A stretch of DNA of 64,000 bases from assembly GCF_039634785.1 (NCBI RefSeq), contig NZ_JBBIAB010000006.1:62001-126000 (forward strand), read 5' to 3'. Shown piece by piece: positions 1-64,000 of this stretch. The position numbers and the translations under genes are program-made. The first letter of the stretch is position 1. Each line of letters starts with the position of its first letter. The DNA is from Tistrella mobilis. Lineage in GTDB: Bacteria > Pseudomonadota > Alphaproteobacteria > Tistrellales > Tistrellaceae. The notes beneath the pieces are model-generated. The model did no database searches. It had not been told where the DNA came from and worked only from the letters and a program-made list of their open reading frames with translations.

Positions 1-2
1 AT

Positions 3-500
3 CTGGTGATCTCCAGCCTGGGCAAGAACCCGGAGCGCGAGGCGGTGATCGACTTCACCAATGCCTATGCGCCGTTCTACAACGGCGTTTTCGGCCCGGC
101 CGATCTGAAGATCGCGGGCGCCGCCGATCTGGCCGGCCATACGGTGGGCGTCACCCGCGGTGCGATCGAGGATCTGGAGCTGTCCAAGATCGCCCCCGCC
201 GAGGCCACCATCCGCCGCTACGAGGACAATAACGGCACCATCCAGGCCTTCCTGTCGGGACAGGTGGAACTGGTGGCGACCGGCAATGTGGTTGCGGCCG
301 CCATCCTTGAGCGCAATCCCCGCACCCGGCCCGAGCCCAAATTCCTGATCAAGAACTCGCCCTGCTATATCGGCGTCGCGAAGGGGGAGACGGCGCTGGT
401 CGCGAAGGTGAACGAGATCATCGCCGCCGCCAGGGCCGACGGCCGGCTGTCGAAGATTTCGGAAACCTGGCTGGGGGCGCCGCTGCCGGCGGATCTCTGA
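3..500 (+). CDS. Amino-acid ABC transporter substrate-binding protein (3' part)
   Basis: This is the C-terminal 165 residues of a periplasmic solute-binding protein of the polar amino-acid type (SBP_bac_3 fold). The 5' end lies outside the window. The frame is open to the left edge, and the first visible residues, L-V-I-S-S-L-G-K-N-P-E-R, match the hinge region of this family. The segment VGVTRGAIEDLEL and the closing ISETWLGAPLP also fit family C-termini. It is followed after 87 bp by two permeases and an ATPase, so it should be the ligand-capturing component of that importer. The exact amino acid cannot be read from this fragment. Signal peptide and N-lobe are not visible. Confidence 0.88.
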   Translation: MVISSLGKNPEREAVIDFTNAYAPFYNGVFGPADLKIAGAADLAGHTVGVTRGAIEDLELSKIAPAEATIRRYEDNNGTIQAFLSGQVELVATGNVVAAAILERNPRTRPEPKFLIKNSPCYIGVAKGETALVAKVNEIIAAARADGRLSKISETWLGAPLPADL

Positions 501-587
501 GGCGGCCGGCGGGGCAAGGGGCCGCCCCCTTGCCCCCAAGCCATGCGGTCTTCCCCATCGGCCCACCCTTCCCGCAAGGGGTAGTCC

Positions 588-1313
588 ATGGCCTATCAGT
601 TTGATTTCACGCCGATCCTGACCTATTCCGACGTGCTGCTCCGCGGGGTGGTGCTGACGGTGGAGCTGATCCTGGTCGGCGGCATTTTCGGCGTGCTGCT
701 GGGCATTCTGTGTGCCTGGGCGCGATCGGAGCGCATACCGGTGGCGGCGGGGATCGTGGCCGCCTATGTCGAGCTGATCCGCAACACGCCGTTCATCGTG
801 CAGCTGTTCTTCATCTTCTTCGGCCTGCCCGCGGCGGGTGTGCGGCTGGGCGAGGTGGAGGCGGCGATGATCGCCATGGTGGTCAATCTGGGCGCCTATT
901 CGGCCGAGATCATCCGCGCCGGCATTCAGGCCGTGCCCAGGGGGCAGTGGGAGGCGGCGGCGAGCCTGGGCATGACCCGGGCGGAATGCTTCCGCCATGT
1001 CGTGCTGGTGCCGGCGCTGCGCAAGATCTGGCCGGCGCTGTCCAGCCAGATCGTCATCGTGATGCTGGGCTCGTCGGTCTGCTCGCAGATCGCGGCCGAA
1101 GAGTTGAGCTTCGCCGCCAATTTCATCCAGTCGCGCAGCTTCCGCGCCTTCGAGGCCTATCTGGCTGCGACCGCGATCTATCTGGGCCTCGCCATCCTGA
1201 CCCGGATGATCCTGCGCCGGCTGGGCGACCGGCTGCTCTACCGCGCCGCGCGCCATGCGGCCCTGAGCGCCGGCCGGGCGGCGGCCGCCACCGGAGGTGC
1301 GGTCCATGGTTGA
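588..1313 (+). CDS. Amino-acid ABC transporter permease 1 (HisM/GlnP type)
   Basis: Inner-membrane permease of a polar amino-acid importer, 241 aa. It has several hydrophobic segments (for example residues about 21-43 and 70-83) and the cytoplasmic EAA loop starting near residue 122 (WEAAASLGMT), which docks on the ATPase. The motif ELIRNTPFIVQLFFIFFGLP near residues 62-81 is characteristic of HisM/GlnP permeases. The ATG at 588 follows an AAGGGG ribosome-binding site. The 3' end overlaps the next permease by 8 nt, so the two are translationally coupled. It probably forms a heterodimer with that permease. Confidence 0.93.
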   Translation: MAYQFDFTPILTYSDVLLRGVVLTVELILVGGIFGVLLGILCAWARSERIPVAAGIVAAYVELIRNTPFIVQLFFIFFGLPAAGVRLGEVEAAMIAMVVNLGAYSAEIIRAGIQAVPRGQWEAAASLGMTRAECFRHVVLVPALRKIWPALSSQIVIVMLGSSVCSQIAAEELSFAANFIQSRSFRAFEAYLAATAIYLGLAILTRMILRRLGDRLLYRAARHAALSAGRAAAATGGAVHG

Positions 1314-1956
1314 GTTCGGCACGCTCGACATCCTGCGCAACCTGATCGATGCCGCGCTCTGGACCGTGGTGCTGTCGGTGATCGCCTTTGCCGGCGGCGC
1401 CCTGGTCGGGCTGGTGGCGCTGTTCGCCCTGGTCTCGGGCCGGCGCCTGCCGGCCATGCTGGCGCGCGGCTATGTCGAGGCCTTCCAGGGCACGCCGCTG
1501 CTGATGCAGCTGTTCCTGATCTTCTTCGGCCTGCCGCTGGCGGGGATCGAGGTGTCGGCCTGGACGGCGGCGATCGTGTCGCTGGTGCTGTTCACCGGCG
1601 CCTTCCTGGCCGAGATCTGGCGCGGCTGCGTGGAGGCGGTGCCCAAGGGCCAGTCCGAGGCCGCCCAGGCGCTGGCCATGTCTTATGTGGAGCGCATGCG
1701 CTGGGTGATCCTGCCCCAGGCGATGCGGATCGCGGTGCCGCCCACGGTCGGCTTCTCGGTCCAGGTGGTCAAGGGCACGGCGCTGACCTCGATCATCGGT
1801 TTCGTGGAACTGGCCAAGGCCGGGACCATGATCGCCAATGCCACCTTCGAGCCCTTCACCGTTTACGGCTTCGTGGCGCTGATCTATTTCGCGCTCTGCT
1901 ACCCGCTGTCATTCGCCGCCCGCCGGCTGGAAAGGAGGCTTCATGTCGCCCGCTGA
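1306..1956 (+). CDS. Amino-acid ABC transporter permease 2 (HisM/GlnP type)
   Basis: Second inner-membrane permease, 216 aa, homologous to its upstream neighbour. It carries the same signature (YVEAFQGTPLLMQLFLIFFGLP) and an EAA loop (SEAAQALAMSYVERMRWVILPQA). I chose ATG 1306 over an in-frame GTG at 1297 because a GGAGG ribosome-binding site at 1293-1297 sits 8 nt before the ATG and would overlap the GTG. The gene overlaps the preceding permease by 8 nt and the following ATPase by 14 nt, which indicates a tight operon. Confidence 0.92.
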   Translation: MVEFGTLDILRNLIDAALWTVVLSVIAFAGGALVGLVALFALVSGRRLPAMLARGYVEAFQGTPLLMQLFLIFFGLPLAGIEVSAWTAAIVSLVLFTGAFLAEIWRGCVEAVPKGQSEAAQALAMSYVERMRWVILPQAMRIAVPPTVGFSVQVVKGTALTSIIGFVELAKAGTMIANATFEPFTVYGFVALIYFALCYPLSFAARRLERRLHVAR

Positions 1957-2695
1957 TCAGACGCGGCCGCTGGTCGAACTGGCCGGCATCCGCAAGAGTT
2001 TCGGCCTGGTCGAGGTGCTGAAGGGGGTCGATCTTTCGGTCGAAGAGGGCCGGGTGGTGGCGCTGATCGGCCGCAGCGGATCGGGCAAGAGCACCTTGCT
2101 GCGGATCATCAACGGCCTGGAACGGCCGACCGACGGCGTGGTCACGGTGGATGGCGAACGCGCCGACGGCCGCGAGAGCGAGCGGGAGCTGAAGGCGCTG
2201 CGGCTGAAGGTCGGCATGGTCTTTCAGCAGTTCAACCTGTTCCCGCATCTCTCGGCCGGCGGCAACGTCATGCTGTCGCTGAAGGTGGTAAAGAAGATGG
2301 GCACGGCCGAGGCCGAGGCGGTGGCGCGCGAGATGCTGGCCAAGGTCGGCCTCGCCGATCGCTTCGATCACACGCCCGATCAGCTGTCGGGCGGCCAGCA
2401 GCAGCGCGTGGCGATCGCCCGGGCGCTGGCGATGCGGCCCAAAGTGCTGCTCTGCGACGAGATCACCTCGGCGCTCGACCCCGAACTCGTCGCCGAGGTG
2501 CTGGCGGTGGTCCGCAGGCTGGCCGAAGAGGGCATGACCCTGGTGATGGTCACCCACGAGATGCGTTTCGCCCGCGAGGTCTGCGACGAGCTGGTGTTCA
2601 TGCATCAGGGCCGGATTCACGAGCGCGGTGCGCCTGCCGAACTGTTCGCTGCGCAGCGGACGCCGGAGCTGGCGGCCTTCATCGGCGGACACTGA
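1943..2695 (+). CDS. Amino-acid ABC transporter ATP-binding protein
   Basis: Cytoplasmic ATPase of the polar amino-acid importer, 250 aa, a normal length for the GlnQ/HisP group. Walker A is GRSGSGKST (residues 43-51), the Q-loop is in VFQQFNLFPH, the ABC signature is LSGGQQQRVAIARAL, and Walker B is VLLCDEITSALD followed by the switch His in MVTHEM. An AAAGGAGG ribosome-binding site precedes ATG 1943. With the binding protein and the two permeases it makes a complete importer; the substrate is undetermined. Confidence 0.94.
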   Translation: MSPADQTRPLVELAGIRKSFGLVEVLKGVDLSVEEGRVVALIGRSGSGKSTLLRIINGLERPTDGVVTVDGERADGRESERELKALRLKVGMVFQQFNLFPHLSAGGNVMLSLKVVKKMGTAEAEAVAREMLAKVGLADRFDHTPDQLSGGQQQRVAIARALAMRPKVLLCDEITSALDPELVAEVLAVVRRLAEEGMTLVMVTHEMRFAREVCDELVFMHQGRIHERGAPAELFAAQRTPELAAFIGGH

Positions 2696-2877
2696 ACGCG
2701 AAGACTGTTTATCATAAGAAACCATTGAGAGAAATCGCTGATCTGGACAAGATAGGGCAGCTTTCCTGAATATTCTGCAGGCATTGCGGCGCTTCGTCGC
2801 AAGTTCAGGCCCTTAACGCATTCTTCATCGCCCGCACACCAAGATGCTGCGCAGGTTCACACCATCAACAGGCGCGC

Positions 2878-4401
2878 ATGATGTTCTGGCGGAAGAATGA
2901 CGGTATCGAAGGAGCCGACGGAGAAGCGGCTCGTCAGATGGAGCTTCTCGGCCGGTATGCCGGCGTGGGATTGTGGGACGCGGTGCTCTATCAGGGCGAC
3001 GCGATGCACGCCAAGGCCTCGTGGCACTTCTCGGACGAGTTCCGCCGGCTGGTCGGCTTCGCCCATGGCGACCGGCAGGGTTTTCCCGACAAGGTGCAGT
3101 CATGGTCCGACCGGCTGCATCCCGACGATTCAGGCTATACGTTCGAGGCCTTCGCCGCCTGCCTGAACGACAAGAGCGGGCGCACCGGTTACGACGTCAC
3201 CTATCGGCTGAAGATGAAGGACGGCGCCTGGCGCTGGTTCCGCGCGGTGGGCGGCGTGGCCCGCGATGCCCAGGGCAACCCGCTGCGCGCCTGCGGTTCG
3301 CTGATCGACGTGCATGACCAGAAGGTGGATGTCGAGCGCATGGCCCTGCTGGCGCGCCATGCCGGTATCGGCCTCTGGGACGCCCAGCTTTACGAGGGTG
3401 ACGCCATGCACCCGAAGGCGCAGTGGCGTTTCTCGGGCGAATTCCGCCGGCTGGTGGGCTTCGACCGCGAGGATCTGACCGGCTTCCCCGACAAGGTGAA
3501 TGCCTGGTCGGACCGCCTGCACCCCGAGGATTCCGGCCATACCTTCGATGCTTTCGGCGCCTGCCTGAACGACCGCAGCGGCCGCACCGGCTATGACGTC
3601 GCCTATCGGCTGAAGATGAAGGACGGCAGCTATCGCTGGTTCAAGGCGATCGGCGGCGTGGCCCGCGACCCCCAGGGCAACCCGCTGCGCGCCTGCGGTT
3701 CGCTGATCGACATCCACGCCCAGAAGATGGCCGAGCTTGAGAACGAGCGCGCCGAGGCCAATCGCCGCAAGGGCATCCACGACATCGCCGACACGCTCTC
3801 GGCCCGGGTCGGCAGTTCGGCCGATCGGGCGACCGCCAATACCCAGGTGGTGGCGACCGCGACCGAGGAACTTTCGGCGTCGGTGGGCGAGATTGCCGCC
3901 CGCTCCAGCGCGGCCGCCAATGCGTCGGCCACCGCGGCGAACGAGGCGGCGCGCACCAACGACACGGTTCAGGCGCTGGTTTCGGCCGGCGAGCGGATCG
4001 GCGTGGTCATCAAGCTGATCAACAACATCGCCAGCCAGACCAATCTTCTGGCGCTGAACGCCACCATCGAGGCCGCCCGCGCCGGCGAGGCCGGCAAGGG
4101 CTTCGCGGTCGTCGCGGGCGAGGTGAAGAACCTGGCCCAGCAGACCGCCTCGGCCACCGACGAAATCGTCGAACAGATCGCCTCGGTCCAGCGCGAGGCC
4201 GCCCGCACGGTGGACGCGATCCACGCCATCTCGGCCGCGATCGGCGAGGTCCAGACCATCTCGGCCTCGATCGCCTCGGCGGTGGCCCAGCAGGACGCGG
4301 CCGCGCGCGAGATTTCCGCCAGCATCACCCAGGTCGCCCGTGATGTGGGCGACGTGTCGGAAAATGTCGGCGCGGTGACCCGGCAGCTTCGGGCCGGGTA
4401 A
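2878..4401 (+). CDS. Soluble methyl-accepting chemotaxis protein with two tandem PAS domains
   Basis: Chemoreceptor-type signalling protein, 507 aa. No transmembrane segment or periplasmic domain is visible, so it should sense an intracellular signal. Residues about 21-154 and 155-288 are two near-identical PAS modules (period 134 residues), each with GLWDA, RLVGF, GFPDKV, WSDRLHP and RACGSLID motifs. Residues about 290-507 form the MCP coiled-coil signalling domain. Its hairpin tip, containing [20 protein letters not shown], binds CheA/CheW. No che genes are nearby, so it probably feeds a chemotaxis array encoded elsewhere. The ligand or cofactor is unknown; PAS domains of this type often bind haem or flavin, which I cannot establish here. 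Confidence 0.9.
2938..3741 (+). repeat. 402-bp tandem intragenic duplication (PAS module)
   Basis: Two head-to-tail units, 2938-3339 and 3340-3741, encode the duplicated PAS modules of the chemoreceptor. A 39-bp stretch is identical in both (3271-3309 and 3673-3711), exactly 402 bp apart. Silent sites there are unchanged, so the duplication is recent or maintained by gene conversion. Confidence 0.9.
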
Positions 4402-4435
4402 GCGGAGGGGCGGAGGCCCAGGAACGGACGGAATG

Positions 4436-4470
4436 CCGCCGGGGAGGGGACTCTCCGGCGGTTTTTCTTT
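4436..4470 (+). terminator. Rho-independent terminator after the chemoreceptor gene
   Basis: An 11-bp stem (4436-4446 pairing with 4451-4461, one G-T pair) closes a four-base GGGA loop and is followed by TTTTTCTTT. It lies 35 nt after the chemoreceptor stop codon and separates that gene from the toxin-antitoxin pair. Confidence 0.88.
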
Positions 4471-4510
4471 GGGGTGGATGACGTGGGGGAGGCTGCCCCT
4501 TGACGGAAAG

Positions 4511-4542
4511 TACTGATCCCCATAACTCTTTGAGTGTCAGTA
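4511..4542 (+). promoter_or_regulatory. Inverted repeat upstream of the antitoxin gene (candidate autoregulatory operator)
   Basis: TACTGA at 4511-4516 is mirrored by TCAGTA at 4537-4542, just downstream of a TTGACG (4500-4505) that could serve as a -35 element. Phd/YefM antitoxins repress their own promoters through palindromes, so this position suits an operator. The arms are only 6 bp, so this is tentative. Confidence 0.4.
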
Positions 4543-4563
4543 ATTTCAGGCCTGGGTCGTGAC

Positions 4564-4821
4564 ATGCTGAAAGTCAGTGCGCTGGAGTTTCAGCGGGACC
4601 TTGCCCGCTATCAGGACGCGGCGCATACGCAGCCGGTGGTGATCACCAGTCATGGCCGGGAGAATACCGTTCTGATCTCGGCAGAAGAATATCATCGGCT
4701 GAAACGCCGCGACCGTCAGGTGATGGGGCCGGCAGATTTTACCGATGCGGACATCGCCGCGCTGGAAGCCTCTCGCCCGCCGCTATCGTCGCGACTTTAC
4801 GATGACGAGCTGTCCGACTGA
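4564..4821 (+). CDS. Phd/YefM-family antitoxin
   Basis: Small protein of 85 aa with the N-terminal Phd/YefM pattern: VSALEFQRDLARYQDAA, then PVVITSHGRENTVLISAEEYHRLK. These antitoxins bind DNA through the N-terminal fold and neutralise the toxin with the C-terminal tail. ATG 4564 was chosen; an in-frame GTG at 4534 would add ten residues and falls inside the candidate operator. The stop codon is two nucleotides before the start of a PemK-like toxin gene, the usual order of such modules. Confidence 0.82.
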   Translation: MLKVSALEFQRDLARYQDAAHTQPVVITSHGRENTVLISAEEYHRLKRRDRQVMGPADFTDADIAALEASRPPLSSRLYDDELSD

Positions 4822-4823
4822 CC

Positions 4824-5261
4824 ATGGCCTTCCCCGCGCCGGTTCAGGGGCTCGTCATCCGCTACAGTTATCTCTGGCGTCGGGAACAGGCGCGCGGGCA
4901 GGAAGAGGGCGTGAAGGATCGTCCCTGTGCCGTCATTCTTGCGACCGTTACCCAAGACGGGGAACAGATGGTAACGGTGCTTCCGATCACACATACACCG
5001 CCCGCCGATCCACATTCAGCCGTCGAAATCCCGGCGCGTACGAAAACTCGTCTGCGGCTTGACGACGAGCGCTCATGGGTGGTGCTGACCGAAGCCAATC
5101 GGTTCATCTGGCCGGGGCCGGATCTGCGGCCCCTTCGTACGGGCGATGCGGCCAGCATCGTCTACGGACAGCTCCCCTATGGTCTCATGGACGAGATCCG
5201 TACCCGTTTCATCGCCCTGTTGAAGGCAAGCCACAGCCGGATCGTTCAGCGCACGGAGTGA
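4824..5261 (+). CDS. PemK/MazF-like toxin (putative)
   Basis: 145-aa protein starting 2 nt after the antitoxin stop codon. The pattern GLVIRYSYLW, then KDRPCAVILA, VTVLPITHTPP, ERSWVVLTEANRFIWPGPDL resembles the PemK/MazF beta-barrel, where the KxRPxxVI strand lies near the RNase active site. It is longer than classical MazF (about 110 aa) and belongs to a divergent group I recognise from alphaproteobacterial genomes. Antitoxin first, toxin second and the 2-nt spacing support a type II toxin-antitoxin module. RNase activity is inferred from family only. Confidence 0.7.
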   Translation: MAFPAPVQGLVIRYSYLWRREQARGQEEGVKDRPCAVILATVTQDGEQMVTVLPITHTPPADPHSAVEIPARTKTRLRLDDERSWVVLTEANRFIWPGPDLRPLRTGDAASIVYGQLPYGLMDEIRTRFIALLKASHSRIVQRTE

Positions 5262-5530
5262 AGCGGGCCCGTGCCTCTGCCGCTGCCCGCCTGTGCCTCA
5301 CTGTAGATGCGCTTGATCCACGCACCCGCAAGGGGTGCGACGTGTGCCTGGGGTTCGCGGAAATCGGGGCCGATGGGGCCATGATCACCCGGGGGTGGGG
5401 TGGTTGCAAGGGGGATATCTGCGGGGCGCGCGCGGGGCAGGGGGAACCGGTGGGGTCGGGCGTGGTTCGGGTGGCGGGTGGGCGGATGTCTGCCCATATG
5501 ATAATGCGCCACAGCAGCAGGAGCCGGATC

Positions 5531-6949
<1,419 letters not shown>

Positions 6950-6971
6950 GCCCCCCGTCAGACCGCCCCCC

Positions 6972-7442
6972 TCACACGGGCAGTTCGGTGGTCGACAGGA
7001 TTTCTTTGAGCACGAAGAAGGTGCGGATCTGGCGCACGCCGGGAAGTTTGATGATCTCACCCGCATGCAACTTGTTGAAGCGGGCGAGATCGCGGGTGCG
7101 GAGCAGGAGGAAATAATCCACCTCGCCCGCCACCAGATGGCATTCCAGACAGCCGCTGAGGCTGCGGGCCGCGGTTTCGAAGGCCTCGAAGCTTTCGGGC
7201 GTTGAGCGGTCGAGCACCACGCCCACGAAGACCAGGGTGGTGAGGTCCACCGCCTGCGCATCGACCATGGCGACGGTGCGGCGGATGATGCCGCGCGCCT
7301 TCAGCTTCTCCACCCGCCGCAGACAGGCGGTGGCGCTGAGATTGACCCGCCGGGCCAGTTCCGTGTTGGGCAGATCCGCATCGCGCTGCAACTGGCGCAG
7401 GATGTTGCGGTCGATGCGGTCCAGGCTGTGATCATCCTCCAT
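6972..7442 (-). CDS. acdR: Lrp/AsnC-family regulator, probable AcdR
   Basis: 156-aa regulator with an N-terminal helix-turn-helix (DRIDRNILRQLQRDADLPNTELARRV, written here in part) and a C-terminal ligand-binding RAM domain (residues about 65-150). I chose the ATG at 7442, which gives the normal Lrp length and a start of MEDDHSLDRIDR. It is divergent from acdS. In several ACC-deaminase-containing bacteria an Lrp-type protein, AcdR, sits in this position and activates acdS, so that role is likely. A 7-bp-arm palindrome lies 18 bp upstream of its start. Confidence 0.82.
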   Translation of the reverse strand: MEDDHSLDRIDRNILRQLQRDADLPNTELARRVNLSATACLRRVEKLKARGIIRRTVAMVDAQAVDLTTLVFVGVVLDRSTPESFEAFETAARSLSGCLECHLVAGEVDYFLLLRTRDLARFNKLHAGEIIKLPGVRQIRTFFVLKEILSTTELPV

Positions 7443-7459
7443 GGCGGGCCCTTTCGGAT

Positions 7460-7478
7460 GGCGCAGGAAAACTGCGCC
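7460..7478. promoter_or_regulatory. Palindrome in the acdR-acdS intergenic region (candidate Lrp operator)
   Basis: GGCGCAG at 7460-7466 and CTGCGCC at 7472-7478 flank an A-rich centre (GAAAA). The arms are perfect 7-mers. Lrp-type sites are short palindromes with A/T-rich centres, and the site is 18 bp before the regulator's start codon. A second perfect 12-bp palindrome, ATCGGGCCCGAT, lies at 7541-7552. Confidence 0.5.
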
Positions 7479-7639
7479 TTGGCCGGAAATCATGCAATTC
7501 AGAGCGGCTGATTGTCGAGATGGCGACCGATTGCGCGAAGATCGGGCCCGATAACGCATTTGCCCGAAAACCGGGTCCAGGGGACGATTTCAGGGTGGGC
7601 GGAGGGAGAAGCCCGCAACTTTAACGGGAGGTTCTGATC

Positions 7640-8656
7640 ATGCATCTGGATCGTTTCGCGCGCCATCGCCTGACCTTCGGCCCGACCCCGATCGAGCGGC
7701 TGGACCGGCTGTCGGCGGCGCTGGGCGGGCACGTCACCATCTGGGCCAAGCGGGAGGACTGCAATTCGGGCCTGGCCTTCGGCGGCAACAAGCTGCGCAA
7801 GCTGGAATATCTGGTGCCCGAGGCCCTGGCCCAGGGGGCCGACACGCTGGTCACCATCGGCGGCATCCAGTCCAACCACACCCGCCAGGTGGCGGCGGTG
7901 GCGGCGAAGTTGGGCATGCGCTGCCGGCTGGTGCAGGAAAACTGGGTCGATTATCACGATGCGGTCTATGACCGGGTCGGCAATATTCTGATGAGCCGGA
8001 TTATGGGCGCCGAGGTCGAACTGGTCGATGCCGGCTTCGGCATCTCGTTCAAGGAAAGCTGGGAACAGGCGCTGGAGGATGTCCGCCAGAGGGGCGGCCG
8101 GCCCTATGCCATTCCGGCCGGGGCGTCGGATCATCGCCTGGGCGGGCTGGGCTTCGTGGGCTTCGCCGAGGAGGTGCGGGCACAGGAACGCGAGCTGGGT
8201 GTGCGCTTCGACCATGTCATCGTCTGTTCGGTGACCGGCAGCACCCAGGCCGGCATGGTGGTGGGCTTCGCCGCCGATGGCCGGGCGCGGCAGGTGATCG
8301 GCATCGATGCATCGGCCACGCCCGACGAGACCCATGCCCAGATCCTGCGGATCGCAGAGCGCACCGCCGATCTGGTCGGGCTGGGCCGGCCGGTGACCGC
8401 CGAAGACGTGGTGCTGGAACGCGGCTATGCCTATCCGTCCTATGGCGTGCCGTCGCCCGAGACCAACGACGCGATCCGGCTGGCCGCCCGGACCGAGGGC
8501 ATGATCACCGACCCGGTCTATGAGGGCAAATCCATGCAGGGGATGATCGACCTGATCCGCACCGGCCGGATCCCCGCGGGCGCCAATGTGCTCTATGCCC
8601 ATCTGGGCGGGGTGCCGGCGATCAATGCCTACAGCTTCCAGTATCGCAACGGTTGA
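7640..8656 (+). CDS. acdS: 1-aminocyclopropane-1-carboxylate (ACC) deaminase
   Basis: PLP-dependent cytosolic enzyme that splits ACC, the plant ethylene precursor, into 2-oxobutanoate and ammonia. At 338 aa it is the same length as characterised AcdS. The PLP lysine is Lys51 (GGNKLRK), Ser78 sits in GGIQSNH, and the active-site tyrosine and glutamate are Tyr294 and Glu295 in [10 protein letters not shown]. Leu322 follows in YAHLGG. Glu295 with Leu322 separates true ACC deaminases from the related D-cysteine desulfhydrases, which have other residues there. A GGGAGG ribosome-binding site precedes ATG 7640. The divergent Lrp-type regulator supports ligand-responsive control. The gene suggests association with plants, algae or other ACC sources. 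Confidence 0.95.
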
Positions 8657-8660
8657 GGAT

Positions 8661-8700
8661 CAGCCGGGGGCGGCACCGTCGATCATCTGACGGTCGGCTG
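8661..8700. terminator. Hairpin between convergent acdS and ABC-transporter operon
   Basis: ACCGTC (8675-8680) pairs with GACGGT (8689-8694), and the outer arms CAGCCG (8661-8666) and CGGCTG (8695-8700) extend it across a one-sided 8-nt bulge. It fills the gap between two convergent genes but has no T run, so any terminator role is a guess. Confidence 0.3.
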
Positions 8701-8710
8701 CTCCCGCATC

Positions 8711-9700
8711 TCACGCCGCCCTGAGTTCCGGGATCGGCGGTTCCAGTTCTCCGGCATAGTGGCAGGCGACCTGGTGGTCGTCGGGGAAGCGGCGCAGGGC
8801 CGGTTTTTCGGTGCGGCAGCGGTCGGTGGCGAAGGGGCAGCGGCCGGCGAAGCGGCAGCCCGGGGGTGGGTCGATCGGGCTCGGCGGTTCGCCGGTGATG
8901 GTGAAGCGCTCCGCGGGCGCCGTGCCGGCATGGCGTTCCGGCGACAGCGCCGAGGCCATCAGCGACCAGGTATAGGGATGGCGGGCGCTGGCGAAGAGCC
9001 GGCCGGTCGGGGCCTGTTCGACGAATTCGCCCAGATACATCACCGCCACCCGGGTGCAGATGTGCTGTACCACCGCCAGATCGTGCGAGATGAAGACGTA
9101 GGTGAGGCCGCGATCGCGCTGCAGGCCCTTGAGCAGGTTCAGGATCTGGGCCTGGATGGCGACGTCCAGCGCCGAGACCGGCTCGTCGCAGACCACCAGT
9201 TTCGGGCTGGTGACCATGGCCCGCGCGATGCACAGCCGCTGGCGCTGGCCGCCCGAGAACTGGTGCGGGAACAGCCGGCGGGCATCGGGGTGCAGCCCCA
9301 CCTGCCGGAACATGGCGTCGACCTGGCCGTCTCGGTCGGATTTCGCGCCCAGATTCATCAGGTCCAGCGGCTCACGCACTGCCGCACCGGCGCGCAGCCG
9401 CGGGTTCAGCGACGAGAACGGGTCCTGAAACACCATCTGGATCATCGGGCGGAGCCGGCGCAGCGCCTCGCCCGATGCGGTGCCGAGATCATGGCCGTCG
9501 AGGCGGATATGCCCCTCCACCGGATCGACCAGACGCATCAGCGCCCGGGCGGTGGTGGACTTGCCCGAGCCGCTTTCGCCGACGATGCCGAAGCATTCAC
9601 CCTCTGCGACCTGAAAGCTGACCCCGTCGACCGCATGCACGGTCTTGCCCGAAGGCAGGGGGAAATGGACCTTGAGGTCTTCGACCGAAAACAGGCTCAT
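8711..9700 (-). CDS. Peptide-type ABC transporter ATPase 2 (DppF/OppF-like)
   Basis: Cytoplasmic ATPase, 329 aa. Walker A is GESGSGKST (near residue 40), the signature [15 protein letters not shown] and Walker B LVVCDEPVSALD are intact. The C-terminal cysteine-containing extension PPPGCRFAGRCPFATDRCRTEKP is the oligopeptide-transporter C-terminal domain that often coordinates an Fe-S cluster in this family. The start overlaps the stop of the preceding ATPase in an ATGA junction. It is the last gene of a minus-strand unit running from the amidohydrolase at 19.3 kb. The substrate is unknown and need not be a peptide. Confidence 0.92.
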   Translation of the reverse strand: MSLFSVEDLKVHFPLPSGKTVHAVDGVSFQVAEGECFGIVGESGSGKSTTARALMRLVDPVEGHIRLDGHDLGTASGEALRRLRPMIQMVFQDPFSSLNPRLRAGAAVREPLDLMNLGAKSDRDGQVDAMFRQVGLHPDARRLFPHQFSGGQRQRLCIARAMVTSPKLVVCDEPVSALDVAIQAQILNLLKGLQRDRGLTYVFISHDLAVVQHICTRVAVMYLGEFVEQAPTGRLFASARHPYTWSLMASALSPERHAGTAPAERFTITGEPPSPIDPPPGCRFAGRCPFATDRCRTEKPALRRFPDDHQVACHYAGELEPPIPELRAA

Positions 9701-10707
9701 GGCCGCGCCTCCGTGCCATGGGGGGTGACGTGCCAGCAGAGCGCCGCCTGGGCGGGGCCGGTCGGCACCAGCGGCGGCGCCTCGGCATGGCAGCGGGCAT
9801 CGGCCAGGCCGCAGCGCGGGCCGAAACGGCAGGCCCGCGGGAAGCGGCCGAGCGGCGGCACCATGCCCGGGATCTCGCCCAGGCCGCGCGGATCGGGTTC
9901 AAGGGCGGCGGCGCCGAGCCGGAGCCGGGGCGTGCAGGACATGAGACCGCGCGTATAGGGATGCGAGGGGGCGCCCAGAATGGCATCGACCGGGCCGCGC
10001 TCGACGCATTTGCCGGCATAGAGCACGGCGACCTCGTCGGCCATGTCGGCGACCGCCCCCAGATCATGGGTGATCAGCAGGATGGCGGTGCCGGTGTCCA
10101 TCTGGAGTTCGCGCAACAGCCTGAAGATCTGCGCCTGGACGGTGACGTCGAGGGCGGTGGTCGGCTCGTCGGCGATGATCACCCGCGGCCGGCAGGCCAG
10201 CGCGATGGCGATCATCACCCGCTGGCGCATGCCGCCCGACAGCTCGTGCGGATAGGCGTCGAGCCGCTGTTCGGGGCCGGGGATGTGGACCGCGCGCAGC
10301 ATTTCCAGCGCGATCTCGCGCGCTTCCGCCCGGCTGCGGCCCTGGTGCAGTTCCACCACCTCGGCGATCTGCCGCCCCACGGTCATCACCGGGTTGAGCG
10401 AGGTCATCGGCTCCTGAAAGATCATCGAGATGGCGTTGCCGCGCAGCTGGCGCAGCCGCGGGGCGGCGAGGCGGGTCAGGTCTTCGCCGTCAAACAGGAT
10501 CTCGCCGCCGGTGACGGCGAAGCGTTCAGGCAGCAGACCCATGGTGGCGAGTGCGGTCATCGACTTGCCGCAGCCGCTTTCGCCGACCACGCCCAGCGTG
10601 CGCCCGGCATGGAGGTCGAGCGAGACCCCGTCGAGGACCGAGAGCGACCGGCCGCCGATGTCGACCTCGACCTTCAGATCGCGGATGGAGAGGATCGGAT
10701 CGGCCAT
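9697..10707 (-). CDS. Peptide-type ABC transporter ATPase 1 (DppD/OppD-like)
   Basis: Partner ATPase, 336 aa, with Walker A GESGCGKS, signature [15 protein letters not shown] and Walker [13 protein letters not shown]. The C-terminal region again has clustered cysteines ([16 protein letters not shown]). Its ATG at 10707 shares one base with the stop codon of the upstream permease (TGATG), and its own end overlaps the next ATPase by 4 nt, so translation is coupled. It should heterodimerise with that ATPase under the two permeases. Confidence 0.92.
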
Positions 10708-11621
10708 CACCGCTTCCTCAGCTTGGGGTTCAGCGCATCATTGATGCCGTCGCCGACCAGGCTGATCGCCAGGACGGTGATGAAGATCGCCACACCCGGC
10801 AGGGTGACGGTCCACCAGGCATCGAGCAGGTAATTGCGGTTCTGGCCGATGATCAGCCCCCAGGACATGGTGTTGGGATCGCCGAGCCCCAGGAAGCTCA
10901 ACCCCGCTTCGAACAGGATGGCGGTGCCGACGGCAAGGCCCGCCGCCACCACCAGCGGCGGCAGGGCGCCCGGCAGGATCACCCGGAAGATCAGATAGGC
11001 GTCGCGGGCGCCCGAGGTGCGGGCGGCGGCGACATAGTCGAGCTTGCGGATGCGCAGGAATTCCGCCCGGGCAAGGCGGGCCACCTGCGGCCAGGCGACC
11101 GCGCCGATCGCGACGGTGATGATCGGCAGCGAGGCGCCGAAGATGGTGACCAGCACCATGGCCAGCAGCAGCGGCGGCAGGATCTGGAAGAATTCCGTCA
11201 CCTTCATCAGCGCCGCATCCATGACGCCGCCGAAATAGCCGGCGAGCGAGCCGATCAGAATGCCGATCCCCACCGAGATGGCGGCGGCGGTGCCGCCGAC
11301 CGCAAGCGTCGCCCGGCCGCCGGCGATGATGCCGGCCAGGATGTCGCGGCCCAGATAATCGGTGCCGAAGGGCGCGTAGTCGCCCAGGGGCGGGGTGAAG
11401 GGTACGTCGACCATCGAATAGGGATCGACCGGGTAGAGAACCGGCCCGAGGAAGGTTGCAAGCAGCACCAGGGCCAGCAGCAGAATGCCCAGAATGGCCG
11501 ACTGGTTGCGGGCGAAGGCGCGGAAGAACTCGACGGCCGGATGCACCGGGCGCGGTGCGTCCGGGGCCGGGTCGGCGGCGGGCGCGGTGACGCCTGCGGC
11601 GGTTGCGGTCTGGTCGGTCAT
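10707..11621 (-). CDS. Peptide-type ABC transporter permease 2 (DppC/OppC-like)
   Basis: 304-aa inner-membrane permease. After an Ala/Pro-rich N-terminal tail come the OppC_N motif FLGPVLYPVDPYSM and then FGTDYLGRDILAGIIAGGRATL, diagnostic of DppC. The EAA-like loop is YVAAARTSGARDAYLIFRVILPG. Five to six membrane segments are expected. It overlaps the upstream DppB-like gene by 4 nt (ATGA). Confidence 0.92.
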   Translation of the reverse strand: MTDQTATAAGVTAPAADPAPDAPRPVHPAVEFFRAFARNQSAILGILLLALVLLATFLGPVLYPVDPYSMVDVPFTPPLGDYAPFGTDYLGRDILAGIIAGGRATLAVGGTAAAISVGIGILIGSLAGYFGGVMDAALMKVTEFFQILPPLLLAMVLVTIFGASLPIITVAIGAVAWPQVARLARAEFLRIRKLDYVAAARTSGARDAYLIFRVILPGALPPLVVAAGLAVGTAILFEAGLSFLGLGDPNTMSWGLIIGQNRNYLLDAWWTVTLPGVAIFITVLAISLVGDGINDALNPKLRKR

Positions 11622-12637
11622 CGCGGGGCTCCGGTGGCTTTGGGCTTGCGCGCGGCAGCGGGCTTGCGGGTGCGGATGCGCGGATCGACGAGGCCATAGG
11701 CGATGTCGGTGAGGATGTTGGCCACCACCACCAGGATCGCCGAGAAGAACAGGATCCCGAGCAGGGTGGGATAGTCGCGGCGCAGGATGCTTTCGAAGGC
11801 GAGCCGGCCGAGGCCCGGCCAGTTGAACACCGTCTCGACCAGCACGGCGCCGGCGAAAAGCTGGCCGAATTGCAGCCCGACCATGGTCACCACCGGGATC
11901 AGCGCATTGCGCAGCGCATGGCCATAGACCACGCGGCGCTCGCTCAACCCCTTGGCGCGGGCGGTGCGGATGTAATCGGCCCCCAGCACGTCGAGCATGG
12001 TGGCGCGCGACAGCCGGGAATAGATCGCGATGTAGATCGAGGCGAGCGTCACCGCCGGCAGCACCAGATGGTGGGCGACATCGGCCACGCCGCCGAGGAA
12101 GGTTTCGGCGCCGCGGACATCGGCCATGCCCGAGACCGGGAACAGCGGCAGGATCGACGAGAACAGGATGACCAGCATCAGCCCGGTCCAGAACACCGGC
12201 GCCGAATACCCGGCGAGCGAGACCAGCGTCACCAGATAGTTGAGCGGGCCGCGCGGCCGGCGGGCGGAGAAGATGCCGAGCAGCGTGCCGACCAGCACCG
12301 CGACCGCAAGCGCCGTCACCACCAGCAGGATCGTCGCCGGCAGCCGCTGGAGGATCAGCGACAGCACCGGTTCCTTGAAATAATAGGAGAAGCCGAAATC
12401 GCCGTGGAGGATCTTCCAGACATAGACCCCGAGCTGGACGTGCAGCGGCTGGTCGAGCCCGTATTCCGCCCGCATGCGGGCGATCAGCTCTTCCGAGGCG
12501 CCGCCCATCTCGCCGACGATGACCGAAACCGGATCACCCGGCGCCATCTGGATCAGCAGGAAGTTCAGCACCACCACCGCCAGCAGCAGGCCGAGGGTCG
12601 ATGCCAGGCGGCTGAAAAGGGGAAGCAGGCGTTTCAT
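11618..12637 (-). CDS. Peptide-type ABC transporter permease 1 (DppB/OppB-like)
   Basis: 339-aa inner-membrane permease. The N-terminus RLASTLGLLLAVVVLNFLL is followed by QMAPGDPVSVIVGE and YGLDQPLHVQLGVYVWKILHGDFGFSYY (in part), the classical DppB N-terminal pattern. The EAA loop reads YIRTARAKGLSERRVVYGHALRNA (in part). It lies 105 bp after the solute-binding gene and is coupled to the DppC-like gene. Confidence 0.92.
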   Translation of the reverse strand: MKRLLPLFSRLASTLGLLLAVVVLNFLLIQMAPGDPVSVIVGEMGGASEELIARMRAEYGLDQPLHVQLGVYVWKILHGDFGFSYYFKEPVLSLILQRLPATILLVVTALAVAVLVGTLLGIFSARRPRGPLNYLVTLVSLAGYSAPVFWTGLMLVILFSSILPLFPVSGMADVRGAETFLGGVADVAHHLVLPAVTLASIYIAIYSRLSRATMLDVLGADYIRTARAKGLSERRVVYGHALRNALIPVVTMVGLQFGQLFAGAVLVETVFNWPGLGRLAFESILRRDYPTLLGILFFSAILVVVANILTDIAYGLVDPRIRTRKPAAARKPKATGAPR

Positions 12638-12742
12638 GTCGTGCCCCGGCTCGTGGATCGGGTGGGACGGGCGGGCGCGGGGGAATGGATGGGGGTGATG
12701 CGACCCGGACAGGCCGCACCACCCACGCGCCGGCAGAGACGG

Positions 12743-14338
12743 TTACTTCTTGTCCCAGTAGACCTCGTCGAAGGGCGAGGCGGCACCCCAGATGGTGAGC
12801 GGCGGGTTCTTCAGGTTGGATTTGTAGACCGTGTTGAACGGCGAGACGTTCAGGTACAGGATCGGCGCGTCGTCGACGACGATCTTCTGGAACTCGGCAT
12901 AGAGCGCCGCGCGCTTCGCCGGATCCATCTCCTGGCCGGCCTGTTCCAGAATGCGGTCGACGTCCGGGTTGCTGTACTGCTGGGTGTTGGACCAGATCAC
13001 ACCCTTGCGGATGTTCGACGACAGATAGGTGCGGTTCACGCCGATGACCGGGTCGCCCCAGTTGTAGACATTGTCTTCGGTGACGTCGAAATCATAGTTG
13101 GAGATGCGCTGCGCCCAGGTCGGGAAGTCGGGCGAATTGCGGACCTCGACCACGATGCCGACCTGGCGGAGCTGGGTGCGCAGATATTCGACGATGTTGC
13201 GGCCCTGATCGGTGAAGCCGGGGATGTAGTCGGCGGTCATCGTCAGGCGCACGCCATCGGCACCGGGCTTGAGCCCGGCCTTGTCGAGCAGCTCTTTCGC
13301 CTTGGCCAGATCCAGATCGTAATGTTCGACCTGATCGGTGGCGAGTGGCGAGGACGGCACGATCGGACCATAGGCCCGCTGGGCGATACCGCCGAGCAGA
13401 CGGTCCAGGATGAACTTCTTGTCGATCGCATAGCCGATCGCGCGGCGCACATCGGGGTTGTCGAAGGGCGGCTTCTTCGTGTTGAAGGCCAGCCAGTTGA
13501 GCGCGCCGAAGCCGTCGGAGCCCTTGTCCGAGACGGTCAGCCCCTCGGTCTTCTGCAGCATCTGGACGTCGCGGACGGCCGAGACATAGGGCACCAGATC
13601 GATGTCGCCCCGGCGCATCGACAGCACCATGCTGGTCGGGTCGCCGATGATCTGGACGATCACCTCGTCCAGATAGGGGCGGCCCTTGATGAAGAAGTTC
13701 GGATTCTTCTTCAGCTTGTAGTATTCGCCCTGCTTGTATTCCTCGAAGACGAAGGGACCCGAGCCGACCGGCTTCAGGTTGGCGGGGTTGGACTGGATGT
13801 CGCCCTGGCCATAGACGTGTTCGGGCAGGATCGGCATCAGCGCCGGCGACATCGCCAGCAGCAGCGCCGGATGCGGATGGGCGAGTTTGATGACCGCGGT
13901 CTGAGGGTCCGGCGTTTCGACGTCGGTGACCGGCGCCAGCATGGTGGTGAAGGGGTGGTTCTTCTTGATCGTCATGATCGAGAATTTCACGTCTTCCGAC
14001 GTGATCGGCTGGCCGTCATGGAAGGTCGCCCCCTCCACCAGATGCAGCGTCACCGACAGGCCGTCGGCCGCCACCTCCCAGCTTTTGGCCAGATAGGGCT
14101 GCGGGTTCCAGTTGGCGTCATAGCGCAGCGGACTGGCGAAGATCTGGGTCGAGGCAAGCGCCGTCGCCTGGCCGGACTGAATGGCGCCGTTGAAATGGCG
14201 CGGCACCTGGGTGGTGCCGACCACCAGCGTGCCGCCGTCTTCGGGCGCCGCCTGCGCACCCGCCCCGCCGAGCGCCGTGGCCCCAAGGGCGAGTGCGACC
14301 GCGGCCGCGAGCGTGAACTGCTTCAGTCTGTTCAGCAT
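12743..14338 (-). CDS. Peptide-type ABC transporter substrate-binding protein (SBP_bac_5)
   Basis: 531-aa periplasmic binding protein. The signal peptide is MLNRLKQFTLAAAVALALGA with likely cleavage after AQA near residue 30. The mature part has the SBP_bac_5 pattern: LVVGTTQVPRHFNGAI, the segment KSWEVAADGLSVTLHLVEGA, and FHDGQPITSEDVKFS. This family binds peptides but also nickel chelates, sugars, amines and opine-like compounds, so the ligand is open. The neighbours (amidohydrolase, aldehyde dehydrogenase) suggest a catabolic substrate. Confidence 0.9.
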   Translation of the reverse strand: MLNRLKQFTLAAAVALALGATALGGAGAQAAPEDGGTLVVGTTQVPRHFNGAIQSGQATALASTQIFASPLRYDANWNPQPYLAKSWEVAADGLSVTLHLVEGATFHDGQPITSEDVKFSIMTIKKNHPFTTMLAPVTDVETPDPQTAVIKLAHPHPALLLAMSPALMPILPEHVYGQGDIQSNPANLKPVGSGPFVFEEYKQGEYYKLKKNPNFFIKGRPYLDEVIVQIIGDPTSMVLSMRRGDIDLVPYVSAVRDVQMLQKTEGLTVSDKGSDGFGALNWLAFNTKKPPFDNPDVRRAIGYAIDKKFILDRLLGGIAQRAYGPIVPSSPLATDQVEHYDLDLAKAKELLDKAGLKPGADGVRLTMTADYIPGFTDQGRNIVEYLRTQLRQVGIVVEVRNSPDFPTWAQRISNYDFDVTEDNVYNWGDPVIGVNRTYLSSNIRKGVIWSNTQQYSNPDVDRILEQAGQEMDPAKRAALYAEFQKIVVDDAPILYLNVSPFNTVYKSNLKNPPLTIWGAASPFDEVYWDKK

Positions 14339-14418
14339 GTGATGCCGTCCCCCGTTCTTGTCAGGTCGATCTGGCCGTTTCGGCCTCTCTGTCAGCTCTG
14401 GTCTTGTTTTTGGGTCGT

Positions 14419-14448
14419 CTGTCTTGTGGTCGGCTGTCCTGTGGTCGG
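14419..14448 (-). repeat. 15-bp tandem direct repeat before the solute-binding gene
   Basis: CTGTCTTGTGGTCGG (14419-14433) is followed immediately by CTGTCCTGTGGTCGG (14434-14448), one mismatch in 15. A weaker third copy precedes it (about 14404-14418). The block sits in the 121-bp gap between the TauE-like gene and the start of the solute-binding gene, so it would be transcribed just upstream of that gene's leader. Confidence 0.7.
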
Positions 14449-14459
14449 GAGGGCCGCGG

Positions 14460-15197
14460 TCAGGGCAGACCGTTCAGCCCCCGCAAGGCGGAGATGCCGG
14501 CCGTGATCGCAAGCAGGCCGATCGCGGCGCGGCGGTAGTTGCCCTCGCTCAACCGGGCGAAGACCCGGCCGCCGGCCCAGGTGCCGACGATCAGCGCCGG
14601 CAGCGCCACCAGGGCGGCGACGACCTGGTCGCGATGCAGCTGGCCGGCCAGGGCGAGGCCCGGCAGGGCCATGAGCGAGGTGAAGAAGAAGAAGACCATC
14701 AGCGAGGCGCGCACCCGTTTCGCCGGGGTGGCGGTGCCGAGGAAATAGGCGATGGCCGGCGGCCCCGGCATGGCGGCGAGCCCCGAGAACAGGCCGGCCA
14801 CCAGGCCGGCGCCGACCGCGCTGCCGCGGCCCGGGCGCAGCAGCCCCTGGGGGCGGCCGATCAGCACGGCCAGGCCCAGCATCACCACGCCGGCGATCAC
14901 GATGCGCATCACATCCGGGCTCAACCGGTCGAGCAGCCAGATGCCGGGCATGGTGCCCAGAACCGCACCCAGCGACAGGAAGGCGAGGGTGCGATGGTCG
15001 GTGTCGGCCCTGAGTGCCACCACGTCACGCAGGCCGACGAAGCTTTGCAGCAGCAGCGCCACCGCGACGGCCTGGGCGGGGGGAACGGCCAGGCTCATCA
15101 GCGGCACGGCGGCCAGCGCGAAGCCGAAGCCGGTGATCCCGCGAAGGATGGCCGCCGCGAAGACGGCCGGAACGACGATAAGAAGGGTGCCCGACAT
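14460..15197 (-). CDS. TauE/SafE-family membrane exporter
   Basis: 245-aa polytopic membrane protein of the TauE/SafE (DUF81) family, which includes proposed sulfite and sulfoacetate exporters. The signature AAILRGITGFGFALAAVPLM near the N-terminus and GPPAIAYFLG in the second half mark the internal repeat. It starts 11 bp after the aldehyde dehydrogenase stop codon, so they are cotranscribed. In taurine-nitrogen pathways a sulfoacetaldehyde dehydrogenase and a SafE exporter occur together, which makes sulfoacetate export one possibility; other anions are equally compatible with the sequence. Confidence 0.82.
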   Translation of the reverse strand: MSGTLLIVVPAVFAAAILRGITGFGFALAAVPLMSLAVPPAQAVAVALLLQSFVGLRDVVALRADTDHRTLAFLSLGAVLGTMPGIWLLDRLSPDVMRIVIAGVVMLGLAVLIGRPQGLLRPGRGSAVGAGLVAGLFSGLAAMPGPPAIAYFLGTATPAKRVRASLMVFFFFTSLMALPGLALAGQLHRDQVVAALVALPALIVGTWAGGRVFARLSEGNYRRAAIGLLAITAGISALRGLNGLP

Positions 15198-15208
15198 CCG
15201 GCTCCGGC

Positions 15209-16696
15209 TCAGTCGAAATTGATGACGATGGTCTTCTTGCGGGTGAAGTGCTCCAGCATCGCTTCCAGCGAGGCTTCCTTGCCGAGCCCCGAGCGGCCGA
15301 AACCACCATAGGAGACATTGGGCTGGATGGTCAGGTTCTGGTTCACCTGCACATAGCCGGCATCGATGCGCTGGGTGGCATCGAGCGCGGTGGAGAGAGA
15401 GGCGGTCCAGACCGTGGCCGCAAGCCCGTAATGGGTGGCGTTGGCGCGGGCGATCACCGCGTCGTAATCCGTCCAGGGCTGGATGACCGCCACGGGGCCG
15501 AAGATCTCTTCCTGCACGCAGGGGTGATCATCGGCGATGTCGGTGAGCAGGGTGGGCTGCATGAACAGCGCAGGATCGAGGGCGGGATCTTCCGGCAGAC
15601 GGCCGCAGCGGGTGATGCGGGCGCCGTCGCCCTCGGCCAGATCCAGATAGCGGCGGATGGTCGCCATCTGCTTCGCCGAGATGATCGTGCCGACATCGGT
15701 CGCCTCGTCGAGCGGATCGCCGATGACCAGCTGGTCGAGCCGGGCGGTGAGCGCCGCCAGAAAGGCGTCGTACAGCGCCTGATGGACATAGATCCGGCTG
15801 GAGGCGGTGCAGCTCTGGCCCTGGCGGGTGAAGCGCATGCCCGAAACCGCGCCCTCGACCGCCTTGGCCAGATCGGCATCGGCGCAGACGATCATCGGGC
15901 TCTTGCCGCCCAGCTCCAGGCTGACCGGCACGATCCGCCGGGCGCCGGCCTCGTAGACCGCCTGGCCGACCGCTTCCGACCCGGTGAAGGTGATCTTGGC
16001 GACATCGGGATGGCTCGTCAGGGCGGCACCGCAGAGGGCGCCGGTTCCCGAGACGACATTGATCACGCCGGCGGGCAGGTGGCGGGCCAGGATGGCGGCG
16101 GCGGCGAAGGTGGCATAGGGCGCCTCTTCCGAGGCCTTGACCACCACCGTATTGCCGGCAACCAGCGCGGGCGCGATCTTCAGCATCATCAGCACCAGCG
16201 GCACGTTCCAGGGCAGGATCGCGGCGACGACGCCCAGCGGCTCGCGGGTGGTCATGGTCAGCATGCGTGGGTTGAAGGGGATGGTCTCACCCTTCAGTTC
16301 CGATCCGAGCCCGCCATAGAATTCCAGGATGTCGGCGGCGGTGCGCAGCTCGCCCCGGCATTCGGTGCGGATCGCCTTGCCGGTTTCCAGCGCCAGCACC
16401 CGGGCCAGATCCTCCAGCTCGTCGAGGATGGCACGGCCGGCGGCGGCGACCCGGCGGCCGCGATCGCGGGCCGGCATCGCCGCCCAGCCGGGCCAGGCCG
16501 CCCGGGCCGCCGCGACGGCGGCATCCACTTCGGCCGGGCCCGATGCGGCGGTGACGCCGATGTCTGCGCCGGTGGCAGGCGCGATCACCGGCAGGGTCGC
16601 CGCGGCGGCAAGGCGCTCGCCGCCGATCAGGTTCAGGCCCTGCCAGGCGGCGATGATGGCGTCGGCGGCCGGGGCTGTGGACGTCTGCACGGTCAT
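15209..16696 (-). CDS. NAD(P)-dependent aldehyde dehydrogenase
   Basis: 495-aa ALDH superfamily enzyme that oxidises an aldehyde to the acid. The catalytic cysteine is in RQGQSCTASSR and the general-base glutamate in VSLELGGKSP. The cofactor-loop motif ITFTGSEAVGQ and the C-terminal GFGRSGLGKEA are standard. Substrate cannot be deduced from the motifs; betaine-aldehyde-like, semialdehyde or sulfoacetaldehyde substrates all fit. It lies between the G3E GTPase (43 bp upstream) and the TauE/SafE exporter (11 bp downstream). Confidence 0.92.
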   Translation of the reverse strand: MTVQTSTAPAADAIIAAWQGLNLIGGERLAAAATLPVIAPATGADIGVTAASGPAEVDAAVAAARAAWPGWAAMPARDRGRRVAAAGRAILDELEDLARVLALETGKAIRTECRGELRTAADILEFYGGLGSELKGETIPFNPRMLTMTTREPLGVVAAILPWNVPLVLMMLKIAPALVAGNTVVVKASEEAPYATFAAAAILARHLPAGVINVVSGTGALCGAALTSHPDVAKITFTGSEAVGQAVYEAGARRIVPVSLELGGKSPMIVCADADLAKAVEGAVSGMRFTRQGQSCTASSRIYVHQALYDAFLAALTARLDQLVIGDPLDEATDVGTIISAKQMATIRRYLDLAEGDGARITRCGRLPEDPALDPALFMQPTLLTDIADDHPCVQEEIFGPVAVIQPWTDYDAVIARANATHYGLAATVWTASLSTALDATQRIDAGYVQVNQNLTIQPNVSYGGFGRSGLGKEASLEAMLEHFTRKKTIVINFD

Positions 16697-16739
16697 GATG
16701 CGGGGCTCCGGGGGACGAGGAAGATGAGAGGGGCGGCCA

Positions 16740-17654
16740 TCAGTCTGCGTCGCCGCGCAGCAGGGCGGCGAGGTCGAGGCCGGGGGTGCTGGCGATGGCC
16801 ATCAGCCGGGTGGCGGACGCCTGATCCGGGGCCTCGGCGCCGAACTCCCACTGACCCTGCACCCATTGCAGCAGCTGGGGGTGGGGGGCATCGGTGAACT
16901 GCACCCAGCCCTTCAGGCGCAGCAGGCTGCGCGGCAGGCGGCCGAGCGCCCGGTTCAGGGCGGCACGGTCGAAGGGCTGCGGGTCGGTCAGCGTCAGCGG
17001 ATGGAAGATGCGGTCGTGGCCGGCGTGGTGATGGCCGTGCGGGGCGGCCGCGAAGATGGTGACCTCGTCGCGCATCAGCAGCGCGGCCGGGATTTCGGCC
17101 CGCACGGTTTCGATCACCGGCCGGCCGGGGGCCAGGCGGCGCAGCGCCGCCCGCGCGGCATCGCGCGCCTGCGGGCCGGCCATGTCGACGCGGTTGAGCA
17201 GGATCAGATCGGCGCCGTCGAACTGGCGGGCGACGGTGTCGCCGACCAGCGGATCTTCCAGCTGGTCGGGCAGGTTGGCGGCATCGGCGAGCGTCACCAC
17301 CAGATCCAGATGCAGGGCCGGGTCGAGCAGGGCGTATTCGGCCACCCGCCGCGGCTCTCCCACACCGCTGGTCTCGATCAGGATCCGCGCCGGGCCTGCC
17401 GCGACCGCCCGTGCGATGGCCGAAGCCAGCCCGTCGGCCATGGAACAGCAGATGCAGCCATTGGCGAGTTCGAAGGTGAGGCCGTCGCCGGAGTTGAGGA
17501 CGGCGGCATCGACGTTGATTTCGCCGAAATCATTGACCAGAACCGCAGTGCGGGCCGGGCTTTCGGCCAGCAGCCGGTTCATCAGCGTGGTCTTGCCGCT
17601 GCCGAGAAAGCCGCCGATCACCGAGACCGGTATGGTCGCAGGCGGGGGCGACAT
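16740..17654 (-). CDS. G3E-family (CobW-like) GTPase, putative metallochaperone
   Basis: 304-aa P-loop GTPase. Walker A is GGFLGSGKTT (residues about 14-23). The metal-binding CxCC motif occurs in ANGCICCSMADG, and a histidine-rich loop HGHHHAGHD lies in the C-terminal half. CxCC plus His-rich loops are typical of G3E metal-insertion proteins of the CobW/ZNG1 group. Its start shares a base with the stop of the upstream amidohydrolase (TGATG), so the two are made together. This suggests it loads zinc or another metal into that enzyme. Confidence 0.88.
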   Translation of the reverse strand: MSPPPATIPVSVIGGFLGSGKTTLMNRLLAESPARTAVLVNDFGEINVDAAVLNSGDGLTFELANGCICCSMADGLASAIARAVAAGPARILIETSGVGEPRRVAEYALLDPALHLDLVVTLADAANLPDQLEDPLVGDTVARQFDGADLILLNRVDMAGPQARDAARAALRRLAPGRPVIETVRAEIPAALLMRDEVTIFAAAPHGHHHAGHDRIFHPLTLTDPQPFDRAALNRALGRLPRSLLRLKGWVQFTDAPHPQLLQWVQGQWEFGAEAPDQASATRLMAIASTPGLDLAALLRGDAD

Positions 17655-19300
17655 CACGCGGCTCCGATCGCGCTCTGGTGCGGCGTGCCGCCCAGGATGG
17701 TGCCCCAGATCCGGACATCCTTCAGCGCCTGGGGCGCGATCCCGGTGGGATCGTCCTCCAGCACCGCGAAATCGGCATATTTCCCGACCTCGATCGAGCC
17801 GACCACATGGTCGAGACGCAGCTGCCAGGCGGCGCCCAGCGTGATGGCGTGGAGCGCGTCGGCGACGCTGATCTTCTCTTCCGGGCCAAGCTCGCGACCG
17901 GTGGCCGTCTGCCGGTTGACCGCACACCAGGCGGTGAAGAGGGGGGCGAGCGGGGTGATCGGCGCATCGGAATGCATGGCGAAGCGCACCCCTTCGGCCA
18001 TGGCCGTGCCGCAGGCATCCATGCGCCGGGCGCGATCGGGGCCCATGGTCAGGGCGGCGTGCTGATCGCCCCAGTAATAGATGTGGTTGGCGAACAGATT
18101 GGCGGCGATGCCGAGCGCCGCCATGCGCCGGAACTGCGCGGCATCGGCCATCTGGCAGTGCTGAAGCACATGGCGATGATCGGGGAAGGGGGCCTCCGCC
18201 AGGGCTTCGGCCAGGCAGTCGATGGCGAATTCCGAGGCCTGGTCGCCATTGACATGGATGTGCATCTGGATGCCGGCGGCGTTATAGGCCTTCATCTGCG
18301 CCTTCAGCACGGCCGGCGGCTGGTTCCAGATGCCGTTGGGGGCGCCGTTGTGATAGCCGGGCCATTTCAGCCGGGCGGTGAAGCCCTGGATGGAGCCGTC
18401 GGTCATCACCTTGACGAGGCCCGGGTGGAATTTGTCGTTGGCGCGCTCTTTCAGAACCGCCATGCGGGCGATGCCGGCCTCGGGCGCCCAGGCGGCGGCG
18501 GCCATGGCCGGGGCGATGCGCACCGGGAAATCCTCGGCCGTGGTGGCGGCGACATAGGCATCGAGCGCGGCATCGTCGAGCGGCGCATAAAGATCGGTGC
18601 AGGTGGTGACCCCGGCATTGGTGGCGGAGCGGCCGAAACGGCGGAGCGAGGCGATGCTGGTTTCGGTGAGGGCGAATTTCGCGCCCACGGCCTGGCGGGC
18701 ATACTGCATCGCCGCCATTTCCTGCAACTCGCCGGTGATGTCGCCCTGGCCGTCGCGCAGGATGCCCTCGACGCCGGTCACCTGGAAGAGGCCGCCCCGG
18801 TCCAGCACCACGGTGTTGACGTTCATGATGTGGAAGCTGGCATGCATGACCAGCACCGGCCGGGTGGTCGACACCCGGTCCAGATCATGGCGGGTCATCC
18901 GCGCGCCGCCGTAATAGATCGGATCGAAGCCCCAGGCGAGCAGCGGCTGATCGGGATCGGTGAGGGCCGCTTCCGCCCGCTGCAGGCGCTGGACCGCGTC
19001 TTCGATGGATCTGATCCCGCCTTCCAGGCTGCCTTCGGGGGAATGGCGCGGGAAGAAGCCGAGGAAGGTATCGGCCCAGACGGCGCCTTCCATCGCATGG
19101 CAATGCGCCTCGATCAGGCCGGGCATCAGCACCTTATCGGCAAAACGATCATCGATCGGGGCCCCCCAGCCGGCCGCATCCTCGGCATCCCCGACCGCCA
19201 GGATCCGCCCCTCGCGCAGCGCCACATGGGTGGCGACGGGGCGGTTGCGCGCCATGGTCAGGATTTTCCGGGCGCGGAAGACCTTGATCGGTTCGGACAT
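17654..19300 (-). CDS. Metal-dependent amidohydrolase (YtcJ-like, Amidohydro_3)
   Basis: 548-aa hydrolase of the amidohydrolase superfamily. The first metal-binding pair is HCH in LIEAHCHAMEGA. Further ligands are likely in MHIHVNGDQ and LQHCQM, and the catalytic aspartate in FAMHSDAPITP. The closing part GSIEVGKYADFAVLEDDP is the composite beta-domain typical of YtcJ. These enzymes cleave amide or related C-N bonds in small molecules; the real substrate is unknown. It is the first gene of a minus-strand unit with a metallochaperone, aldehyde dehydrogenase, exporter and ABC importer. Confidence 0.87.
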   Translation of the reverse strand: MSEPIKVFRARKILTMARNRPVATHVALREGRILAVGDAEDAAGWGAPIDDRFADKVLMPGLIEAHCHAMEGAVWADTFLGFFPRHSPEGSLEGGIRSIEDAVQRLQRAEAALTDPDQPLLAWGFDPIYYGGARMTRHDLDRVSTTRPVLVMHASFHIMNVNTVVLDRGGLFQVTGVEGILRDGQGDITGELQEMAAMQYARQAVGAKFALTETSIASLRRFGRSATNAGVTTCTDLYAPLDDAALDAYVAATTAEDFPVRIAPAMAAAAWAPEAGIARMAVLKERANDKFHPGLVKVMTDGSIQGFTARLKWPGYHNGAPNGIWNQPPAVLKAQMKAYNAAGIQMHIHVNGDQASEFAIDCLAEALAEAPFPDHRHVLQHCQMADAAQFRRMAALGIAANLFANHIYYWGDQHAALTMGPDRARRMDACGTAMAEGVRFAMHSDAPITPLAPLFTAWCAVNRQTATGRELGPEEKISVADALHAITLGAAWQLRLDHVVGSIEVGKYADFAVLEDDPTGIAPQALKDVRIWGTILGGTPHQSAIGAA

Positions 19301-19529
19301 CGGGTTCCCTCATCAGCAGCGGTCTTCACGACGCTATGAGGGTGGGGCAAAGGGGGACAGGGCCAGGGGGGGAGGTTGGGATGGGCCAGGATCGTCCGGC
19401 TGGTATGTCCTGGCCCGGGCGTCGAAGGATGCCGGTCAGCCCCTGGTACAGGTGGCATGGCCACACCAGCGCCTCGCGGGAGCTGGTGTGGCTGCTGCCG
19501 TCAGACCGGTGTTTCAGGCGACGGATCCG

Positions 19530-20930
19530 TCAACGCGGATCAACCGGAACCGCAGGGCCGCCGCGCGCGGCGATGTCGGCTCCGGCATCCAGAAGCAGAT
19601 CCTCGCGGAAGCGGGCGGCGATGAGCTGGACGCCGACCGGCGACCGGCCTTTCATGCCGGTTGCCACCGAAAGGCCCGGCAGAGCCAGGAAGGGAATGCC
19701 GAGCTGGGGAAGCTGGGCATCCCAGACGCGAAGATAGGCCTCTGCGTCCTTCAGGTCTTCATTGAAGGGGAAGGGCAATTCGGCCGAATTCGGCATCAGC
19801 AGGATCGGATAATCCTGGAAGAACATCTGCCATTTGCGCGCAAGCGTGGCGCGGGTTTTCAGCAGGCCGTGGAGTTCGGGCAAGCCTATGGAGCGGGCCA
19901 GTTTCTCCTGACCGCGCAGCATGGCGATCACGCCCGGATCGCCATCGGCCTCGGCCGCGGCGAGCGTGCCGTCGAAATCCTCGGAGAGCCAGAGTTTGAC
20001 CTGGGCCTCGCCGGCCTCTTTCAGGGGCGGGATGGTGTCGATCTCGTCGACCTGCCAGCCTGCGTCGCGCAGCCGTTCCGCCGCGTCAAGCAGGGCTTCG
20101 ACGATGGCATCCTGCGTATCCAGCCCGTCCGGCCGCAGCGACAGAGCCACCCGGCGGGGGACATCCGGCCCTTTCAGCGGGACGGGCGCATACCAGGGGT
20201 CGCGCGGGTCGGGCTGCGCCATCGCCTCGAAAGCCAGGCGCAGGTCGTCGATGGTGCGCGCCAGCGGGCCGGACACCGACATGAGCTGGCCCGAAATCCC
20301 GCGTTCGGGAAGGCTGGGATTATAGTTCGGCACCCTGCCCAGCGTCGGCCGCAGCCCATGCACCCCGCAGGCATAGGCCGGGTAGCGCACCGATCCGCCG
20401 ATATCCGTCCCATGCGCGATGGCGCCGATGCCACTCGCCACGGCCGATGCCGCTCCGCCGGAGGAACCGCCGGGGGTGATGCCCTTGTCGAACGGGTTGT
20501 AATTGTCGGGATAAAGCCGGGAGGTGGTGAACCATCGGACCCCGAAGGAGGGCATGTTCGAGCGTCCGATCGACACCGCGCCGGCGCGTTCGAGATTGTC
20601 GACAACCGGGCCGTTTTCGGCCGCGATGTTGTTTTTGTAGGCGACCACGCCAAAGGTCGTGGCAAAGCCGGCCTCGTCATTGGTGACTTTGATCGTCACC
20701 GGCACGCCTGCCAGCGGTCCGGGATCGCGGCCCGCCAGGATCATGGCGTCGACCTCGGCGGCGCGTGCCAGCGATCGCTCGGGGTTGTAGTCGACGATGG
20801 CATTGATCAGCGGGTTGACCGCTTCCAGCCGCTGAAGTGCCGATTGCGTCGCCTCGACCGCCGTGAAGGTCCCGGCGCGGACGCCGGCGGCGATGTCGAC
20901 CGCGGAAAGTTTCCAGATGTCCGACGTCAT
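19530..20930 (-). CDS. Amidase signature (AS) family amidase
   Basis: 466-aa amidase. The Ser-cisSer-Lys triad is visible: the lysine in VTIKVTNDEAG, the cis-serine in PGGSSGGAASAVASG, and the nucleophile serine in GTDIGGSVRYPA. It hydrolyses a carboxamide or N-acyl bond. I used ATG 20930, which has GAGGA/AGGAA upstream, rather than a TTG eight codons earlier. It is the last gene of a minus-strand unit with a second peptide-type importer (36 bp from the ATPase gene), so it probably acts on what that importer brings in. Codon use is less GC-extreme than in regions outside 19.5-29.4 kb. Confidence 0.9.
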   Translation of the reverse strand: MTSDIWKLSAVDIAAGVRAGTFTAVEATQSALQRLEAVNPLINAIVDYNPERSLARAAEVDAMILAGRDPGPLAGVPVTIKVTNDEAGFATTFGVVAYKNNIAAENGPVVDNLERAGAVSIGRSNMPSFGVRWFTTSRLYPDNYNPFDKGITPGGSSGGAASAVASGIGAIAHGTDIGGSVRYPAYACGVHGLRPTLGRVPNYNPSLPERGISGQLMSVSGPLARTIDDLRLAFEAMAQPDPRDPWYAPVPLKGPDVPRRVALSLRPDGLDTQDAIVEALLDAAERLRDAGWQVDEIDTIPPLKEAGEAQVKLWLSEDFDGTLAAAEADGDPGVIAMLRGQEKLARSIGLPELHGLLKTRATLARKWQMFFQDYPILLMPNSAELPFPFNEDLKDAEAYLRVWDAQLPQLGIPFLALPGLSVATGMKGRSPVGVQLIAARFREDLLLDAGADIAARGGPAVPVDPR

Positions 20931-20966
20931 GCTTCCTGTTCCTCTGTTATTCAAGGTTTCTTTGTT

Positions 20967-22655
20967 TCAACGAAGCGAAGCGGGTGCGCTGCCACCCCCC
21001 GGATTTGTTCCTCCTGCGGCAACAGGACGGAAACGGGCGAAATCCCAGTCCCGGCCGGGGGCAGCGGCCAGCAGGTTTCTGGTGTAGTCATGTTGCGGCG
21101 CGGTCAGTACGGCTGCCGACGGCCCCCATTCCACGAGGTGTCCGCGCTGCATCACGGCAATCTCGTCGCAGATCCTGGCCGCGACCCGCAGATCGTGCGT
21201 GATGAAGAGAATGGCGACGCCCATCTCGGCCTGTATCTGTTCCAAAAGATCAAGAACCTGCGCCTGAACCGATACGTCCAGGGCCGAGACGGCTTCATCT
21301 GCGACGAGCACGTCGGGTTTGACCGCAATGGCTCGTGCGATGGCGATACGCTGGCGCTGGCCGCCTGAGAACTGGTGAGGCAAACGGTCTGCCGCATCTT
21401 CGGGCAGGCCGACTTTGACCAGAAGCTCACGGGCAAGCGCCAGCGCCTCGGCATGGGGCATGCCGTAGTTGATCGGCGCTTCGGCGATGGTTTCGCCAAT
21501 TCTGACACGGGGATTGAGCGATTGGTACGGGTCCTGAAACACCATCTGGATACGCCGCCGCATGGCGCGCAACGACATCCCTTGCAGGCTGTCCATGTGA
21601 TGACCGCAAATCCGGATCGCACCTTTATCCGGTGTTTCAAGCCGCATCACGCAACGTGCAAGCGTGGATTTCCCCGATCCGCTTTCTCCGACGATCCCCA
21701 GGGTCCGGCCCGGCTTGAGACGGAGTGAAATGTCGTCGAGCGCCTGCACCTTGCGACCACGGCTAAGCAAACCTCTGCGGCCAAAGGTCTTCTCAACCGT
21801 CTCCAGTTCGAGCGCAGCACCGTTGCCGGTATCCGGCCGTGCCGGCCGAGGCTCAAGCCCCGGCACCGCCTGCAAAAGCCCTCGCGTGTAGCTTTGCGAC
21901 GGGTTGCTCAATATGTCGCGCAAGGGACCGGCTTCGACCAAAAGGCCGGCATTCACCACTGCCACGCGATCGGCTATTTCCGCCACCACGCCCATATCGT
22001 GGGTGATGAAGAGAATTGCCGTCCCGTGATCGCGCTGCAGTGTCCGGAGCAGATGCAGGACCTGCTTTTGCGTCGTCACATCGAGTGCGGTCGTCGGCTC
22101 GTCGGCAATCAGCAAGGCCGGCTCAAGTACCAGCGCCATGGCGATCATGACGCGCTGGCGCTGGCCGCCCGACAATTCACCCGGATAGGCGCGCATGATC
22201 GTCGGTGGATCCGGCAGATTGACGCTTTCCAGGACTTGAAGAATCCTGGCGCGTCTGTCCGCTGCGCTGAACTGAGTGTGGATGCGCAGGACTTCATCGA
22301 TCTGAGCGCCGATCCGCATGACCGGATTGAGCGCGGTCATCGGTTCCTGGAAGATCATCGACATGCGTGTTGTCCGCAAGGCCTGCAAGCGCTTGCGCGG
22401 CGCGCCGATCAGTTCTTCTCCGCAAAGACGGATGCTGCCACCACTGACTTCAAGTTCGGCTTCCGGCAGGAGACCCATCGTCGCCAGAGAGGTCAGCGAT
22501 TTTCCGGAACCGCTTTCCCCCACAAGGCAGAGTGTTTCCCCCGCCCTGAGCGACAGGTTTATGTTCTGAAGGAGGGGGACGCCGGTGCCCCCCCGGATAC
22601 GGATCGTCAGATCGCTGATATCCAGAACGGGCGTATCGGAGGATGTTCCGGTCAT
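20967..22655 (-). CDS. Peptide-type ABC transporter ATPase with two fused nucleotide-binding domains (DppD-DppF fusion)
   Basis: 562-aa protein carrying two complete ABC ATPase domains. Domain 1 (about residues 10-265) has [28 protein letters not shown] and [12 protein letters not shown]. Domain 2 (about 290-540) has [30 protein letters not shown] and [12 protein letters not shown]. Both P-loops look functional. A single polypeptide replaces the separate ATPases seen in the first importer (8.7-10.7 kb). ATG 22655 gives the start [16 protein letters not shown]; the upstream 31 codons lie inside the permease gene and look non-coding. Confidence 0.9.
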
Positions 22656-22656
22656 C

Positions 22657-23541
22657 TCACGCCCTTCCCTTCCTGCTGCGTGGGTCGAAATGGTCCCGCA
22701 GCACGTCACCCAGCATGTTGGCGGCAAGGATGACCAGAGACAGGACAAGAGCTGGCCAGAAGATCATGCCCGGCCGTAGCGAGAAGAACATCCGCCCTTC
22801 GGACATGATATTGCCCCATGAGGGGATATCGGGGCTGATACCGACGCCGAGGAAGGACAGCACGGCCTCCGTCAGAATGGCGGACGCAAAAACATAGCTG
22901 CCCTGTACCAGGAGCGGTGCGACGGTCGAGGGAATCAGATGCCGCCACATGAGCTTGCCGGTCCGGGTGCCCGATATCCGGGCCGCCTCTACGAAGGGAG
23001 CGGAACGGGTCGACAGGATGACGGCGCGCACGATCCGGGCAACACGTGGTATTTCGGGGATCGTGATCGCTATGAGAACTGTGCCCACGGAAGCGCCTGC
23101 CAGGGCAACGATCGCGACCGCGAGCAGCACGGCGGGCATGGCCATCAGCCCGTCCATGGCGCGCATGATCACGGCATCCGCCAAGCGGAATAGCCCTGAA
23201 ACAAGCCCGATGACAAGGCCGGACCCGACTGCCAGCAGCGTGGCGCCCACGCCGATGACCAGCGAGATGCGTCCGCCGAATATCACGCGGGAGAAGATGT
23301 CGCGGCCATAAGCATCGGTTCCCATCAGATGGTCTACAGATGCAGGCTTAAGCCTTGATGCCATGTCGAGCGCCAGCGGATCATGGGTGGCCAGTACCGG
23401 CGCGAGGATCGAGATAACGACAATGATGCAGAGAACTGTGACGCTGAACGCAGTCACCAGCCCATTGAGACCACTCGTGAGGCGAGACAGAACGCTGAAC
23501 AGCGCCGGGCGCGACAACGCGGGTCGGATGAGATCCGGCAT
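22657..23541 (-). CDS. Peptide-type ABC transporter permease (DppC/OppC-like)
   Basis: 294-aa inner-membrane permease with the DppC hallmark HLMGTDAYGRDIFSRVIFGGR and an EAA loop FVEAARISGTRTGKLMWRHL. It ends one base before the start of the fused ATPase and begins on the stop codon of the DppB-like gene. I chose ATG 23541 over a TTG one codon earlier. Confidence 0.92.
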   Translation of the reverse strand: MPDLIRPALSRPALFSVLSRLTSGLNGLVTAFSVTVLCIIVVISILAPVLATHDPLALDMASRLKPASVDHLMGTDAYGRDIFSRVIFGGRISLVIGVGATLLAVGSGLVIGLVSGLFRLADAVIMRAMDGLMAMPAVLLAVAIVALAGASVGTVLIAITIPEIPRVARIVRAVILSTRSAPFVEAARISGTRTGKLMWRHLIPSTVAPLLVQGSYVFASAILTEAVLSFLGVGISPDIPSWGNIMSEGRMFFSLRPGMIFWPALVLSLVILAANMLGDVLRDHFDPRSRKGRA

Positions 23542-24482
23542 CAATACTTTATCCTTGGGTCGAAAAGGCTGTAGGCCACGTCGATCAGCAGGTTGATGAG
23601 CACATAGACCGCGCTTGTCAGGAGGATCATCGCCTGGATAACCGGGTAGTCACGGGCCAGCACGGCATCAATCGTCAGCCGGCCGAGGCCAGGCAGATTG
23701 AACACGCTTTCAGTCACGACCACGCCTGATATCAAAAGCGCAAGGCCGGTACCGATGATGGTCAGGATCGGAATGGCGGCATTGCGCAGTGCATGACGAA
23801 ACAGAACCCGAGGCTCGGAGCAGCCTTTGGCACGGGCCGTGCGCACGAAATCCTCGTGGATGACGTCGAGCATGGCCGCACGCGTCATCCGGGCAATCAA
23901 CGCGACATAAACGATCGACAGCGCGACGCCTGGCAGGATGGCGTGCGACAGAAAAGGGCCCGGCCCGCTCGACAGCGAGGCGAACCCCTGAACCGGCAGC
24001 CAGCGAAGGTCGATGGCAAACAGCCGGATAAGCATATAGGCGATGACGAAGACCGGCACCGAAAACCCCAACACGGAAAAGGCGACCATGCCGCGGTCGA
24101 TCCAGCTGCCGTGTTTCCAGGCCGTCAGCACACCCAACGGCACGGCCACGATGACCGACATGGTGATCGTGAAAAGTGCGATGGAGAGTGTCGGTTCGAG
24201 CCTCTGCGCAATGAGTTCGGACACAGGCAGGCCGGATATCAGCGATTTACCGAAATCGAAGTGGGCGATCTGCCCGATCCATGTCCAGAACTGGACAAGG
24301 AGCGGCTGGTCGAGCGACAGAGCCTTGCGAATCTGCTGCAACTGCTCCTCTGTCGCCTGATCTCCGGCGAGAGCCACGGCCGGATCTCCGGGCGTCAGCC
24401 GCAGGAGCAGGAACACAAAGATCGCGACGAAGGCCATCACCGGCACTGTCGCCAGCACCCGCTTGAGACTGTAGAAAAACAT
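23541..24482 (-). CDS. Peptide-type ABC transporter permease (DppB/OppB-like)
   Basis: 313-aa inner-membrane permease with the N-terminal pattern MFFYSLKRVLATVPVMAFVA, LRLTPGDPAVALAGDQAT and the EAA loop FVRTARAKGCSEPRVLFRHA. Spacing to the solute-binding gene upstream is 61 bp. With the DppC-like protein it forms the channel of the second importer. Confidence 0.92.
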   Translation of the reverse strand: MFFYSLKRVLATVPVMAFVAIFVFLLLRLTPGDPAVALAGDQATEEQLQQIRKALSLDQPLLVQFWTWIGQIAHFDFGKSLISGLPVSELIAQRLEPTLSIALFTITMSVIVAVPLGVLTAWKHGSWIDRGMVAFSVLGFSVPVFVIAYMLIRLFAIDLRWLPVQGFASLSSGPGPFLSHAILPGVALSIVYVALIARMTRAAMLDVIHEDFVRTARAKGCSEPRVLFRHALRNAAIPILTIIGTGLALLISGVVVTESVFNLPGLGRLTIDAVLARDYPVIQAMILLTSAVYVLINLLIDVAYSLFDPRIKY

Positions 24483-24543
24483 GGGCGCTCCCTCGGCCGG
24501 AAGGGCGGCCCGTCAGACGCGCCGCCCGTGTGTTTCGGCTGCG

Positions 24544-26115
24544 TTACCTGACCCGCTTGACGTTCCAGAAATAGGGAACTGCAGGGCCGGAAACAAAGCC
24601 GTCGAGATCCGACCGGAAGGCGCTCGGTGAGGTGAACTGACCCAGGGGAACATAAGTGGTCTGTTCGTAGGCATAGGCCTGTATTTCTTTGGCAAGCGCC
24701 AGGCGATCTTCTTCCGTCGTTGCCGAGGCGAACTTGTCCCGCAGATCATTCATGTGCGGCAGATCGGCCCAGCCGAAGGTACCCTGCTCGCCATTGCCGT
24801 CCAGAAAAATGTGACCAAGCGGATTCATCACATCGGCAACGCCCAGATAGGAGAACATGATGTTCCATCCGCCTTCGCTGGCCGGGCCCTTGTTGCGCGC
24901 GCGGGTCGCGACGGACTGCCAGTCCATTGGCAATGAAACGACCTTGAAGCCGACGGCACGCAATGCATCGGCAGCAACGACCGGCTGTGTCTTGAGAACA
25001 GGCACGTCGGTTGTTTGCAGGATAACCACCGGAGTACCGTCATAGCCGGCCTCCTTGAGCAATGCGCGCGCCTCATCCTGCCCCGTTCCGGCGGCAATCT
25101 TCTCCCCGCCGATAGAGAACGCCATCCTGGTGCCGCATCCCATCATGGCGGCACAGGTCTGGAACAGGTCGGGATTGCCGACCAGGGCCATCATGAAGTC
25201 GTTCTGTTTGAAGGACAGGGCGGCGGCGCGACGCAGCCTGGGGTCGTTGAAGGGCGGCTGAAGAAAATTCATCCGCGCCAAGGCCTGGCCCCCAAGCGGG
25301 TTCAGTTTCCTGATGGTGATGTTCGGGTCGCTTTCGAGGACCGGCAGAAGGTCCATCATCGGCGCTTCAAGGAAGTCGACTTCCCCAGATGACAGCGCAT
25401 TGATCGCCGTCTGGCTGTCGGGCATGTTGATCCACTCGACCCGGTCGAAATTCACCACCTTGCCGCCGGCCGCCCAGCTGGCGGGTTCGTCGCGAGGGAC
25501 GTATTCGTCATTTTTGACGTAGACGGCACGGACACCGGGCTGAAACTCGTCCGTGACGAATTTGAACGGGCCGGAACCGGTGAAGTCCGTGATCGATTCG
25601 GTTGCCGGCGTGGATGCGACACGTTCCGGCATCATGAACGGGACGAGAGAGGATGGCTTGCCGATGGTGTCGAGCAGCGGCCCGAAAGAGGTCGACAGGG
25701 TGATCCTGAAACTCTTGTCGTCCACCGGCTCCATCGAGGCGACAGCCTGCATCATCTGCCGGCCCATGGTGTCACGGCTGCCCCAGCGCTTGAGCGATGC
25801 GATGCAGTCTTCAGGCCGCACCGGCTTGCCGTCGTGCCATTTCAGCCCGTCACGCAGGGTAAAAGTGTAAACCAGGCCGTCTTCTGAGACGGTCCAGCTC
25901 GCCATCTGTGGCCTGATGACGGAATGCTCGTCCATGGCGACAAGCGTGTCGTAGATCATGTAGCCATGGTCACGCGTAATGTAGGCACTGGCCATGACCG
26001 GGTCGGTGAGCCGCAGATCGGAATGCATCACGGCCCGCAAGGTTTCTGCGCAGAGCGGCGTCGCCGTGGCGGATGCCATGACCAATGATAGAATTAGACC
26101 TTTGAGTCGAAACAT
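24544..26115 (-). CDS. Peptide-type ABC transporter substrate-binding protein (SBP_bac_5)
   Basis: 523-aa periplasmic protein. Starting at ATG 26115 gives a clean signal peptide (MFRLKGLILSLVMASATATP, cleavage probably after LCA, before ETLRAVMHSD). An upstream ATG would put 18 charged residues in front of it. Family motifs include YTFTLRDGLKWHDGKPVRPEDC (in part). Related proteins often annotate as dipeptide or glutathione-type binders, but the ligand is not readable. It is the first gene of the unit ending with the amidase and is divergent from an aminotransferase gene. Confidence 0.9.
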   Translation of the reverse strand: MFRLKGLILSLVMASATATPLCAETLRAVMHSDLRLTDPVMASAYITRDHGYMIYDTLVAMDEHSVIRPQMASWTVSEDGLVYTFTLRDGLKWHDGKPVRPEDCIASLKRWGSRDTMGRQMMQAVASMEPVDDKSFRITLSTSFGPLLDTIGKPSSLVPFMMPERVASTPATESITDFTGSGPFKFVTDEFQPGVRAVYVKNDEYVPRDEPASWAAGGKVVNFDRVEWINMPDSQTAINALSSGEVDFLEAPMMDLLPVLESDPNITIRKLNPLGGQALARMNFLQPPFNDPRLRRAAALSFKQNDFMMALVGNPDLFQTCAAMMGCGTRMAFSIGGEKIAAGTGQDEARALLKEAGYDGTPVVILQTTDVPVLKTQPVVAADALRAVGFKVVSLPMDWQSVATRARNKGPASEGGWNIMFSYLGVADVMNPLGHIFLDGNGEQGTFGWADLPHMNDLRDKFASATTEEDRLALAKEIQAYAYEQTTYVPLGQFTSPSAFRSDLDGFVSGPAVPYFWNVKRVR

Positions 26116-26423
26116 CTTGATGCTGTCTCCCCCATCATTGGATGGCCGGTTCAGATCCGTTTTCATCATTGGAAAACGGGATCCCAGAAACTTGTGGAAG
26201 GCGTCATATGAATCGCTACTGGAGTGGGAAACGCTTGCATAGGTGCAGATGGCATCTATCCATAGCTACAGTCGGCCCGACAGGTGCCGGCTGCGGCTCA
26301 TTTCCGAAATTGCACCCATAATCCGTCGCCAACTGTACCTACCGCTCCCCCTCTCGTCTGGCCTATGGCCCAGGAAATCAGAGGTCGCGACAGCGCGCCT
26401 TGAAACACGGAGGGCTTCAGAAG
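26116..26423. other. 308-bp divergent intergenic region
   Basis: This gap separates the second importer (leftward) from the aminotransferase (rightward) and must contain both promoters. It is clearly more A/T-rich than the flanking genes. It holds the palindrome at 26157-26179 and a GGAGGG ribosome-binding site at 26409-26414. I found no convincing sigma-70 -35/-10 pair and no small ORF with coding character. Confidence 0.7.
26157..26179. promoter_or_regulatory. Palindrome in importer/aminotransferase promoter region (candidate operator)
   Basis: CCGTTTTC (26157-26164) and GAAAACGG (26172-26179) are perfect 8-bp arms around ATCATTG. It lies 42 bp upstream of the chosen start of the binding-protein gene. 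It could bind either MocR regulator from this locus or an outside repressor. Confidence 0.5.
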
Positions 26424-27803
26424 ATGGACGCTGGATACAAAGCCAATGGCATGTCCGAGGTGGTTGAGTTCGACAGGGCGCATGTCTGGCACCACATGCT
26501 GCAGCACAAGCCGCTGGAGACGGCAGACCCGTTCATCGTCGTTGAAGGCCGGGGCATGAATGTCTGGGATGCCGGAGGCCGGGAATATCTCGACGCGGTG
26601 TCAGGCGGGGTCTGGACGGTCAATGTCGGCTATGGCCGCGAGAGCATCGCCGATGCGATGCGCGAACAGGCCGTGCGGCTGAATTATTTTGCGGGAAGCG
26701 CCGGTACGATTCCCGGATCGTATCTTGCCCGGCGGCTCCTTGGTCTGATGCCTGGCCTCGACAGGATCTATCTGGCCAATTCCGGCTCGGAGGCCAATGA
26801 AAAGGTCTTCAAGATGGTCCGGCAGATATCGGCCCGTCATCACGGCGGTCAGAAGTCGAAAATTCTCTTTCGTGATCGGGATTATCACGGCTCAAGCATT
26901 GCCACTCTTGCCGCCGCCGGTCAGCCGGAGCGGGCAGAGGAATACGGCCCCCTGCCGGATGGTTTCGTGAAAGTGCCACACTGCCTTGAATACCGGAAAC
27001 AGTGGGATGGCGAGGATTATGGTGTCCGTGCTGCTGACGCAATCGAGGAGGTCATCCTACGTGAAGGGCCAGATACGATCGGACTCCTTTGCCTTGAGCC
27101 GATCACTGCCGGTGGCGGTATTATAACGCCGCCCGAGGGATACTGGACTCGCGTGCAGGAAATCTGTCGCAAGTACGGCATTCTTCTCCACATTGACGAG
27201 GTGGTCTGCGGCCTGGGACGCACGGGCACGTGGTTTGGATATCAGAATTACGGGATCAAACCGGATTTCGTGACCATGGCCAAGGGACTGGCCTCGGGTT
27301 ATGCAGCAATCTCCGCCGTGGCGACGACCAATGCCGTTTTCGACCTGTTCAAGAACGATGCGGATCCGATGGCTCATTTCCGCGACATCTCGACCTTCGG
27401 AGGGTGCACGGTCGGCCCCGCCGCAGCGCTCGAAACCATCGACATCATCGAGCGCGAAGGCCTGCTGGAGAATTCGCGCCGCATGGGATTGCGTCTGCAT
27501 GACGGTTTGCTGGCGCTTATGGACCGGCATGTCGTGATCGGAGACGTGCGCGGTATCGGCCTCCTCCAGGGGGCCGAACTGGTTCGCGACCGCCAGACGA
27601 AGGAACCGATCAGCGAAGCTGAGATGGCCCGCGTACTTGCCGAGGCAAAGGCTCAAGGGGTCATCATCGGTGCAATGAACCGGTCCATGAAGGGCATGAA
27701 CACGACCATCTGCCTTGCGCCGGCGTTGATTGCAACCGAAGCTCATATCGACAGGATCCTTGCGGCAATCGACACCGCCCTTTCGCGTGTCTTTCCCGGC
27801 TGA
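26424..27803 (+). CDS. Class III aminotransferase, taurine:pyruvate aminotransferase-like (copy 1)
   Basis: 459-aa PLP-dependent omega-aminotransferase. The PLP lysine is in TMAKGLASGYAA, the phosphate-binding segment is NSGSEANEKVF, and the cofactor aspartate is in LLHIDEVVCGLGRTG. The N-terminal RAHVWHHMLQHKP and YLDAVSGGVWTVNVGYGRES match the Tpa group closely. The GGAGGG at 26409-26414 supports ATG 26424. It is collinear with and clearly homologous to the enzyme at 31141-32511, but uses less GC-biased codons (AAT TAT TTT GCG GGA AGC where the other copy has AAC TAT TTC GCC GGC TCC). Substrate may be taurine, hypotaurine or another primary amine. Confidence 0.8.
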   Translation: MDAGYKANGMSEVVEFDRAHVWHHMLQHKPLETADPFIVVEGRGMNVWDAGGREYLDAVSGGVWTVNVGYGRESIADAMREQAVRLNYFAGSAGTIPGSYLARRLLGLMPGLDRIYLANSGSEANEKVFKMVRQISARHHGGQKSKILFRDRDYHGSSIATLAAAGQPERAEEYGPLPDGFVKVPHCLEYRKQWDGEDYGVRAADAIEEVILREGPDTIGLLCLEPITAGGGIITPPEGYWTRVQEICRKYGILLHIDEVVCGLGRTGTWFGYQNYGIKPDFVTMAKGLASGYAAISAVATTNAVFDLFKNDADPMAHFRDISTFGGCTVGPAAALETIDIIEREGLLENSRRMGLRLHDGLLALMDRHVVIGDVRGIGLLQGAELVRDRQTKEPISEAEMARVLAEAKAQGVIIGAMNRSMKGMNTTICLAPALIATEAHIDRILAAIDTALSRVFPG

Positions 27804-27819
27804 CACCCGCTTCTGACAC

Positions 27820-27857
27820 ACCCGCGTGGGCCCAAAACACTGGTGATCCACGCGGGT
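27820..27857. promoter_or_regulatory. 10-bp-arm inverted repeat between aminotransferase and MocR genes
   Basis: ACCCGCGTGG (27820-27829) is mirrored exactly by CCACGCGGGT (27848-27857) with 18 nt between. No T run follows, which argues against a simple terminator. Its place 63 bp before the MocR start suits an operator or an mRNA hairpin. Confidence 0.5.
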
Positions 27858-27920
27858 CGACGTTAAACTCATTCCTTCTTTTCGGCTGCTCCCCTGCAGG
27901 CAGAGCTGTGGAAGTCTGGG

Positions 27921-29414
27921 ATGAGCCAAATGATCGAAAACTTCATCCGGCTCGACCGTCATTCGGCGGAGAGTCTGCAGATGCAGATTCGCCGCCAGAT
28001 CGCCATCGCCGTGGTTTCCGGCCGATTTCCGCCGAATTATGCATTGCCGTCGGTCAGAGGGTTTGCGCAGCGGCTCAATGTGAGCAACAACACGGTCTCT
28101 CTGGCCTATGATGCGCTGCGGCAGGATGGGTTCATCGCCAGCAAGAGCCGGTCCGGCTATTACATTTCACCGGATGCCCACGCGATCCGCGACGCCTCGG
28201 TTATGCGGGATGCCGCCCGCGAAGATGCCGATCGCTTTGATTTCAAGGCGCATTTTCGTGGCGCGACCTATGACCAGCCGCGCACGACCAAGCCGCATGA
28301 TGCGCTTGTCCGTTTCCGTTTCCCTTTCATTTGCGGGCATGTGGATCCGAACATATTCCCCGTCGGTGCCTGGCGGGAATGCGTGCGCGATTCGGTGAAC
28401 TCCCTCCAGATCCGCAACTGGGCGATGGATTTTTCCACCGTGGACGACCCGCTTCTGGTTCAGCAGCTGATCTTGCGGGTTCTTCAGCCGCGCGGGATTT
28501 ATGCCAATCCGGATGAGGTTCTGATCACCGTGGGCGGCCAGAACGCGCTTTACATCGCCCTGAAGCTTTTGCTGAGCAGACGCGGCGTTCTGGGGGTGGA
28601 AAACCCCGGTTATCCCGAGGCCGCGAATATTGCCCGGATGGACGGGCATCGGGTACGCCACCTTCCCATGGATGACGAGGGCCTGATACTCTCGCCCGAA
28701 GCATTGGAGTGTGGCTGTCTTTACGTGACGACCACCCATCAGCATCCGACGACGATCACCATGTCGGAACCGCGCCGCCATGCGTTTCTGGAAAAAACGC
28801 GCGAGAAGGGCATCTTCATCATTGAAGATGATTATGAGGCAGAGACGACCTTCGACGAGAAAGCCGTGCCGGCGCTGAAGGCGCTCGATCGCTATGGCAA
28901 CGTCATCTATGTCGGCAGTCTGACAAAGTCTTTGATGCCGGGCCTGCGGATCGGGTTCCTGGTCGCCGACCGCGATTTCGTGACCGAGGCGCGCTCTTTC
29001 CGTCACCATATTCTGCGGCATCCGCCGATCAACAACCAGAATTCCGTGGGGCTTTTTCTGGAGCGCGGGCATTTCGACAGGTTCATCGCACGGCTGCGAC
29101 AGGAATACATTGCCCGCTCGGACATTATGCGCAAGGCGCTGCACACCTATCTGCCGGAACTGGACGATCGCGTGCGCTTTGGCGGGAGCAGTTGCTCTCT
29201 CAGTTTTGCCGACATGCTGGACACGCTGGCCTTGCAGGAAGCGGCGGCGCGCCGATCCGTGTATTTTGAAGAATTGAGCAAGAATTTTGAAAACCCCGAA
29301 GACGGTCGCTCGTGGATGCGCATCGGGTATTCCTGCATCGACAAGGCGCTGATCCCTGAAGGCATCCAACGCCTGTCGGAAGCGGTTGCCGAACTGCGCG
29401 GCCTGCAAAGGTGA
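27921..29414 (+). CDS. MocR/GntR-family PLP-domain regulator (copy 1, TauR-like)
   Basis: 497-aa regulator with an N-terminal GntR winged helix (residues about 10-80: MQIRRQIAIAVVSGRFPPNY, then LPSVRGFAQRLNVSNNTVSLAY). A class I aminotransferase-like effector domain fills the rest (about 125-490). The PLP-binding lysine is kept in GSLTKSLMPGLRIGF and the PLP aspartate in IEDDYEAET. MocR proteins sense an amine or amino acid by forming an aldimine with PLP. It follows the first aminotransferase by 117 bp on the same strand and is the last gene of the less GC-biased segment. TauR, which controls tpa genes, belongs to this family. Confidence 0.87.
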   Translation: MSQMIENFIRLDRHSAESLQMQIRRQIAIAVVSGRFPPNYALPSVRGFAQRLNVSNNTVSLAYDALRQDGFIASKSRSGYYISPDAHAIRDASVMRDAAREDADRFDFKAHFRGATYDQPRTTKPHDALVRFRFPFICGHVDPNIFPVGAWRECVRDSVNSLQIRNWAMDFSTVDDPLLVQQLILRVLQPRGIYANPDEVLITVGGQNALYIALKLLLSRRGVLGVENPGYPEAANIARMDGHRVRHLPMDDEGLILSPEALECGCLYVTTTHQHPTTITMSEPRRHAFLEKTREKGIFIIEDDYEAETTFDEKAVPALKALDRYGNVIYVGSLTKSLMPGLRIGFLVADRDFVTEARSFRHHILRHPPINNQNSVGLFLERGHFDRFIARLRQEYIARSDIMRKALHTYLPELDDRVRFGGSSCSLSFADMLDTLALQEAAARRSVYFEELSKNFENPEDGRSWMRIGYSCIDKALIPEGIQRLSEAVAELRGLQR

Positions 29415-29455
29415 TCTGAGGCCTTTTGCCGGTCGCGGGCGGCCGTGGCATCACG

Positions 29456-30919
29456 TCAGGTCATGTGCCCGACCTCCCGCGCCGCCCGCCCCAGCCTTTC
29501 CAGCCCCGGATCGATGCGGCGTTCCGAGATGTAGGAGATGCCGAGGCGGATGAAGCGGCCGGCCTGGGCTTCGGGCATGAAGGGGTCGCCGGATTCGATC
29601 AGCACGCCGAGGCCGGCGGCGCGCTCGGCGAGGGCGCGGCCGTCGATTTCGGGCGGGCATTCGAGCCAGAGGCATGAGCCGCCGGTGGCGGGGGATCGGC
29701 GGAAGCCGGGGAGGTGTCGGTCGCAGCCGTCGGCCATCCGGCGCCAGCGGAGTTCATGGGCGGTGCGCAGCGAGCGGAGCAGGGCGGTGTAATGGCCCTC
29801 CGCCAGGAAGATGCCGGCGGTGCGCTGGTTGTTGAGCGGCGTGGAGCGGTGCATCAGCCGGCGCAGCCACAGCGCCTCGCGGATCAGGGCGGCATCGGCG
29901 ACCATGAAGCCGATCCGCACCCCCGGCGCCAGCACCTTGGACATGGTGCCCAGATAGACCACCCGGCCGTCGGTGTCGCGGGATTTGAGCGTGCCCGCCT
30001 CTCCCGATCCTGAGAGTTCGCCTTCGAAATCATCCTCGATCAGGATCGTGCCATGGGCGCGGGCGGTGGCGTAGACCCGGTCGCGGCGGCGCTCGCTCAT
30101 CGAAACCATCGTCGGGCATTGATGGGCGGGGGTAAGCACGGCGAGGTCGAGCGGGCCGGCGCCTGAGAGATCGGCGCCTTCGGCATCGACCGGCAGGTCG
30201 ACGATCTCGGCCTGTTCGGCCGCGAAGATGTTGCGGCCGTCGGGATAGCCCGGCACCTCTATGCCCACCCGGGTGCCATGGCGGGCCAGCAGGCGGGCGA
30301 GCAGATAGATGCCCTGCTGGGTGCCCAGCGTCACCAGGATCTGGTCTTCGCGCACGAAGATGCCGCGCTGGGGCAGGATCTGGGTGCGGATCTGCTCGAT
30401 CAGCAGCGGGTCGTCTTCGACCGCGCGATCGGCGGTCCACCAGTCGATGGCGGCCCGGCCCAGCGCATCGCGGGAACAGGTGCGCCAGGTGTTGATCGGG
30501 AAGAGGTTGGGGTCGACCTGGCCGTAGATGAAGGGATAGTCGAAATCCTGCCAGTTCGACGGCTTGACGATGTGGCGGAGCGTCGACGGGGCCTGTTTCA
30601 GCCGGCCCTGCCAATTGATCGCCCCGCCGCGCAGCGGCGCCTGCGCCTCTTTCCGGATCTGGCCGGCATCCGCCGGCAGGCCGCGGCCGACGAAATAGCC
30701 CTGGCGGGGCAGGGCATCGAGATAGCCGCGGGCGACCAGTTCCTCGTAGACGGCGGTGACCGTATTGCGGGCGATGCCGAGCTGTTCGGCCAGCCGGCGC
30801 GAGGGCAGCAGCTTCTGCCCCGGGGTCATCTGCCCGGCGTGAATGGCCGCGATGATCGAGCGGCGCAACTGCGACTGGATCGATTCGTCGCTCTGCCGTT
30901 CGAGGACGGATATCGACAT
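29456..30919 (-). CDS. MocR/GntR-family PLP-domain regulator (copy 2, TauR-like)
   Basis: 487-aa MocR regulator, paralogous to the one ending 41 bp away on the other strand. The GntR helix-turn-helix is LLPSRRLAEQLGIARNTVTAVY and the PLP lysine sits in GTMSKVLAPGVRIGF; IEDDFEGEL carries the PLP aspartate region. ATG 30919 gives MSISVLERQSDES; the 60 codons before it look non-coding. It is divergent from the tpa-like gene at 31141, the arrangement described for tauR-tpa, so it probably controls that gene. Confidence 0.87.
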   Translation of the reverse strand: MSISVLERQSDESIQSQLRRSIIAAIHAGQMTPGQKLLPSRRLAEQLGIARNTVTAVYEELVARGYLDALPRQGYFVGRGLPADAGQIRKEAQAPLRGGAINWQGRLKQAPSTLRHIVKPSNWQDFDYPFIYGQVDPNLFPINTWRTCSRDALGRAAIDWWTADRAVEDDPLLIEQIRTQILPQRGIFVREDQILVTLGTQQGIYLLARLLARHGTRVGIEVPGYPDGRNIFAAEQAEIVDLPVDAEGADLSGAGPLDLAVLTPAHQCPTMVSMSERRRDRVYATARAHGTILIEDDFEGELSGSGEAGTLKSRDTDGRVVYLGTMSKVLAPGVRIGFMVADAALIREALWLRRLMHRSTPLNNQRTAGIFLAEGHYTALLRSLRTAHELRWRRMADGCDRHLPGFRRSPATGGSCLWLECPPEIDGRALAERAAGLGVLIESGDPFMPEAQAGRFIRLGISYISERRIDPGLERLGRAAREVGHMT

Positions 30920-31052
30920 GCGGGGGCCTTCCTGGGAGGTCGTACCCGGCCAGTATTGCACGAAAGCCGGGCAGGAAAGCCAGCAGTCCGGACACCGTGC
31001 CGGCGGGAGCGGCAGAGGATGGTGATCGTGGTTCCATAGAATGACGGGCCGT

Positions 31053-31110
31053 GGACCTGTCGCGGCCGCGCGAAACGGCGTAGCTCGATGGATGATCACG
31101 GACCTGTTGC
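31053..31110 (+). promoter_or_regulatory. Two direct repeats GGACCTGTYGC upstream of the tpa-like gene (candidate MocR/TauR sites)
   Basis: GGACCTGTCGC (31053-31063) and GGACCTGTTGC (31100-31110) lie in the MocR/aminotransferase divergent region, 47 bp apart. MocR regulators bind direct repeats in such regions. I recall a CTGGAC-type core for TauR, which this resembles. The second copy overlaps a small palindrome, CCTGT-TGCC-ACAGG. Confidence 0.5.
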
Positions 31111-31140
31111 CACAGGCCCGACCGAACCGGAGCCGTCACG

Positions 31141-32511
31141 ATGTCTGAAAACGACCTGTCCCATATCGTCGAAGCCGACCGCGCCCATGTCTGGCACCAT
31201 CTTGTGCAACATCGGGTCTTCGATGCCCGCGACCCGCGGATCATCGTCGAGGGCAAGGGCATGTCGGTCTGGGACCAGAACGGCCGCCAGTTCCTGGATG
31301 CGCTGTCGGGCGGCGTGTGGACGGTGAATGTCGGCTATGGCCGCGAGAGCATCGCCAATGCGGTGCGCGACCAGCTGATGAAGATCAACTATTTCGCCGG
31401 CTCCGCGGGCTCCATCCCCGGCGCGCGCTTCGCCGAACGGCTGATTTCCAAGATGCCGGGCATGAGCCGGGTCTATTACTGCAATTCGGGCAGCGAGGCG
31501 AACGAGAAGGCGTTCAAGATGGTCCGCCAGATCGCGGCCCGGCGCTATGGCGGCAAGAAGCACAAGATCCTGTTCCGCGAGCGCGACTATCACGGCACCA
31601 CCATCACGGCGCTGTCCGCCTGCGGCCAGCCCCAGCGCGCCGAGCAGTACGGGCCGTTCACCCCCGGCTTCGTCGAGGTGCCGCACTGCCTGGAATATCG
31701 CAAGCAGTGGGATGTGGAGAATTACGGCGAGCGCGCCGCCGATGCGATCGAAGAGGTGATCCTGCGCGAGGGCCCCGACACCGTCGGCGCCATCTGCCTG
31801 GAGCCGATCACCGCCGGCGGCGGCGTGATCACCCCGCCCGAGGGCTATTGGCAGCGGGTGCAGGAGATCTGCCGGAAATACGACGTGCTGCTGCATATCG
31901 ACGAGGTGGTCTGCGGCGTCGGCCGGACCGGCAAGTGGTTCGGCTATCAGAATTACGGCATCGAGCCCGACATGGTGACCATGGCCAAGGGCGTGGCTTC
32001 GGGCTATGCCGCGATCGCCTGCCTGGTGACCACCGAGGCGGTGTTCGACATGTTCCGCGAGGATGCCGCCGATCCGCTGTCCTATTTCCGCGACATCTCC
32101 ACCTTCGGCGGCTGCACCGCGGGCCCCGCGGCGGCGCTGGAGAACATGCGGATCATCGAGGACGAGGGCCTGCTGGAGAACACCCGGGTCATGGGCGCGC
32201 GGCTGATGGAGGGCTTGCAGGCGCTGAAGGACAAGCACGCCATGGTGGGCGATGTCCGCGGTGCCGGCCTGTTCGCCGGTGCCGAGCTGGTCGCCGATCG
32301 CGAAACCCGCGAGCCGCTGGCGGAAGCCCGCGTCCAGGCGGTGATTGCGGCCTGCGATGCCGAAGGCGTGCTGGTCGGCATGACCAACCGTTCGCTGCCG
32401 GGCTTCAACAACACCCTGTGCTTCAGCCCGGCGCTGATCGCGACCGCCGACGATATCGACCATATCCTGGCGACGGTCGACGGTGCGCTGACCAAGGTTG
32501 CGGCCGCCTGA
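31141..32511 (+). CDS. tpa: Probable taurine:pyruvate aminotransferase (class III; copy 2)
   Basis: 456-aa PLP enzyme predicted to move the amino group of taurine to pyruvate, giving sulfoacetaldehyde and alanine. The PLP lysine is in TMAKGVASGYAAIA, with CNSGSEANEKAF and HIDEVVCGVGRTGKWFGYQ. Long stretches such as DADRAHVWHHL-type N-terminus, GGVWTVNVGYGRES, DYHGTTI and FRDISTFGGCTAGPAAALEN match what I know of Tpa. The divergent TauR-like regulator supports the call. No xsc (sulfoacetaldehyde acetyltransferase) is visible in the window, so the aldehyde must be handled elsewhere or by the dehydrogenase at 15.2 kb. A different primary amine remains possible. Confidence 0.72.
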   Translation: MSENDLSHIVEADRAHVWHHLVQHRVFDARDPRIIVEGKGMSVWDQNGRQFLDALSGGVWTVNVGYGRESIANAVRDQLMKINYFAGSAGSIPGARFAERLISKMPGMSRVYYCNSGSEANEKAFKMVRQIAARRYGGKKHKILFRERDYHGTTITALSACGQPQRAEQYGPFTPGFVEVPHCLEYRKQWDVENYGERAADAIEEVILREGPDTVGAICLEPITAGGGVITPPEGYWQRVQEICRKYDVLLHIDEVVCGVGRTGKWFGYQNYGIEPDMVTMAKGVASGYAAIACLVTTEAVFDMFREDAADPLSYFRDISTFGGCTAGPAAALENMRIIEDEGLLENTRVMGARLMEGLQALKDKHAMVGDVRGAGLFAGAELVADRETREPLAEARVQAVIAACDAEGVLVGMTNRSLPGFNNTLCFSPALIATADDIDHILATVDGALTKVAAA

Positions 32512-32536
32512 TCGGCGGCTGGTCCGCAGACTGATG

Positions 32537-32564
32537 AGGGGTCGCCTGCGGGCGGCCCCTTTTT
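32537..32564 (+). terminator. Rho-independent terminator between tpa-like gene and sbcC
   Basis: AGGGGTCGCC (32537-32546) pairs with GGCGGCCCCT (32551-32560) through ten base pairs (one G-T) around a TGCG loop, followed by TTTT. It sits 25 nt after the aminotransferase stop and just beyond the sbcC stop on the other strand, so it may serve both. Confidence 0.85.
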
Positions 32565-32585
32565 CATGCGTCGAGAAGGCGTTAC

Positions 32586-35500
32586 CTACCCCGCGACCAC
32601 CTCTACCCCCGAGCGCCCGGCGCCCCGGGGGGTGACGCGGATCTGGACCGGGATGCGGTCCTTCAATGCCTCCACATGGCTGATCACCGCGACCCGACGG
32701 CCGGTGGCCTGCAGGCGTTCGAGCATCGAGATCGCCATGGCCAGGGCATCGGGGTCGAGCGCGCCGAAGCCTTCGTCGATGAACAGGCTTTCGATGGCGA
32801 GCCCGCGGCCGGCGGAAATGTCGGCGAGGCCCAGGGCCAGCGCCAGGCTGACCAGGAAGCGTTCGCCGCCCGAGAGGTTGTGCACCGCGCGCGCCTCGTC
32901 GGCCATGTCGTGGTCGACCACCTCCAGCGCCATCTCGGCGCCCTCCATGCGGCGCAGCGCATAGCGCGGGTGCAACTCGCCCAGATGGCGGTTGGCACCG
33001 GCGACCAGCCGGTCGAGGGTGAGCGACTGGGCGAAGCGGCGGAATTTCGTGCCGTCGGCGGCGCCGATCAGCTCGTTCAGCTGCGCCCAGACGTCCGCCG
33101 CGGCCCGGGCGTCGGCGAGCGCCGCGGCAAGCCGGCCTGCCGCCACGCGGCGGCTGTCATCTTCGGCGAGGCGCTGTTCGGCCTGGCGGCAGCCCGTCTC
33201 GGCCGCGGCGCAGGCCTCCGCCGCCTCGACATGTGCGGCCTCGGCCACCGCGCGCAGGGCGGTGTCGGCCCCCGAGGCGATGGTGTCGGGATCGGCGAGA
33301 TGGCGGTCCAGATCCTCCTGCCGGGCACGGAGCGTGGCCTCGGCCTCGGCCAGGCTGCGGGCGAGCGCGTCGAGCCGCCGGGCCTCGGCATCGAGCGCCG
33401 GGGCGCCGGCCGCGATCACCGCGCGCAGGCTGTCCGCATCCATGTCGAGCGCCGCACGGGCGGCCTCGAGCGCGGCATCGGCCGCGGCGGATGTCTCTGC
33501 CGCGGCGGTTACCGCCGCCTCTGCCTGGGCGCGGGCTTCCATCGCCCGGGCATGGGCGGTAGCGGCCTCGGTGAGGCGGGCGAGGGCGGCATCGAGGGCC
33601 AGACGTGCGGCGTTGCGGGCGGCCTCGGCCTCGGCCTCGACCGCCGCGACCGACCGGCCGTCGAGCAGGGCGGCGCGGCTGTCGCGCAGGGCGGCGTGGC
33701 TGCGGGCGCAGTCTTCGGCATGTGTCGCGGCGCGGCCGGCGGCTTCGGCGGCGGTTTCGGCGCGGACCCGGGCCGCGGCATGGTCGGGGGCAAGGCGGGT
33801 GTGCTCGGCCCGGGCGGCCTCGGCGGTGCTGCGGGCCTCGGCCAGCTCGGCGGCGCGGCGGCGGATCAGGGCGGCGAAGCCCGCGGCATCGGCGGCGAGG
33901 CTGTCCCGCCAGTCGGGACAGGCGGCATCGAGCAGCGCGGCCAGCCGTTCGTCCAGCCGGGCAATGCGGGCCTCCAGATCGGTGCGGCGCTGCTCGCCGC
34001 GGGCGATCGCAGCCCCGGTTTCGGCCCGGCGCGCGGCCAGATCGGCAAGCGTTTCGGCGGCCGCATCGCGATCGCGGGTGGCGCCGCCGTGGTCGCGGCG
34101 GAGGCTGGCCGCCCGGGTGGCGGCGGCGTCGATCGCGGCGATCCGGGCCTCTGCCGCCTCGATCGCGTCGACGACCGCCTCGCGCCAGCCGGCGAGACGG
34201 GCGGCCGGCGGCCGATGGTCGGTGGTTTCATGGCCGGTTTCGGCGGCGGGCAGGGGCGGCACGGCGTCGAGCCCGGCCTCGGCCGCCGCATCGGCCAGCC
34301 GGGTGAGCAGGGCCTCGTGGTCGGCGGTCGCGGCGGCGAGGGTTTCCGCCGAGCTGTCCCGGGCGGTGGCGGCATCGGCGGCGCGGCGGGTTTCGGCGCG
34401 CGCACGCTCTTCCGCCCGGGCGAGGGCGGTGGTGAGGGCGCCAAGCCCGGCCTTGAGATCGGCCAGCCGGGTGCGGTCGGCCTCAAGCCTTCGGGCGAGC
34501 AGATCGTCGACCGCCCGGGTCGGATGATCGGTCGACCCGCAGACCGGGCAGGGCGCGCCCGGGATCAGCAGGGCGCGCAGCCGGCCGGCATGTTCTTCCG
34601 CCGCCGCTGCCGACAGATCGGCGGCCCGGCCGGCCTCGTCGAGCCGGGCTTCGACCACAGGCAGGGCGGTGCGGTGGCGGCTGGCATCGGCGGTTGCGGC
34701 CGCGGCGGCCTGGGTTGCGTCTTCGGCCGTGGCGGCATGGGCGTCGCGGGCGCGGGCGGCCTCGGACGCCGCGACCATCACCTCGGAGAGGTCGTCGAGG
34801 TCATGATCGATCTGAACCAGCCGGTCGCGGCGGCGGCGCAGCGCCCGTGCCGCGGCCTGGTCGGCCTCGGCCTCGGCGGCGGTGATCGCGCGGGTGAGTT
34901 CGGCCATGCGGGCGGCGGCGGCGTCGCGGAGGGCGGCGAGGCGGCCGGTCTCTGCGGCATCGGCGTGGTCGCGGGCCTGAAGATCGTCGAGGCCGGCGGT
35001 CAGCCGGCGCAGCTCGTCATCGAGGGGCGCACGCTCCAGGAGGGTTTCGGCCGCGGCTTCGGGATCGGAGACCGGTGGGGCTGTGGCCTCCAGCGCGGCC
35101 AGCCGGGTGCGGGCTGCGGTTTCGCGGGCCTGGGCCTCGGCGATGGCGGCGGCCAACCGGTCGGAAGCCGACTGATGGCCGGCGGCGGTCTCGGCTGCGG
35201 CTTCGGCGTCGCGCCGGGCCCGGGCGAGGGCCTCGGCGGCGGCGCCGAGCTGCTCGTCCAGCCGCCGTGCCTCGGCCAGATGCGGGGCGCGGGCGGCGTC
35301 TGCGTCCCGGCAGCGGCCGACGGCCGCCTCGGCCCCGGTCCGGGCGGTGCGGGCGGTTTCGTGATCGGCCACGGCCCGGGCGAGGGCGGCGGTGGCCGCG
35401 CCAAGCCGCTCGCGGGCCCGGGCCAGGCCCAGGGTGGCGGCATCCGCCGCCGCCAGTTCGGCGCGGGCGGCCAGGGCGGCCCGGTTGCGGGCCAGCCGGT

Positions 35501-36371
35501 CGCGGTCGGGGGATGCCGCGTCATTGGCAAGGCAGGCGGCCTTAAGCGCCTCGGCCGCGGCGGTCCGGGCGGCCTCCAGCGCCAGGCGGCGATCGACCCG
35601 ACGCAGGGTCTCGGCGGCGACCTCCTGCCGCGCGCGGGCGGTGGCGAGGGCCCGGCGCGCCGCCTCTGCGGTGGCCTCGGCCTCGGCCCGGGCGGTCTCG
35701 TCGAGCGGCTGATGCTCGCCCAGCTGAAGGCGGATGCGGTCGATCTCGGCCTGGGCGGCTTTGTTGCGCTCGAAGGCGGCGATGGAGATGCGGCTGTAAA
35801 TATTTGTGCCGGTTATCTTTTCCAGAACGTCCGCGCGCTCTTTCCCCGTGGCGCGCAGGAAGGCATCGAAGTCACCCTGGGCGAGCAGTACGGACCGGCG
35901 AAACTGGTCGAAGTCGAGCCCGATCCGGGCTGCGATCTCGATGCCGACCTCGCGCTTGCTATTCGCCACGATCTGATCTGCATCCAGATCGATCAGCACC
36001 CGCTTTGCCGCCTGCAGCGTGCCGGTGGCCTTGCCCCGGGCGCGGCGCACGCTCCAGTTGGCCCGGTAGCGACGACCGTCGCGGCCGATGAAGTCAATCT
36101 CGGCCTCGGCCTCGCCAGCGCCGTGGCTCAACACTCGCCGGCCGTCATGGAGGCCCACTTCCATCGGTTGATCCTTGCTCGCGGCAGGGCTCCTCGGCAG
36201 GGCATCGTAGAGCGCCAGACAGACGGCATCGAGCAGGGTGGACTTGCCGGCCCCGGTCGGGCCGGTGATCGCGAGGATGCCGGCATGGGCGAGCGGCGGG
36301 GCCTCGAAATCGATGGTGAAATCGTCCTGAAGGCTGGCGAGGTTGCGGCCGCGGATCCGGAGCAGGCGCAT
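32586..36371 (-). CDS. sbcC: Nuclease SbcCD subunit C (Rad50-like ATPase)
   Basis: 1261-aa SMC-type protein of the SbcCD complex, which opens hairpins and processes double-strand ends. The N-terminal Walker A is ITGPTGAGKSTLLDAVCLALYD (in part, from residue about 34). Long Ala/Arg/Glu-rich coiled coils follow, broken near residue 607 by a zinc hook CPVCGSTDHP. The C-terminal ABC signature is NLSGGERFLVSLALALGL and Walker B FIDEGFGALD. Length is somewhat above the E. coli protein (about 1050 aa) because of longer coiled coils. It overlaps the sbcD stop codon by one base. Confidence 0.95.
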   Translation of the reverse strand: MRLLRIRGRNLASLQDDFTIDFEAPPLAHAGILAITGPTGAGKSTLLDAVCLALYDALPRSPAASKDQPMEVGLHDGRRVLSHGAGEAEAEIDFIGRDGRRYRANWSVRRARGKATGTLQAAKRVLIDLDADQIVANSKREVGIEIAARIGLDFDQFRRSVLLAQGDFDAFLRATGKERADVLEKITGTNIYSRISIAAFERNKAAQAEIDRIRLQLGEHQPLDETARAEAEATAEAARRALATARARQEVAAETLRRVDRRLALEAARTAAAEALKAACLANDAASPDRDRLARNRAALAARAELAAADAATLGLARARERLGAATAALARAVADHETARTARTGAEAAVGRCRDADAARAPHLAEARRLDEQLGAAAEALARARRDAEAAAETAAGHQSASDRLAAAIAEAQARETAARTRLAALEATAPPVSDPEAAAETLLERAPLDDELRRLTAGLDDLQARDHADAAETGRLAALRDAAAARMAELTRAITAAEAEADQAAARALRRRRDRLVQIDHDLDDLSEVMVAASEAARARDAHAATAEDATQAAAAATADASRHRTALPVVEARLDEAGRAADLSAAAAEEHAGRLRALLIPGAPCPVCGSTDHPTRAVDDLLARRLEADRTRLADLKAGLGALTTALARAEERARAETRRAADAATARDSSAETLAAATADHEALLTRLADAAAEAGLDAVPPLPAAETGHETTDHRPPAARLAGWREAVVDAIEAAEARIAAIDAAATRAASLRRDHGGATRDRDAAAETLADLAARRAETGAAIARGEQRRTDLEARIARLDERLAALLDAACPDWRDSLAADAAGFAALIRRRAAELAEARSTAEAARAEHTRLAPDHAAARVRAETAAEAAGRAATHAEDCARSHAALRDSRAALLDGRSVAAVEAEAEAARNAARLALDAALARLTEAATAHARAMEARAQAEAAVTAAAETSAAADAALEAARAALDMDADSLRAVIAAGAPALDAEARRLDALARSLAEAEATLRARQEDLDRHLADPDTIASGADTALRAVAEAAHVEAAEACAAAETGCRQAEQRLAEDDSRRVAAGRLAAALADARAAADVWAQLNELIGAADGTKFRRFAQSLTLDRLVAGANRHLGELHPRYALRRMEGAEMALEVVDHDMADEARAVHNLSGGERFLVSLALALGLADISAGRGLAIESLFIDEGFGALDPDALAMAISMLERLQATGRRVAVISHVEALKDRIPVQIRVTPRGAGRSGVEVVAG

Positions 36372-37618
36372 CAGGCGGTCTCCTCCGCATCGGTGTCGGG
36401 GCCGGCATGGGCGTCGGCCAGGAGTTCGGCGAAGGCGCGGGCCAGCGCATCGGGCGGGTCGGTATCGAAACGCTGGCGGTGCAGCCGGGCGAAGACGTCG
36501 GCCGGGCCGATCTCGTCCAGGGCGGGCGGCAGGCTGGCGCCGTCGGCGAGGCTGCCGCCGCTGCCGCGGCTGAGCGCCCGCACCCGGGCAAGGCGCAGCG
36601 GCGCATCGCCCAGCGCCTCGGCCACCCGGCGGCGGAGATCTGGAACGGGGGCGTCGATCGCGACCACGACCTCCAGATAGGGGCGGAGATCGGGGCTCTC
36701 GGGCGGGGCGACCTCAAGGCCGGCGACCGCGGCCAGGGCGGCCTCGGGGTCGAGCGCACCGGTTTCGGGCACGCGCAGGAAGGCGACCGGGCGCGGCACC
36801 GGGATCAAGCGATGGGCTGCGGGACCCTGGCCGTCGGTCTCGACCAGCACCACCGAATGGCGATAGCTGCGCTCCGCCATCGACATCGGAAAGGGCGCGC
36901 CGGCATAGCGCAGCGGCATGGCGGACTTCAACCCCTGGGCGCGGTGCAGATGGCCGAGGGCGACATAGGCATAGCCCTCGGGGAAGATGCCGGGCGACAG
37001 CGCCTCCTCGCCGCCGATCATCACCGGGCGCTCGCTGTCGGCCGAGACGTCGCCGCCGGTGACGTGGAGATGGCCGGTCGCGATCACCGGCAGACCGGGG
37101 AAGCGGTCGCGGGCGGCGGCGAGGGCCTGGGCGTAGATGTCGGCAAGCGCCGCGGCACCGCCGCCATCGACCGGCAGATCCCCCGGGCGGGGATAGGCGA
37201 TGGCGGCGACCACCGCGGCGGTGCGGCCGGCGTCATCGGTAAGCGGCACCAGCGTGCGGGCGGGATCGGGCCGGCCGTCGCTGCGGGGCAGGGCGCCGAA
37301 GATCGAGATCCGCGACCGGTCGAGCAGCGGGGCCGGCAGCTCCAGCCGGCTGGGCCCGTCGTGATTGCCGCCGACGATCACGATGTCGAGCCCGGGCCGG
37401 CGGGCCAGCGCCGTGTTCAGGAAGCGGTAGAGCCGCTGCTGGGCGGCGACAGGCGGGTTGACCGTGTCGTAGACATCCCCCGCCACGACCAGCGCATCGA
37501 CCGCCTCGTCATCCAGCGTGTCGAGCAGCCAGGCGAGAAAGCGGTCGTGCTCGGCGCCGCGGTCGAAACCGTGCAGCTCCTGGCCCAGATGCCAGTCGGC
37601 GGTGTGAAGGATGCGCAT
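36371..37618 (-). CDS. sbcD: Nuclease SbcCD subunit D (Mre11-like phosphoesterase)
   Basis: 415-aa metallophosphoesterase, the nuclease partner of SbcC. Metal-binding motifs are visible in order: ILHTADWHLG (residues 3-12), VVAGDVYD (about 45-52), VGGNHDGPSR (about 82-91) and ATGHLHVTGGD. The sbcD-sbcC order with a 1-bp overlap is the standard operon. Confidence 0.95.
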   Translation of the reverse strand: MRILHTADWHLGQELHGFDRGAEHDRFLAWLLDTLDDEAVDALVVAGDVYDTVNPPVAAQQRLYRFLNTALARRPGLDIVIVGGNHDGPSRLELPAPLLDRSRISIFGALPRSDGRPDPARTLVPLTDDAGRTAAVVAAIAYPRPGDLPVDGGGAAALADIYAQALAAARDRFPGLPVIATGHLHVTGGDVSADSERPVMIGGEEALSPGIFPEGYAYVALGHLHRAQGLKSAMPLRYAGAPFPMSMAERSYRHSVVLVETDGQGPAAHRLIPVPRPVAFLRVPETGALDPEAALAAVAGLEVAPPESPDLRPYLEVVVAIDAPVPDLRRRVAEALGDAPLRLARVRALSRGSGGSLADGASLPPALDEIGPADVFARLHRQRFDTDPPDALARAFAELLADAHAGPDTDAEETA

Positions 37619-37726
37619 GTCCGTTCCGGTCTGCGCCGGGGCGGTTTCGCCCGCGGCGGGAAGTGGAAGAGCGGACGATACACGCGGCGGACGGGGAAGC
37701 GGAAGAGGCGGCGGTCTGGATAAGGA

Positions 37727-38320
37727 TCAGCCGGGGCGCCGCATCAGCCGCCAGACCAGGAAGGCGGTGATCTCCACCGCCAGCACGGCGGCGGCGAACC
37801 ACATCATCACCTGGGTGGTGTCCATCCGGCTTTCGGCCAGCACGTCGCCCAGCACCACCAGCGGCGTGTTCCAGAGCGCGGTGCCGACGATGGTGGCGGC
37901 CAGATAGGGCCGGAAGGGCAGGCGCATCACCCCCGCCGGCAGGCCGATGAAGATCCGGACCGTGGGAATGGTCTGGGCGATCAGCGTCACCAGAAAGGGC
38001 CGGCTGCCATAGGCTTCGCGCATCCGGCCATAAAGCTGGGGGGTGAGCAGGATATAGCGGCCGCGGCGGGCGACGAAACGCTCGGTGCGTTCCGACAGCA
38101 CCCGGCCGACCCAGTACCAGCCGACGGCCCCCACCACCGATCCGATCGTGGCCGCCACGACGGTCGCGACGATGCCGCCTTCCATCCGATCGCCCAGCGC
38201 CCCGAAGGCGGCGAGCATCACATAGGAGGGGATGATCGGCACGTATTTCTCGGCGAAGGCCAGAAAGGCCACCCCCGCGAGCCCGGCGGACATCAGCAGA
38301 TCGACGATGGATTGCGGCAT
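37727..38320 (-). CDS. DedA/VTT-family membrane protein
   Basis: 197-aa inner-membrane protein of the DedA (SNARE-associated/VTT) family. Features are an N-terminal membrane segment with FAEKYVPIIPSYVMLAAFGA, a central AATIGSVVGAVGWYWVGRVL, and the conserved arginine/glycine motif LIAQTIPTVRIFIGLPAGVMRL. DedA proteins act in lipid recycling and membrane homeostasis, some as undecaprenyl-phosphate or phospholipid flippases. It lies 108 bp upstream of sbcD in the same direction but is functionally unrelated. Confidence 0.87.
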   Translation of the reverse strand: MPQSIVDLLMSAGLAGVAFLAFAEKYVPIIPSYVMLAAFGALGDRMEGGIVATVVAATIGSVVGAVGWYWVGRVLSERTERFVARRGRYILLTPQLYGRMREAYGSRPFLVTLIAQTIPTVRIFIGLPAGVMRLPFRPYLAATIVGTALWNTPLVVLGDVLAESRMDTTQVMMWFAAAVLAVEITAFLVWRLMRRPG

Positions 38321-38579
38321 GGATCGAGGGCGCGCGGCCCCTCCGGACGGTGGTTCACTGCCCGTTCATATCATGCCCTGCGGTCGGAGGGCAGTGACCA
38401 GATCGCGGCGGTTCTGGAATGCGGGGATTGGCCGCGGACGGCGGCATGCCGGCGGGACCGTGAGAGCAGGGTGGACTTTTGCTCCGGATAAGCATTACCT
38501 GTGCGGGACAGGATGGTCCGGCGCCCGTGGCGGGGTCTGCGGGCCGTTGCGGAGAGCCCGTTGCGGAGAGAGTTTGCTC

Positions 38580-39797
38580 ATGACCAGGATCCAGCTTTCC
38601 CGCGCCGTGCTGGCGGCGCTTGGTATCGTGGCCGGGATGGCGGCGGCGGGGGCGCCCGTGCGGGCCGCCGAGTCGATCCGGGTGGGCGAGGTCAACAGCT
38701 ATTCGGCGCTGCCGGCCTTTACCGAGCCCTATCGCAAGGGCTGGCAGCTGGCGCTGGACGAGGTGAATGCGGCCGGCGGGGTGCTGGGGCGGCCGCTGGA
38801 ATTCGTCTCGCGCGATGATGCCGGCAAGCCGGCCGATGCGCTGAACGCGGTGAACGAGCTGGTGACCCGCGAAGAGGTGGCGCTGGTCGCCGGTACCTTC
38901 TTCTCTCATGTGGGTCTGGCGGTCGCCGATTATGCCGCGCGGCGCGAGGTGTTCTTCCTGGCCGCCGAGCCGCTGACCGATGCGCTGGTCTGGTCGAAGG
39001 GCAATGACGTCACCTTCCGCCTGCGGCCCAGCAACCACATGCAGGCGGCGATGCTGGCCGAAGAGGCGGCGAAGCTGCCGGCGAAGCGCTGGGCGACCAT
39101 CGCGCCCAATTACGAATACGGCCAGTCGGCCGTGGCCGAGTTTCGAAAGCTTCTGTCGGAAAAGCGGCCCGATATCGAATGGGTGGCGGAGCAGTGGCCG
39201 CCGCAGGGCAAGATCGATGCGGGCCCGGTGGTGCAGGCGATCGCGGCGGCCGAGCCCGAGGCGATCCTGAACGTCACCTTCGGCCCCGATCTGGTAAAGC
39301 TGGTCCGCGAGGGCACGACCCGCGGCCTGTTCAAGGACCGGTCGGTGGTCAGCTTCCTGACCGGCGAGCCGGAATATCTGGACCCGCTGGGCGCCGAGGC
39401 GCCGGAAGGCTGGATCGTGACCGGCTATCCCTGGTATGCGATCGACACGCCCGAGCACAAGGCGTTCCTGGAGGCCTATCAGGCGCGCTGGAACGATCAT
39501 CCGCGGCTGGGATCGATCGTGGGCTATGTGACGGTGAAATCGATCGCGGCGATCATCGCCAGGGCGAAGTCGACCGACACCGCGGCGCTGGTCGAGGCGG
39601 CGAAGGGGGTGACGGTGGACACGCCCTTCGGCCCCATCACCTATCGCGCCGCCGATCATCAGTCGACGCTGGGCGCCTTCGTCGGCCGCACGGCGGTGGT
39701 CGACGGCAAGGGGCGGATGGTCGATGCGGTCTATCGCAACGGCGCCGATTATCTGCCGGCCGAGGCCGAGGCGGCGAAGCTCCGGCCAGGCGGATAA
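38580..39797 (+). CDS. Branched-chain amino-acid-type ABC transporter substrate-binding protein
   Basis: 405-aa periplasmic protein of the Leu/Ile/Val-binding (Peripla_BP_6) type. The signal peptide is MTRIQLSRAVLAALGIVAGM with cleavage likely after VRA before AESIRVGEVN. The mature part shows GWQLALDEVNAAGGVLGRPL and FVSRDDAGKPADALNAVNEL (each in part), typical of the family. ATG 38580 follows a GGAGAG site; upstream codons in the same frame are not protein-like. It is the first gene of a four-gene importer. Amides, urea, aromatic acids and amino acids are all known ligands in this family. Confidence 0.92.
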   Translation: MTRIQLSRAVLAALGIVAGMAAAGAPVRAAESIRVGEVNSYSALPAFTEPYRKGWQLALDEVNAAGGVLGRPLEFVSRDDAGKPADALNAVNELVTREEVALVAGTFFSHVGLAVADYAARREVFFLAAEPLTDALVWSKGNDVTFRLRPSNHMQAAMLAEEAAKLPAKRWATIAPNYEYGQSAVAEFRKLLSEKRPDIEWVAEQWPPQGKIDAGPVVQAIAAAEPEAILNVTFGPDLVKLVREGTTRGLFKDRSVVSFLTGEPEYLDPLGAEAPEGWIVTGYPWYAIDTPEHKAFLEAYQARWNDHPRLGSIVGYVTVKSIAAIIARAKSTDTAALVEAAKGVTVDTPFGPITYRAADHQSTLGAFVGRTAVVDGKGRMVDAVYRNGADYLPAEAEAAKLRPGG

Positions 39798-39907
39798 CCG
39801 GCCCGTCGCCATGCTCGCACATGCGCGGGCATCCGGTGTAGACTGGTGCACCTGATCGCCCGCATACCCTGTCTGCTGCCCGGCCCCAGCTTCATCGGAT
39901 CTTCTGC

Positions 39908-41752
39908 TTGGACCTGATCCTCGCCCAGTTCCTCACCGGCCTTGCCAGTGCGTCTTCGCTGTTTCTGGCGGCGTCGGGGCTGTCGATCATCTTCGGCGTG
40001 ACCCGGATCGTGAACTTCGCCCATGGCGCCTTCTACATGCTGGGCGCCTATCTGGCCTGGACCTTCGCCGGGCTCTGGGCGGGCGGGCCGGGCTGGTGGG
40101 CGGCGATCCTGGCCGCGGCCGCGGTGACCGCGGTGCTGGGCGCCATCACCGAGATCGTTCTGCTGCGCCGGCTCTATCGCGTGCCGGAACTGTTCCAGCT
40201 GCTGGCGACCTTCGGGCTGACGCTGGCGGTGCAGGACGTCGTGGTGCTGATCTGGGGCCCCGAGGATCTGGTGGGCCCGCGCGCCCCCGGGCTAGACGGG
40301 GCGGTCATGATCCTGGGCCAGGCGCTGCCGACCTATGATCTGGTGCTGATCGCCGCCGGGCCGATCGTGCTGGCGGGGCTGTTCCTGATTTTCCGTCGCA
40401 CCCGGTTCGGCATTCTGGTCCGCGCGGCGACCCAGGACCGCGACATGGTGGCGGCGCTGGGCGTGGACCAGCGGCTGCTGTTCACCGGCGTGTTCGCGCT
40501 GGGCGTGTTCCTGGCCGGGCTCGGCGGCGCGCTGCAACTGCCGCGGGCGGCCGTTTCTCACACCATGGATCTTGGGATCATCGTCGAGATCTTCGTGGTG
40601 GTGGTGATCGGCGGGCTGGGCAGCATCACCGGCGCTTTCCTGGCCGCGGTGATCGTGTCGGAGCTGAACGCCTTCGGCATTCTGGTCCTGCCCGAAATCT
40701 CTCTGGTGATCGCCTTCCTGGTGATGGCGGTGGTGCTGGTGGTGCGGCCGCAGGGCCTGCTGGGGCGGGCCGAGGCGCCGGCGCGCGGGGCCGCGGCCGG
40801 TTTCGTGCGCAAGCCCTGGGCCCCCTGGCCGGTGCCGCTGAAGGCCGCGGTGATCGCGGGGCTGGCGGTGCTGGTGGCGGGCCTGCCCGTCGTGACCGGC
40901 GGCTATGTGCTGGGGGTGGCGGCCGAGATCGCGATTTTCGCGCTCTTCGCCCAGAGCCTGCAGTTCCTGATGAGTACGGCGGGCGTGGTGTCGTTCGGCC
41001 ATGCCGCCTATTTCGGCCTGGGCGCCTATGGCACGGCGCTGGCCGCGACCGGGTTCGGCCTGGCGATGGGGCCGGCCGCGGCGGCGGGCGTGGCGCTGGC
41101 CGGCGCCGGGGCGGTGGTGTTCGGCTGGTTCTGCGTCAGGCTTTCGGGCGTCTATCTGGCCATGCTGACGCTCGCCTTCGCCCAGATCGCCTGGTCGATC
41201 GCCTTTCAATGGGTGTCGGTCACCGGCGGCGACAACGGCATTCTGGGGGTCTGGCCGCCCCGGGCCGTTTCCGACCCGGCCGCATTCTTCCGGCTGGCGG
41301 CGGTGGTGGCGATCGCGGGCGTGGCGCTGCTGCGCATGATCACCTTCGCGCCCTTCGGCCAGGCGCTGCGCGCCCTGGCCGATGCGCCGCGCCGGGCCGA
41401 GGCGATCGGGCTGGACCGGCGGCGGATGCAATGGGCGGCCTTCGTGGTCGCGGGCGTGATGGCGGGGCTTGCCGGCGTGCTCCACGCCTATCTGAAGGGC
41501 AGCGTGTTTCCGGACGTGCTGGCCATTCCGCTGTCGGTCGATGCGCTGGCGATGGTGCTGCTGGGCGGTGTGGAGACGGTATCGGGCGCCGTGCTGGGGG
41601 CGGGCGTGTTCCGCGGCCTGTCGATCTGGCTGACCGCCAGCACCGATCTTTCCAAACTGGTGCTGGGCCTGCTGATCGTGGTGGTGGCCGCCCTGGTGCC
41701 GCGCGGGCTGGGCGGTCTGCCCGCCCTGCTGCCGCGGAGGCACCGCCGGTGA
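39908..41752 (+). CDS. Fused LivH-LivM branched-chain-type ABC permease
   Basis: 614-aa protein joining both permeases of a branched-chain-type importer in one chain. Residues about 1-285 are LivH-like (SGLSIIFGVTRIVNFAHGAFYMLG, in part; GLGSITGAFLAAVIV). Residues about 310-600 are LivM-like (STAGVVSFGHAAYFGLGAYG, GVYLAMLTLAFAQIAWS). Separate livH and livM genes are the common arrangement, so this is a fusion or a member of the fused subgroup. The likely start is TTG 39908; no ATG gives a complete first membrane segment. It overlaps the next gene by 4 nt (GTGA). Confidence 0.9.
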   Translation: MDLILAQFLTGLASASSLFLAASGLSIIFGVTRIVNFAHGAFYMLGAYLAWTFAGLWAGGPGWWAAILAAAAVTAVLGAITEIVLLRRLYRVPELFQLLATFGLTLAVQDVVVLIWGPEDLVGPRAPGLDGAVMILGQALPTYDLVLIAAGPIVLAGLFLIFRRTRFGILVRAATQDRDMVAALGVDQRLLFTGVFALGVFLAGLGGALQLPRAAVSHTMDLGIIVEIFVVVVIGGLGSITGAFLAAVIVSELNAFGILVLPEISLVIAFLVMAVVLVVRPQGLLGRAEAPARGAAAGFVRKPWAPWPVPLKAAVIAGLAVLVAGLPVVTGGYVLGVAAEIAIFALFAQSLQFLMSTAGVVSFGHAAYFGLGAYGTALAATGFGLAMGPAAAAGVALAGAGAVVFGWFCVRLSGVYLAMLTLAFAQIAWSIAFQWVSVTGGDNGILGVWPPRAVSDPAAFFRLAAVVAIAGVALLRMITFAPFGQALRALADAPRRAEAIGLDRRRMQWAAFVVAGVMAGLAGVLHAYLKGSVFPDVLAIPLSVDALAMVLLGGVETVSGAVLGAGVFRGLSIWLTASTDLSKLVLGLLIVVVAALVPRGLGGLPALLPRRHRR

Positions 41753-42522
41753 CGCCCGTGCTGGAGGCGGAGGGGCTGGTCAAGGCCTGGGGCGGGGTGC
41801 GCGCCGTCGACCAGGTGTCGATCCGGGTCGAGCCCGGGCGGATGCTGGCGCTGATCGGCCCCAACGGCGCCGGCAAATCGACCTGCTTCAACCTGCTGAA
41901 CGGCGAGATTGCCCCCGATGCCGGACGGGTGGTGATGCTGGGCACCGAGGTGACCGGCTGGCCGCCGCGGCGGATCCGGCGGCTGGGGGTTGGGCGCACC
42001 TTCCAGATCACCGAGGTTTTCGGCTCCATGACCGTGCGCGAGAACGTGCAGGCGGCGCTGATTGCGGCCCGGCGAGAGAGTTTCCGCTTGTTCGGCCGCG
42101 CCGACCGGCGGCATATGGACGATGCAAATGCCTTGCTGGAACGGATCGGCCTGGGGGAGCACGCCGGGCGGGCGGCGGGCGAGCTGGCCTATGGCGACGT
42201 CAAGCGGCTGGAACTGGCGATCGCCATCGCCAACCGGCCGAAACTGCTGCTGATGGACGAGCCCACCGCCGGCATGGCGCCTGCGGAACGGGCCGGGCTG
42301 ATGCAGCTGGTGTCGGCACTGGTGCGCGAGACCGGCATGGGCGTGCTGTTCACCGAGCACGACATGGATGCCGTTTTCGGCCATGCCGACCGGTTGATGG
42401 TGCTGCATCGCGGCCGGGTGCTGGCCGAGGGCCGGCCCGACGAGGTGAGGACCGATCCGCGGGTGCGCGAGGTCTATCTTGGTGGCGCCACGCTGCCGGA
42501 CGGGAGGGATAAGACGAGATGA
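41749..42522 (+). CDS. livG: Branched-chain-type ABC transporter ATPase (LivG-like)
   Basis: 257-aa ATPase with Walker A IGPNGAGKSTCFNLL, an LivG-type GVGRTFQITEVFGSMTV segment, signature LAYGDVKRLELAIAIA (the LSGGQ position reads LAYGD, as in LivG) and Walker B LLLMDEPTAGMAPAE. The start is GTG 41749, overlapping the permease stop; a GGAGG at 41736-41740 supports it. The end overlaps livF by 4 nt. Confidence 0.92.
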   Translation: MTPVLEAEGLVKAWGGVRAVDQVSIRVEPGRMLALIGPNGAGKSTCFNLLNGEIAPDAGRVVMLGTEVTGWPPRRIRRLGVGRTFQITEVFGSMTVRENVQAALIAARRESFRLFGRADRRHMDDANALLERIGLGEHAGRAAGELAYGDVKRLELAIAIANRPKLLLMDEPTAGMAPAERAGLMQLVSALVRETGMGVLFTEHDMDAVFGHADRLMVLHRGRVLAEGRPDEVRTDPRVREVYLGGATLPDGRDKTR

Positions 42523-43241
42523 CCGACGGGCCCGCCGCTCTTCTGGCTGTGGAGGAGCTGAGCGCCTTCTATGGTTCGGCGCTGATTCTGGACGGGCTGT
42601 CGCTTTCGGTCGCACCGGGAGAGGTGGTGGCGCTGCTGGGCCGCAACGGCGCCGGCAAGTCGACCGTGCTGAAGGCGGTGCTGGGGCTGGTGCCCCGCCG
42701 GCTGGGCCGGGTGACCTTTGAAGGCGCCGACATCTCGCGGCTGCCGACCCATGAAATCGTCCGCCGCGGCATCGGCTGGGTGCCCGAGGACCGGCGGATC
42801 TTCACCGAACTGACCACGCTGGAGAATCTGGAGGTCGGCCGGCGCGACGCCCGCCCCGGCGCCCCGCACTGGACGGTGGAGGCGCTGATCCGGCTGTTCC
42901 CCAACCTGGCCGAACTGGCCGACCGGCCGGCGGGCCGGATGAGCGGCGGCGAACAGCAGATGCTGACCATCGCCCGCACGCTGATGGGCAACCCGTCGCT
43001 GGTGCTGCTGGACGAGCCGTCCGAGGGGCTGGCGCCCCGGATCGTGGAAGAGATGACCCGGATGCTGGCGACGCTGAAGCGCGAGGGGCTGGCGCTGCTG
43101 CTGTCGGAACAGAACCTGGCGGTCGCCCGCGCGCTGGCCGACCGGGTCTATGTGATGGAGAAGGGCCGCGTGCGCTTTACCGGCACGATGGCCGAGCTGG
43201 ACGCACGGCCGGATGTGAGGGATGCCTATCTCGCGGTCTAG
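42519..43241 (+). CDS. livF: Branched-chain-type ABC transporter ATPase (LivF-like)
   Basis: 240-aa ATPase pairing with LivG. Walker A is LGRNGAGKSTVLKAV, the LivF-specific GIGWVPEDRRIFTELT is present, signature MSGGEQQMLTIARTLM and Walker B LVLLDEPSEGLAP are intact. It ends the importer operon. Confidence 0.93.
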   Translation: MTDGPAALLAVEELSAFYGSALILDGLSLSVAPGEVVALLGRNGAGKSTVLKAVLGLVPRRLGRVTFEGADISRLPTHEIVRRGIGWVPEDRRIFTELTTLENLEVGRRDARPGAPHWTVEALIRLFPNLAELADRPAGRMSGGEQQMLTIARTLMGNPSLVLLDEPSEGLAPRIVEEMTRMLATLKREGLALLLSEQNLAVARALADRVYVMEKGRVRFTGTMAELDARPDVRDAYLAV

Positions 43242-43447
43242 GCCGCGGCGGGTGATCATCCCCACGGTTGAGGCCGATACCGCCCTGCGGAATGTTCGCC
43301 CGGGCCTGTTGACACAAACGTTCGTATGAAAGAGCCTTGTTTCCGAGAGAAGGTGCCGCGGCCGGGAGGGGGCCGCCGGCGCCCGCCTGCGTGCAGATCA
43401 GCCCCGCATGCCCGTGAACCGGGATGCCCGTCCGAGGAAGCGCTCCT

Positions 43448-44632
43448 ATGACCGAAGCCGTCATCGTCTCCACCGCCCGCACGCCGATCGGCAAAGCCTA
43501 TCGTGGTGCCTTCAACGACACCAGCGGCCAGCAGCTTGCCGCCCATGCCATCCGCCATGCGGTCGCCCGTGCCGGCATCGACCCGGCCGAGGTCGAGGAC
43601 GTGGTGCTGGGCTCGGCGCTGCAGCAGGGCTCGACCGGCGGCAATGTGGCGCGTCAGGCGGCGATCCTGGCCGGCCTGCCGGTGACCACCTCGGGCACCA
43701 CCATCGACCGCCAGTGCAGCTCGGGCCTGCAGTCGATGGCGCTGGCCGCCCGCGCGATCATGTACGACAAGGTGCCGGTCGCGGTGGCCGGTGGCGTCGA
43801 GTCGATCAGCCTGGTGCAGAACGACAAGATGAACACCTACCGCGCGGCGGATGAAGAGATCCTGCGCATGAAGCCGGAACTCTATCTGCCGATGATCGAC
43901 ACCGCCGAGGTGGTGGCCGCCCGCTACGGCATCAGCCGCGAGGCGCAGGACGAGTACGGGCTGGAAAGCCAGCGCCGCACCTTCGCCGCCTTCGAGGCCG
44001 GCCGCTTCAAGGACGAGATCGTGCCGATGACCACCACGATGCTGGTGGCCGACAAGCAGACCGGCGAGATTTCGAAGCGCGAAGTGACGCTGGACCGCGA
44101 CGAGGGCATGCGCGGCGAGACCACGCTGGAAGGCCTGTCGTCGCTGAAGCCCGTGCGCGGCGAAGGCAAGACCGTCACCGCCGGCAATGCCAGCCAGCTG
44201 TCGGACGGCGCCTCGGCCCATGTGCTGATGAATGCGAAGCTGGCCGAGCAGAAGGGCCTGCAGCCGCTGGGCATCTTCCGCGGTTTCCAGGTCGCCGGCT
44301 GCGAGCCCGACGAGATGGGCATCGGCCCGGTCTTCGCGATCCCGCGCCTGCTGGAGCGCAACGGGCTGAAGATCGACGATATCGGCCTGTGGGAGCTGAA
44401 CGAGGCCTTCGCGGTGCAGGTGCTGTATTGCCGCGACAAGCTGGGCATCGACCCCGCGAAGCTGAATGTCGACGGCGGCGCGATCTCGGTCGGCCACCCC
44501 TATGGCATGTCGGGCGCGCGCCTGGCCGGCCATGCGATGATCGAAGGCAAGCGCCGCGGCGTGAAGTATGTGGTCGTGACCATGTGCATCGGCGGCGGCA
44601 TGGGCGGTGCCGGCCTGTTCGAGATCGTCTGA
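43448..44632 (+). CDS. Acetyl-CoA C-acyltransferase (thiolase)
   Basis: 394-aa cytosolic thiolase that condenses or cleaves acyl-CoA. The acyl-accepting cysteine is Cys90 in [14 protein letters not shown], the histidine is in [17 protein letters not shown] and the second catalytic cysteine is in [18 protein letters not shown], near the C-terminus. ATG 43448 has a GAGGA site upstream. It stands alone between the importer and an unrecognised gene, so whether it serves beta-oxidation, ketone-body or polyhydroxyalkanoate metabolism cannot be told from context. Confidence 0.93.
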
Positions 44633-44660
44633 TCCGGCAGACCCCGTCTTTGTCTGATGC

Positions 44661-44698
44661 GACCGCCCAGCGGATTTTCCGCCGGGCGGTCGTCGTTT
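44661..44698 (+). terminator. Hairpin terminator after the thiolase gene
   Basis: GACCGCCC (44661-44668) pairs with GGGCGGTC (44684-44691). An inner helix GCGG/CCGC continues it past one mismatch to a loop of ATTTT, and GTCGTTTTG follows. It is 28 nt after the stop codon. The T run is short and interrupted. Confidence 0.7.
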
Positions 44699-44775
44699 TG
44701 ATCTGAAGCATTGTGCATGGCCGGGCTTCGTGGAACTCTGCACGGGCACCCATCGCAACGGAGTTGCCGAAGCCC

Positions 44776-45342
44776 ATGGAAGGCAGTCCACGTATGCTGC
44801 TGCCCTGCCCCCTGACCCCGCTGGCGGTCGAGGTGTGGGAGCTGCGTGACGATCTGCCGGACAATCCTTTCGATCAGTACGAAGTGCGCCAGCTGATCGC
44901 CCCCGACGAGCAGGAGGCGGAAGAGGTGGCGCTGGGCCTGCTGACCGTCTTCGCCGATATGAGCATCGACGAGGTGGAAAGCCTGCAGCTGGACTGGCTG
45001 GCATCGGGCATGTCGGGCATGGTGCCGACCGCCGGCGGTTTTCTGGGGCTGCGCGCGGTGATCTATGCCATGCAGGTGGCGGGGATCGGCCGCGAGGATC
45101 TGGCACCGGTGCGCGACTATATCCGCGCCTTCAACGAACTCTGCCTGCGCCGCTGGCGGGCGGACGGGCGCGAGGCCGATGCCACGGCCCTGGCGGCCTG
45201 GCTGGAGCAGTTCGACCAGCATTGGGCGGTTTTCCTGGAGGCCTGGCAGGCCGCGCATGCGCCGGATGCCGAGGATGCCCCGGATCAGGCGCCAGCCGAT
45301 GCGGACGGCATGGGGGAACCAGGAGACGACCCCGCCGGTTGA
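44776..45342 (+). CDS. Conserved-looking protein of unknown function
   Basis: 188 aa from the chosen ATG 44776; another ATG at 44794 (start MLLPCPLTPLA) is equally plausible. I do not recognise the family. The protein looks soluble and alpha-helical, with an acidic tail rich in Asp, Ala and Pro (from about residue 165). The middle GMSGMVPTAGGFLGLRAVIYAMQ is hydrophobic but short. It ends 55 bp before the Na/Pi cotransporter gene and may be cotranscribed with it. Codon use agrees with real coding DNA. Confidence 0.6.
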   Translation: MEGSPRMLLPCPLTPLAVEVWELRDDLPDNPFDQYEVRQLIAPDEQEAEEVALGLLTVFADMSIDEVESLQLDWLASGMSGMVPTAGGFLGLRAVIYAMQVAGIGREDLAPVRDYIRAFNELCLRRWRADGREADATALAAWLEQFDQHWAVFLEAWQAAHAPDAEDAPDQAPADADGMGEPGDDPAG

Positions 45343-45397
45343 TCCCTCGGGCCGCATACCGCGGCCTTCAGATCAGCCCCCGGAAGCCCGTCCTGTC

Positions 45398-47110
45398 ATG
45401 ACCGCCACCCTCATCGATTTCGCCGGTTTCGTCGCCCTGCTGCTGTGGGGGACGCATATGGTGCAGACGGGGGTGCAGCGGGCGGCGGGCGCCCGGCTGA
45501 AGCTGTGGCTGGGCCATGCGCTCCGCGGCCGGTTGAGCGCCTTCGCCGCCGGGATCGGCGTGACCGCCCTGCTGCAGAGCAGCACCGCCACCGGGCTGAT
45601 GGTGACCGGTTTCGCGGCGACCGGCCTGCTGGCCCTGGTGCCGGCGCTGGCGGTGATGCTGGGCGCGAATGTCGGCACCACGCTGATCGTGCAGCTTCTG
45701 GCCTTCGATGTGCAGCTGGCGGCACCGCTGCTGGTGCTGATCGGTGTGGTGGTGTTCCGGCGGCTGGAACGCGGCCGGCTGCACGATCTGGGGCGGGTGG
45801 CGATCGGGCTGGGGCTGATGCTGCTGGCGCTGGACCATCTGAGCGGCAGCCTGGCGCCGCTGGCCGACAGCCAGGCGGTGCGGACCCTGATCGGCCTGCT
45901 GCAGGCGGCACCGGTGGCGGCGGTGATGCTGGCCGCCGCACTGACCTGGATGGCGCATTCCAGCGTGGCGGTGGTGCTGCTGGTGATGTCGATGGCGGGC
46001 CAGGGCCTGGTGGCGGGGCCGATGGCGATCGCCCTGGTGCTGGGCGCCAATCTGGGCACCGCGATCAATCCGGTGCTGGAGGGGGCGGGCGGCGACGACC
46101 CGCAGGCGCGGCGGCTGCCGCTCGGCAATCTGATCAACCGGGTCATCGGCGTGGTGGCGGCACTGATCCTGATCGAGCCGGTGGCGGGGGCCATGGGGCG
46201 GCTGGTCGACGACCCGGTGCGGATGGTCGCGGTCTTCCACACCCTGTTCAACCTGACGGTCGCGGCGGTGTTCCTGCCGGTGCTGCGCCATTATGCCGGG
46301 CTGCTCGCCCGGCTGCTGCCGGTGCGGGCGGTGCCGGCCGATCCGGCCCGCACGCTGTATCTGGACGAAGAGGCGCGGGAGACGCCGGAAGTCGCGCTGG
46401 GGCTCGCCACGCGTGAGGTGCTGCGCATGGCCGATGTGCTGGACGACATGCTGGCCGGTGCGCGCGCGGCGCTGCGCAGCGGCGAGCCGGGGCCGATCGC
46501 GGCGCTGAAAGGGCTGGACGATGTGCTCGACCACGTCAACCGCGCGCTCAAGACCTATCTCGCCGGCATCGAGCCCGCGCGGCTGAGCCCGGCCGACGAG
46601 CGCCGGCTGACCGATCTTCTGACCTTCGCCACAAGGCTGGAACAGGCGGGGGATGCCGTCGATCGGGGGCTGCTGCCGACGCTCGGCAAATGCCACAAGC
46701 GCGGGGTGCGGCTGTCGAAAGAGGGACAGGGGGAGCTGCTGCGCCTGCTGGACCGGCTGCGCGACAACCTGGCCCAGGCGGCGGCCCTGCTGATGACCCG
46801 CGACCTGCGCGCCGCCCGGCTGCTGGCGGCGGAAAAGGCGGTGTTCCGGCGGCTGGAGACCGAGGCGACGCTGGCCCATTTCCGCCGCCTGCGCAGCGGC
46901 CGGCCCGAGACGGCGCTGACCAGCGCGCAGCATCTGGACCTGCTGCGCGACATCAAGCTGATCAATTCCCAGATCGTCGCCGCCGCCGCCTATCCGGTGC
47001 TGAACCGTGCGGGCGAGCTGCTGGCGAGCCGGGTTGCGGGCGAAGAGACGGATGAAGACGAGAATGAAGGCGAGACCGTAAGGGCAGAACCGTCACCGCC
47101 GCGGCGGTGA
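45398..47110 (+). CDS. Na/Pi-cotransporter family protein with PhoU-like tail
   Basis: 570-aa membrane protein of the NptA/PNaS family. The first inverted-repeat motif is TALLQSSTATGLMVTGFAA (residues about 50-68) with LGANVGTTLIVQLL. The second is TWMAHSSVAVVLLVMSMAGQG with LGANLGTAINPVLEG. The C-terminal 200 residues are cytoplasmic, helical and PhoU-like, with DDVLDHVNRALKTYLA. It should couple sodium to phosphate or a related anion. ATG 45398 gives MTATLIDFAGFVALLLWG. The stop codon lies inside a perfect 22-bp palindrome. Confidence 0.88.
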   Translation: MTATLIDFAGFVALLLWGTHMVQTGVQRAAGARLKLWLGHALRGRLSAFAAGIGVTALLQSSTATGLMVTGFAATGLLALVPALAVMLGANVGTTLIVQLLAFDVQLAAPLLVLIGVVVFRRLERGRLHDLGRVAIGLGLMLLALDHLSGSLAPLADSQAVRTLIGLLQAAPVAAVMLAAALTWMAHSSVAVVLLVMSMAGQGLVAGPMAIALVLGANLGTAINPVLEGAGGDDPQARRLPLGNLINRVIGVVAALILIEPVAGAMGRLVDDPVRMVAVFHTLFNLTVAAVFLPVLRHYAGLLARLLPVRAVPADPARTLYLDEEARETPEVALGLATREVLRMADVLDDMLAGARAALRSGEPGPIAALKGLDDVLDHVNRALKTYLAGIEPARLSPADERRLTDLLTFATRLEQAGDAVDRGLLPTLGKCHKRGVRLSKEGQGELLRLLDRLRDNLAQAAALLMTRDLRAARLLAAEKAVFRRLETEATLAHFRRLRSGRPETALTSAQHLDLLRDIKLINSQIVAAAAYPVLNRAGELLASRVAGEETDEDENEGETVRAEPSPPRR

Positions 47111-47112
47111 CG
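47091..47112. terminator. Perfect 22-bp palindrome at the junction of convergent genes
   Basis: Bases 47091-47112 read the same on both strands (arms beginning CGTCACCGCC). The palindrome contains the cotransporter's TGA at 47108-47110 and is 8 bp from the msrA stop. As RNA it folds into a long GC hairpin on either transcript, but no T run follows, so it may act as a bidirectional 3'-end stabiliser rather than a classical terminator. Confidence 0.45.
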
Positions 47113-47119
47113 GCCGCCG

Positions 47120-47758
47120 TCAGCCGCGCGGCTTCAGCCTGTCGGGATAGGCCGCTTTGAGCCTGGCCACCTTGGGCGCCGAGACATGGGCGATATAGGG
47201 CTGGTTGGGGTTCCGCGCCGCATAGTCCTGGTGATAGGCCTCGGCCTCGTGGAAGAGATCGAGGGGGACGAGTTCGGTGGCGACGGGGCGATCGAAGACC
47301 CCGGCCTCGTCGATCGCACGGATATAGGCCTCGGCCACCGCCTTCTGGCCGTCATCGGCGTAGAAGATCGCCGAGCGGTACTGGCGGCCGACATCATTGC
47401 CCTGGCGGTTCACCTGGGTGGGGTCGTGGGCGACCGAGAAGAAGATCTTCAGGATCTGCCCCAGATCGATCACCCGCGGGTCGTAGCGGATCCGCACCGC
47501 CTCGGCATGATCGGTGTCGCCGCCGCAGACCGCGGGGTAATTGGCGGTGTCGGCCGTGCCGCCGCTATAGCCCGAGGTGACCTCGACCACCCCGGCCAGC
47601 TCGCGATAGACCGCTTCCACACACCAGAAGCAGCCGCCGGCCAGGATGATTTCCTGTTCGGTGGTGCCGGCTTCGAGCGGGGAGGCGGGCGGCGGCTCCG
47701 GGAAGGGGCCGGCGGAGGGACCGCGATTGCGGCCGAGGATGCCGTCGAGCAGGCTCAT
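47120..47758 (-). CDS. msrA: Peptide methionine sulfoxide reductase A
   Basis: 212-aa enzyme reducing methionine-S-sulfoxide in proteins. The catalytic cysteine is in AGGCFWCVEAVYREL, followed by VTSGYSGG, GDTDHAEAVRI and the substrate-binding YRSAIFY. The Asn-containing loop NPNQPYI lies near the C-terminus. ATG 47758 has AAGGAGAG seven nucleotides upstream. A 40-residue Pro/Gly-rich N-terminal extension precedes the domain but is not an obvious signal peptide. Confidence 0.95.
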   Translation of the reverse strand: MSLLDGILGRNRGPSAGPFPEPPPASPLEAGTTEQEIILAGGCFWCVEAVYRELAGVVEVTSGYSGGTADTANYPAVCGGDTDHAEAVRIRYDPRVIDLGQILKIFFSVAHDPTQVNRQGNDVGRQYRSAIFYADDGQKAVAEAYIRAIDEAGVFDRPVATELVPLDLFHEAEAYHQDYAARNPNQPYIAHVSAPKVARLKAAYPDRLKPRG

Positions 47759-47965
47759 CTCGAACTCTCCTTCGGGGACGGTGTCCTGACCAGATGGGAG
47801 CGGCGGGTGCCCGGATCCAGGGGGCGCCGCTTCCCGCCGCCGCCGCGCCCCCCCCGTGTCCTTGCCATGCCATAGGAGATCCACGCCTTGAACCGTGTCT
47901 TCAGGCGGGCCATGTGCCGAAGACCACACGGCCGGTGCCGGATCTGTTCGCAGGGAGACACGACC

Positions 47966-48802
47966 ATGGATGCCAGAAAGCTGCTCGACCAGGTGATGGG
48001 GGCGGCGTCGTCCCGCAGCGCGCAGGGCGGCAGGCTGCCCTCGGGCCATTCCTCCGGGGGGCTCCCCTCGGGGCTGGGCGACATGCTGGGCAAGGTGACC
48101 GGCGGTGCCAGGGGTGGCGGCGGTGCCGGTGGACTCGGGTCGATGATGGGTGGGTTCGGCGGCGGCGCCGTGACCGGCGGGCTGGTGGGGCTCCTGTTCG
48201 GCAACAAGAAGGCCCGCAAGACCATGAAGAAGTTCGGCGGCGGTGCGCTCGGCTATGGCGGCGCCGCGGTGCTGGGCGCGCTGGCCTATCGGGCCTGGGC
48301 CGACTGGCGGTCGGGCAAGGCGCCCGAGGCCGCGGTGCCGGCCCGGCCCGATGATGCGGCGGCCGCAGAGCCCGCTTTCCGGCCGCTCGACACCATCACC
48401 GACCCGGCCGAGGCCGAAGGCTTCGCGATGGCGGTGCTGAAGGCGATGATCGGCGCGGCCAAGGCCGACGGCCATATCGATGCCGACGAGCGCGGCCGGA
48501 TCTTCGCCGAGGTGGAGCGCCGCGATTTCGACCCAGAGACCAAGGCGGCGATCTTCCAGGTGCTGGATGCGCCGGTCTCGATCCCCGACATCGCCGCCGC
48601 CGGTACCGACGAGGCCCGGGCGGCCGAGATCTGGCTGGCGGCGCGGCTGGCGGTGGATGTCGACCATCCGGCCGAACGGGTCTGGCTGGACGCGCTGGCC
48701 CATGGGCTGAAACTGCCGGCGCCACTGGTGGAGCATCTGGACCGTCAGGCGGTGATCGGGCTCAACGATCCGGGCCAGGAGATGGATCCGGCGCGGAACT
48801 GA
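47966..48802 (+). CDS. DUF533 / TerB-like inner-membrane protein (YebE-like)
   Basis: 278-aa protein. The N-terminal third is Gly-rich, with MMGGFGGGAVTGGLVGLLFG and a second glycine-rich hydrophobic stretch GALGYGGAAVLGALAYRAW. The C-terminal half is a helical TerB-like domain (ADGHIDADERGRIFAEVE, acidic residues as in a metal-binding loop). This is the layout of YebE/DUF533 proteins, whose function is unknown though often envelope-stress related. ATG 47966 follows AGGGAGA. The 3' end overlaps the convergent LysR gene by 41 bp. Confidence 0.82.
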   Translation: MDARKLLDQVMGAASSRSAQGGRLPSGHSSGGLPSGLGDMLGKVTGGARGGGGAGGLGSMMGGFGGGAVTGGLVGLLFGNKKARKTMKKFGGGALGYGGAAVLGALAYRAWADWRSGKAPEAAVPARPDDAAAAEPAFRPLDTITDPAEAEGFAMAVLKAMIGAAKADGHIDADERGRIFAEVERRDFDPETKAAIFQVLDAPVSIPDIAAAGTDEARAAEIWLAARLAVDVDHPAERVWLDALAHGLKLPAPLVEHLDRQAVIGLNDPGQEMDPARN

Positions 48803-49715
48803 TCGCGGCATCGATCCGGGCTTCGAGCCAGTCGAGGCCCGGATCGGGCGCAGACGCGGCCCGGCGCATGATGCCGAGGTCATAGCCCGCCAGCGGCAGC
48901 GGCGGCGGGCAGAGTGCTACGCCGAAGCGCGCGGCATGGCGGCGGGCCACACGCTCGGGCAGGGTGGCGACCAGATCGCTGTCGGCGACGACGGCAAGCG
49001 CCCCCATGAAATGTGGCACGGCCGCCACCACCCGGCGCGACAGGCCGCGTTTCGCCAGCTCGTCGTCGATGGTGCCGGCGAGGTCGCCTGCGGCCGACAC
49101 CAGGATATGGGCGAGGGCGGTATAGGTGGCGAGGTCGGGCGGGCCGTCGGCGAAGGCCGGATGGCCGTGGCGCGCGGCCAGCACATAGCCTTCGTGGAAC
49201 AATACCCGGCAGATCAGCCGGGCGGGATCGTGGCTGGCAAGCCCGATCATCAGATCCACCTCGCCCTCCAGCAGGGCGCGGACCGCCCGGGCGCGGCCGA
49301 AGCTGAGGAAGGCGAGGCCGAGGCCCGGCGCCTCGGCCGCGAGCCCCGCGACCAGCCGCGGGCCGATCACCGACACCATGTTGTCGAAGGCGGCCACCCG
49401 GAACACCCGCTGTGCGGTCCGCGGGTCGAAGCCGCGTGCCGTGCCGATGGTGGCGGCGAGCGCTTCGAGTGCGGCGCGCACCGGGCCGGCCAGGGCCAGG
49501 GCCACGGGGGTGGGCTCGATCCCGCCCGCGCGGCGCAGGAAGAGCGGGTCGCCATAGATGTCGCGCAGCCGCCCCAGCGCATGGCTGATGGCCGAGGGGG
49601 TGAGGCCCAGCCGCTCGGCCACAAGGGTCAGCCGGCGGTGCTTCAGCGCCTCGTCGAGCACCAGCAGCAGGGTCGGATCCAGCCTGCGAAATTGAACAGG
49701 ATCGAAATCGGTCAT
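48762..49715 (-). CDS. LysR-family transcriptional regulator
   Basis: 317-aa LysR regulator with the helix-turn-helix VAERLGLTPSAISHALGRLRDIYG (in part; residues about 32-55) and a C-terminal periplasmic-binding-like effector domain. It is closest in style to the NodD/NahR-type group with FRRLDPTLLLVLDEAL at the start. It is divergent from a flavodoxin-fold quinone reductase 98 bp away, the usual sign that it controls that gene. Confidence 0.9.
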   Translation of the reverse strand: MTDFDPVQFRRLDPTLLLVLDEALKHRRLTLVAERLGLTPSAISHALGRLRDIYGDPLFLRRAGGIEPTPVALALAGPVRAALEALAATIGTARGFDPRTAQRVFRVAAFDNMVSVIGPRLVAGLAAEAPGLGLAFLSFGRARAVRALLEGEVDLMIGLASHDPARLICRVLFHEGYVLAARHGHPAFADGPPDLATYTALAHILVSAAGDLAGTIDDELAKRGLSRRVVAAVPHFMGALAVVADSDLVATLPERVARRHAARFGVALCPPPLPLAGYDLGIMRRAASAPDPGLDWLEARIDAAISSAPDPSPGPDR

Positions 49716-49813
49716 GAAGCCATTTCGGTTGGGTTCATCTTTCTCCGGTTCTACACCTTGAAGGGACCGGCGGGCCAGCCGCCGGCAAACTGCCGCAACC
49801 GGAGACCCGCCCC

Positions 49814-50482
49814 ATGCATGCCCTCATCGTCCTCTCCCATCCCGAACCGCAGAGCTTCAACGCGGCTATGGCGCGGCAGGCCGCCGCCGCGCTGACCCGG
49901 GCCGGCCATACGGTCGATCTGGCCGATCTGCATGCCGAAGGCTTCGATCCGGTCTCGGACCGGCGGAATTTCACCACCACCGCCGATCCCACCTATCTGA
50001 AGCTTCAGGCGGAAGAGATGCAAGCCACCGGCGCAGGCGGCTTCGCCCCCGATCTGGAGCGCCAGATCGCCAGGCTGGAGGCGGCGGACCTGCTGATCCT
50101 GCAGTTTCCGCTCTGGTGGTTCGGCCTGCCGGCGATGCTGAAGGGCTGGGTGGATCGCAGCTTCGCCATGGGCCGGATCTATGGCGACGGGCGGATGTAC
50201 GACACCGGCCGGTTCCGCGGCCGGCGGGCGCTGCTGTCGCTGACCACGGGCGGGGCACCGGCCGGCTATACGCCCGAGGGGCTGCATGGCGATATCGACG
50301 GCGTGCTCCGCCCCATCCGCCGCGGCATTCTGGAATTCGTGGGCTTCGACGTGCTCGCCTCGGAAGTGGTCTGGCAGCCGGCACGGCTGACAGAGGCGGA
50401 GCGCGCGGCGGCGCTGGACCGCTGGGCGGCGCGGCTGGCGGGGATCGGGACCGAGACGCCCGAGGGCGCCGGGCGGTACTGA
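49814..50482 (+). CDS. NAD(P)H:quinone oxidoreductase (NQO1/MdaB-like flavodoxin fold)
   Basis: 222-aa FMN/FAD flavoprotein. The N-terminal phosphate-binding loop is LIVLSHPEPQSFNAAM and the isoalloxazine-binding segment is LQFPLWWFGLPAMLKGWVDR. It carries out two-electron reduction of quinones or similar electrophiles in the cytoplasm, which protects against redox cycling. Control by the divergent LysR protein is likely. Confidence 0.9.
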   Translation: MHALIVLSHPEPQSFNAAMARQAAAALTRAGHTVDLADLHAEGFDPVSDRRNFTTTADPTYLKLQAEEMQATGAGGFAPDLERQIARLEAADLLILQFPLWWFGLPAMLKGWVDRSFAMGRIYGDGRMYDTGRFRGRRALLSLTTGGAPAGYTPEGLHGDIDGVLRPIRRGILEFVGFDVLASEVVWQPARLTEAERAAALDRWAARLAGIGTETPEGAGRY

Positions 50483-50516
50483 TCCGGTCCGGGCTCTGGT
50501 CAGGCATAAGTCCGGG

Positions 50517-52028
50517 TCAGGCGCAGGCGGCGGCGCGGTCGCGGCTGCGGCCCAGCATCACGAAGACCACGAGGGCGGTTGCGAGCGTAACCGCGGCCAG
50601 GATCAGCAGCAGCAGGTCGAAGGCGGCATCGAAATGCGCGAGCAGGGCCGCCTGGCTCTGCCCGGGCAGGGCTGCGAGGGCGGCCGCGGCATCGCCCGCC
50701 ACCAGCCGGCGGGCGGCGAGGCGGGTGGCGTCCATCGGCCCGGCGCCGGCCAGCTGCGCAAGGGTGAGGCCCGAGAGCAGGGCGCCGACCACCGCCAGCG
50801 CGATGCCTTCGCCCGCCACGCGGATGGTGGAGAAGATGCCGGTCGCCATGCCGGCCCGGTCGCTGGCGACCACGCTGACCGCCAGCCCGTCCATCAGCCC
50901 CCAGGGCAGGCCGATGCCGATGCCGATGGTGACCAGCGGGCCGATCAGGGCCTGCGGCGCGGCATCGGCCGGCAGCAGGGCGGCCCAGGCGAGGCCGGCG
51001 GCGTTGATCACCAGCCCGCCGCCGCAGAGCCGGGCGGGAGAGATCCACCGCGCCGCCCGGCCGGCGAGCAGCGGCACCACCAGCAGCGGCGCCGACAGTG
51101 CGATCATCATCCGGCCGGCCCCGGTCGCGGTCATGCCGTCGAGGCCGACGAAGCGCACCGGCAGCAGCACCAGCAGCACCACGAAACCATAGGCCGGGGC
51201 GGCGGCGAGCAGCTGCACGCCGGCAAAGCGCGGGTTGCGGAACAGCGACAGATCGAGCATCGGCCGCGCCTGCCGGGCTTCGATGCGGATGAAGCCCCGG
51301 ATGCCCGCCAGCGTGCCGGCCAGCAGCAGGATCACCAGCGGATCGCCCCAGCCGGTTTCCGGCGCCCGGAGGGTTGCGAAGGTCAGAAGCGTAAGGGTGA
51401 GGGTGAAGACGACCGCCCCCGCCCGATCGAGCCCGGTGGCGGCGGGATCACGGCTTTCGGTGAGCGCCCGGGCGCCGGCAAGACAGGCGGCGAGGCCGAG
51501 TGCCGCCACCAGCGCAAAGATCATCCGCCAGCCCGCGGCATCGATGATCGCGCCCGAGGCGATGGGGCCGAAGGCGAGACCGACGCCGAAGGCGGTGCCG
51601 ACCAGGCTGAAGGCCCTGAGCCGCGCGGGCCCCTCGACCGTCTGGGCGAGGGCCGCCATGCCGCCCGAGAAGGCGGCGGCCGCCGCCAGCCCCTGGGCCG
51701 CGCGGGCGAGATCGAGGGTGAGGATATCGGGGGCGAGCCCGGCCGCCAGCGAGGCGAGGGCGAAACCGCCGGTGCCGGCAAGAAATACGCGCCGGCGGCC
51801 ATGGGCATCGGCGAGCGCACCGGCGGCCATCAGACAGGCGCCGAAGGTGAGCATGAAGGCATTGGTCACCCAGGCGAGGGCGACCGGCGAGCCGCCGAGA
51901 TCGCGGGCGATCGCCGGGAGCGCCACTGCCGTGCCGGTGAAGGTGAGCGGCATGGCCGCCGCCGCGAGACAGACGGCAGCAAGCGCCGCCCCGGGACGGA
52001 TGCGCGGGCGGTTGATCACGGAGGTCAT
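50517..52028 (-). CDS. MFS drug/metabolite exporter (DHA2-like, about 14 TM)
   Basis: 503-aa transporter. The N-terminus MTSVINRPRIRPGAALAAVC leads into TM1, and motif C-like GTAFGVGLAFGPIASGAIID in TM5 marks proton antiporters. LADAHGRRRVFLAGT is the motif A loop between TM2 and TM3. Two extra central segments suggest 14 TM. It is divergent from a LysR gene that shares a strong palindrome, so induction by its own substrate is likely. Substrate unknown. Confidence 0.88.
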   Translation of the reverse strand: MTSVINRPRIRPGAALAAVCLAAAAMPLTFTGTAVALPAIARDLGGSPVALAWVTNAFMLTFGACLMAAGALADAHGRRRVFLAGTGGFALASLAAGLAPDILTLDLARAAQGLAAAAAFSGGMAALAQTVEGPARLRAFSLVGTAFGVGLAFGPIASGAIIDAAGWRMIFALVAALGLAACLAGARALTESRDPAATGLDRAGAVVFTLTLTLLTFATLRAPETGWGDPLVILLLAGTLAGIRGFIRIEARQARPMLDLSLFRNPRFAGVQLLAAAPAYGFVVLLVLLPVRFVGLDGMTATGAGRMMIALSAPLLVVPLLAGRAARWISPARLCGGGLVINAAGLAWAALLPADAAPQALIGPLVTIGIGIGLPWGLMDGLAVSVVASDRAGMATGIFSTIRVAGEGIALAVVGALLSGLTLAQLAGAGPMDATRLAARRLVAGDAAAALAALPGQSQAALLAHFDAAFDLLLLILAAVTLATALVVFVMLGRSRDRAAACA

Positions 52029-52114
52029 GTCCGATGGGTCCCATGCGTGGAAGAGGAGCAAGAGAGGGCGGGACCAGGATGATCAGGATCTGCCATGGCT
52101 GGAACCGGGCCCGG

Positions 52115-52137
52115 TTTCCGTCCAGACTGGACGGAAA
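52115..52137. promoter_or_regulatory. Perfect palindrome between MFS and LysR genes (candidate LysR operator)
   Basis: The 11-base arms TTTCCGTCCAG (52115-52125) and CTGGACGGAAA (52127-52137) are separated by a single A. The site is 87 bp from the MFS start codon and 25 bp from the LysR start codon, right for autorepression plus exporter control. The AT-rich stretch beyond it (AATTCCGGAATC) may extend the promoter. Confidence 0.75.
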
Positions 52138-52161
52138 TTCCGGAATCAGGGGGTTGATGCC

Positions 52162-53055
52162 ATGGACCGCTTGGGCAGCCTGACCGCTTTCGTGCGCACC
52201 GCCGATCTGGGCAGTTTCGCCGCCGCCGGCCGGGTGCTGGGCCTGTCGGCCTCTGCCGTCGGCAAGGCGGTGACGCGGCTGGAGCAGGAGATGGGTGTGC
52301 GGCTGCTGGCCCGGTCGACCCGCGCGCTGAGCCTGACCGATGAGGGGCGGGTCTTCCACGAGCGCTGCCGGCGGATCCTGGACGATCTGGACGACGCACG
52401 GGCGGTTCTGTCGCGGTCGCGGGAGGTGCCGCGCGGCCGGCTGAAGGTCAGCCTGCCGATCGTGACCTATCATCTGCTGATGCCGGTGCTGCCCGATTTC
52501 GTGGCCGCCCATCCGGAGATCGAGCTGGAGATGGATTTCAACGACCGGCTGGTCGACCTGATCGACGAGGGCGTCGATGTGGCGATCCGCAGCGGCGACC
52601 TGCCGGATTCCCGGCTGATGACCCGGGCGCTGCGCCCCTTTCAGCTGCTGCTGTGCGCGGCACCCGCCTATCTGGCGGCGGCAGGGCAGCCCGAATGCCC
52701 GCGCGACCTGGACGGCCACCGGGCGGTGCGCTTCCGTTTTCCGAACAGCGGCCGGTTGCAGCCCTGGCCGCTGAGACTGCCCGCGGGTGCGGCGGAGCCG
52801 CGGCCGCGGACGGTGATGGTCTGCAACAATATGGAGGCGCTGAAAGGGGCGGTGACCGGCGGCCTGGGTATCGGCTGCATGCCCGATTTCCTGGCCGCCG
52901 CCCCGATCGTCGAAGGCCGGCTGGTGCCGGTGCTGACCGGGCATCTGGACCTGCCCGGCCAGTTCCGCCTGCTCTGGCCGTCAAGCCGGCATCTGTCGCC
53001 CAAAGTGCGGGTGTTCGTGGATTTCGTGGGCACGCGGCTGTTTGCGGCGGGCTGA
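52162..53055 (+). CDS. LysR-family transcriptional regulator
   Basis: 297-aa LysR regulator. The helix-turn-helix is FAAAGRVLGLSASAVGKAVTR (in part; residues about 18-38), followed by RLLARSTRALSLTDEG. The C-terminal effector domain contains MDFNDRLVDLIDEGVDVAIRSG (in part), typical of the large AaeR/PecT-like subgroup. ATG 52162 begins MDRLGSLTAFVR. It is divergent from the MFS exporter and separated by the palindrome at 52115-52137. Confidence 0.92.
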   Translation: MDRLGSLTAFVRTADLGSFAAAGRVLGLSASAVGKAVTRLEQEMGVRLLARSTRALSLTDEGRVFHERCRRILDDLDDARAVLSRSREVPRGRLKVSLPIVTYHLLMPVLPDFVAAHPEIELEMDFNDRLVDLIDEGVDVAIRSGDLPDSRLMTRALRPFQLLLCAAPAYLAAAGQPECPRDLDGHRAVRFRFPNSGRLQPWPLRLPAGAAEPRPRTVMVCNNMEALKGAVTGGLGIGCMPDFLAAAPIVEGRLVPVLTGHLDLPGQFRLLWPSSRHLSPKVRVFVDFVGTRLFAAG

Positions 53056-53070
53056 GGGGGGCGCGTCCCC

Positions 53071-54342
53071 TCAAGTCGGAAGCCATGCCCTGAGCAGCGG
53101 TGGCAGGGAGGCTGTCTCCAGGCCGAACGCGCCCGGCAGCGTGGCAAGGATCCAGTTGCCGCCGGTATTGCCCTCCAGCATCACCATGCCGCGGGTGGAG
53201 GGGATCAGATCCCAGTGCACCAGGGCCAGTCCCGGCAGGGCGGTCATGGCGCCGAGAGCCATGGCAACGGCATCTTCGAAGCCCGGAAGAATGCGCCCCG
53301 CGAGACGGGCGTTGTTCCAGGGCAGGCGGGGTATCGGACGGCGCGGGGCGCCCAGCAGGATGCCGGCGGCAAGGCGGCCACTTGCGGGATCGACCGGCAC
53401 CTGGATCCCGCCGTGCAGGAAGTCGCGCGGGTGGCGGTCCGGAACCGGGACCGTCAGCAGGGCTGACTGCAGGAAGGGAGCCTCGTCGGGGCGCCGGGCG
53501 GTGGCCAGCCGGAGGACGGGCGCACGGCCCGCCGTGGCCAGATCGGCGAGGGCGGTACAGGGCGCAAGATGTTCCTGGACCAGCAGGTCATCGGCCTCCA
53601 GCAGTCGGTTCAGCCGGGCAGCCAGGGCAGTGGCATCGACCGGCCGAGCGTCGATCTGCCAGCCACCGCAGTCATGACGGAGCCTGAAGGCACCGGCACC
53701 GCCATGGCCATGGCGCGGTTTGAGGAACAGCCCCGCGCTGGCCGGTGCCACCGGAACGAGCCGGTCGGGATCGACACCCTGTCCCTGCGGGAGCACGACC
53801 GGCGTCGCCGGAAAAACGGCACCCGCTGCGGTCAATCGTGCCGCTGCGGCCATCTTGTCGGCAAGCAGGGCATGAGCGGCCGGATCGCCCAGCCGGGCGA
53901 GCAGCAGAGAGGCGGCCCTCTGCGGCAGCGGGTTGCGACCGCCATGCAGTCCCCGCCATAGATCGACATCCAGCGGCGTGCCGCCAGTCGCGATGCAATC
54001 GCGGTAGAGGCGCCATGCAGCCCCGGCGCCGAGGCCTCTGCGTCGCGCATACCGGCAACAGACTGCGCTCGCGGCCAGCGGGTGAGCTGTACGGTCGCCA
54101 AGTCGGAGAAGGAGACGCAGAAGCGCCGGCCGCTTCTGCCGCCACGAGGCGGCAGACCACTCCCTCAGATCTGCAAGATCAGGATCGGAAGAGGCCCGCC
54201 AGCCTTCTCCGTCCCAGGGCAGACCCCGCCACCAGTCGCCGGGTGTCCGGGCACTGAGGGCCTCAGGAGCCGGGCTTGAGGAAGGGGATGCCTTCGACGC
54301 CGGAGGTTCCGGTACCGGTGGTGAAGGCGGATACGTCGGCAT
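53071..54342 (-). CDS. ATP-grasp ligase-like protein linked to the lasso precursor
   Basis: 423-aa protein with an ATP-grasp fold of the kind often annotated as sugar-transfer-associated. The lid/ATP region is GLFLKPRHGHGGAGAFRLR (about residue 210), then LLVQEHLAPC. The metal-binding end is ALVHWDLIPSTRG with VMLEGNTGGNW, giving the expected Asp and Glu-x-Asn ligands. Residues about 45-190 are helical and unassigned. The only standard start codon before the domain is ATG 54342, which lies inside the precursor gene, so the two genes overlap by 80 bp in different frames and share a strand. ATP-grasp enzymes make carboxylate-amine or -thiol bonds, so it may add a group to the lasso peptide. That is inference. 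Confidence 0.75.
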   Translation of the reverse strand: MPTYPPSPPVPEPPASKASPSSSPAPEALSARTPGDWWRGLPWDGEGWRASSDPDLADLREWSAASWRQKRPALLRLLLRLGDRTAHPLAASAVCCRYARRRGLGAGAAWRLYRDCIATGGTPLDVDLWRGLHGGRNPLPQRAASLLLARLGDPAAHALLADKMAAAARLTAAGAVFPATPVVLPQGQGVDPDRLVPVAPASAGLFLKPRHGHGGAGAFRLRHDCGGWQIDARPVDATALAARLNRLLEADDLLVQEHLAPCTALADLATAGRAPVLRLATARRPDEAPFLQSALLTVPVPDRHPRDFLHGGIQVPVDPASGRLAAGILLGAPRRPIPRLPWNNARLAGRILPGFEDAVAMALGAMTALPGLALVHWDLIPSTRGMVMLEGNTGGNWILATLPGAFGLETASLPPLLRAWLPT

Positions 54343-54430
54343 CGTTCAGCACCGGCTTTTGCCAGGGCTTGCGTGCCCCATGGCTGTCCGTTGCATCAGT
54401 GGAGTATATAGGCACAAGAGGCTGATCCAT
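54263..54430 (-). CDS. Lasso peptide precursor (paeninodin-like)
   Basis: 55-aa precursor. The leader (residues 1-38) contains KPWQKPVL at 21-28, the W/Y-x-x-P-x-L element that RRE proteins recognise, followed by DV and by Thr37-Thr38 just before the core. Thr at -2 is the classical cleavage determinant. The predicted 17-residue core is GTGTSGVEGIPFLKPGS (residues 39-55): Gly1 would close an 8-residue macrolactam with Glu8, leaving the tail GIPFLKPGS. The C-terminal residue is Ser, the site that lasso kinases phosphorylate, and a kinase gene is divergent from it. Start ATG 54430 has AGGAAG about 10 nt upstream. Longer in-frame extension upstream is not leader-like. Confidence 0.88.
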   Translation of the reverse strand: MDQPLVPIYSTDATDSHGARKPWQKPVLNDADVSAFTTGTGTSGVEGIPFLKPGS

Positions 54431-54479
54431 GCTATGTGCGCTTCCTGAAGAGCGAGAAGATGGAACTAAGTATAGTGTT

Positions 54480-54498
54480 ATAGGACGATGTGTCCTAT
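54480..54498. promoter_or_regulatory. Inverted repeat in the lasso divergent promoter region
   Basis: ATAGGAC (54480-54486) and GTCCTAT (54492-54498) flank GATGT. The 110-bp intergenic region separates precursor and kinase genes and is much more A/T-rich than its surroundings. A TATAGT (54471-54476) on the plus strand, overlapping TATACT on the minus strand, could be -10 elements, but no good -35 pairs with them. Confidence 0.4.
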
Positions 54499-54540
54499 GG
54501 AGAATATTCAGAGGGGGGCACGAGGGGAAAGATTCTCCAT

Positions 54541-55482
54541 ATGCGTGACACGGCATTTATCTATAGAACGTCAGGGTTGTTGACCCGGTCTGGAGTCTCT
54601 TTCGCCGGAGCCGTCCCGCAGAAGGATGCCGGGCGCAATCGGCCCGATGTGATCGTCATGCGGGGGGATTGTCCCGCCAGCCTGGACGCGCCTCGTCATC
54701 GCGGCCCCTGCTGGGCTGTGGACCAACGGCACCTGCTGCTCGACCTGCCGGGGGTCGGCCGGCTGCTGGCGGCCGATGGCGAGCGGGTGACCCTCGATCC
54801 GGCACCGGGTGTCCCGGTTGACGACATGGCGGCGTTCGCGGCCGGGATCGGTCTGTCGGCCATTCTTCATCAGCGCGGCACGGGGCTGGTGCTGCAGGCG
54901 TCGGCCGTGCTCCTGGATGGCCGGGCCCATCTGTTCTGCGGCCCGCCCGGGTCGGGGAAGTCGACGCTGGCGGCGGCGTTGTGCCAGGTCGGCGGGGGGC
55001 TTGTCGCCGACGACCGCTGCGTGATAGAGCCGGCGGAGCCGGTTCTGGTCCATCCCGAGGGGCTGGGCCTTCAGTTGCGGTCGGATGCCTTGTCGTGGCT
55101 GGGTCTGGAAGACCGGTCCTGCACACCGGTACGTGGAAGGGGGGCGAAGGTGGTACTTGGCCCGCCGGAGCACACGCCGTCGACAGTACCCCGGCCTGCC
55201 GCGCCTGTGCCCGTGGCGTCCATCCAGGTCATGGCTGACATTCCCGGCGATGGGATGGCCATGATGACGCGCCTGCCGGCCCTGCCGGCCGCACAGCTGC
55301 TGCTGAACCAGATCCATGCCCGGCGCCTTGCCCTGGCCTGGCCGGCCCGGGTGCAGCCGGCGGGCAGGATCGCGGCAGTGCTCAATCACGTGCCGGTCTA
55401 CCGCCTGGACCGCCCGCGCGATCTACGCCGCCTGGGCGAGACCGTCGATCTGATTCTGGCCATGTCGGCCGACATGGCGTGA
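54541..55482 (+). CDS. HprK-like lasso peptide kinase
   Basis: 313-aa protein of the HPr kinase/phosphorylase-related family. The P-loop is [16 protein letters not shown] (about residues 137-152) and the following acidic motif is LVADDRCVI. It lacks the N-terminal domain and PTS context of true HprK. In paeninodin-type clusters such kinases phosphorylate the C-terminal serine of the precursor, and the precursor here ends in Ser. ATG 54541 was chosen over a GTG at 54490 because AGGGGAAA lies about 11 nt upstream. The next gene begins 10 nt after its stop. Confidence 0.85.
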   Translation: MRDTAFIYRTSGLLTRSGVSFAGAVPQKDAGRNRPDVIVMRGDCPASLDAPRHRGPCWAVDQRHLLLDLPGVGRLLAADGERVTLDPAPGVPVDDMAAFAAGIGLSAILHQRGTGLVLQASAVLLDGRAHLFCGPPGSGKSTLAAALCQVGGGLVADDRCVIEPAEPVLVHPEGLGLQLRSDALSWLGLEDRSCTPVRGRGAKVVLGPPEHTPSTVPRPAAPVPVASIQVMADIPGDGMAMMTRLPALPAAQLLLNQIHARRLALAWPARVQPAGRIAAVLNHVPVYRLDRPRDLRRLGETVDLILAMSADMA

Positions 55483-55492
55483 GGTGCAAGAG

Positions 55493-56344
55493 ATGGCATC
55501 CTTCCCCGCCGGCGCCGTCTGGCTCGCGTCTTATCCCAAATCAGGCAATACCTGGATGCGGGTGTTGCTTGCCAATCTCATGGCGGGCGATGCGGCCCCC
55601 GTTGATATCAATGCCCTGCCCGACGACTACGCCGTGACGTCGCGACGGCAGTTCGCCGAGCATATGCTGATCGATGCCGACCTCCTGACCCCGGATGAGC
55701 TGGAGCGGCTCCGTCCCGCGTTCAATGTGGCGGTGTTCCAGCCTCTCGAAGGGCCGGCCTTCTGCAAGACCCATGACCCGTTTTTCGGCAGGGGCGGAGC
55801 CGGCAGGGCGCGTGTGCCGGTATTGGGAACGGCGGCACGGGCGGCGGTCTATCTGATCCGGGATCCTCGGGATGTGGCGATTTCCTTTGCGCATCACATG
55901 GGTGCCGATATCGATGAGGCCATCCGGCGGATGGGTGATGGATCGGCCGTCATGGGCAGTGCCGCGCAGCTTTCCCATCACCTGGGTGACTGGGCTGGCC
56001 ATGTCGAAAGCTGGGCCCGTCAGGATCTGGTGCCGGTGGCGGTGATCCGTTACGAAGACCTTCGCCGGGACACACATGGTTGTTTTGCCGCGATGCTGAA
56101 CCGGCTGGGCGTCGTGGCGACAGCGGCGGAGATCGATCGGGCCGTTGCTCATTCCAGCCTGAAGGCGCTGCAAGGTCAGGAAAGTCTGGCCGGCTTCCGC
56201 GAGCGGCTGCCGGGCCAGGGCCGGTTTTTCCGGTCGGGACGCGTGGAGGGATGGCGCGACGTGCTGAGCACGGCGCAGATCCGGGCGATCGAGGATCAAT
56301 GCGCCGCGACCATGATACGCTGGGGATACGCCCTGGCGGGTTGA
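55493..56344 (+). CDS. PAPS-dependent sulfotransferase (lasso tailoring candidate)
   Basis: 283-aa sulfotransferase. The 5'-phosphosulfate-binding loop is ASYPKSGNTWMRVLLANL (residues about 11-28), and the 3'-phosphate-binding motif is LIRDPRDVAISFAHH, followed by VIRYEDLRRD. The C-terminal GRVEGWRDVLS is also typical of this family. It would transfer sulfate from PAPS to a hydroxyl. The predicted core has no Tyr, so Ser or Thr would be the acceptor if the peptide is the substrate. ATG 55493 is preceded by GAGGTG. It lies between kinase and RRE genes on one strand. Confidence 0.87.
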   Translation: MASFPAGAVWLASYPKSGNTWMRVLLANLMAGDAAPVDINALPDDYAVTSRRQFAEHMLIDADLLTPDELERLRPAFNVAVFQPLEGPAFCKTHDPFFGRGGAGRARVPVLGTAARAAVYLIRDPRDVAISFAHHMGADIDEAIRRMGDGSAVMGSAAQLSHHLGDWAGHVESWARQDLVPVAVIRYEDLRRDTHGCFAAMLNRLGVVATAAEIDRAVAHSSLKALQGQESLAGFRERLPGQGRFFRSGRVEGWRDVLSTAQIRAIEDQCAATMIRWGYALAG

Positions 56345-56393
56345 TCCCGGCGGGTGATCCATGTGGCCTGTTCCCTTTCTCCGGGATGATCCG

Positions 56394-56660
56394 ATGACCG
56401 AGATCCTGCGCCGCGCAGACGACGTTTCCGCCGTAACAGGCGACGGCGAGACGCTGCTGCTGAACCTCTCCACAGGCCTCTGGCACGGTCTGGACCCGAT
56501 CGCAGCACGGATCTGGGAGATGCTCGCCGAGCCGATGGATGCAGACGGCCTTGTCGCCCGCCTGGTGGCCGAATACGAGGTGACGCCCGAGACCTGCCGG
56601 GCGGAGATCATTCCGCTGCTCGACCGGATGCGGGCGCGCGGCCTGCTGGCCGGAGGCTGA
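56394..56660 (+). CDS. Lasso RRE protein (B1, PqqD-like)
   Basis: 88-aa stand-alone RiPP recognition element of the PqqD fold. The sequence moves from a beta-hairpin (LLLNLSTGLWHGLDPIAARIW, in part) into a winged helix (LVARLVAEYEVTPETCRAEI), the standard B1 pattern. It binds the leader motif and presents the precursor to the protease and cyclase. ATG 56394 is preferred; an ATG at 56361 would add 11 residues. The cyclase gene starts 4 nt after its stop. Confidence 0.88.
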   Translation: MTEILRRADDVSAVTGDGETLLLNLSTGLWHGLDPIAARIWEMLAEPMDADGLVARLVAEYEVTPETCRAEIIPLLDRMRARGLLAGG

Positions 56661-56664
56661 CCCG

Positions 56665-58593
56665 ATGCGGCTGATCTGCGGCATGCTCCGGCTGGATGGG
56701 CAGGCGGCTTCAGACCGGCATCTGGATGCCATGGCCGCGGGGCTGACCGCGCCGGGCACAAACCCCGGCCTGTCGCGCCATATCGACGGCCCGCTGGGGT
56801 TGGCGGTGCTGGATTTCACCGGCGGCACCACCGGTCTGGTCCGGCGGGAGGGGTTGGTTCTGGCCCTGGATACAAGGCTCGATCGGGGCATCACGGACGA
56901 GGGCGCCGCCGTCATCGGCGCGATCCGCCAGCACGGGGCCGATTTTCCCGATCATCTGCATGGTGATTTTGCCGTGGCGGCCTGGGATGAGGCGCGCGGA
57001 GAGCTGATCCTGGGCCGGGACTATATCGGCGTCCGGCCACTGGCCTGGACCCTGCAGCCCGGCCGTTGTCTTGCCTTTGCCAGCCTGCCGGCCGGGCTGA
57101 TCGCAGCGTCACCCGAACGGGCCGCGCCCGATCCGGTCGCACTGGGCCTGCTGCTGGTTCACGGCTATTTCGTCGGCGCCGATACCGGCCATGCGGGCAT
57201 CGCCATGCTTCAGGCGGGGCACAGCCTTACCGTGCGGCCAGGAGAGGGCCGGCCCCCCCGCCTGCACCGCGCCTATCGGCCCGATCCGCGTCTGGTCGGG
57301 CGCTGGCGTGGCGACCGGCACGAGGCGGCGGCCAGATTGCGTGATCTGGTGACTGAGGCCGTGAACGACCGCTTGCCCCCGCAGGGCGTCGTCGCCAGCC
57401 ATCTGACCGGTGGGCTCGACAGTTCGGCTGTGACCGTGCTGGCGGCGCGCGGCATGCGGGAACGCGGCGGCCGGATACTGGCACTCAGCAAGCTGATGCC
57501 GACTGCCATGGGGCCGGCTGAACTGGATGAGCGGCCGCTGATCGCTGCCGTGCTGGCGCAGGAGCCGGATATCGTTCATGCCGGGGCGCCGGATCTGCTG
57601 CCCCTGCCATCCCAGCCCCAGCATCCCGACTGGCCAGGGCTGCCGCTGGACGGGCCGGAGGATGACATGGCTGCCGCTGCGGCCGCCTTTGGCGCCGATC
57701 GCATCCTGAGCGGTGTGGGGGGCGATGAAGGCGCCAGCTATCACGGTGCCAATCTTTATGCCCGGCTGCTGCGCGACGGCTGGCTGAGGACGCTGGCGCG
57801 CGAATTGCCGGCGCGGGCAAGACGGGATGGAGTCAGCCTGAAGCAGGCGGTGCGCGGCCGGTTGATCGGGCCCCTGCTGCCGGACGGTCTTGCCCGCAGG
57901 CTGGGGGTATCGGTCGGTCGGGGCCAGCTTTATGGTTCGTCGAAGGGGGTGGCCCGCTTTCTCGCTCCGGGACTCCGCGACGCGGTCGAGGCCCGACGGA
58001 TGCGGAAAGTCCTGGTCAGCAACGACCCCGAAGAGCGGGTGGCTGCCTTTGCCGACCACCACATCCCCTCGCGCTGCAGCTTCTATGCGATCACTGCGGC
58101 ACGGCGCGGGCTGGCAGCCTCGTTCCCGCTGCTCGATCGCCGGGTGGTCGACTTCGTCCTGTCGCTGCCGGCAGGCCTCTTCCTTGACGACGGCTTCGCC
58201 CGTCAGCCCTTCCGGGCGGCGATGGACGGCATCCTGCCCGATGTGGTGCGGCTGAAAGCGGACAAGGTCGGGCTCTATGACGATCGCTTCATTCGCTATG
58301 CCGACCACCGCGCCGCCCTGCTGGCAGAGGTGGACCGGCTGGCGGCACGGAGGTCGGAGATCGTCTGCCGGCTCTTCGACCTGACTGAGATCCGCGCCGC
58401 GCTGACCCTGTTACCCGATGCGGCCAACGCGCTTGATTTCGTGCGGGCGCGACCCGGCGACCTTCACGGCGGCGTGCCGCCCTGGCTGCCGCTGATCGCG
58501 GTGCACTGCCTGATAGTTGCGCGGCATCTGGACGATCATGCGGCAGTCAAAGGTGGGGGGGACGGCATCGCCCCCGCCCGCAATCCATCCTGA
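56665..58593 (+). CDS. Lasso cyclase (C protein, asparagine synthetase-like)
   Basis: 642-aa protein with a glutamine-amidotransferase-like N-terminal half (residues about 1-210) and an asparagine-synthetase ATP-pyrophosphatase half (about 225-600). The PP-loop is SHLTGGLDSSAVTVLA. The N-terminus is MRLICGML, so the Cys2 nucleophile of real glutamine-dependent synthetases is absent, as in lasso cyclases that adenylate the Asp/Glu side chain instead. It should form the Gly1-Glu8 isopeptide bond. GGAGG precedes ATG 56665. The 3' end overlaps the convergent methyltransferase gene by 47 bp. Confidence 0.88.
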   Translation: MRLICGMLRLDGQAASDRHLDAMAAGLTAPGTNPGLSRHIDGPLGLAVLDFTGGTTGLVRREGLVLALDTRLDRGITDEGAAVIGAIRQHGADFPDHLHGDFAVAAWDEARGELILGRDYIGVRPLAWTLQPGRCLAFASLPAGLIAASPERAAPDPVALGLLLVHGYFVGADTGHAGIAMLQAGHSLTVRPGEGRPPRLHRAYRPDPRLVGRWRGDRHEAAARLRDLVTEAVNDRLPPQGVVASHLTGGLDSSAVTVLAARGMRERGGRILALSKLMPTAMGPAELDERPLIAAVLAQEPDIVHAGAPDLLPLPSQPQHPDWPGLPLDGPEDDMAAAAAAFGADRILSGVGGDEGASYHGANLYARLLRDGWLRTLARELPARARRDGVSLKQAVRGRLIGPLLPDGLARRLGVSVGRGQLYGSSKGVARFLAPGLRDAVEARRMRKVLVSNDPEERVAAFADHHIPSRCSFYAITAARRGLAASFPLLDRRVVDFVLSLPAGLFLDDGFARQPFRAAMDGILPDVVRLKADKVGLYDDRFIRYADHRAALLAEVDRLAARRSEIVCRLFDLTEIRAALTLLPDAANALDFVRARPGDLHGGVPPWLPLIAVHCLIVARHLDDHAAVKGGGDGIAPARNPS

Positions 58594-59581
58594 ACGGACC
58601 GAAGGCGGTTTCGACCAGACGGCTGTCGATGCGGGTGAAGCCGGCCCTGGCCATGGCGGCGGCGATGGCGCCGTCGTCGAAAGAGCGGTCCTGGCCGCGG
58701 AGCGCCGGGACCAGGCGGCCGGTGACATGGGTTTCGGGGGCGGTGCGTTCGGCCGTCAGCGCCTCGTGCAGGGTGACGAAGACCCCGCCGGGGGCGAGGG
58801 CCCGGCGGATGCGGGCCAGCACGCCCGCCAGATCGCGGGCGTAATAGAGCGTCATCGATGTCCAGACGATGTCGTAGCCGGCGCCGAAACCGGTGTCGTT
58901 CATGTCGCCGGCGATGACGGTGACCGGGCGGCCGTTCAGCCGGGCGCGGATGCGGTCCGCCATCGGCGGCAGGTCGAAGACGGTGATGTCGAGCTGCGGG
59001 TGCCGGTCGGCCAGGCGGCAGGCCAGCACCTCGGACCCGGCCCCCAGATCGAGCAGGCGGCGCGCCGAGGGCCATTCGGGCAGGCGGGCGAGGAGGTCGA
59101 GCGCGGTATCGGCGCCCATTGCCCGGTGGAAGGCCCTGAGGCTGTTGGCCGAGCCGTCCCAGAAGCCGGGCGATGCCATGTCGGGGGCGGGCACGGGGCC
59201 CGGATCCTTGAGCAGGCCGGCGACGTCGCCATGGCGGAGCCGGGGCAGGGTGAGCAGCAGATCGCGCATGGAGCCTGCGCCATCGGCCCTGAGCAGCGGT
59301 GCGGCTTCGGCGGTGAGGCCATAGCGGCCATGGGTCTTGTCGAGCAGGCCCATGGCGGCGAGGCCGTCGAGCACACGGCCGAGCCGGGTGGCATCAAGGC
59401 CGAGGGGATCTGCGAGATCGGCGGCGGTTGCCGGCGGGTCGAGCCGGTCGAAAAGGCCGAGATCGAGCGCACAGGCGAGCAGCTGCCAGCGCAGCGGCGC
59501 CTGGATCAGATCGAACAGCCGGCCGGCGAGGCCGTCACGGCCGGGGGTCTCGATGACGGGAAGCGTGCGATTGCGCATCAC
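58547..59581 (-). CDS. SAM-dependent methyltransferase (O-methyltransferase/hydroxyneurosporene type)
   Basis: 344-aa methyltransferase with an N-terminal winged-helix dimerisation domain (residues about 15-95, WQLLACALDLGLFDRL) and a C-terminal Rossmann domain. SAM motif I is RLLDLGAGSEVLACRLA and the second strand gives ITVFDLPPMAD. The acceptor is unknown; relatives act on small phenolic or polyketide-like molecules. Its start overlaps the TonB-dependent receptor stop by 4 nt, so it belongs with the uptake unit to its right. It converges on the lasso cyclase, and a role in lasso tailoring cannot be excluded. Confidence 0.85.
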   Translation of the reverse strand: MMRNRTLPVIETPGRDGLAGRLFDLIQAPLRWQLLACALDLGLFDRLDPPATAADLADPLGLDATRLGRVLDGLAAMGLLDKTHGRYGLTAEAAPLLRADGAGSMRDLLLTLPRLRHGDVAGLLKDPGPVPAPDMASPGFWDGSANSLRAFHRAMGADTALDLLARLPEWPSARRLLDLGAGSEVLACRLADRHPQLDITVFDLPPMADRIRARLNGRPVTVIAGDMNDTGFGAGYDIVWTSMTLYYARDLAGVLARIRRALAPGGVFVTLHEALTAERTAPETHVTGRLVPALRGQDRSFDDGAIAAAMARAGFTRIDSRLVETAFGPFRMDCGRGRCRPPHL

Positions 59582-61698
59582 CAGCTGGCCTTTACCTGAA
59601 GGCTGACCTCGCGGCCGGTGCCGTCTTCGACCAGCTGGCCGAGCGGCACGCCGACGGCGCGGGCATAGACATTGCGGTCGAAGATGTTGCTGGCCTGAAG
59701 CGAGACCTCGATGGTGCCGAAACGGTAGCCGAGGGCGGCATCGGCCAGGGCGAAGGCGTCCTGCGACAGGCTGTTGGCGCCGTCGAAGTAATAGGGGCCG
59801 GAGCCGTTGGCGGCGATCAGGCCGAACCAGCCGTCGCCGCCGGCGGGGCCGCCCTGGTCGTAGCGGAGCCCGGCCGACCAGGTGGCCTCTGCCGCCATCG
59901 GCAGGCGGTTGCCGGAATAGTCGACCGGGACCAGCGTGCCGCCGCGGTTGACGGTGGTGCGATAAGAAGTGGCCTCGGCCTTCTGGAGGCCGCCGGTGGC
60001 GAACCAGCCCCAGACCTCGTCGATCCGGCCGTCGAGGGCGAGTTCGGCGCCGTAGATGCGGGCCTCTGCGGCATTGCTGATGGTGGTGACGCCGCCGGGT
60101 TCGAGGTCCAGGATCTGGCGGTCGGTCGATGTGGTGTGGAAGAGGGCAAAATCCGCCACCATCCGCCCGCCGAACAGCGCGGTCTTCACACCCGCCTCGG
60201 CTGTCCAGCTGTGTTCGGCGCCATAGGTCAGGTTGCCGGGACCTGTGGCATTGCCGTAATTGTAGCCGCCGGGCAGATAGCCGCGGGCGTAAGAGGCGTG
60301 GAGCATCGTGTCCGGCGCCACATCCCAGGCGAGCGAGATTTTGGGCAGAAGCGTGGTGTCGGTGATGTCGGCATCGAAGCTGCTTTGGCCGGCAGCCCTG
60401 CTCAGCCGCATCCGGCCGCTCTGGTCGATCCGCTCCACCCGCGCACCCAGGGTGACGCGCAGATCCTGTGTCAGGCCGTATTCCGCCTGGCCGAAGCCGG
60501 CGATGCCGGTCTGGTCGATCGAGGTCTCGCGCGCCACCCGCGGCGTGCCGATGCGGAAATCGAGATCGGTGCGGCTGACATAGCCGTAAAGCCCGGCGAG
60601 CCAGCGCAGCCGCGCGCCATCATCGGGCGAGGCGATGCGCAGTTCCTGCGAGACGGTGTCGTCCTTGTGGGAAGAGAGCGTCGGCAGGGTGGGGAGCGGC
60701 GTGCCGTCCAGATCCATCCGGAAATCGCGGGTATAATGCGTCCAGCCGGTGATGGCGGTGATGTCGACCGGCCCGGCGCGATGGTCGATGCGCAGCGACT
60801 GGATGGCGGTCACCGTATCGTCCCACGAGGCGGCGTCGTAACTGGTGACGTAGCGCGGCGTGGCATAGGGGCCGGTCAGGAAGCGCAGCCGCTGCTTGCC
60901 GAGATCGGCCCGCTCCACGACGCTTTTGAGCGAGATGTCGGTGTCGTCGTCGGGCAGCAGGGTCAGCCCGCCCGAAAAGGTCAGCCGGTCGGTGGAAGCG
61001 CCGTCATCGGCGCCATCGGCGAGGTTGAGGCCGGGACCGCGGGCCTGTTCTGCCCGAAGCGCCAGCGACGCCGCCGCCTTGTCGGGCGCGATGGCGCCCG
61101 AGACCCGGCCGCTGATCGTCCAGGCCGGGCTCCAGCCGTCGGCGCCGTCTTCGAACCCCAGGATGGCGCGGGCTTCGGCCCCGCTCTGCCAGTCGGGATC
61201 GGCGGTGCCGGTGCGGATCAGCCCGGCCTCGGTGTTGCGGCCGTACAGGCTGCCCTGGGGGCCTTTCAGGATCTCCATGCTGCCGGGATCGGGCAGGCGC
61301 GGCGCCTGCACCGCGCCATGGGGCAGGGCCACGTCGTTGACCGTGAAGCCGAGCGGATCCTGCAGGGCGGTGTTGGCGACGGTCATGCCGCGCATCACCA
61401 CCCGGGTCTGTACCGAGGACTGTTCGATCAGCACATTGGGCGTGTGCCGGGCGATGCCCGCCAGGCCGTTCGCGAGCGGGCCGGCCTGATCTTCGGGCGT
61501 CAGCAGATCGACCGTGCCGGGGGTGCGGCGGACATCTTCGGTCCACTGGCGCGCCTCGACCATCACGGGGGCGAGGCGGGTGACGGTCTCGTCCTCGTCG
61601 GCCCGGGCCGCCCCCGTGACGAGCGTCGTGCCGCCGGCCAGCAGCATGGGGACGGCGGAGGCGAGCAGGCGGGTGCGGACCCTGCGATGCGTGGTCAT
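59578..61698 (-). CDS. TonB-dependent outer-membrane receptor
   Basis: 706-aa receptor. The signal peptide is RLLASAVPMLLAGGTTLVTG with cleavage likely after ARA (residue about 33). The plug domain spans about residues 50-165 with VVMRGM, SMEILKGPQGSLYGRNTEAG. The barrel follows, with SLAWDVAPDTMLHASYARGY and ASNIFDRNVYAR. The C-terminus ends in a terminal aromatic (KASW), as outer-membrane barrels do. It imports a siderophore, vitamin or other chelate using TonB energy. A repeated 19-bp element lies 81-99 bp upstream of its start. Confidence 0.93.
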   Translation of the reverse strand: MTTHRRVRTRLLASAVPMLLAGGTTLVTGAARADEDETVTRLAPVMVEARQWTEDVRRTPGTVDLLTPEDQAGPLANGLAGIARHTPNVLIEQSSVQTRVVMRGMTVANTALQDPLGFTVNDVALPHGAVQAPRLPDPGSMEILKGPQGSLYGRNTEAGLIRTGTADPDWQSGAEARAILGFEDGADGWSPAWTISGRVSGAIAPDKAAASLALRAEQARGPGLNLADGADDGASTDRLTFSGGLTLLPDDDTDISLKSVVERADLGKQRLRFLTGPYATPRYVTSYDAASWDDTVTAIQSLRIDHRAGPVDITAITGWTHYTRDFRMDLDGTPLPTLPTLSSHKDDTVSQELRIASPDDGARLRWLAGLYGYVSRTDLDFRIGTPRVARETSIDQTGIAGFGQAEYGLTQDLRVTLGARVERIDQSGRMRLSRAAGQSSFDADITDTTLLPKISLAWDVAPDTMLHASYARGYLPGGYNYGNATGPGNLTYGAEHSWTAEAGVKTALFGGRMVADFALFHTTSTDRQILDLEPGGVTTISNAAEARIYGAELALDGRIDEVWGWFATGGLQKAEATSYRTTVNRGGTLVPVDYSGNRLPMAAEATWSAGLRYDQGGPAGGDGWFGLIAANGSGPYYFDGANSLSQDAFALADAALGYRFGTIEVSLQASNIFDRNVYARAVGVPLGQLVEDGTGREVSLQVKASW

Positions 61699-61739
61699 GG
61701 GCGTCTCCGGAAGGCGCTGGATGAGATGGGGCGAGGCTA

Positions 61740-61762
61740 GCGCCCGAGAGCGCCGCGGGCGC
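61740..61762 (-). other. GC hairpin between MFS and receptor genes
   Basis: GCGCCCG (61740-61746) pairs with CGGGCGC (61756-61762) around AGAGCGCCG in the 85-bp gap. No T run follows. It could be an intercistronic mRNA structure lying between the candidate AraC site and the receptor start. Confidence 0.35.
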
Positions 61763-61768
61763 CCTTAT

Positions 61769-61798
61769 GGCGAACGCCCGCCGTCATCCGGCGAAAGC
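61769..61798 (-). promoter_or_regulatory. Candidate AraC operator upstream of the receptor gene
   Basis: CGCCGTCATCCGGCGAAAG (61779-61797) matches the copy upstream of the MFS gene in 18 of 19 positions. Within this copy, GGCGAACGC (61769-61777) and GGCGAAAGC (61790-61798) are direct repeats 21 bp apart, two helical turns, as AraC-family proteins prefer. The site covers the MFS stop codon. Confidence 0.65.
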
Positions 61799-62977
61799 TT
61801 CGGTGCGGCGGCGGAAGGCGAGGCCGGCGATGGCCGCGAGCAGGGCCGCGCCCGCCCACCAGGGGGCGGTGGGGGAGAGCTGGTGCAGCGTGGCGCCGAG
61901 CATCGGACCCGCCGCCATGGCGAGGCCCTGGGCCATACCGTTGATGCCGGCGGCGCGGGCCTGGCCGCCCGCAGGGGTGGCGAGGCTGAGCCCGGCGAGG
62001 TTGCCGGGCAGCAGCAGGCCGAAACCGGCGCCGAGCAGCACCATGGCGAGCTGCAGCCAGAGGATGGTGGGGGCAGCGGCGGCGGCCGTCATGGCCATCA
62101 GGCCGAGCAGCGCGCCCGTCTGCACCAGGCGGGCGGGTGCCCAGGCCAGACGGCCGATCACCAGGCCCTGGGTTGCGACCATGGCGAGGGTGGTGAGGGC
62201 GAGAAGCGCGCCGCCGCGCTCGATCGAGGCGGCGGCACCCAGGCCGAACTGGTCCTGGAGGCGAAGCGCCGTCACCTGCTGAAGCTGGGCATAGGCGGCA
62301 AGCCCGGCGAAGGTGACGACAAGAAAGGGCAGAAGCCGCCCGAGCGGCGGGCGCTGCGCGGCGGGTGCGGTTGCAAGGGCAGGTGCCGGCCGCGGCGCCG
62401 CCCGCAGCAGCAGCGCGACCAGAAGCGTGCCGGCGGCGATGGCGAGGCAGAGGATCAGCAGTGCCGCGACCGGCGAGGCGCCGCCCAGACGCCAGGCCGT
62501 CATACCGCCCAGGATCGAGCCCAACCCGAAGGCGGCGCCCATCATCCCCATGCCCCCGGCGCGCCGGTCGCGGGCGGTGACATCGGCCAGGAACCCCTGG
62601 GCTGCGGGCATGATCCCGGCCGACAGGGCGGCCTGAACCAGCCGGGCCGCGAGCAGCAGGACATAGGCGCGGCCGGCATCGAGCCGGCCGGCATCAAGGG
62701 CGTCGAGAACCGCGGCGAGCAGGGCGGGGAAGAGCGCCGCGGCGGCGAGCCCCGCCACCAGCACCGGCCGGCGCCCGATCCGGTCGGCGACATGCCCCCA
62801 GACGGGGCCTGCCACCACCATCAGCAGGGCGGAGAGGCCGAGCAGCAGCCCGGTTTCGACATCGCCGAAACCGCGGGCGCGGCCGAGCGGCGGCAGGGTG
62901 ATCAGCAGAAAGGCATGGCCGGCGCCGTTGGCGGTGAGGGCGGCAAGCAGGGCGGCGATCGCGGGACGGGTCGACAT
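61784..62977 (-). CDS. MFS transporter (12 TM)
   Basis: 397-aa major-facilitator protein starting MSTRPAIAALLAALTANGAG (ATG 62977); codons before it look non-coding and contain the candidate operator. Motif A is VWGHVADRIGRRPVLVAG between TM2 and TM3. The gene sits between the AraC regulator and the receptor, as exporters do in siderophore loci, so it may export the apo-chelator or import the loaded one across the inner membrane. No siderophore biosynthesis gene is visible in the window. Confidence 0.87.
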   Translation of the reverse strand: MSTRPAIAALLAALTANGAGHAFLLITLPPLGRARGFGDVETGLLLGLSALLMVVAGPVWGHVADRIGRRPVLVAGLAAAALFPALLAAVLDALDAGRLDAGRAYVLLLAARLVQAALSAGIMPAAQGFLADVTARDRRAGGMGMMGAAFGLGSILGGMTAWRLGGASPVAALLILCLAIAAGTLLVALLLRAAPRPAPALATAPAAQRPPLGRLLPFLVVTFAGLAAYAQLQQVTALRLQDQFGLGAAASIERGGALLALTTLAMVATQGLVIGRLAWAPARLVQTGALLGLMAMTAAAAAPTILWLQLAMVLLGAGFGLLLPGNLAGLSLATPAGGQARAAGINGMAQGLAMAAGPMLGATLHQLSPTAPWWAGAALLAAIAGLAFRRRTEAFAG

Positions 62978-63027
62978 GGGGGCAGCGGGCTCCGGATGGG
63001 CGGTCTGCGGATGACCATGCCCGGTCC

Positions 63028-63057
63028 GGCGGCGGCGCGCCGTCATCTGGCGAAAGG
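63028..63057 (-). promoter_or_regulatory. Candidate AraC operator upstream of the MFS gene
   Basis: CGCCGTCATCTGGCGAAAG (63038-63056) is the second copy of the element before the receptor gene. A half-site-like GGCG also recurs 21 bp upstream (63028). It lies 61-79 bp before the chosen MFS start and just past the AraC stop codon. Confidence 0.6.
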
Positions 63058-63066
63058 GCGGGGGCG

Positions 63067-64000
63067 CTATCCGCGCCGGAACGCCGCCGGGCTGGTGCCG
63101 TGGCGGGCGCGGAAGGCGGCGGCGAAATGGCTGGAACTGCTGAAGCCGCAGAGAAAGGCGATCTCGGTGACGCTGGCCTCGCCCCGTTCCAGCGCGCGGC
63201 GGGCCTGATCCAGCCGGCGGTCGCGCAGCCAGGCGAAGACCGTGGCGCCATAGGCCTTGCGGAAACAGCGGTTGAGGCGGACATGGCTCATGCCGGCGAG
63301 CGCCGCCAGCTCGTCGAGCGAGGGCGGTTCGGCCATGTCGGCCAGCAGGCGGTCGGCGACCCGGGCGACGGCGCGGCGATCTTCGCGCGCGAGCAGGCCG
63401 GCGGCCGGCTCCGGCGCGGCGCCAGAGCCGGGCCGGTCGGACGCCAGCCAGTCGGCCAGCAGGCCGAGGGCGGCGCTTTCCGCCCTGAGCCGGTCGAGCG
63501 CCGAGACGAGCGGGTTGCCGGTGAGGGCGGAGAGGGCGGCGCGGTCGCCGATCCGTCCCAGGCGCCGCGCCCCGGTGCCCTGGCGCGCGATCCCCGCCTC
63601 GGCCAGCGCCGTGGCGATGCGGTCGAGGTCGAACTTGACCGCGAGCATCGAGGCCCGGTCCTGGGCCGGGGTGAGACGGGTGATCGGCGCATCGTCCAGC
63701 CGGAACAGCCAGACATCGCCTTCCTGGACCTTGTGGGCAGGATCGGGGTGGCCGCAGCCGAACAGGCTGCTGCCCGACAGCCCGAAGGCGAGCACGCCGA
63801 CCGCGCCGCCATGATCGATGCGGGACCGGTAATCCGCCGCCAGCCGGCAGCTGCTGGTGGTGAGGGTCAGACCGGGGCCGGGGCGTGCGGTCCGGAAGCG
63901 CACGGCGCCGACGCTTGTCCCGGGGCCCGAGCCCACCGCCAGCGCATGATCCTGCCAGCCGGGACGGCCGGTCGACAGCCGGTCGAGCAGGCGCGGCCCC
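63067..64000 (-). CDS. AraC-family regulator (5' end outside the window)
   Basis: At least 310 residues are visible; the frame stays open to the right edge with protein-like sequence (LLDRLSTGRPGWQDHALAVG), so the GTG at 63936 is internal. The C-terminal about 100 residues hold two helix-turn-helices: LDELAALAGMSHVRLNRCF and VTEIAFLCGFSSSSHFAAAF, the AraC signature. The N-terminal part resembles the ligand domain of PchR-type regulators, which sense an imported siderophore and activate receptor genes. It is upstream of the MFS, receptor and methyltransferase genes on the same strand. Confidence 0.9.
   Translation of the reverse strand, partial: GPRLLDRLSTGRPGWQDHALAVGSGPGTSVGAVRFRTARPGPGLTLTTSSCRLAADYRSRIDHGGAVGVLAFGLSGSSLFGCGHPDPAHKVQEGDVWLFRLDDAPITRLTPAQDRASMLAVKFDLDRIATALAEAGIARQGTGARRLGRIGDRAALSALTGNPLVSALDRLRAESAALGLLADWLASDRPGSGAAPEPAAGLLAREDRRAVARVADRLLADMAEPPSLDELAALAGMSHVRLNRCFRKAYGATVFAWLRDRRLDQARRALERGEASVTEIAFLCGFSSSSHFAAAFRARHGTSPAAFRRG

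Follow-up and report, generated by a model that had tools for sequence, protein, structure and literature searches.

The stretch of Tistrella mobilis DNA analysed here (the window, 64,000 nucleotides) carries a lasso-type biosynthetic cassette that lacks a gene for its own leader peptidase, B2. The gene content of the cassette, the absence of B2 from it, an empty site on a T. mobilis plasmid and the presence of one B2 gene over the model cut-off in each of three Tistrella genomes are shown. Also shown is a family of precursors with a common leader motif, an acidic residue at core position 8 and a C-terminal Ser. We consider it likely that B2 is supplied from elsewhere in the genome and that the product is closed by a ring between Gly39 and Glu46, with cleavage, cyclization, threading and modification all inferred. 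The missing B2 is the most unusual feature of the locus, and a preliminary description of the precursor, made from sequence alone, was silent on it.

Cassette genes and boundaries

The precursor gene (54263–54430, minus strand; 55 aa plus stop) encodes MDQPLVPIYSTDATDSHGARKPWQKPVLNDADVSAFTTGTGTSGVEGIPFLKPGS, and the reading in the preliminary description matches this sequence. The assignment rests on the ORF, on AGGAAG upstream of the ATG at 54430, on a match to the family HMM (E 3.2e-14, with its own sequence included in the model) and on an orthologue. This orthologue, in a second Tistrella genome (G002), reads GTGTSGIEGPSFLKPGS. It differs at 8 of 55 residues and retains WxxPxL, Thr-Thr, Gly1, Glu8 and the final Ser. 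Promoter-like hexamers, AGGACA-16-TATACT, lie 5′ of the precursor (54469–54496, minus), identified by a consensus scan only with 9/12 matches.

An ATP-grasp protein is encoded 3′ of the precursor (53071–54258, minus; PF14397 ATPgrasp_ST, 2.2e-14, over cut-off). Its start is ambiguous, with an in-frame ATG at 54342 falling inside the precursor gene, and the ORF as listed in G002 is shorter (351 aa from GTG). Running divergently from these two genes are four others, all on the plus strand. The first encodes an HprK-like kinase (54541–55482; TIGR04352 HprK_rel_A, 2.2e-9, and PF07475, 0.006, both below cut-off), and the second a sulfotransferase (55493–56344; PF00685, 2.1e-23, over cut-off) whose best solved relatives are TEG12 and Teg14. 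The third encodes the B1 protein, a PqqD-type RiPP recognition element (RRE; 56361–56660; PF05402, 4.6e-16, over cut-off), with a lasso PqqD chaperone (9x90) and TbiB1 (5v1u) as best solved relatives. The fourth encodes the C protein, a lasso-type macrolactam cyclase of the asparagine-synthetase family (56665–58593; PF00733, 1.3e-21, over cut-off).

Against the lasso reading, the cyclase, B1 and HprK proteins all fall under the NCBIfam cut-offs. The B1 protein matches NF033536 lasso_PqqD_Bac at 7.9e-14, below cut-off. The best NCBIfam match of the C protein is NF033535 lass_lactam_cya (1.5e-43), at 149 bits against a cut-off of 525. No protein in the three Tistrella genomes exceeds this cut-off, and NF033535 also finds matches in 6 of 14 control genomes; the model therefore does not sharply separate lasso cyclases. 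PADLOC gave a single weak match on the window, to the kinase, and alignment-free structure predictions were poor (mean pLDDT 35.6 for the HprK-like kinase and 36.1 for the ATP-grasp protein). A contig scan with the cyclase found no relative, with records near the window's own possibly excluded, and a PLSDB plasmid protein search with the precursor found no match.

The limits of the cassette come from an empty site. In plasmid pTM3 of T. mobilis KA081020-065 (L196), the matches to window 48000–53060 (95.9%) and 58552–63644 (94.5%) lie two bases apart. Because these flanks abut without the cassette, we place it at about 53061–58551, or ~5.5 kb. A TonB receptor, a methyltransferase, an MFS protein and a LysR protein were considered as cassette parts and rejected, since pTM3 has the corresponding flanking DNA although it lacks the cassette. 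G002 carries the cassette within a stretch 93.6% identical overall to the window. All six cassette frames are open in the window, and those of the precursor, kinase, sulfotransferase, B1 and cyclase are likewise open in G002. A Pfam search found no B2 (Transglut_core3) among the cassette proteins. In the same search the cassette proteins matched no peptidase family, SpI-like peptidases included.

The precursor family, the predicted leader cut and the predicted ring

Other PqqD and Asn_synthase loci of the window's genome (G000; the other two Tistrella genomes examined are G001 and G002) contain short ORFs that carry WxxPx[L] and terminate in Ser. A listing by leader pattern gave 18 rows. Five distinct precursors were retained, one of them listed twice, and the other 12 rows were dropped by eye as lying inside other genes or lacking the right neighbourhood. 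A sixth seed precursor, C17, was taken from a separate ORF listing. Searching all three genomes with the six-seed model yielded additional members, and a 43-sequence model at E≤0.05 gave 24, 21 and 18 matches in the three. These counts are lower bounds, with 150 of more than 400 candidates per genome scored with the 43-sequence model. Class-wide, with no more than 17 candidates scored in any genome, matches at E≤1e-4 came from at least 5 of 385 genomes. Outside Tistrella, G041 and G096 hold three matches which, read by eye, end in Ser and have an acid 8 residues past the presumed cut. The final list holds at least 71 precursor-like ORFs (23 in G000, 29 in G001 and 19 in G002), of which 69 are distinct after the leader motif.

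Two groups of matches were rejected. At C6:210270 of G000 and its two counterparts (E about 0.01) the ORFs lack family features. At C2:339598 of G000 (E 5.5e-6) the only ORF lies in a different frame or ends differently; the member looks broken and was excluded from the counts. This member (L060:5599-5724; C2:339598-339723) and L075:7410-7574 are seemingly broken or aberrant, each within an intact array.

Selection could have built some of the family features into the set. The collecting patterns required the aromatic residue and the P of the leader motif, whose first residue is W in 69 of the 71 members and Y in 2. Two patterns further demanded an acidic residue close to the end, and one of the two a terminal S or T as well. 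We therefore excluded loci from the acid-filtered patterns, which left 45 distinct sequences for an unfiltered test. Since family-derived models were used to find the loci, the ring periodicity is still not wholly selection-free.

In this unfiltered set, a Thr at −2 followed by an 8-residue ring fits 39/45 sequences, where shuffles average 8.1 and peak at 17; none of 1000 reaches 39. Rings of 8 or 9 after Thr(−2) fit 44/45. Rings 7 and 9 are no commoner than in shuffles, and rings 6 and 10 are rarer. The six seeds alone give ring 8 in five (reached by 0/1000 shuffles) and ring 8 or 9 in all six. Over all distinct members, Thr(−2) with ring 8 fits 50/69 (shuffle mean 12.5, maximum 23) and with ring 8 or 9 fits 61/69 (mean 21.0, maximum 32). 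If Ala is accepted at −2 as well, the fit rises to 68/69, but shuffles already average 36.9; seven members fit the ring only in this way, and L075:7410-7574 fits no rule. As a control, 53 other ORFs with a similar leader pattern were taken from the same loci. Only two fit ring 8 or 9, and one of the two is the window precursor with its start placed further upstream; 10 of the 53 end in Ser.

Several members (L113:7100-7300, L184, L185, L109 and L111) need Ala-Glu at −2/−1, not Thr(−2), for the ring to fit. A second cleavage specificity is one possible explanation for these Ala-Glu members.

In the window precursor, Thr37 and Thr38 precede the core region GTGTSGVEGIPFLKPGS, and Glu46 is residue 8 counted from Gly39 and residue 6 counted from Gly41. 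These claims of the preliminary description held. The leader peptide is predicted to be Met1–Thr38 (54317–54430, minus), a cut taken from the family, in which Thr(−2) mostly lies 7–8 residues past WxxPx[L] (55 of 61 distinct ring-8/9 sequences). The corresponding motif here, W23-Q-K-P26-V-L28 (54347–54364, minus), is presumed to bind the RRE, on the basis of the family motif and the paeninodin-type WxxP. The earlier proposal of a cut after Thr38 is supported: with Thr37 as the canonical Thr at −2 the gap is 8, as in the family, and with Thr38 at −2 it is 9.

If the cut fell one residue later, position −2 would be taken by Thr38 and the core would begin at Thr40, with a ring of 7. In favour of this, −2 would still hold a Thr, and rings of that size have precedents (PMC13352647). 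Against this reading, a gap of 9 is seen in 1/61 members, Thr stands at residue 1 in 2 of the 50 ring-8 members, and ring 7 does not rise above shuffle level in the family. We regard the later cut as very improbable.

With the cut at T38|G39, the predicted core is Gly39–Ser55 (54266–54316, minus), 17 residues long, with a ring from Gly39 to Glu46, inferred from the ring-8 periodicity of the family, and a 9-residue tail, GIPFLKPGS, that includes Phe, Leu and Lys. Glu46 (54293–54295, minus), at core position 8, is the predicted ring acceptor, with Asp or Glu at this position across the ring-8 members. The 50 ring-8 members have Asp (43) or Glu (7) at position 8 and mostly Gly at position 9 (41); position 1 is more varied (Gly 13, Ala 9, Leu 7, Thr 2). 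The preliminary description made its reading depend on homologues having an acid at core position 7–9. We compared the family members, and the expectation was mostly fulfilled, with few exceptions. Its expectation of an invariant Glu at position 8 failed on the residue, which is mostly Asp. The cut, the ring and the C-terminal Ser are all well supported and likely correct, as inferences from sequence alone; no mature peptide is known.

An alternative is that the ring between Gly39 and Glu46 forms and the tail remains unthreaded, making the product a branched-cyclic macrolactam, not a lasso. Tails in the fitted family span 4–10 residues, and 39 of 50 ring-8 members have tails of 5–6. In 24 of the 50, no F, W, Y, H, R or K occurs past the residue after the acid. 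Threading is doubtful for the sibling peptides because their tails are short and many lack these residues. Against this alternative for the window precursor are its core of 17 residues, where accepted lasso cores have 13–33 with rings of 7–9 (PMC13352647), and a tail with Phe, Leu and Lys. A 9-residue tail is found in only two ring-8 members, the window precursor and its orthologue. An unthreaded product is unlikely here, and we retain the lasso reading, with threading as an inference.

The C-terminal Ser55 (54266–54268, minus) is a predicted modification site, with Ser ending nearly all family members. It is found in 66/69 distinct members, and in 56/59 without the loci whose pattern demanded a final S or T. 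The Ser end is kept where no kinase gene is seen nearby, which suggests a wider role. As an inference, the conserved Ser could take part in recognition or offer a handle to other modifications. The preliminary description had proposed the terminal Ser for phosphorylation; the residue is conserved in the family, and phosphorylation is reasonable and remains inferred.

Other loci and the stand-alone leader peptidase

The 23 precursors of G000 lie in 12 loci, which were surveyed as stretches of ~11–19 kb or, for the window, as its own cassette. A cyclase gene is present at four of the 12 (window, C6:359k, C13 and C17) and a PqqD gene at five (window, C13, C17, C9:27k and C2:427k). B2 is present at none of the 12 in the stretches surveyed. 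PqqD matches in G000 total seven, one of which, C1:8079, we take to belong to PQQ synthesis, with PqqA- and PqqB-like neighbours.

The loci carry a range of tailoring enzymes. Sulfotransferases at C6:53k and two at C2:462k score 133–149 bits to that of the window. The C17 sulfotransferase (PF13469) is below cut-off, and a candidate at C6:359k scores 170 bits to it but has no Pfam match. HprK-like kinases are found at the window, at C2:427k and twice at C2:462k. 2OG oxygenases occur at C13, C17 and C9:44k, a TP_methylase at C13, two methyltransferases (CmcI, TylF) and GT41 at C2:427k, GT17 at C2:462k, PhyH at C24 and GNAT at C9:27k. The array at C2:339k has MBOAT and GDSL genes, named from the annotated counterpart array on pTM1. 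The gene table for the pTM1 array, which is incomplete, labels five sibling precursors hypothetical proteins and omits two.

Several of these loci merit separate description. L060:5287-7292 and L065:6972-8299 are arrays of five precursors each, the G000 array having four distinct cores, and no B1, C or B2 was found in those stretches. The MBOAT and GDSL genes beside the L065 array would suit acylation of a C-terminal Ser. At L022:6609-7661 (G000 C13:30608-31660), the TP_methylase protein (PF00590, 9.8e-21) has as neighbours three lasso-like precursors and genes for a PqqD protein, a lasso-type cyclase and two 2OG oxygenases. The TP_methylase may resemble borosin N-methyltransferases. At L114:2734-6272, two tandem sulfotransferase/HprK-like kinase pairs, the same enzyme pair as in the window, lie by one precursor. 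Family precursors also occur at L062:7732-9658, L023:9508-11962 and L110:289-1620, next to proteins which we take to be phage-tail-collar-like; L023 and L110 have a GNAT gene, and the L110 locus comes from a different family of the class.

One lasso-type cyclase, at C3:294k, lies apart from precursors and has counterparts in G001 and G002. This stand-alone cyclase (L117:8211-10172, L181:6262-8223 and L186:5368-7329) has similar surroundings in the three genomes. It is a candidate for a shared enzyme serving precursors without their own cyclase, and we put this forward as no more than possible.

Searching with PF13471 revealed one B2 gene in G000, on another contig (C29) than the window, and one each in G001 and G002. 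NF033537 at E≤5 again gave one B2 over cut-off per genome, with an additional weak match in G002 that is interrupted by a stop. The B2 proteins of G001 and G002 are 96 and 93% identical to that of G000. Whole-genome searches placed no PqqD or cyclase matches on C29, and in G001 and G002 the closest such matches on the B2 replicon are hundreds of kilobases off. A contig scan with B2 found one Tistrella record and four other loci. Cys104 and His140 are kept in all three Tistrella proteins and in the four relatives from other organisms; the alignment with these relatives gave no clear position for the third triad residue. Of these four non-Tistrella relatives, L193 and L194 have B2 adjoining B1 and C. 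In L192, B2 is present with no B1 or C within the stretch, and in L195, which ends close to B2, only a candidate precursor was seen. Since L192 shares this separation of B2 from B1 and C, a B2 encoded on its own may serve other purposes.

The missing B2 could mean that the cassette is a nonfunctional relic which has lost this gene. For this speak its absence, the broken-looking member C2:339598 in an array and the shorter ATP-grasp ORF of G002. Against it, six frames are open in the window and five of them also in G002, and other B1/C cassettes of the three Tistrella genomes likewise lack B2. Furthermore, Thr(−2), the acid at 8 and the Ser would hardly be kept by a relic. We consider a relic very unlikely. 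Supply of B2 in trans by the single stand-alone gene is, within the mechanism as a whole, the likely reading; it is inferred, and the pairing of enzyme and precursor is not shown.

Proposed maturation and its relation to known pathways

In the proposed pathway, the leader would be bound through W23xxP26xL28 by the B1 protein (step 1). The HprK-like kinase would then modify the linear precursor, most likely at Ser55, and the sulfotransferase and ATP-grasp enzyme may perhaps modify it as well (step 2). The stand-alone B2 cysteine peptidase would be recruited and cut between Thr38 and Gly39 (step 3). Finally, the cyclase would adenylate Glu46, and attack by the Gly39 amine would form the 8-residue ring (step 4).

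Paeninodin-type lasso leaders carry a WxxP motif (PMC13381572), and in paeninodin pathways the kinase acts on the linear precursor, placing phosphate on its C-terminal Ser (PMC9266682, PMC8498205). The Tistrella cassette resembles this Bacillota type in its WxxP leader and in combining a C-terminal Ser with a clustered HprK-like kinase gene. It differs in lacking B2, in having an ATP-grasp protein instead of a nucleotidyltransferase and in being alphaproteobacterial, with a precursor that is one of dozens dispersed. Phosphorylation of Ser55 is a reasonable possibility given the HprK-like kinase in the cassette; it rests on analogy, without phosphorylation data. BsfK, a related kinase from a different proteobacterial lasso pathway, targets Ser3 and not the C-terminus (PMC10368454). 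Sulfotransferase genes are included in some lasso clusters (PMC8498205, PMC4289311).

The cassette could instead make a linear phosphorylated peptide like the linear polyphosphorylated peptides (LPPs) of Bacillota, through its kinase and B1 and a cut by another peptidase, with the asparagine-synthetase-like protein serving, for example, in amidation. The cassette lacks B2 and has an HprK-like kinase; LPP clusters likewise pair a discrete RRE with an HprK-like kinase and use a non-B2, SpI-like peptidase (PMC13381572). However, LPP clusters have no cyclase, whereas the window cassette has one of lasso type, and LPP leaders carry YxxP (PMC13381572) where the window leader has the WxxP of paeninodin. 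A linear product would also leave the conserved acid at ring position 8 unexplained. We judge an LPP-like product highly improbable and favour the lasso-type cassette served by B2 in trans.

Parts of this layout have precedents. Caulosegnins likewise have several precursors per enzyme set and rings of 8 and 9 (PMC13352647), but theirs are three precursors in one cluster, in contrast to the 23 precursors and 12 loci of G000, none with B2. Citrulassin is a lasso pathway that needs an enzyme encoded elsewhere in the genome (PMC12971885); there the unclustered enzyme is a tailoring deiminase, whereas in Tistrella it would be the leader peptidase. Unclustered lanthipeptide proteases provide a case of a leader peptidase away from its precursor (PMC8960859), in a different RiPP class. 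Unclustered proteases for lanthipeptides and an unclustered tailoring enzyme for citrulassin were thus already known. What is new is the inferred layout, in which a single B2 apparently acts in trans for many lasso-like cassettes. A search of the open-access literature (titles and abstracts) found no report of a shared unclustered B2.

A bolder reading, which we hold no more firmly than its opposite, is a hub-and-spoke arrangement. One conserved stand-alone B2, perhaps with the conserved stand-alone cyclase, would mature the 19–29 precursors of each genome. Plug-in cassettes scattered over the replicons would each bring their own tailoring enzyme (kinase, sulfotransferase, glycosyltransferase, O-acyltransferase, oxygenase or methyltransferase), and the near-universal C-terminal Ser would be their common attachment point.

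Lasso mining commonly seeks B and C genes adjoining a precursor. Such searches could overlook a cassette that has no B2 or judge it incomplete, and likewise a precursor lacking both B1 and C in its vicinity. Conservation of the Ser end, also without a kinase nearby, suggests a shared handle for several chemistries. If the reading is true, one peptidase acting on many cores with different tailoring would provide a natural platform for combinatorial lasso biosynthesis, and it would pose a testable question, whether loss of one gene abolishes all lasso peptides of the organism.
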